Shown piece after piece: positions 1 to 25,751 of a DNA stretch of 25,751 nucleotides (its first letter is position 1; the number at the start of each line of letters is the position of its first letter). This DNA comes from a virus. The notes beneath the pieces were generated by a model. It was not told the origin of the DNA. It did no database searches and saw only the letters and a list, made by a program, of their open reading frames with translations. The translations under genes were made by a program, and so were the position numbers. Location of the stretch: positions 1-25,751 of the IMG/VR virus record IMGVR_UViG_3300042863_000301, one strand, 5' to 3'.

Positions 1-18
1 ATGATAGTTGTTAACTAA

Positions 19-2052
19 TCATAAGTTTTCCCAACAGTCACAATTGCACAATACTACATCAGCAATTGCTTCGGTTGGTGTCAATACCGTAGCACAACCT
101 GGTTCAATAAGAATACTAAGGTTATCTGGTATCAACGTTGTTTGGGAAGATCCTGCTAGACTTCCCGGGACTGTAGCCGCGCCTGTTATGATAGGTACAT
201 TGCTTAAATTGCTACAGTTATTGTAACCTTCAATTGGAGAATTTCCTAATGTTTCTCCGGTTACTCTCGGTAATACTAAATCAGATGTAAGATTCACATC
301 ATTATCTAATTCTGCTCCAGTAAGACCTAATCGCTTTGCATTCCGTGCTTCACGCATAGACGCTATTATACTGTTTCCTCCTACAGTTGCTGTATCAGAT
401 ATATTTTCTATAACTAATGCAGATTCTTTAATTTCTGTCTCTGTGGCGTATTGAGATAAACTATCAATAAAGTTTATTGTATCACTAGTAGTACTTGTTA
501 GGTCATCAATTGTACTCAATGCTAATAATCTAGCGTTTTCTTCTTTTGCTATATACTCACCAAAGCTACTATACAATGAGTTCAACTTAGTAGCTAGGGT
601 AGGATTAGCAATCATTATACTATATATTTCAGCATTAGCAGAATCAATCAATGTTTGCAATGAACCATATGGTCCAAACCCACCCAACAAGCTATTGATA
701 TTATTGTAAATAGCAAACAAATTAGTAGACTGCAATGCTCTAATCTGTGTTTGTAACTCAGCCCAATCATAGTGTATATCCGTCATGCTTCCAAAGAAGT
801 CGCACATTGTATATAATCCGTTAGTGCCGGATCCTTTTGCCACTGCATTTATAGCAACATTTGCTAACTCTGTGTTAGTCGGGATATTCGTTCCACCTAC
901 ACCCAAACCGTTAACGTTTTCCAAATTGAATACAACCTGACTGAATTTCTCTATATCCATATTTTGAATATTGCGAACCTGCATCATGGCTCTACTAAAT
1001 GCATCGCATGAATATGATAGTTCAGGTGGTATAATGTTTTGTAATCTTTCACCTATATTCAATCCCGGTACCGCATCTATTGTACCATTTTTATAAATCA
1101 AATAGTATGTTTTGCTATTAGTTGGTAAGGGTGTCCCATTGAATACCGGGGTAGTTAATGATTGATAACTATTTGGAAACAACTTCTTAGGGTCTAATAA
1201 ATCTGCTAACATCATTAGTCCTGTAGTTTGACAATTTAACGGAGTCAATACATCAGTCAAGTCATCATTAATAATCAAACAAAATGTAGCATATATATAT
1301 TTTTGTTGCTCTGGTGTTGCGGGTGTGCCATTGAATATATTATTAATATCGTTAGAAGTCATTCCGGCACTTAGCAAACCTAAATTAATAGACTGTGTGA
1401 TTGCACCATTCTTGTACAGTGTTCTTAACAAGTCATCTGGATTACCAAACGTTGAGATATATTTCAAATCTATTGCTTTGCCCACAGCAATTAAATCTTG
1501 TCCCCAATAGAATGTACTTAGATTGATACCGGCTATATCAGCAGTAATCAAGTCATTCATGTTACTATAGATGCCATCTAAAAATGTTAATGAATTGTTC
1601 AATGCTTTAATAGTCTCATTCATCTGAGTTTTTCTACCGTGCATTGCATTAAATGTTGCTAAAAAATCACTGTAACTACCGTTGTTGATGTAAAAGTCTT
1701 TATGTGCTTGCCATGCAATTAGTCGTAAGAATCCGTGACGAGTATTCTGCCCAGTATATGCATTAATATATGCGCTAGGTTTAGCGTTACCTAGTGCAGG
1801 TATTGTAGTAGAACCTATGCTTATAAGATTGTTATACTCACCCTGAGTGATGCCTGCGTTAATCAACGGGAATGCTACATTCATAGCGTTAGTAATAGTG
1901 GATAGTACTGTAGTATCTATTATTGTGCCCGGGGTATAATTAGTAACTGACGTACTGGTACCCATGTACGACTGTGCATTAGGATTTATATATAGACCTA
2001 CATCTTGCAACAGAGAACCCATTGCATTAATTTTTAACGGGGTATAACTCAT
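19..2052 (-). CDS. Putative virion/baseplate-associated structural protein, 677 aa
   Basis: I do not recognise a named family. The protein has 677 residues, no signal peptide or membrane segment, and long stretches that look helical, rich in Asn, Ser, Thr, Leu and Ile, as is common in phage structural proteins. The last nine residues hold a C-x-C-x-C cluster (Cys669, Cys671, Cys673) followed by Trp, with another Cys in an EPGC motif about 23 residues earlier. These could bind metal or form disulphides, but this is inference. The ATG start overlaps the stop of the PAAR gene as ATGA, which implies translational coupling and a shared role at the tail spike or baseplate. The assignment as structural rests mainly on this context. 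An enzyme or a cell-surface function cannot be excluded. The gene ends 18 nt from the window edge. Confidence 0.55.
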   Translation of the reverse strand: MSYTPLKINAMGSLLQDVGLYINPNAQSYMGTSTSVTNYTPGTIIDTTVLSTITNAMNVAFPLINAGITQGEYNNLISIGSTTIPALGNAKPSAYINAYTGQNTRHGFLRLIAWQAHKDFYINNGSYSDFLATFNAMHGRKTQMNETIKALNNSLTFLDGIYSNMNDLITADIAGINLSTFYWGQDLIAVGKAIDLKYISTFGNPDDLLRTLYKNGAITQSINLGLLSAGMTSNDINNIFNGTPATPEQQKYIYATFCLIINDDLTDVLTPLNCQTTGLMMLADLLDPKKLFPNSYQSLTTPVFNGTPLPTNSKTYYLIYKNGTIDAVPGLNIGERLQNIIPPELSYSCDAFSRAMMQVRNIQNMDIEKFSQVVFNLENVNGLGVGGTNIPTNTELANVAINAVAKGSGTNGLYTMCDFFGSMTDIHYDWAELQTQIRALQSTNLFAIYNNINSLLGGFGPYGSLQTLIDSANAEIYSIMIANPTLATKLNSLYSSFGEYIAKEENARLLALSTIDDLTSTTSDTINFIDSLSQYATETEIKESALVIENISDTATVGGNSIIASMREARNAKRLGLTGAELDNDVNLTSDLVLPRVTGETLGNSPIEGYNNCSNLSNVPIITGAATVPGSLAGSSQTTLIPDNLSILIEPGCATVLTPTEAIADVVLCNCDCWENL

Positions 2053-2330
2053 GGGACAACTACGTTAGGGCTGCCTTCAACTATGCTATGTCCACAACTA
2101 TTTCCTGATCCTACTCTTAATACCGGTGATCCCTCAGCAAATACTGTAGGGCTACCTTCGGTAGTTGTTGCGGCTGCATGCGGGGGGTGGGGAGGACCAA
2201 ATGGGGCATGTGGTGTCATTGTACTAACATGCAATCCCACATTAATGCCGTTGGCAATAACAGTTCCGGCTCCACGTATTATCGCACCACCTGTTTGATT
2301 TTTATCACCTTTACGACTTAATTTTGGCAT
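2049..2330 (-). CDS. PAAR-motif spike-tip protein
   Basis: This 93-aa protein matches the PAAR family, the small cone-shaped zinc proteins that cap the membrane-piercing spike of contractile phage tails and type VI secretion systems (gp5.4 in T4). Visible family features are the early GD (residues 8-9), GG (14-15), the G-x-G-x-V-x-x-NG segment (20-28), two EGSP turns (58-61, 66-69), the CGHSI motif (79-83) and a final EGSPNVVVP. Candidate metal ligands are His34, His41, His48, His51, Cys79 and His81. A Pro/His-rich loop (residues 40-52) is longer than in minimal PAAR proteins. The start is supported by an AGGA element about 4 nt upstream. The stop overlaps the next gene as ATGA, suggesting co-production of the tip and the 677-aa protein. 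The family call is firm; assembly on this phage's spike is inferred. Confidence 0.88.
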   Translation of the reverse strand: MPKLSRKGDKNQTGGAIIRGAGTVIANGINVGLHVSTMTPHAPFGPPHPPHAAATTTEGSPTVFAEGSPVLRVGSGNSCGHSIVEGSPNVVVP

Positions 2331-2331
2331 T

Positions 2332-2631
2332 TTATCCTAATATAATTTTCTTTTCTGGAAGTTGAATCCCAGTAGTAGCCTCAATGTATTTCATCTTAAT
2401 GCTATCTTCTGTGATAGCAAAAACGGAAACGCTATTAGTATTTAGTGTAACATCTCCACCTGGTTCTGCGGTAAACATGCTAGGAATCATTTGCATTCCC
2501 TTTTGTCCGGGTGCAATACTTACTGGTTCAGTTATTGTCAAATAACCGTCACCGTTGTTTAGTCCTGTAACTTTAGCGATTAGTTCTTCACCGCTATTTA
2601 ATTTAAATGTATATACTTTTCCAACTTCCAT
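2332..2631 (-). CDS. Sm/Lsm-like small conserved phage protein
   Basis: This 99-aa protein has the pattern of a small beta-barrel protein common in T4-like marine and freshwater phages. A short first strand leads to L-x-SGEEL-x-AKV (residues 11-21), followed by a middle ITEP-x-S strand, a Met/Phe-rich loop, V-x-VF-x-IT, and a C-terminal YIEATTGIQLP-type motif. The SGE...AKV opening resembles the Sm1 strand of Lsm/Hfq proteins. In cyanophages the family is usually annotated as Sm-like or hypothetical, and I know of no proven role. RNA binding is only a possibility. Its ATG shares one base with the stop of the glutaredoxin gene (TAATG), and a single base separates its stop from the PAAR start. 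It therefore bridges the nucleotide-metabolism and baseplate genes in one tight operon. Confidence 0.5.
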   Translation of the reverse strand: MEVGKVYTFKLNSGEELIAKVTGLNNGDGYLTITEPVSIAPGQKGMQMIPSMFTAEPGGDVTLNTNSVSVFAITEDSIKMKYIEATTGIQLPEKKIILG

Positions 2632-2861
2632 TATACGCTTTCTGTTAATTTTGTTCTGAGTTCGGTGAACCCTCCGATTAATTCTCCGTCTAGGAAAATC
2701 TGCGGTACTGTTCGGGCATTTGGAACTGCCTCTAGTAATTCTTCTTTGGTGTATCCATCTCCAATTTTCTTTTCTTCAAATTGGATACCTTTGCTAGTTA
2801 ACAATGCCTTTGCTTGGTCGCAATAAGGGCAGTGGTACTTACTCCATACAATAGCTTTCAT
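2631..2861 (-). CDS. Glutaredoxin, dithiol CPYC type
   Basis: This 76-aa protein is a minimal glutaredoxin. The active site CPYC is at residues 11-14 after the first beta strand. The cis-proline motif TVPQ is at 51-54, and the glutathione-binding GG pair at 63-64 (LIGGFTEL). Family knowledge: such proteins reduce the C-terminal cysteine pair of class Ia ribonucleotide reductase, as T4 NrdC does. Here the gene follows nrdB directly, so serving the phage reductase encoded upstream is the likely job. The start ATG has a good AAGGAA ribosome-binding site 6 nt upstream, overlapping the last codons of the nrdB side. The length is typical for a small phage or bacterial glutaredoxin (about 75-90 aa). 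The call is confident; only the preferred partner is inferred. Confidence 0.93.
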   Translation of the reverse strand: MKAIVWSKYHCPYCDQAKALLTSKGIQFEEKKIGDGYTKEELLEAVPNARTVPQIFLDGELIGGFTELRTKLTESV

Positions 2862-2870
2862 CTTATTTCC

Positions 2871-3974
2871 TTATAATACTGGTAATTCATCGTACTCAAC
2901 TACATCTGACATAACGCCAATAACATAGTTGGTACTTTCTGTTTCTTGTAGTGCTGATTGTTTCTTGTTGATATTCACGTGTTTATTGAACCACGGGATA
3001 GGGCTATGTTTTGGATGATTTTCATTGTATTTAATACCAATATCTTTCAGTCTACTAAATGCAGTATAGTCTACAAAATCTGAAAGTATATCTGCATTTA
3101 AACCAATAACAACACCTTTACTGAATAGATAGTGTGCCCATTCTTTTTCTTCACGGATAACATCCATATATAGTTCATATACTTCACGTTCGCATTCTTG
3201 TTTAGCAATAACAAATCGTGGATCATCTTTAACTACATTGTTAATCAACCATGCAGTCCACTCTGTATGAAGCAACTCATCTTGCAGGATCAAGGAGATA
3301 ATGTTTCCGTTACCAATGTAAATCTTGTTCTCTACCATAGCAAGACTTGTTGCAAAACTTACCATGAAGCGTAATGCTTCTAGTGCGTAACTGGCATTCA
3401 ATGCCATCCATATTGCTTTAATGTGTTCCATATGTCCCACTTTACTTGGGTCAGATTCTTTTAAACAATTTAATTGATGCAATTCATCATAGTATCTACC
3501 TACACTAGCAGACATTTCTACTATTTCTTTGGTATCGTGAATTTTATTAAATTCTTCTTTAGGAACACCATATACGTTCCTAATAATATGACTGTAAGAT
3601 TTTGAGTGTATATTAGTTTCAAAGAAACTCCAATTACTAACTAATGCTTCAAGTTCTGGAATACTGATGACTGGGCTGAATACTTGACTTGGTGCACGAC
3701 CCTGTATAGAATCCAACGCAGTTTGCCTCAATAAGTTACTAGTAAAGATATGCTTAATGGCATCACTACTATCCTTGTGGTCAATCTTATCTTTTGTTAA
3801 ACTTATTTCTTCTGGAACCCAAAAGAATCCACGTGCTGTTTCTTCGTACTTAGCAAGTCTTGGATACTTAACTTCTTCAAATCGTTGTACTGTTACAGGG
3901 CCTTCCGGGTCTAAAAACATTGTACGTTTTAGATAGTTTGTTTGTTTGCTTAAATTATATTGTTCTTTACTCAT
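2871..3974 (-). CDS. nrdB: Ribonucleotide reductase class Ia beta subunit (NrdB/R2)
   Basis: This 367-aa protein is the radical-generating subunit of aerobic ribonucleotide reductase, which pairs with NrdA to make dNDPs. Against E. coli NrdB from memory, conserved elements are LDSIQGR with iron ligand Asp88 (D84), radical Tyr127 (Y122), His123 (H118), Glu199 in ALEALRF (E204), Glu233 and His236 in QDELLH (E238, H241), and Tyr350 (Y356) in the C-terminal tail. The acidic C-terminus would dock into NrdA. One oddity: E. coli has E115-T-I-H118, whereas here the sequence is E119-T-N-I-H123, one residue longer between two ligands. The Asp88-Glu119 and Glu199-Glu233-His236 spacings match E. coli, so the insertion is local. 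The codons are clear in the DNA (about 3610-3640). The start overlaps the upstream small gene by 8 nt. Confidence 0.96.
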   Translation of the reverse strand: MSKEQYNLSKQTNYLKRTMFLDPEGPVTVQRFEEVKYPRLAKYEETARGFFWVPEEISLTKDKIDHKDSSDAIKHIFTSNLLRQTALDSIQGRAPSQVFSPVISIPELEALVSNWSFFETNIHSKSYSHIIRNVYGVPKEEFNKIHDTKEIVEMSASVGRYYDELHQLNCLKESDPSKVGHMEHIKAIWMALNASYALEALRFMVSFATSLAMVENKIYIGNGNIISLILQDELLHTEWTAWLINNVVKDDPRFVIAKQECEREVYELYMDVIREEKEWAHYLFSKGVVIGLNADILSDFVDYTAFSRLKDIGIKYNENHPKHSPIPWFNKHVNINKKQSALQETESTNYVIGVMSDVVEYDELPVL

Positions 3975-4161
3975 CTGCTACTTCCAAAAGTATTTTACCA
4001 TCTATAGATAATACATCACTTACTGTATACATTTTACCATAAACTTTTACAAGTACCGGTACATCATTGTATACTTTTTTTATAGTATCCGCTCCACTAG
4101 CTAATGCCATTCTGCGCCACTCTGCTAGTAATTTTTGTTGAATCTCATAGGCATCCATCAT
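3967..4161 (-). CDS. Small unknown protein between nrdA and nrdB, 64 aa
   Basis: I do not recognise this protein. It has an N-terminal helical, charged segment (DAYEIQQKLLAEWRRMALAS) followed by what look like short beta strands (VPVLVKVYGKMYTVSDVL), and it has no membrane segment or Cys pair. I chose the ATG at 4161 because it overlaps the nrdA stop as ATGA, the same coupling seen elsewhere in this window. The next codon is also ATG (4158), and a TTG lies at 4170. The stop overlaps the nrdB start by 8 nt, so the three genes are almost certainly translated together. Position alone suggests a link to ribonucleotide reductase, for example as a regulator or an assembly aid, but nothing in the sequence proves it. 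It may be an unrelated passenger. Confidence 0.7.
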   Translation of the reverse strand: MMDAYEIQQKLLAEWRRMALASGADTIKKVYNDVPVLVKVYGKMYTVSDVLSIDGKILLEVADE

Positions 4162-6482
4162 AGTACACAACTTTCACAATAATCTTCATCTTCAATAATA
4201 TCTTGTTTAACGAATGGGATAACATTATCTTCTTGCAGTGCTACTTTACTACCCACTTTGTTAATCAAACTATAATAGATAGTTTTGATACCCCATTTGT
4301 ATGCAAGCATAAGATTTTTAGCAATCAATGTTCCTGGTACTTTACCTTCATTAAAGTATGCTGGGTTATAAAATGTGTTAGTTGAAAGACTCTGGTCAAT
4401 ATATACTGCTAATACTGCCGCTGTCTTTAAATAGTCTACACAATCCTTTTGATCCCACATCAATTGATAACGGTTCTTTAATCGCTTGTATTCTGGCACC
4501 ACTTGTACAAAGCTGCCAGCTTTACTTTCTTTAACACTTATCATCTCCATTGGCATTTCAATACCGTTTGTTGAGTTTAATACAACGCTAGAACTTTCAA
4601 CAGGTGCTACAGCCATTAGTGTAGCATTTCTAATGCCATATTTCAATAGATTCTGGCGTAGTGGTTCCCAATCTAAACTTGGGCTAAAGTCTGTTAATTC
4701 ATTAACACCCTCTGCTCTGCGTTCCCAAGGAAAGATGCCTTGTCCGTAGAAGGTATGTTGACTACGACCGCATGCACCACGTTCTTGTGCTAGTTCCACG
4801 CTTGTTTCAGTTAGATAGTATGCTTGATGTTCCATCCAACGCTTTACTTCTGCCAATGCTTCTGTCGTGCCGTATTTATAACTACGCTTGGCATGCCAGT
4901 AAGCTAAATTGGTAATCCCTACACCAAGAGGTTCGAAATCTAAGTTAGCTAACTTACTCTGAACACTGAGGAAGTCTTGATAGCTAAGGAGATTACTTAG
5001 ACTACGTACTAATACTCTACATGCCTTACGCATTTCTTGGGGCGTCTTAAACGCACCCCAGTTCACACTGCCCAATGTACATAGTGCAATGCGACCTGCC
5101 TCGTCTTCAATACGTTGAAAAGGCTTTGTAGGTAATAGTATTTCTTGGCAAAGGTTACTCTGATAAATCGGATCAAGTTTAGTATCAAACGGACCCTGAT
5201 TAATTACGTTATCAATGAATACTAGATAGATACGACCTGTATCAGTACGTTCTTTTAGTATTCCATTTTTAAATATTTCTACCGCGGGCAATACTTTCTT
5301 TTTGATGCCACGCTTACTTTCGTACATTGTGTACAATTTTTCAAATTCTTCACTATCTCTATAGTATGCTTCGTACAAGTCTGGTACATCATGTGGATCA
5401 AACAATGTGATGTTTTCATTCTTAGCAAAACGATTAAAGAACATCTTATTGACTACTACTGAATAATCCATTTGACGTACACGTGTTTCGTCTGTACCTT
5501 GATTGTTCTTTAATACAATTAAATCTTCAAACTGATAATGCCATACTGGGAATGTAACTGTGCAGCTTGCGTTACGCACACCACCTTGACTGCAACTACG
5601 CAAGTCGCCAAACCATTTCTTTAAGAAAGGAATCATGCCAGTGTGTTTGATTTCACCGTTACGAATAGGTGCACCTAGTGGTCTGATTCTACCAATCTCT
5701 AATCCTATGCCAGCACGTTTGCTAGCATACTTTGCCATCATTTCTCCGGCAGCGAATATACTGTCAAGTGTATCATCGCTAGTAATAAGTACACAGCTAG
5801 AAAACTGCTTAGTAGTAGTGCCAAGGCCAGCGAGAACAGGGGTAGCAAGAGTAAAGTGGCCATCACTTGCACATTCGTAATATTCTTTGACATATTTTAA
5901 TCTCTTATCTTTAGGTTCATTATGGAATGCAGTGGCGGCTGCAATTGCGTATCTTACTTGAGGACTTTCATAAACTTGACCAGTAGCACGGTTCTGCACT
6001 AAGTACTTTTCGGTTAATTGTGCGATAGCCGCATAAGTGTAATTTTCGTCCTTGCTATGGTCAATGAACAGGTCAATGATATCCCATTCATCTTTGGTAT
6101 ACCATTCCAATAACTCAGTAGTATACATACCAAGTTCTATATTTTTTGTTACGATATCATATAATGGGGGAGGTGTATATGATCCATATACTTCTTTGCG
6201 TAGCATTGACACCTTTTGACGTCCTGCTACATATTGATAGTTTACATTATTAATGTCTGGGTTTTCTGTCTCGTCAATCAAATTTACCATTGCTTTAAGC
6301 AATAATTCATCAATTATTTCCGTGCTTATTCCATCGTGTAATTCTATTTGAGCCTTGATCTCAATCATACTAGGGCTGACATTATCTATGCCTCTGCATC
6401 CGTTTGCTACTTGTCTTTGAATTTTTGAAATATCTAATGGTACTGTTTCTCCGTCACGCTTGATGACATTAATTGTTTGCAT
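4158..6482 (-). CDS. nrdA: Ribonucleotide reductase class Ia alpha subunit (NrdA/R1)
   Basis: This 774-aa protein is the catalytic subunit that reduces ribonucleoside diphosphates. An ATP-cone domain opens the protein (residues 4-90, with VIKRDGE), so allosteric activity control by ATP/dATP is likely retained. Catalytic residues are visible: Cys230 in QFSSC and Cys468 in ALCTLGS form the redox pair. The NLCQE motif supplies Asn443, thiyl-radical Cys445 and Glu447. Tyr736-Tyr737 lie on the radical-transfer path, and the C-terminal CESC (Cys769, Cys772) is the pair re-reduced by glutaredoxin. The loop APVESSSVVLNSTNG (626-640) is typical. Length is close to E. coli NrdA (761 aa). No intein or intron is seen. 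An AAGG element precedes the ATG. It is followed by the 64-aa gene, nrdB and glutaredoxin, making a complete phage dNTP supply operon. Confidence 0.97.
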   Translation of the reverse strand: MQTINVIKRDGETVPLDISKIQRQVANGCRGIDNVSPSMIEIKAQIELHDGISTEIIDELLLKAMVNLIDETENPDINNVNYQYVAGRQKVSMLRKEVYGSYTPPPLYDIVTKNIELGMYTTELLEWYTKDEWDIIDLFIDHSKDENYTYAAIAQLTEKYLVQNRATGQVYESPQVRYAIAAATAFHNEPKDKRLKYVKEYYECASDGHFTLATPVLAGLGTTTKQFSSCVLITSDDTLDSIFAAGEMMAKYASKRAGIGLEIGRIRPLGAPIRNGEIKHTGMIPFLKKWFGDLRSCSQGGVRNASCTVTFPVWHYQFEDLIVLKNNQGTDETRVRQMDYSVVVNKMFFNRFAKNENITLFDPHDVPDLYEAYYRDSEEFEKLYTMYESKRGIKKKVLPAVEIFKNGILKERTDTGRIYLVFIDNVINQGPFDTKLDPIYQSNLCQEILLPTKPFQRIEDEAGRIALCTLGSVNWGAFKTPQEMRKACRVLVRSLSNLLSYQDFLSVQSKLANLDFEPLGVGITNLAYWHAKRSYKYGTTEALAEVKRWMEHQAYYLTETSVELAQERGACGRSQHTFYGQGIFPWERRAEGVNELTDFSPSLDWEPLRQNLLKYGIRNATLMAVAPVESSSVVLNSTNGIEMPMEMISVKESKAGSFVQVVPEYKRLKNRYQLMWDQKDCVDYLKTAAVLAVYIDQSLSTNTFYNPAYFNEGKVPGTLIAKNLMLAYKWGIKTIYYSLINKVGSKVALQEDNVIPFVKQDIIEDEDYCESCVL

Positions 6483-6492
6483 AGGGTTAGCC

Positions 6493-6933
6493 TTATTTAA
6501 TTTTTAGTTCTAGGTCTGTGATATCAATATTACGCTTGACGGTGAAATTGCTTAGTTTATTACTTAGTACCGTATCGGGCCAGTAATTAAGTATATATTT
6601 TGCATCATCAACCAGGACTAATACCAGATCCTCACCTTGCATATCAGTAGCTTCAACCATTTTTATATCTGTAATATTTAATAGTAGCATAGTATAACAC
6701 ATCCCTAGTGCTTTTGCAACACTACAATAGGTATTTTCTACCAAAAGTTCCCAGGGACTAGGCCAACAGTTTACATCCAAAATATGTAAATGATGATTGA
6801 CCAATGGAGCATTTTGCCACCAATTGTCTATTTCTACACATTTGGTTTTAATATCAGAAGTTTTTAAGTTTGTTCTTAGTTCGTACCAAGAATGAAGTCG
6901 ATTATCGTAATTTAATTGAAATATGTTGATCAC
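6493..6933 (-). CDS. Conserved-type phage protein of unknown function, 146 aa
   Basis: No function is known to me. The central part carries a striking aromatic pattern: WYELR (residues 16-20), DNWWQNAPLV (36-45), a following HLH, then WPSPWELL and an ENTYCS-x-AKALG-x-CYT segment. From memory, similar DNWW...AP...WPxPWELL...YC..A.ALG..YT proteins recur as uncharacterised genes in T4-like phages of aquatic bacteria, so this looks like a real, conserved family. The C-terminal third reads as alternating strands (VLVLVDDAKYILNYWPDTVLS). There is no signal peptide or transmembrane helix. It sits between the glycosyltransferase cassette and nrdA, with 10-nt gaps on each side, so it belongs to the same operon. 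Its context does not decide between roles in glycan modification, nucleotide metabolism or structure. Confidence 0.7.
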   Translation of the reverse strand: MINIFQLNYDNRLHSWYELRTNLKTSDIKTKCVEIDNWWQNAPLVNHHLHILDVNCWPSPWELLVENTYCSVAKALGMCYTMLLLNITDIKMVEATDMQGEDLVLVLVDDAKYILNYWPDTVLSNKLSNFTVKRNIDITDLELKIK

Positions 6934-6943
6934 ATACTACTTA

Positions 6944-7621
6944 TCATTCGTACAAAATTGAGATTGATTTTTTAACAAATCTCTCTACATTTAAGTTTGT
7001 ACGACTTTCAAATAGGTGATAGAACATAGGATTATCCATTACATTATTAAATGTTGTACCTATCCCGTAATGTTTCATATCATCTTTTAATGCCCAACTG
7101 TCTACACCATAAGGTTTAGCTTCAAAATTGTCAGGCAAATACATTTCTATAGGGATATTCTTTTCTTCTGCTAGATATGTAAACTCTTCACCAATATCTC
7201 CGCGAGAAGTAGGTTTAGCATCAGGTTTTCCTAATTGTTCGTATATTCCTTTAGTAATACCTAAACAACTACTTCCAATAAATAAATGCTCATTGTTTTC
7301 TATATAGTGACTGCGTTGAGCATTCCCCATTAAATAACCTTGATTAATTCTTTCAAAGGTGTATTTGATAGCAGAAGTACTTAGTGGGATACAATCAATG
7401 TCTAATATCAATACGCTATCATATCCTCTATTGTAAAATAATTCATTCAATGCATAATTGATGCAATCATCCGGATACAACTCTCCGTCTTTGGCATTGT
7501 ATTGCAAAGGTATATATTCTACTTTAAGATTTTGCAATAACTTATGTATAACTTGTGATTGACAAGTTATAATGTTAGGATGTATCTGTAAATTATAATA
7601 ACTGAATATGCAATTTCTCAT
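6944..7621 (-). CDS. GT-A-like glycosyltransferase-type protein with DxD motif
   Basis: This 225-aa protein looks like a glycosyltransferase of the GT-A fold, but I cannot place it in a numbered family. After an N-terminal strand and helix, a hydrophobic strand leads to LILDIDCIP, giving Asp74-x-Asp76 in the position where such enzymes bind the metal and nucleotide sugar. A G-x-S-CLGITKGIYE segment follows, as do GDIGEEF and, near residues 199-207, a Met-Phe-Tyr-His-Leu-Phe stretch whose His could be a late metal ligand. It has no signal peptide. It starts 1 nt after the stop of the GT25-like gene, so the two are co-translated. The substrate is unknown. Likely roles are decoration of host-surface or virion glycans. 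A nucleotidyltransferase is a less likely alternative. Confidence 0.6.
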   Translation of the reverse strand: MRNCIFSYYNLQIHPNIITCQSQVIHKLLQNLKVEYIPLQYNAKDGELYPDDCINYALNELFYNRGYDSVLILDIDCIPLSTSAIKYTFERINQGYLMGNAQRSHYIENNEHLFIGSSCLGITKGIYEQLGKPDAKPTSRGDIGEEFTYLAEEKNIPIEMYLPDNFEAKPYGVDSWALKDDMKHYGIGTTFNNVMDNPMFYHLFESRTNLNVERFVKKSISILYE

Positions 7622-7622
7622 A

Positions 7623-8330
7623 TTACCACTTCAATTCTTCATTACGTTTAGTAGTTCTACCTTCTAATGGTCTAGCGGCAATAGTGGTATCTAATGCATC
7701 ACTAGGTTCATCATATGCATACAATCCTTGATGTACAATAGTAAACAAATCTGCACGTAACATAATATCTAATGGGGCAAAGATTCCAACTTTAAGAATG
7801 TGACTAAGTAAATTCTTAGCCATAATAGGATCAATTGCATATGCGTGGGCACGGCAGATAAACAAACAGTTCTTCCCGTCACTGGCATGAGGGGGAATAG
7901 GGTAAATATTCCAACCCTTATGACTCCATTCTTGACCACCTAGATATACAATTGCATTGTAACTATCTATTGATTCAAATTTTTTAACCATCACAGCATC
8001 GTGTTCCATAATCACTATGGGTTTGTCTATCATAGCACAATGAACCCAAAGACTGATATGACTTAATGCACAAGCTACTTCCCCACGGGTCATATAATGA
8101 TCAGTGATTTTTAGCATACGCATAAATGCATTGTCTTTCATTTGCTCTGGTGGAATAATTTCCCCGGGACGTGTGCCATCATATGCATCCCATACTGAGT
8201 ATGGCATTCCAACTTGTCTACAACTTTCTTGACAACGTGCGCTATATCTTTCACTATTAGGATTACTCTTAACAGTAATAATATACGCATTTTCTACTGC
8301 GGTGGTATTGTTTCTAAATAAATTTAACAT
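7623..8330 (-). CDS. Glycosyltransferase family 25-like protein
   Basis: This 235-aa protein matches the GT25 (LgtB/LpsA-like, LPS-type) family. The N-terminal AYIITVKSNPNSERY (residues 15-29) fits the usual start, a strand followed by a loop and RxxR-like residues. Next comes a strand ending WDAYDG (47-52). The hallmark TRGEVACALSHISLW (81-95) is followed by PIVIMEHDA (104-112), where most family members have an L-E-D-D acidic motif. Here the first Asp is His, though Glu109 and Asp111 remain. Family members usually transfer galactose or glucose to lipooligosaccharide, or sugars to collagen. The acceptor here is unknown. The ATG has a strong AGGAAG site and overlaps the upstream methyltransferase stop by 7 nt. 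It may act on host envelope glycans or on the phage's own fibres. Confidence 0.8.
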   Translation of the reverse strand: MLNLFRNNTTAVENAYIITVKSNPNSERYSARCQESCRQVGMPYSVWDAYDGTRPGEIIPPEQMKDNAFMRMLKITDHYMTRGEVACALSHISLWVHCAMIDKPIVIMEHDAVMVKKFESIDSYNAIVYLGGQEWSHKGWNIYPIPPHASDGKNCLFICRAHAYAIDPIMAKNLLSHILKVGIFAPLDIMLRADLFTIVHQGLYAYDEPSDALDTTIAARPLEGRTTKRNEELKW

Positions 8331-8923
8331 GTCTTCCTAAATGCTGTTTGACCCATATCAGGTATTCTAATAATTTGTAACTTATGCCAATTACAAGCAA
8401 TAAATGTTTCTACTGCTAGCCTAGGACTCATTTGTGCTGATGTTGTGCCATTCTTGTCTATATATTTCCAATCAGTAGCATCATCACATAATATGATGCC
8501 ACCAGTAACTAACATTTTAAAACATAATGTCAAATCTGTCAATACTGTACTTGCATGATGATCTCCATCAATATAAATGAATTCAGGTTTTACCCCTTGA
8601 TTAATTAAATCTAATAATCCATCTTCACTATGTTTTCTAATGAACTCTATATTTTTGTGCTTACACGCATTAATGTTGTACATAAAATTATTATGTATAG
8701 CTACCGGATCTTCTTCAATGTCTACACTTCCAATGTGAGGATCTATTCCGTAAATTTTTAAATTAGGATTATACGGAGTATAAGAATCACTCATAGTACA
8801 AGTAGTATGTCCTTCATATACACCTACTTCTACAATAGTATTAGGGACTCCGTTGTTACGTATAATATGGTCAATATTTTGCATAGCATTGGGAGTCATG
8901 TCCCAAGTTACTTTATACGTCAT
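8324..8923 (-). CDS. Class I SAM-dependent methyltransferase (Methyltransf_24 type)
   Basis: This 199-aa protein has the layout of a Methyltransf_24-like Rossmann methyltransferase. Motif I VEVGVYEG is at residues 31-38, the ribose-binding acid at Asp61 in YGIDPH, the IDGDH motif at 118-122, and the GGIILCDDA strand-loop at 141-149. IDGDH with a following helix is typical of members encoded beside sugar-modifying genes, where they methylate saccharides or similar acceptors. The specific substrate here cannot be told. The length is normal for a stand-alone domain. Its ATG lies inside the last codons of the upstream fusion gene (11-nt overlap), and its own end overlaps the GT25 gene, so the three are tightly coupled. 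This supports one pathway that builds and caps a glycan. Confidence 0.82.
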   Translation of the reverse strand: MTYKVTWDMTPNAMQNIDHIIRNNGVPNTIVEVGVYEGHTTCTMSDSYTPYNPNLKIYGIDPHIGSVDIEEDPVAIHNNFMYNINACKHKNIEFIRKHSEDGLLDLINQGVKPEFIYIDGDHHASTVLTDLTLCFKMLVTGGIILCDDATDWKYIDKNGTTSAQMSPRLAVETFIACNWHKLQIIRIPDMGQTAFRKTC

Positions 8924-10664
8924 TACTTGTTAGTTTTAAAGGTTGCTTTAGTTTTTCTTCAATCAATTGTTCATATTCACTATAGTCGTTGCGACCTGGT
9001 TTGTGAACTTGAATCAAATATTTTGTACTCAATGCAACATTATTAAAATGATTCAATGCATAGTTAAGTTCTTCTTGTCCAATCTCACGCTTGCGTAATT
9101 TTTCTTCCCAAGGTGGAGTATATTCAAACTGCATATCAGCAATTTCAATATCAACATCGTGATCAAATGCTAATGCACTGTCACTTTGACCCTTTTGCAA
9201 CTTCTCTAACAACATGCGTTTATTAAACATATTGAACATACCCATAGTGATTAATCGCTTATGATCCGGATCATCTAGCGCAGTATCACAACGCCAGTGA
9301 GGACTTTGCACTTCCCAAATAGCACCATTATGACTAATACGATACATTTCTTTAATAACATTAATAAAATCACTACTTGTATCACCTAAGTGTTCTAAGA
9401 TATCTTTGGCAACAATGTGGTCAAATTCATTGTCAGCAAAGGGCCAAGGGAATTTATTGAAATCAACAACTTGATCTGGCTTAACGCTTGCACTAATATC
9501 AGCATTAACAAATCCCTCAATCTTCTTAAGACCACAACCCATATTCAATCGTTTAGGTACACGATCCTCATCAGGCATATCAACATGTTGCAGATTAAAT
9601 TTTTCTTCTAACTCTTTGTATAAAGATTGGAATGTATCATTCCATTTACTCTTAGATGTTTGTCTAAATAGTCTTACAGTTTCATAATAAGGTGATCTGC
9701 GATTCTCCGGACTACCGAATGTCCATGTATGATAAGGTAATACAGGTACTAGTACCCATGTTTCTTTACCCATGCCGGCAGCAATGTGTGCAATGCTTGT
9801 ACAACTAGTGATAATGATATCCATGTTACTGATAGCTGCCATTGTATCTTCCCAAGAGATTAAGAAGTGTTGCAAGTCAGTTACATTGGCAGGTAGTTGT
9901 ACTAAGTTATGATCTTTTTGTAAACTATAGATTTCTAGTTCAGAATACTTTGCTAGATTGGTAATGAAGTTCTCCGGGAAACGTCTAAACTGTTGATGTT
10001 CAAACTTGGGATTGCCTGCCCAACGAATACCAACTTTAATTTTATCACTGGTAATCATTGACTTCCAGATCTCAACACTATCAGCTAAAGGTGTTAGATA
10101 TGGTTGACCAGGGAAGTTCTCAAATGTATGTCCACTTACCCAACCTGCACTAAAACCGGGCACCCAGTAATCATGTCCCACAGTATTTGCTTGATTGCGT
10201 AGTATAACTTTATCTACACCTTCAATACGTTCAAATACACTTACTAATTCTGGAGCGGCTGCGATATAAACTTTATCTGCACCTAATTTCTTAAAGCTAG
10301 TCGCAAATCGTGCATGAATAATTTCATCACCATATCCACCCTCAAGCGATATGATAATTGACTTACCTTTAATATCATGTTGATCTGGATTAAAAATTGG
10401 TGCGTCTGTGCGTAATGGTGGACTACCGTATACACTTAAGAAACGACCGTTCTCTAAATATTGGCAACCCTTTTGATAATCACCATCTTGTATTAAGAAC
10501 CAGCCGCGATTGAAACAATGACGCATCCAAATATCTTGGGTGTTTTTACCATTTGGGTCAAGAATCTTTTCTGGACCAATTGCTTCTAGTTTATCACTTA
10601 ATACTCTTGCTTCTTTATGTTTGCCCTCAAGTTGGAGCTTCAACATTTCATCTATTTCATGCAT
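8913..10664 (-). CDS. TPR-GT9-like glycosyltransferase fused to a class I methyltransferase
   Basis: This 583-aa protein appears to have three parts. Residues 1-85 are helical and TPR-like, ending in DYQKGCQYLENGR. Residues about 100-345 resemble the GT-B enzymes of the heptosyltransferase-like GT9 / TPR-glycosyltransferase group: GGYGDEIIHARF (109-120), VGIRWAGNPKF (211-221) with RRFPEN after it, and ITSCTSIAHIAAGMGKETW (285-303) in the donor-binding half. Residues about 370-555 are a SAM methyltransferase, with LNMGCGLKK (373-381), acid Asp389 and the FADNEFDHIVAKDILEHL segment (409-426). A good AGAGGA site precedes the ATG. The union of sugar transfer and methyl capping in one chain suggests control of glycan chain ends. 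Donor, acceptor and target (host envelope or phage fibre) are not visible in the sequence. Confidence 0.78.
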   Translation of the reverse strand: MHEIDEMLKLQLEGKHKEARVLSDKLEAIGPEKILDPNGKNTQDIWMRHCFNRGWFLIQDGDYQKGCQYLENGRFLSVYGSPPLRTDAPIFNPDQHDIKGKSIIISLEGGYGDEIIHARFATSFKKLGADKVYIAAAPELVSVFERIEGVDKVILRNQANTVGHDYWVPGFSAGWVSGHTFENFPGQPYLTPLADSVEIWKSMITSDKIKVGIRWAGNPKFEHQQFRRFPENFITNLAKYSELEIYSLQKDHNLVQLPANVTDLQHFLISWEDTMAAISNMDIIITSCTSIAHIAAGMGKETWVLVPVLPYHTWTFGSPENRRSPYYETVRLFRQTSKSKWNDTFQSLYKELEEKFNLQHVDMPDEDRVPKRLNMGCGLKKIEGFVNADISASVKPDQVVDFNKFPWPFADNEFDHIVAKDILEHLGDTSSDFINVIKEMYRISHNGAIWEVQSPHWRCDTALDDPDHKRLITMGMFNMFNKRMLLEKLQKGQSDSALAFDHDVDIEIADMQFEYTPPWEEKLRKREIGQEELNYALNHFNNVALSTKYLIQVHKPGRNDYSEYEQLIEEKLKQPLKLTSNDV

Positions 10665-10711
10665 GTTTATCCTCTTATAACAATATGCTATTACTTATGC
10701 ATTAATTAGTA
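10665..10711 (-). other. Largest intergenic gap (47 nt), with ribosome-binding site
   Basis: This is the only gap over 10 nt between supported genes. On the minus strand it is AT-rich and ends in TATAAGAGGATAAAC directly before the glycosyltransferase-fusion ATG; AGAGGA is the ribosome-binding site. I see no inverted repeat followed by a T tract, so no intrinsic terminator can be called after the giant gene. The TATAAG element partly resembles the T4 late promoter TATAAATA, but the match is too weak to call one. Confidence 0.4.
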
Positions 10712-13700
10712 TTAAGGATTTTTTATATATCCACCTGTAGAACCGTCTTGTGATACAGAACTTATTCTAGTAGCTACCGCAGTAGGTGTTGACACTATGT
10801 ATGGTCCAGTACCTATCCCGACCTGATAACTAGTATTTAGACCCCAACCATACAATGTTTTAGAGGGGTCTACTGCAAAACTCACATCTTCACCAGCAGT
10901 TACAGTTATCCAGCTTTGGCTTGATATTAATGTAGGGGAATATGTTGAGTATATTCCCACTTGTATAGGGTTGCTACGCTGTATAGTAGTATTGTCACCT
11001 AATTGACCTAAATCACCTGCACCGACAGTATACAATTGACCACTAGTATCTATCATTGCAGCACAACTATTGCCACTTTGTGCAGGATTACCATAGTTAA
11101 AATTAGTACTTATTTGAGTTGGACTACTACGATTTATTAGATCATTTAATCCTAATTTACCATTAATATTATTTCCCCAAACCCATAATGTGCCATCTTC
11201 ACGTTTGGCTTGTATACTTATATTTGATGTATTTGGAGACCCTTCTATATCAGTCCATGCATATATACCACCTACTAAAACCGGCGACGTTTGATTTGTT
11301 GTAGCATTATTTCCTATATAAATACCTGTGCCCATCCCCCAAAGTGAACCATCTGCACGAATAATATGAGAGGTGGTATGTGATATGCTTACTTTTTTAT
11401 ACGTAGACGTACCTAATTGTGTTGGACTACTTCTAGCTATTGCATCATTTAATCCAAGTTGTCCGACATTATTGTATCCCCATATATATAAATAGCCATT
11501 ACTTGCAATTGCAGCACTAGTGAGTTGACCTGCTGATAGCGTAATATAACTCAATGATGTTACTATAGCCGGTGTTGATGTATTTGTTCTGTTATTTGAT
11601 CCTAATTGCCCATCACCATTTAATCCCCAGGTATGCAATTGCATATTACTATCAATAGCCATTGAATGACTTGATCCTGTTGTTATTTTTGTAAATATTG
11701 CCCCTGAAGAAATTTGCACCGGGCTACTTCTATCAATTGTATCACTTAAACCAAGTTGTCCGTATAAATTACTACCCCAACTAAAAATACTACCGTTAGC
11801 TTTTAACGCCATAGTGAAAGACGTACCGGCAGTTACATTTATATAAGTATTGTCAGAACCTATTTGAGATATAAGACTTCTATTTATTGTGTCATTTGTT
11901 CCTAATTGTCCGTATGTATTTTCTCCCCAAGACCATATTGTTCCGTCTGCTCGTAATCCTATAAAATAATTAAGGCCGGCAGCAATTTTTTGCCAACTAT
12001 ATCTTGCGTCAATTGGATTAGTAGCTGCATATCCTCCCCAACCATATAATTTATTATCATTTTTTAACGCTAATGCATGTCGATATCCTGCACTAATTTG
12101 AGTGTAGCTGGTAGAGCTATCAATTATTGTAGGGCTAAAATTATAAGGGTATGCATCTGGGCCGACAACCAACGGACTACTCGTATTAACTGTCCCGGTA
12201 CCTAACTTCCCGCCAGCATATGTTCCCCATACATATAATAGATTACTAGATGATAATGTAGTAATTACGCTTGCGCCAGCTTGTACTTGAGTGTAACTAT
12301 TTGTATTGACAGAAGTAAGTTCAATAGGTATAAATGCATATGCCATAGTTGCAGTATTAATTTGCACTGGACTAGACAGTAGGTTTGATCCTGCATTCCC
12401 GTTATTCAAACCCCATGACCATATATTTGCTATTATGGGTTTGACTGCTAAACTGTTAATTTCTCCAGAACTTATCAACGTCCAACTTGAACTTCCTATT
12501 TGCACTGGGCTTGATCTACTTATTGTAGTACCATCCCCTACTTGCCCTCGAGTATTAATTCCCCATGACCATAATTTATTGGTTGAAGTTGTTGCAGAAT
12601 TAAGATTAGTACCAGCGGCTATTTTACTCCAAACATTTGATGAACCAATTTGTATTGGACTTGATTCTAAAATATTATTACTATACCATATTGATCTAAT
12701 AAACAGTGGGCTAGATTTATTTGTAGCAGTTCCATCACCTAATTGACCTGAAGAATTTAATCCCCAAGTATATAATGCTGTACCTGATATCCCCAATGAA
12801 CTTGCAACGCCTGCCTGAAGAATATACCAGCTTGTTATAGAACCGGCAATTTGTACTGGACTTGACTTACTTATTAAAGTATTATCTCCTAGTTCACCTG
12901 AAGAATTTAATCCCCATCCGTATCCTGTACTATCTGTTAGTAACCCCAATGTATGACTTTGTCCTGCACTAACCTGAGACCAATCGCTAGTACCCATTTG
13001 TACAGGACTACTACGAGTCACTACATCACCTAATCCTAACTGGCCTGCACTATTTAGACCCCATATATACAATTTGTTAGAAGTGTCAATTGCTACACTA
13101 TGAGTAGCACCGGCAACTATTTCTGTTGCCAATAATGTACCAACTTGTACTGGGCTACTACGGCTAATTGTTGAATTATCTCCCAATTGTCCTACAGAGT
13201 TTGTTCCCCATGCCCATACTGTTGAATTTGTTCTAATGCCAATACTGAATCCGTTACCTGCTGTAATTTTAGTCCAAGATTCAGATCCTATTTGTATAGG
13301 GCTGCTTCTATTAATTTTGTATAATAATGAAGATCCTGTTTGTACCGGACTGCTTCTATTTAATGTATTATTTTGCCCCAATTGTCCAGCTGCATTTAAA
13401 CCCCAAACATATAAATCATATGCAATTGCCAAGCTATGACTGCCATTGGCCGAAATCTGAGAGTATGAACTTGTACCTATTTGAGTTGGGCTTGATCTAT
13501 TGATTGTTATTCCTACATTTAATCCTGTTTGCCCAGATGCATTACTTCCCCATGCGTATAAATTCCCAGTACTAGTAATAGCCATTGAATGGCTTGCGCC
13601 TGCGCTAACTATTATCCAAGAACCAGATTCTATTCCTGAACCTATCTGAATTGGACTTGACTTATTAATAACAGTATCATCCCCTAACTGACCAGTTGCA

Positions 13701-16700
13701 TTGGTACCCCATGCATATAATTTTTTATCAGATGTAATTGCCAAACTATGACTATTCCCTGCAGCAACTTGTGACCAACTACTTGACCCTATTTGTACTG
13801 GGCTTGATCTGTTTACTGTAGTTCCATCTCCTAACTGACCAGTTGCATTAGTACCCCATGTATATAGACTATTGGTAAGAGTAATAGCCATTGAATGGCT
13901 TATTCCAGCATTTACTGAGTTCCAAGAACCAGAGCCAATTTGTATCGGGCTTGATCTACTTATAACGGTTCCATTTCCCAATTGACCTGCAGCATTTAAT
14001 CCCCAAGCCCATAGTGTTCCGTTATATGCTACAGCTAATACATGTTGAGTTATTGATACGTCATTCCATCCCCCAACACCTAGTTGAATAGGACTACTTC
14101 TATTGATTGTGGATGCCTGTCCAAATCCTAATACGCCATTGGTATTAGTTCCCCAGCACCAAAGACTATCATCAGTACGAATACCAAAACTTGCATTATT
14201 CCCTGCAGATATTTTTTTCCACATCATTGCACCGATCTGCACCGGGGAACTACGAGATATTGCAGTAGAATCACCTACTTGCCCTGAAGTATTAAATCCC
14301 CAACCAAATAATATATTGTCACTTCGTATAGCTAATGTATGACTAGTACCGGCACTTATAGATTTCCAGCTTAAATTAGCTAATTCACCTGCACTATTTA
14401 AGCCCCAACCCCAAAGTGTATTATCCGATCTTATTGCTAAACTATGACTTATACCAGCCGCAATCTGAATCCAACTATAATCACTACTGATTAAAACAGG
14501 GGTAGATTTATTTACTGTAGTACCATCACCTAAAATTCCTTGAGAATTGTATCCCCAGCCCCAAAGAGAATTGTCAGTTTCTATTGCCAATGTGTGACCA
14601 AGTGTAGAAGTTTTAGCTCTAGCTACCAATGTATATAAACCTGGTATTTGCACTGGATTTGATCTACCTAGTATAGTACCATCCCCTACTTGCCCAACAT
14701 CATTGTTGCCCCATGTAAATAAGGAGTTATCCCCTGATCTAAGATAGGCTTGGCTATCAATTTGTGGAGTTACTGATCCGGTTGTCAATGTTGTTATTCC
14801 AAGTTGTCTTAAACTATTATCTCCCCAAGCATACATATTTCCAGTAGTAGTTATTCCCAATGTATGACTAGTGCCGGCGCTGACCGCAGACCAACTACTG
14901 CTACCTATTTGAACAGGACTACTTCTGTACTGAATCAATGTTGCAGAATTAATTTGTACTGGACTACTACGTATGACTGAAGTTCCGTTACTTATACTAC
15001 TACCCCATCCATATAAATTAGTAAGAGTTCCAGTAGTGCCAGGCACTCCACCTGCAGTAATACCTAATGTTGTGCTAAGAGCAATTACTACCATACTCCA
15101 AGATAGTGTTCCGACCTGAGTTGGGGAACTTCTAGCAATAGTTGTACTTAACCCTAAAACTCCGCGTCCATTGTCTGGGCCCCAGCCTAATATAGTGCCG
15201 TCGAGTCTAGTTGCTAATGTACCAAAATTTCCTGTTGTAACCCCACTAAAAAAGTTGTTAGGAGCCACTTGTACAGGTGAACTTCTATAAGTTGGTAAAA
15301 TAGCATTCTGGCCTAACTGGCCGCTTGCATTCGATCCCCAACCCCATAAGGTATTATCAGATTTTATAGCAAATCCATTAAGTACACCTGCATCAGCATA
15401 TCTCCATGTACCTAATAATTGGATTGGTGAAGTTATTGTTCCGATACTGTTATTACCTAAAGTTCCGTAAGCATTATCCCCCCACGACCATAAACTATTA
15501 TCTGACTTTATTCCAAAGGCAAAAGAGCCAAAACCTGACGTAGTAGTAGAATTAGAAATTAAAGTCCAGGATCCTGGTACTTGAACTGGACTACTTCTAG
15601 TTATTTGATCACCTATACCCAATTGACCATTGATATTATATCCCCATGTATATAGTTGCCCACTAGTATTGATCGCGGCTGCGTTTAATGTCCCTACTGA
15701 TAATTTACTCCAACTAGTTCCTACACCCATTTGTACTGGGCTAGACCTAGCAGTGTTTATAGTATATGCATCCCATAATACACCAGTTTGATTGTATCCC
15801 CATCCCCATAGTGTCCCGTCAGTCTTAATACCTATGGCATAACTTTGACCAACACCCACAGAAGACCAACTGCCGGGAACTTGCACAGGGCTACTTCTAG
15901 CAATAGTGGCTGCTTCTCCGGTACCAAATACGCCATTTCTATTAGTACCCCAAACCCACAATGTACTGTCGCTTCTTAATGCAAAGCTAGCATCTGCCCC
16001 AAATGAAGCATATCCCTTATCTTGGAAAACAGTAGACCATTGATAAGGGGCTACCGAAGTTCCCAGTTGACCCAGTGTATCATCCCCCCAACCAAATAAC
16101 TTACCAGCAGTATCAATCACAAAAGATTGTGATCCATTTGCACTAATTTGAGTGTAAGAGCCAGTACCCGATGTTATTAGTTGAGGTGTTGCATTTAATC
16201 TTCCCCAAGTATATACTAAATTGGTATTAGTCAATGCTAATGTGTCATCAATACCAGCACTAATTGCAGTATAACTCAACACTGGTGCCGCTGTAATTTG
16301 AATTGGACTACTTCGACTTACAGAATTACCGACAATACCTATATATCCATTATTCAATCCCCATGCCCATATAGTATAATCACTTCTAATTGCAACGGTT
16401 CTACTACCAACAGCACTTACCTTTAGCCAAAATCCACCTTCATCCCATGCATTTATTTGTACCGGGCTACTACGCAATATTGTAGTACCGTCACCTAACT
16501 GACCTGCACTATTTAGACCCCATAAAAATAATCTACCATCACTGCGAATTGCGGCTGAATGACTTTGGCCTGCACTAAGTTGTGTCCAACTATATGTAAG
16601 CGGTGTTGTATTAAAATCGCTGGTTAATAATAGTGTTTTACTACCCCACCCCCACAAAGTATAATCATCTTGTATCCCAAAAGAATTTACAGCACTTGCA

Positions 16701-18142
16701 ATACTATAACCAGCTAATGTTCCTACACTAGTTCTCCAATTAGCACTATGTATTTGTACGGGACTACTGCGATATATTTGATCATTGGTGCCCAATATTG
16801 AATTATCGTTGCGACCCCAAGCATATAGTTTATTATTTAATTTAACAGCAAATACACTGACTGTTGTAGCTTGTACTATAGACCATGAACTAACTCCTAC
16901 TTGTATAGGACTACTTCTATTAAGTGTTGAAGTATTACCAAGCTGTCCTGAAGAATTAAGGCCCCATGCCCACAATGTGTTATTCGTTTGAATACCATAA
17001 CTTGATACATCACCTATTGATACCGATGTCCAACTGCCGACGCCAGTAATTTGCACTGGGCTTGATCTGCTGATTGTGGTATTATTTCCTAGTTGACCGG
17101 AAGTCCCTAATCCCCATAAATACATGGTGCTATCAGATTTAATCGCTGCTTTATGTGATTTTCCTGCAGACACAGTAATCCAAGATCCATTAACCTGTAC
17201 AGGACTACTACGAGTTATAGTAGTCCCGTTTCCAATTTGACCTACGTTATTATTACCCCAACACCATAATGTACCGTCGGTGCGTATAGCAGCTGGGGCC
17301 GCGCCTACCCCGCCCCCGTTAACTACAACCATAGACCAGGTATCAGTGCTAATTTGTGTAGGGCTACTGCGATTTATTACATCATTTAATCCTAACTGAC
17401 CAGTAGTGTTTATACCCCACCCAAACAGTATACCGTCTGTTCTAATGGCTAAAGTATATTCATCGTTTCCTGCAATTTGACTCCATGAGTTTGTTATTGC
17501 GGTTGAATATCCCAATTGCCCATATGTATTATCCCCAAAAGTTACTATTTTATAATCAGTTGTTAATCCTACAGTATAATTATTGCCAGCATCAACTTGT
17601 AGATAAGAACTTGTGCCAATTTGTAATGGACTACTTAAATTATAATATAGATATTGTCCAGTTTGACCTAAAGTGCCGGCTCCCCAAGCCCATAATGTAT
17701 TGTCACTTTTTAATGCAACAACGTGGCTTTGTCCAGCACCTATACTATTCCAACTAATTGTGTTTACTTGTACAGGACTACTACGATATGCATTTGACGG
17801 AATGTTGACTCCAAGTTCTCCATATTGGCTATATCCCCAACCAAATAATAAGTTGTCACTACTTAATGCTAATGAATAATTTAATCCAGTATAAACTCCT
17901 ATCCAAGTACTAGAGCCTATTTGAATTGGACTAGACGTATTTATTATATCATTATTACCTAGTTGTCCGTAGTTATTTGTCCCCCACGCATAAAGTTTTC
18001 CATCAACACCTATAGCAAGTGCATGGCTTATACCTATACTTACTTGTTTAAAATTACTAGCTAGTAAATATGGTGAGGGAATATAACTATTGCTAAATGC
18101 AGAAAGTTGTGTTGGATTTGATCGATTAGTAGTTATACTCAT
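10712..18142 (-). CDS. Giant RCC1-repeat beta-propeller protein, second of a pair, 2476 aa
   Basis: The protein consists almost wholly of RCC1-type units of about 48-52 residues, with the consensus SW-x-x-ISAG-x-x-HSLAI-x-x-D-x-x-LY-x-WG-x-N-x-x-GQLGD-x-T-x-x-x-RSSPVQIG. I count about 48 units by hand. RCC1 units form the blades of beta-propellers, usually seven per ring in RCC1 and BLIP-II, so this chain could hold six or seven propellers. Irregular units without the RSSPVQ strand, or with it doubled, break the array at intervals. The N-terminus (MSITTNRSNPTQL) is only the last strand of a unit; the C-terminus ends in a non-repeat Gly/Ser tail (GSTGGYIKNP). No signal peptide or membrane segment is seen. 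Its ATG overlaps the first giant gene's stop, with GGAG 7 nt upstream. It is probably a tail-fibre or adhesin component; RCC1 recognition is firm, the role inferred. Confidence 0.85.
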   Translation of the reverse strand: MSITTNRSNPTQLSAFSNSYIPSPYLLASNFKQVSIGISHALAIGVDGKLYAWGTNNYGQLGNNDIINTSSPIQIGSSTWIGVYTGLNYSLALSSDNLLFGWGYSQYGELGVNIPSNAYRSSPVQVNTISWNSIGAGQSHVVALKSDNTLWAWGAGTLGQTGQYLYYNLSSPLQIGTSSYLQVDAGNNYTVGLTTDYKIVTFGDNTYGQLGYSTAITNSWSQIAGNDEYTLAIRTDGILFGWGINTTGQLGLNDVINRSSPTQISTDTWSMVVVNGGGVGAAPAAIRTDGTLWCWGNNNVGQIGNGTTITRSSPVQVNGSWITVSAGKSHKAAIKSDSTMYLWGLGTSGQLGNNTTISRSSPVQITGVGSWTSVSIGDVSSYGIQTNNTLWAWGLNSSGQLGNTSTLNRSSPIQVGVSSWSIVQATTVSVFAVKLNNKLYAWGRNDNSILGTNDQIYRSSPVQIHSANWRTSVGTLAGYSIASAVNSFGIQDDYTLWGWGSKTLLLTSDFNTTPLTYSWTQLSAGQSHSAAIRSDGRLFLWGLNSAGQLGDGTTILRSSPVQINAWDEGGFWLKVSAVGSRTVAIRSDYTIWAWGLNNGYIGIVGNSVSRSSPIQITAAPVLSYTAISAGIDDTLALTNTNLVYTWGRLNATPQLITSGTGSYTQISANGSQSFVIDTAGKLFGWGDDTLGQLGTSVAPYQWSTVFQDKGYASFGADASFALRSDSTLWVWGTNRNGVFGTGEAATIARSSPVQVPGSWSSVGVGQSYAIGIKTDGTLWGWGYNQTGVLWDAYTINTARSSPVQMGVGTSWSKLSVGTLNAAAINTSGQLYTWGYNINGQLGIGDQITRSSPVQVPGSWTLISNSTTTSGFGSFAFGIKSDNSLWSWGDNAYGTLGNNSIGTITSPIQLLGTWRYADAGVLNGFAIKSDNTLWGWGSNASGQLGQNAILPTYRSSPVQVAPNNFFSGVTTGNFGTLATRLDGTILGWGPDNGRGVLGLSTTIARSSPTQVGTLSWSMVVIALSTTLGITAGGVPGTTGTLTNLYGWGSSISNGTSVIRSSPVQINSATLIQYRSSPVQIGSSSWSAVSAGTSHTLGITTTGNMYAWGDNSLRQLGITTLTTGSVTPQIDSQAYLRSGDNSLFTWGNNDVGQVGDGTILGRSNPVQIPGLYTLVARAKTSTLGHTLAIETDNSLWGWGYNSQGILGDGTTVNKSTPVLISSDYSWIQIAAGISHSLAIRSDNTLWGWGLNSAGELANLSWKSISAGTSHTLAIRSDNILFGWGFNTSGQVGDSTAISRSSPVQIGAMMWKKISAGNNASFGIRTDDSLWCWGTNTNGVLGFGQASTINRSSPIQLGVGGWNDVSITQHVLAVAYNGTLWAWGLNAAGQLGNGTVISRSSPIQIGSGSWNSVNAGISHSMAITLTNSLYTWGTNATGQLGDGTTVNRSSPVQIGSSSWSQVAAGNSHSLAITSDKKLYAWGTNATGQLGDDTVINKSSPIQIGSGIESGSWIIVSAGASHSMAITSTGNLYAWGSNASGQTGLNVGITINRSSPTQIGTSSYSQISANGSHSLAIAYDLYVWGLNAAGQLGQNNTLNRSSPVQTGSSLLYKINRSSPIQIGSESWTKITAGNGFSIGIRTNSTVWAWGTNSVGQLGDNSTISRSSPVQVGTLLATEIVAGATHSVAIDTSNKLYIWGLNSAGQLGLGDVVTRSSPVQMGTSDWSQVSAGQSHTLGLLTDSTGYGWGLNSSGELGDNTLISKSSPVQIAGSITSWYILQAGVASSLGISGTALYTWGLNSSGQLGDGTATNKSSPLFIRSIWYSNNILESSPIQIGSSNVWSKIAAGTNLNSATTSTNKLWSWGINTRGQVGDGTTISRSSPVQIGSSSWTLISSGEINSLAVKPIIANIWSWGLNNGNAGSNLLSSPVQINTATMAYAFIPIELTSVNTNSYTQVQAGASVITTLSSSNLLYVWGTYAGGKLGTGTVNTSSPLVVGPDAYPYNFSPTIIDSSTSYTQISAGYRHALALKNDNKLYGWGGYAATNPIDARYSWQKIAAGLNYFIGLRADGTIWSWGENTYGQLGTNDTINRSLISQIGSDNTYINVTAGTSFTMALKANGSIFSWGSNLYGQLGLSDTIDRSSPVQISSGAIFTKITTGSSHSMAIDSNMQLHTWGLNGDGQLGSNNRTNTSTPAIVTSLSYITLSAGQLTSAAIASNGYLYIWGYNNVGQLGLNDAIARSSPTQLGTSTYKKVSISHTTSHIIRADGSLWGMGTGIYIGNNATTNQTSPVLVGGIYAWTDIEGSPNTSNISIQAKREDGTLWVWGNNINGKLGLNDLINRSSPTQISTNFNYGNPAQSGNSCAAMIDTSGQLYTVGAGDLGQLGDNTTIQRSNPIQVGIYSTYSPTLISSQSWITVTAGEDVSFAVDPSKTLYGWGLNTSYQVGIGTGPYIVSTPTAVATRISSVSQDGSTGGYIKNP
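11122..11158. repeat. 37-nt exact repeat shared by both giant genes (copy 1)
   Basis: These 37 bases recur without a mismatch at 19304-19340, about 8.2 kb away in the other giant gene. Both copies encode the LGLNDLINRSSP part of an RCC1 unit. Because most units differ widely in synonymous positions, exact identity points to recent exchange between the two genes. Confidence 0.8.
13684..13860. repeat. Tandem near-identical RCC1 unit segments, 147-nt period
   Basis: Bases 13684-13713 and 13831-13860 match at 29 of 30 positions and are 147 nt (49 codons) apart, exactly one RCC1 unit. The encoded units share TNATGQLGD with near-identical flanks (SW..V.AG.SHS.AIT). This looks like a recent local unit duplication or conversion. 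Confidence 0.7.
13921..13951. repeat. 31-nt near-identical segment shared with 22161-22191
   Basis: 30 of 31 bases match between the second giant gene (here) and the first (22161-22191). The segment encodes the SSPIQIG-S-x-SWN end of a unit and the start of the next. It is a second sign of sequence exchange between the two giant genes. Confidence 0.65.
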
Positions 18143-18153
18143 GTCAGATCTCC
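18139..18153 (-). promoter_or_regulatory. ATGA stop/start junction with GGAG site inside an RCC1 unit
   Basis: On the minus strand GGAG (18153-18150) lies 7 nt before ATG (18142-18140), and the ATG overlaps the TGA (18141-18139) of the first giant gene. This fits termination-reinitiation or independent initiation. No slippery heptamer is evident, so programmed frameshifting is less likely, though a -1 shift here would join the two repeat arrays into one open frame. Confidence 0.75.
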
Positions 18154-21100
18154 GATCTGTCCAAAATTATTTTGTCCGAATAGATACGCTTGATTATTTT
18201 CATTAATTATTGAACTAAAACTATATCCTGAACTTATATTACTAATACGAGAATTAATTTGTACAGGACTACTTCTATTTAGTATATCGTTATTTCCAAG
18301 TTGACCATAATTATTTTGTCCCCATGCGAATAATAAATTATTATAATTTGTCCCTAAACTGTGTGTGCTTCCAGCACTAATTTTAGCCCAATCATTAGTT
18401 CCTATTTGTACTGGGCTACTTTCATATGGATATATAGATGATAACAATACTATAGGGCTACTAGTAGAAACTGTTACTGCTACGGAGACCTGTACAGGTT
18501 GGCTTCTATTAAGGACTGCGCCGATACCAAATTGACCAGTTGCACCATAACCAGACCCCAGCACACCAAAATCGGATATTGCTCTAACATTTAAACTATG
18601 GCTAAAGCCTGAAGTAACTATAGAAAAACTTGAACCACTTGAGGTAATTACCGGACTGCTACGGTTTACCGTATTATTTTGTCCTAATTGACCAAAATTA
18701 TTTTGGCCCCAGGCAAATCCAGCATAGTCTGTCGTTATACCTGAAGTAAAATCATCCCCGGAAGAAATAAACATCCAACTGCTTGACCCTACTTGAAAAG
18801 GGCTACTACGAGATATGAGAGTACCGTCTCCTAACTGTCCTAGTGTATTTAATCCCCAAGTAAATAGTAATCCAGAAGAGTTAATAGCTGCACTATGAGT
18901 TTGACCTGCTGAAATTTGTGACCAACTATCTGTACCTATTTGAGTTGGACTGTAGATCAAGGTATCATTAAATGAATTGCCGATTTGGGTTGGACTACTT
19001 CTAGCTATTGCATCATTTAGTCCAAGAAATCCTCCAGCGCCGCCCCAAGACCATAAAATATTAGTTGTTGAAATTGCTAGAGTAGCTCTACCTACTCCTA
19101 GTGGATCTCCGAGTGTAGCAACCATTATATATGAATTAGTTCCTACTTGGGTAGGACTGCTGCGACTTATCAAGTCATTTTGTCCTAACTGGCCATTATT
19201 ATTTTCTCCCCATACCCATAATGTATTATCAGATTTTATAGCTGCTATATGTCCAGTGCCTTTTGCTATTTGTATAAAACTACTACCTACGTCTACCTGT
19301 ACAGGACTACTACGATTTATTAGATCATTTAATCCTAATTGACCAGCAGTATTTAATCCCCATCCATATAATGCACCGTTAGTTTTTATTGCAAAAGTAA
19401 AATTACTACCGCCAGAATCTGAAACACCATCCCAATCAGATTCAGTTCCTATTTGTACAGGACTACTACGAGTTATTAGATCATTTAATCCAAGTTGTCC
19501 ATTAGAGTTATCTCCCCAACTCCAAAGCGTATTATCATTCCGAATAGCTATAGTTGATGTACCATTAACAGATACAGTGTTCCAAGATCCGAGTATCTGT
19601 GTTGGGCTAGTTCTAGCAGTTCTATCATTCAATCCTAAATACCCTTGCCCATTCGCTCCCCATACCCATAAAGTACCATCAGTTGCAATAATAGCGGCTG
19701 AACTCTCATGGACCGCTGCCATAGACCAACTACGTGAACTTGTTGTAGGCACTAAAGCTGGCGCAGTAACGTTAGGAGAGTTACTAAAACCTATAAAAAT
19801 ACTATTTCCAGCAGAGGCGCCGTAGCCCCATGCCCACAGACTACCATCACTTTTAATGGCTAATGTTGCTCGGTAAGCAGAACTAACATAAACCCAAGGA
19901 TTTACTGGATCAGGAGTTCCAATTTGTGCTGGGCTGGACCTAGCTCCGGTAGCAGTCGAACTTAGTCCTAAAGAAGCATTCGTATTATGCCCCCAACCAT
20001 ATAATTCTCCTGAGGATCTTAACGCAAAAAAGTTAGTACCGCCCCCGGATGCTACTTGAGTCCAACTGTTTCTTGTTACATCTCCAACTTGTCCGGAAGT
20101 ATTAGCACCCCAGCCGTACAATTTATTATTACTAGTTAATGCTATTGCATGTGAACCGCCGGCATTTATCGCTGACCAACTACTAGAACTTATTTGTACT
20201 GGACTTGATTTATTAAAAGTTGTACCATCTCCTAATTGATTTAAAAAATTTAAGCCCCATGACCATAATGTATAGTCTGACTTGATTGCTAATGTAAAAC
20301 TAAGGCCTGCACTTACTGATATCCAGCTACCTGAAATTTGTACTGGACTTGATTTATTAATAGTTGTATTGTCTCCTAATTGTCCAGCTGCATTCGTCCC
20401 CCATATCCATAAAGAATTATCTATAGCCTTAATTGCTGCCGTATATGAAGATCCTGAACTTATTACTATCCAACTTTCTGCATTTATAAATGTTGGCCAT
20501 GATCTGTTAACGGTGGTCCCTATCCCAAGCTGACCTACATTGTTGAGGCCCCATCCAATTAATTGACCATCATTTCTTATACCTATATTATGAAAATCTC
20601 CTGCACTTAAGGAAGTCCAACTATAATATTGTGGGGAATTATATAATGTGCCATAAATTCCATAACCCCAAGTATCTATCGTACCCTGTGGGTCAATAGA
20701 TAATGCTTGCTGGTTAAACATTGATAACTGATATATATGACCTTTGTTTTTTAATGAAGGTATTTGAATAGGGCTACTACGTTGCACAGTGTCTCCTATG
20801 CCTAATTCAGAATTTTTATTAAATCCCCATCCCCATAAATCATTATTCTCTCTGACAGCTAATATATTGCCATCACCAACAACAACGTTGTTGTATGTTC
20901 CATCAACTGCTGCTGGGCTAGATCGTGTAGTAGTAGCATTATTACCTAATAATCCTGTACCCCACGTCCAAAGCGTATTATCTACTTTTATTGCAGCGGC
21001 TTGCGAAATGCCAGCTGTAACCATAACCCAAGAACTAGTACCTAATTGCACTGGACTTGATCTTCCGATAGTTGTTCCGCTATTGCCTAAATTACCATAA

Positions 21101-24100
21101 GAGTTATTTCCCCACGCAAATAATCCCCCGTCAGACCGTATAGCTGCACTAAAACTTTGTCCAGCTGATACAAAAGTCCAACTACTTATTCCTAATCTAG
21201 CCGGATATGAATAAAAAGATGAGTTAGTAGTATTATATACTTGTACAGGATTTGATCTAGCTAACGATGTTCCGGCTCCCGGTAATTGCCAGTAAAGACT
21301 ATTCTGACCAACAAATACTGTATGCCCATATTTATCAATTGCTTGCAATTGTAAATTTCTATTTGCATATCCTAATTTTAAACTTCCAGTTTGTACTTGC
21401 ACTGGACTTGATCTACTAATAGTAGTTCCATCTCCAAAATTACCAAAAGAATTATTCCCCCAACTATATATTACATTATCTGATGTTTGCGCCATTACAT
21501 ATTGAGAGCCTGCATTTACTACTGTGTAAATATTAGTACCTATTTGTATTGGGCTCGATCTATCTATTGTAGTGTTATCACCTAATCGGCCTGAAAGATT
21601 ACTTCCCCAACCATACAAATAAGTATCACTACTTATTGCATAAGTTGTACTGGTACTGGCTTCAACCGTATTCCAACTACCAGAAACTTGGACTGGACTA
21701 CTTCTTTTAATAGTAGTATTATCACCTAATTGCCCAGCATTATTTTCTCCCCATACGTATAATGTTGAACCAGTAATTGCAGCAGTATAATTACGTCCTG
21801 TTCTAATAGAAGTCCATGATAAATTTCCTATCTGAGTGGGACTCGACTTGTTAGTTGTAGTCCCATCACCTAATTGTCCATTTGAATTATTACCCCAAGT
21901 GTATAATTGATTATCAGTTTTTATTCCTACAGAGTGGCTATCACCTGCACTCACATATTTCCATATATCTGTACCGATTTGAACTGGGCTTGACCTAGAT
22001 AGTAGCACGGCCGTTAAAGAGAATCCAACTTGAGTTGGTGCTGATCTATATACTAAACTAAAATCTCCTATGCTACCGTATTGATTAGTACCCCATGATT
22101 GTAATAAATTATTGGAATCGGTAAGTATTCCTAAAGAATTGACTCCTGCTGAAATAGCATTCCAAGAACTAGAGCCAATTTGTATCGGGCTGCTACGGGA
22201 TATAATAGTTGCATCTCCTAATTGACCTTGGGCATTGGTACCCCATGCCCATAATAAGTAATTTGTATCAATTGCTAAAGTTTGACCAAATCCTGCTTTA
22301 ACTGATATCCAACTGCCAGGTACCTGTACAGGTTGACTTCTATTAATAGTATCATCTAGTCCCAATTGGCCTGATGTATTTGTCCCCCATACATACAGAG
22401 TTCCATTATTTTTTAAAGCAATTGTATGCCCTGTTCCTGAGCAACTATTTACATAAGACCAATCGGTATCACTACCTATCTGAACCGGACTACTTCTATT
22501 TATGGTATCATTTAATCCTAATTGACCCGTATTATTAATACCCCAAGACCAAAGTTTTCCGTCAGTTGTTATGGCTGTAACACCATTAGCAGAGGCAGTT
22601 GCAGATGCGTATGAGGTAGGTACTGAAGTAGATCCAAAACTTGATGGATAAAATTCATTAGTCATTTGCATAAGGAACGAAGATGGGTCACCATTGACTG
22701 TAAATGTTACTGCATTTGAACTATAATCAGTTGTCAGTGAACTAGATTGAAATGCAAGTATTACTGTATTTGAAATATTTGTCAGTGGTGATGTAGGTAC
22801 TGTGAAGCTAGACCCACTATAAACTATAGCTTTTGTAAATCTCAAATTACTTATATATGCATTACAGCTTTCCATTAGCGTTATGTTAGTTAACGTAGAT
22901 ATTATTGGTGCAGCTCCTGCATATGGCGTTGTAGCTGTTAAAACTCCATCTAGATAAACATAATAAGTATTCAAAGCACTATTTCTTACAAATGCAATAT
23001 GATGCCAAGTATCTGATGGAGCAGCTACACCAGTAGTATTACCATATGCATTTATGTTACCATCATTCTGGGCAGAACAACTAAATGCCCAGCCGGATGT
23101 ATAACCACTATTACCTAGCGTTACCCACCAATCTGCATTTCCAATAACTTTATGTTTGAGTCCGACCGATCCACCGGAAGGTATATTAAATGCCCAAAAT
23201 TCAATAGTAAAATTGTCAGATGCTCCTATACTATAATTAGCATCGGTAGCAGAAAGGGTAACCCCGTTACTATAACCTTGATATACTGACCAATAGGTGC
23301 TTACTCCTGAAATTTCTGATGTAGGTATTCTAACGCTAGTAACAGTTTCATAACCTGTTATCCCGGACAGACCCAATGCAGCTTGTCCAGTGCCCCATCT
23401 ATATAAATTAAAATCAGAACTAACTGCTATACCAAAACTATCACCTGAACTCACTGAAACAAAACTTTTAGGCCATATAATCATCATAGGGGAGAGTTGG
23501 TCTGAAAGGTTTCCTGTACCATTTGCATAACTAACTCCTCTTCCCCACACATATAATTTATTACTGTTTGTAATACCACCTGTGCGTAAACTTCCAGTAT
23601 TTATAAATACCCAAGACAATGATCCTATTTGTGTTGGACTACTTCGAAGGGTGGTAGTGTTATCTCCTAGATTACCAAAAAAATTATATCCCCATGCATA
23701 TAATCTGCCATCCTGTCGTATTGCTGCACTATAATTATTCCCAGTACTAACTGTAATCCAAGAAAAAGGTGTATCAGGTCTAATTTGTCCTGAAGAATTT
23801 AATCCCCAGCCCCACAAATATCCATCACTATCAATGGCTAAAACATGGGCCCCGCCCGCACTAACCTGTAACCAGCTGCTATTACCAATCTTTGCCGGAG
23901 GATTTGACCCGGAACCTGTAGAATTATTTCCTAGTACTCCGTTACTATTCAATCCCCATGTGAACAATAAATTGTCTGGACTTATGGCTGCTACGTAGCC
24001 GCCATCACCTATACTCATTGACTTCCAAGATAGGGCTATAGTAGAGGTTTGACCTCCTACTTGACCATAAGTATTTGTTCCCCACCCATATAAACCATAA

Positions 24101-25272
24101 TCATACGATGAAATAGCTAGATTATGTGTTCCAGAAGAGACTGCAATCCAACTGCCACCTCCAGTGATCTGTACAGGGCTACTATAACTAATCAAATTTA
24201 GAGTTCCTAATTCACTATTAGAATTATTACCCCATACATATAACAATCCATCTACTGTTATTCCTGTACTATGAATATTACCTGCTGATATTGAACTCCA
24301 AAAACTATTTCCTATCTGCACCGGACTTGATCTATTGATAGTTGTATTATCTCCTAATTGACCAGAACTGTTTAGTCCTAATGCAAATAACTTACCATCA
24401 TATCTTACAGCTAAAATATGATCATCTCCGGTTACTACCTGTGACCAATACAAACTTGAATAGGTTGAATATTTACCTAATTGACCATATTGGTTATCAC
24501 CCCAAGTAAATAATTTATTAGATGTATTAATAGCTAAACTATGGGACCCGCCGGCTGAAATAATACTCCAAGAATTTGTACCTATTTGTACTGGGCTTGA
24601 TCTACTTATTGTAGTGCTATCTCCTAATTGACTAATATCATTTCTACCCCAAGTATATAATTTACTAGTCGAGTCGAGTGCCATTGAATGAAACTCTCCA
24701 GCACTTATTGAAATAAAACTTCCTGAAATTTGAACCGGGCTACTTCTGAGAATAGTATCAAACAATCCTAATTGGCCATCATAATTAGAACCCCATGCAT
24801 ATAGTCTGTAAGAAGAATCAATAGCAAGACTATAATTTTCACCAGCACTTATTTGTATAAAACTAGTAGTTTGCGAAATTAAAGTAGGTAAACTTCTATC
24901 TACTACCCCAATATCACCGAGTTGTCCATAGTAATTACTACCCCAAGCATATAAAGAATAATTTTTATCTATTCCTAAAGTATGTGTTTTTCCTGCAAAT
25001 ACAGCTGTCCAACTACTAGAACTTATTTGCACTGGGCTAGATTTACTTACTGTAGTGCCATCTCCTAATTGTCCTTGATAATTGTTGCCCCATGCCCACA
25101 GAGTAGAATCACTTCTTATAGCTACTGAGTGGCCATCACCGCTGGTAATAGAAACCCAACTGTAATAGTAGGCCGCTTTGCTATTTCCAACCAAACCAAA
25201 ACTGTTATCGCCCCATGTATATAAAGAGGGCACATGACTATATAAACCTAGTAATAATGTATTGATATCCAC
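18139..25272 (-). CDS. Giant RCC1-repeat protein with LamG insert, first of a pair, 2377 aa
   Basis: Like its downstream neighbour, this chain is a tandem array of RCC1 units, about 42 by hand count: roughly 14 before and 28 after a LamG/concanavalin-like domain at about residues 657-860. The start is GTG (25272), 3 nt past the stop of the tail-chaperone-domain gene and in the same frame. A weak GGAA lies 8 nt upstream, and no ATG/GTG/TTG alternative lies close by. The first unit is only a half (LYTWGDNSFGLVG), and the last ends GQIGDLT, just before the expected RSSPVQ strand. That strand appears at the start of the next protein. No signal peptide is seen. Family knowledge: RCC1 propellers bind proteins (Ran/chromatin, beta-lactamase for BLIP-II). 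In a phage tail region a long receptor-binding fibre is the most plausible role, but it is not proven. Confidence 0.83.
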   Translation of the reverse strand: MDINTLLLGLYSHVPSLYTWGDNSFGLVGNSKAAYYYSWVSITSGDGHSVAIRSDSTLWAWGNNYQGQLGDGTTVSKSSPVQISSSSWTAVFAGKTHTLGIDKNYSLYAWGSNYYGQLGDIGVVDRSLPTLISQTTSFIQISAGENYSLAIDSSYRLYAWGSNYDGQLGLFDTILRSSPVQISGSFISISAGEFHSMALDSTSKLYTWGRNDISQLGDSTTISRSSPVQIGTNSWSIISAGGSHSLAINTSNKLFTWGDNQYGQLGKYSTYSSLYWSQVVTGDDHILAVRYDGKLFALGLNSSGQLGDNTTINRSSPVQIGNSFWSSISAGNIHSTGITVDGLLYVWGNNSNSELGTLNLISYSSPVQITGGGSWIAVSSGTHNLAISSYDYGLYGWGTNTYGQVGGQTSTIALSWKSMSIGDGGYVAAISPDNLLFTWGLNSNGVLGNNSTGSGSNPPAKIGNSSWLQVSAGGAHVLAIDSDGYLWGWGLNSSGQIRPDTPFSWITVSTGNNYSAAIRQDGRLYAWGYNFFGNLGDNTTTLRSSPTQIGSLSWVFINTGSLRTGGITNSNKLYVWGRGVSYANGTGNLSDQLSPMMIIWPKSFVSVSSGDSFGIAVSSDFNLYRWGTGQAALGLSGITGYETVTSVRIPTSEISGVSTYWSVYQGYSNGVTLSATDANYSIGASDNFTIEFWAFNIPSGGSVGLKHKVIGNADWWVTLGNSGYTSGWAFSCSAQNDGNINAYGNTTGVAAPSDTWHHIAFVRNSALNTYYVYLDGVLTATTPYAGAAPIISTLTNITLMESCNAYISNLRFTKAIVYSGSSFTVPTSPLTNISNTVILAFQSSSLTTDYSSNAVTFTVNGDPSSFLMQMTNEFYPSSFGSTSVPTSYASATASANGVTAITTDGKLWSWGINNTGQLGLNDTINRSSPVQIGSDTDWSYVNSCSGTGHTIALKNNGTLYVWGTNTSGQLGLDDTINRSQPVQVPGSWISVKAGFGQTLAIDTNYLLWAWGTNAQGQLGDATIISRSSPIQIGSSSWNAISAGVNSLGILTDSNNLLQSWGTNQYGSIGDFSLVYRSAPTQVGFSLTAVLLSRSSPVQIGTDIWKYVSAGDSHSVGIKTDNQLYTWGNNSNGQLGDGTTTNKSSPTQIGNLSWTSIRTGRNYTAAITGSTLYVWGENNAGQLGDNTTIKRSSPVQVSGSWNTVEASTSTTYAISSDTYLYGWGSNLSGRLGDNTTIDRSSPIQIGTNIYTVVNAGSQYVMAQTSDNVIYSWGNNSFGNFGDGTTISRSSPVQVQTGSLKLGYANRNLQLQAIDKYGHTVFVGQNSLYWQLPGAGTSLARSNPVQVYNTTNSSFYSYPARLGISSWTFVSAGQSFSAAIRSDGGLFAWGNNSYGNLGNSGTTIGRSSPVQLGTSSWVMVTAGISQAAAIKVDNTLWTWGTGLLGNNATTTRSSPAAVDGTYNNVVVGDGNILAVRENNDLWGWGFNKNSELGIGDTVQRSSPIQIPSLKNKGHIYQLSMFNQQALSIDPQGTIDTWGYGIYGTLYNSPQYYSWTSLSAGDFHNIGIRNDGQLIGWGLNNVGQLGIGTTVNRSWPTFINAESWIVISSGSSYTAAIKAIDNSLWIWGTNAAGQLGDNTTINKSSPVQISGSWISVSAGLSFTLAIKSDYTLWSWGLNFLNQLGDGTTFNKSSPVQISSSSWSAINAGGSHAIALTSNNKLYGWGANTSGQVGDVTRNSWTQVASGGGTNFFALRSSGELYGWGHNTNASLGLSSTATGARSSPAQIGTPDPVNPWVYVSSAYRATLAIKSDGSLWAWGYGASAGNSIFIGFSNSPNVTAPALVPTTSSRSWSMAAVHESSAAIIATDGTLWVWGANGQGYLGLNDRTARTSPTQILGSWNTVSVNGTSTIAIRNDNTLWSWGDNSNGQLGLNDLITRSSPVQIGTESDWDGVSDSGGSNFTFAIKTNGALYGWGLNTAGQLGLNDLINRSSPVQVDVGSSFIQIAKGTGHIAAIKSDNTLWVWGENNNGQLGQNDLISRSSPTQVGTNSYIMVATLGDPLGVGRATLAISTTNILWSWGGAGGFLGLNDAIARSSPTQIGNSFNDTLIYSPTQIGTDSWSQISAGQTHSAAINSSGLLFTWGLNTLGQLGDGTLISRSSPFQVGSSSWMFISSGDDFTSGITTDYAGFAWGQNNFGQLGQNNTVNRSSPVITSSGSSFSIVTSGFSHSLNVRAISDFGVLGSGYGATGQFGIGAVLNRSQPVQVSVAVTVSTSSPIVLLSSIYPYESSPVQIGTNDWAKISAGSTHSLGTNYNNLLFAWGQNNYGQLGNNDILNRSSPVQINSRISNISSGYSFSSIINENNQAYLFGQNNFGQIGDLT
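19304..19340. repeat. 37-nt exact repeat shared by both giant genes (copy 2)
   Basis: This is the partner of 11122-11158, in the same phase of the RCC1 unit and the same orientation. Recombination between the direct copies would delete about 8.2 kb and fuse the two giant genes in frame with each unit. Confidence 0.8.
22690..23290 (-). other. LamG/concanavalin A-like domain inserted in the RCC1 array
   Basis: About 200 residues (roughly 657-860 of the giant protein) break the RCC1 pattern. They show the marks of a Laminin_G_3-type jelly roll: DNFTIEFWAF, then a WWVTLG strand, DTWHHIAFVRN, YYVYLDGVLTAT, the ISNLRFTKAIVY strand and a C-terminal ILAFQSSS. This fold often binds carbohydrates and is common in phage tail fibres and tape-end proteins. 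It is the only non-RCC1 domain I find in the two giants and so is a good candidate for direct glycan contact. Confidence 0.75.
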
Positions 25273-25275
25273 TTC

Positions 25276-25751
25276 TTAAATTCCGGAATCAGTAGAAGGT
25301 TCAGTTGAAGTTGTTGATGTTGGTAAGTTAGGCCATACTATCAAATTGAAGCTATTTATATCATAATCATCTTTGTAGATATTTGGTAAATCACGTAATT
25401 CTTGACGATATAATTTGTATAGAGTAGTTAATTCTGTACCATTTTTTTCTACTATATCATTCAATTGAGTGTAATCAGTGTCTTTGAGTAATTGATTACG
25501 ATATTCTCTAAGTTGCGACATTACTATATTATGTATATTAATTTTTTCTAAAAATTGTTGTTCTTCAGATGTTGTAGTTTCTGTAGTTTCAATTGAAGTA
25601 ATAGTTTCAACCGTCTTGGTCTCAATAATAATATTCCCTTCAATAGTGAAAATGCTATCAGATAATTTTTGACTAGTTGGATCATAGCTTGGTACAGGAG
25701 CCTGCTCTATGCATCTCCAGCCTAAAGATTCTATATATGTTTTATCTTCTG
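25276..25751 (-). CDS. Phage tail-assembly-chaperone-domain protein (partial, N-terminus outside window)
   Basis: The frame is open from the window edge to the TAA at 25278-25276, giving 157 visible residues. An internal ATG at 25521 would give 81 aa, but the open frame and fitting sequence upstream make a longer protein more likely. The last 80 residues fit the Phage_tail_APC pattern: LREYRNQLLKDTDYTQL, then LYKLYRQELRDLP and finally IVWPNLP. The part before it (ESLGWRCIEQAPVPSYDP, with an ETKTVE strand) also resembles fibre-assembly proteins, linked by a Thr/Glu-rich stretch. Such proteins assist assembly or attachment of the adjacent tail fibre, which suggests the giant RCC1 chain downstream is that fibre. 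After the TAA the reading frame continues, one codon later, into the GTG of the giant gene. The total length is unknown. Confidence 0.72.
   Translation of the reverse strand, partial: EDKTYIESLGWRCIEQAPVPSYDPTSQKLSDSIFTIEGNIIIETKTVETITSIETTETTTSEEQQFLEKINIHNIVMSQLREYRNQLLKDTDYTQLNDIVEKNGTELTTLYKLYRQELRDLPNIYKDDYDINSFNLIVWPNLPTSTTSTEPSTDSGI

Follow-up and report, generated by a model that had tools for sequence, protein, structure and literature searches.

What might a phage build from two adjacent genes whose products are made up almost entirely of RCC1 repeats? The question is raised by an entire virus contig of 25.75 kb, analysed over its whole length and referred to here as the window, in which two giant frames, both intact, follow one another on the minus strand:

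18139..25272, minus strand: P0002, the first giant RCC1 protein; GTG start at 25272, 2377 aa, first in gene order
10712..18142, minus strand: P0001, the second giant RCC1 protein; ATG start at 18142, 2476 aa
22903..23271, minus strand: Laminin_G_3 / concanavalin-A-like lectin domain in the RCC1 chain of P0002, about residues 668-790; PF13385 E=1.1e-9
24157..25176, minus strand: first seven-bladed propeller, P0002 residues 33-372; AlphaFold2 model, mostly pLDDT 75-96

Two giant RCC1 proteins and their relatives

The two proteins total 4853 residues, encoded by 57% of the window, in agreement with a sequence-only reading of this DNA which had assigned more than half of it to the pair. The same reading had given them about 42 and 48 units, enough for 12-13 propellers. 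When units of about 50 residues are counted by their conserved core (W..V.AG..H..AI), an automated count finds 41 in P0002 and 48 in P0001. A hand count, made from the list of cores together with the gaps read in both protein sequences, arrives at 42 and 49, the extras being degenerate units such as the last one of P0001. On these two counts the earlier unit and propeller numbers hold. A search with RCC1 profiles, which had been proposed as a check, returned 72 matches to PF00415 in the window at E<=0.001, of which 68 exceed the curated cut-off alone or with their neighbours. The repeat families PF00415/PF13540 score 876 and 838 bits per giant protein, WD40_RLD (RCC1-like domain) scores 1365 and 1225 bits, and a purpose-built unit profile divides the proteins into 47 and 55 pieces, some of which are half units. 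Both match phrog_4219 (E=5e-207 and 5e-189), the best PHROG of P0001. Having about 42 and 49 units, not 7, they are not RCC1 in the sense of the Ran exchange factor and chromatin protein.

The description of the chain as almost pure RCC1 stands for nearly all of its length but not for the lectin-like domain of P0002, which is absent from the Pfam list of the whole protein at E<=0.001 and appeared when the excised piece was searched alone. P0002 has a W-G strand at its N-terminus and an extra W-G strand at its C-terminus; P0001 begins at the SSP/NPTQ strand, without the first W-G strand. Many RCC1 strings open with a short hydrophobic stretch (MLLxxxLL-like), as at 25243-25272 of the window, while a DLDxLFxPIG domain or a W-L-rich segment stands at the start of others; these varied N-termini are possibly interchangeable anchors. 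A helix is predicted with low confidence for residues 2-10 of P0002.

An AlphaFold2 model of P0002 residues 1-930 has a mean pLDDT of 63.9 and a pTM of 0.45. Within it, residues 33-372 superimpose on UVR8 (4dnv_A) with Z 54.5 and an rmsd of 1.4 A over 339 residues, and it is to this predicted segment only that an RCC1-like seven-bladed propeller can be assigned. Its structural matches also include other RCC1 propellers, BLIP-II (3qhy, Z 27.2) and PhiKZ gp131C (Z 18.5, 5.1 A). The earlier proposal of seven-bladed propellers is thus well matched by the first ring, but the other propellers of the model are of lower confidence. The Laminin_G_3 region is poorly modelled (pLDDT <50).

The gene pair does not appear to be a fluke of assembly, since contig L013 (IMGVR_UViG_3300008448_007197), at 94-95% DNA identity, carries both giants intact with the same 4-base overlap, and contig L015, which ends inside the repeats, is 100% identical to the window over 3430 bases. 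A frameshift or sequencing error at the gene junction was rejected because L013 shares the overlap and junctions elsewhere break the protein alike. Between the window and L013, dN/dS is 0.29 and 0.32 over the two giants and 0.05-0.17 for three neighbour genes. The alignment of P0002 with its L013 counterpart contains one gap of 102 residues, or about two units, so repeat number shifts between near relatives. Positions 1-25000 of the window had no near DNA match in 50,697 phage records, a set that may omit its very closest records.

At the protein level, 38 of these 50,697 records contain stretches related to the giants; in some of them the match lies only around the LamG domain. A scan of uncultured viruses with a five-sequence alignment returned at least 600 stretches, from which 74 loci were kept. 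With named phages and earlier loci, there are at least 81 loci in at least 59 clusters, and at least 107 RCC1 frames when the window is included and redundant copies are counted. The window pair is neither the largest nor the sole giant RCC1 set. In contig G010 (IMGVR_UViG_3300042691_016421; L185-L186) three giants of 3286, 3105 and 5159 aa stand side by side, amounting to 11,550 aa and about 34.6 kb of coding sequence with two split-unit junctions. In G013 (L189-L190) an RCC1 frame of at least 8573 aa is open at its 5' end; only 72 cores were found in it, so other domains must be inserted. The second gene of G005 (L177-L178) has, by eye, about five LamG-like domains in its RCC1 chain, as P0002 has one. 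The same query retrieved 80 bacterial RCC1 loci with 95 complete frames, smaller than the phage giants, most often of 7 or 14 units, also of 8 and 13, the largest having 38.

The sequence-only reading had suggested a new kind of fibre or adhesin. Of this, 'new' is half right: RCC1 proteins had already been recorded in phages, and the giants are members of a large group in uncultured phages. In the literature searched, which covers one library, no description was found of giant multi-propeller RCC1 phage proteins; most of the 'RCC1' matches examined there with cyanophage or virus terms were strain numbers of the Roscoff Culture Collection. More widely, the analysis points to phage proteins that are quantised in sevens, in many cases divided within a blade and linked to a glycosyltransferase, a group for which the papers searched yielded no description.

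Seven-fold totals and a gene break inside a blade

Of 34 complete proteins in a first, clean set, 32 had 7, 14, 21, 28, 35 or 49 units. The question was then put to a wider set by a stricter automated count, restricted to regular arrays and clustered at 85% identity. A permissive automated count errs by one at the ends, returning 8 for proteins that have 7 in the clean set, and the seven-fold statistic is therefore taken from the stricter one. Multiples of seven account for 45 of 61 regular arrays, which reach 63 units, and for 35 of the 46 that have more than 8 units, where chance would give 1/7 (binomial p 7e-21 if independent, an assumption weakened by shared descent). Thirty irregular arrays were excluded, the window's own among them. 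The 11 exceptions above 8 units comprise three single-gene proteins that stand (L036, L124 and L166, each with 20 units), the second genes of two split pairs (L139 with 52, L105 with 30), five that look like end artefacts and were retained as exceptions (L055, L067, L073, the second gene of L018, and L078) and G014, a likely frameshift. Gene 1 of L056 was scored as a multiple (56) because the end rule added one unit; it has 55 by hand and 54 by the permissive count.

Duplication of whole propellers would be a simple source of sevens. It was rejected on the DNA of the units, whose identity showed no consistent peak at a lag of 7 or 14 in 8 proteins; at lag 14 it was 0.01-0.03 above the mean in some of these proteins and at or below the mean in others. 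Short units without the SSPVQ strand were considered as propeller boundaries and were not periodic by eye. With no consistent seven-unit memory in the DNA, it is the total rather than the history that is apparently constrained, and to judge from sequence the shuffling of units seems free, with totals kept at whole propellers. The model is in keeping with this, as residues 33-372 of P0002 make up one UVR8-like ring. The multiples of seven offer a natural experiment on the evolution of repeat proteins under a closure constraint.

Whether the rule extends across genes can be asked of split sets. By hand, the window pair sums to 42 + 49 = 91 = 13 x 7 and G007 to 55 + 29 = 84 = 12 x 7, where neither part is a multiple of 7; these hand counts were made with the seven-fold idea in mind. 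The hand sum of L013 is 40 + 49 = 89, which is not a multiple of 7, and G005, read as 39 + ~66, is uncertain from its LamG inserts and was left out. Automated totals of six complete split sets (window 89, L013 87, G005 104, G006 100, G007 82, G010 200) include no multiple of 7, the counter being often off by one per protein. Since the automated totals disagree and L013 sums to 89, a seven-fold sum for split sets is only a suggestion.

The position at which the giants are divided is more regular:

18142..18189, minus strand: last strand and loop of P0002, AYLFGQNNFGQIGDLT, the opening of a unit that is completed at the start of P0001
18139..18142, minus strand: ATGA stop-start overlap; GGAG (ribosome-site-like) lies inside the GQIGD codons just upstream

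Single-gene strings mostly start at an L-Y-x-W-G strand and end at the H..AI strand. In split pairs, gene 1 runs on through an extra W-G strand and a GQLGD-type loop before it stops, and the first strand of gene 2 is SSPVQ or W..V. Among distinct close gene pairs, 12 of 15 break inside one blade repeat; the other three (L058, L072 and L052, of smaller proteins) are complete at both ends. The 12 junctions, on 11 contigs, were obtained from 14 close pairs listed by dropping L013, a near copy of the window, and G014, whose overlap of -94 looks like a frameshift inside a unit. They are those of the window, G003, G004, G005, L128 (which resembles G005), G006, G007 (which breaks one strand later), G008, G010 (two), L105 and L139. 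As the junction spacings vary (-4, -1, 0, 15 and 28 bases), what is constant is the position of the break in the protein. A GGAG within the GQLGD codons was considered as the driver of the break; it is possible for overlapping junctions and fails for L105 and L139, whose second genes begin only after 15 and 28 bases.

A recurring split inside a blade predicts a joint between two proteins, and we infer that the two chains share one blade. The modelled first ring closes without the N-terminal W-G strand, so that blade sharing is a prediction of the break, not a demonstrated joint.

Tail genes upstream, a glycosyltransferase downstream

The sequence-only reading had placed the pair between a gene for a tail assembly chaperone and a glycan cassette. 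This is confirmed in the window, where the minus-strand order is chaperone, P0002, P0001, P0004, glycan cassette, then ribonucleotide reductase genes and a PAAR protein, and most relatives are arranged likewise. The flanking features are:

25276..25749, minus strand: P0003, phage tail assembly chaperone (Tfa/APC type); PF16778 E=5e-10; 5' part cut by the contig end
9585..10664, minus strand: N-terminal part of P0004, a helical N-terminus and a GT9-fold (GT-B) glycosyltransferase; conserved beside RCC1 strings
8913..9584, minus strand: C-terminal part of P0004, a methyltransferase-like domain; phrog_6636 E=3e-10, Methyltransf_11 E=7e-4, just below cut-off
8324..8923, minus strand: Methyltransf_24 family methyltransferase of the glycan cassette
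7623..8330, minus strand: glycosyltransferase family 25 of the glycan cassette; PF01755 E=4e-15

Of the more distant genes, NrdA (4158-6482) has Xanthomonas phage X1 as its nearest named phage (60% identity) and not cyanophages, and a 677-aa protein adjoining the PAAR protein (19-2052) has a weak match only, to PHROG 10975.

P0003 scores 39.5 bits against PF16778, for a cut-off of 26.6, and matches phrog_4912 (tail fiber assembly). The chaperone is complete in L015, with about 190 aa from its first ATG, and L015 with its contig extends the upstream order: a LamG-repeat protein, an S74-type fibre, a 130-aa tail fibre protein, the chaperone and then P0002. The LamG-repeat protein has seven LamG domains, the same kind of domain as in P0002. 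The S74-type tail fibre differs in length, at 1155 aa in L014 (733-4200) and 1460 aa in L015 (5100-9482).

The survey of uncultured viruses for RCC1 genes beside a chaperone, another check proposed earlier, gave a chaperone-like gene immediately upstream in 29 of the 45 testable clusters listed and none within four upstream genes in 16, with a neighbour profile that was trained on those same neighbours. By Pfam alone, PF16778 is found in 20 of 31 selected small neighbours, and a PF16778 gene is present in 7 of 12 contigs with giants. Among 27 selected larger upstream proteins (P0008 included), 14 match the top family, a tail fibre PHROG. The cultured phage BUCT-ZZ01 has fibre, chaperone and RCC1 genes in the same order. 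Judged by where they are encoded, in a fibre cluster with a chaperone, the giants are candidate tail fibres. The names of phage RCC1 genes commonly refer to DNA condensation; a large and diverse group of them is now placed in the tail fibre cluster.

On the other side of the pair, the modelled glycosyltransferase domain of P0004 (pLDDT 90.9, pTM 0.89) has a GT-B heptosyltransferase-type fold, matching 3tov_B with Z 17.9 and 2.8 A over 245 residues. Residues 83-358 give Z 17.9 and 17.6 to GT9 enzymes (3tov, heptosyltransferase II) and 16.4 to TibC; Foldseek TM-scores of the model are only about 0.5. At the sequence level, PF01075 is recognised in 2 of 42 members of the P0004 family (best E 0.003) and TIGR02193 in 10 of 36 homologues, P0004 itself having no match to the latter. 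TibC glycosylates a repetitive adhesin.

Directly after the RCC1 genes, 39 of the 50 clusters listed encode a homologue of P0004 residues 1-360; in 4 it lies at +2 or +3, and in 7 none was found. The reverse scan, with the enzyme alone, retrieved 80 loci in 53 clusters; in the 51 that have an upstream gene, RCC1 is at -1 in 44, at -2 to -4 in 4, elsewhere in 1 and absent in 2. In the loci examined, therefore, the glycosyltransferase that stands beside RCC1 strings is rarely found without them. The two clusters of 51 without RCC1 are L137 and L157, where it follows other adhesin-like proteins (one of 2575 aa, the other Gly-rich and of 680 aa); the enzyme may therefore act on tail adhesins more broadly. 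Among named phages, a strong match to the enzyme domain occurs only in BUCT-ZZ01, S-SRM01 and marine virus AG-345-E08, each of which also carries RCC1; the match of a fourth record, absent from the RCC1 list, is weak (22% identity), and three more match the methyltransferase part of P0004 only. One of the 80 bacterial RCC1 loci has an enzyme of this type (L193, a bacterial MAG contig of 5116 bases), which is possibly a misplaced phage fragment. The putative acceptor of the GT9-fold enzyme is most likely the RCC1 string; it could instead be a host glycan.

A proposed propeller fibre, its rivals and known systems

The reading favoured here, with moderate confidence, is that the products of both genes form a single long adhesive fibre associated with the tail, a chain of seven-bladed propellers that is probably glycosylated. 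It draws on the tail neighbourhood, the unit content, the predicted fold, the seven-fold totals, the relatives in virions, the dedicated enzyme and dN/dS; from these we infer that the giants are in the virion, that they bind, that they share a blade and that the glycosyltransferase acts on them. A blade would correspond to one unit of about 50 residues, and seven blades would close into a propeller of the RCC1/UVR8 type, making P0002 and P0001 a chain of about 6 + 7 propellers, or some 13 rings. With the break inside a blade repeat, each polypeptide would carry some strands of one blade, and the two would probably be joined end to end by sharing it. The strings would be assembled on the tail with the chaperone and glycosylated by the GT9-fold enzyme, with the methyltransferase and GT25. 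Loops on the propeller faces and the lectin-like insert could hold many weak, non-identical sites for glycans or surfaces, for example host surface sugars, and unit shuffling would change these sites. The sequence-only reading was right on the facts set out above and is plausibly right on the role.

Smaller relatives have been detected in particles. The report on coliphage W70 describes three phrog_4219 RCC1 proteins found in virions by mass spectrometry (PMC11370258), and a report on GAP32 records gp1 found by the same method (PMC5259590). In W70, the RCC1 genes (237-239) are far in gene order from the tail fibre genes (106-112) (PMC11370258), and this, with the 16 of 45 clusters that have no nearby chaperone, counts against the fibre. 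The W70 gene order suits instead a decoration or whisker, a covering of the head, collar or tail sheath whose strings would bind polysaccharide or particles and would not serve as receptor-binding fibres. Jumbo phages carry many RCC1 copies, and strings of propellers would suit generic sticking. Such a coat is nevertheless an unlikely explanation, given that the genes stand directly behind a chaperone-like gene in the window lineage and in 29 of 45 testable clusters listed, and that 14 of 27 selected larger upstream neighbours match the top tail fibre PHROG.

The structural match to BLIP-II (3qhy, Z 27.2) raises the prospect of secreted or intracellular host-interaction proteins, propeller inhibitors that are not part of the particle. 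This is improbable: no signal peptide is apparent by eye in the N-termini listed, the neighbourhood is of the fibre type and relatives are in virions.

Eukaryotic RCC1 binds nucleosomes, and the inherited name 'regulator of chromosome condensation' would make the giants internal DNA-organising proteins. The phAPEC6 paper suggests a DNA-ordering role for its RCC1 proteins (PMC7247149). The phrase 'chromosome condensation' is absent from the main text of the S-SRM01 paper. PHROGs 4219, 7220 and 16766 are filed under DNA, RNA and nucleotide metabolism, a label that may mislead annotation of phage RCC1 proteins, as members of phrog_4219 are virion proteins of W70. A role in DNA organisation is very improbable beside tail fibre and glycan enzyme genes, in proteins with a lectin-like insertion whose top fold match is UVR8, with BLIP-II also listed. 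Least probable of all is runaway repeat expansion without special function, or an assembly artefact, to which relatives differing by whole units, repeats prone to slippage and misassembly, and the end of L015 inside repeats would lend themselves, but against which stand long intact frames in many contigs, dN/dS of about 0.3, the multiples of 7 and the recurring split site.

If the giants are adhesive fibres, they would be unusually long ones. A broader claim is advanced only tentatively, namely that they represent a class of phage appendage of which the papers searched gave no description, with fibres of about 5,000 to more than 11,000 residues formed as strings of seven-bladed propellers, two or three polypeptides snapping together through a split blade, a dedicated GT9-fold enzyme, and multiples of seven kept despite unit shuffling. 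In a comparison of phage fEgEco12 with its sister phage, two of seven strongly differing proteins carry the annotation chromosome condensation regulator (PMC13070987); this is consistent with fast evolution and does not settle the role.

Several known systems share features with the giants. The phage RCC1 proteins of W70, GAP32, phAPEC6, S-SRM01 and BUCT-ZZ01 have the repeat and PHROG families (phrog_4219, phrog_7220, phrog_16766) in common with them, and in S-SRM01 and BUCT-ZZ01 the RCC1 genes adjoin tail fibre genes and the same glycosyltransferase family as in the window. The proteins of S-SRM01 and BUCT-ZZ01, however, have about 6-14 units and those of W70 are of 40-43 kDa, whereas the window spreads about 90 units across two proteins, with one unit split between them and a lectin-like domain inserted. 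UVR8 and RCC1 propellers have the fold predicted for the first propeller of P0002 (Z 54.5, 1.4 A), but the matched entries are single propeller domains and the giants a chain in a viral setting. TibC and the LPS heptosyltransferases (GT9) share a fold with the model of P0004 residues 83-358, at 10-14% identity, to which P0004 adds a helical N-terminus and a fused methyltransferase-like domain. Phage baseplates also have propellers with proposed host recognition, phi11 Gp45 and PhiKZ gp131C; the propeller is the proposed receptor-binding part of phi11 (Gp45) and perhaps of PhiKZ (PMC4901313). Unlike the giants, neither is built of RCC1 units, and phi11 Gp45 has one propeller per chain.
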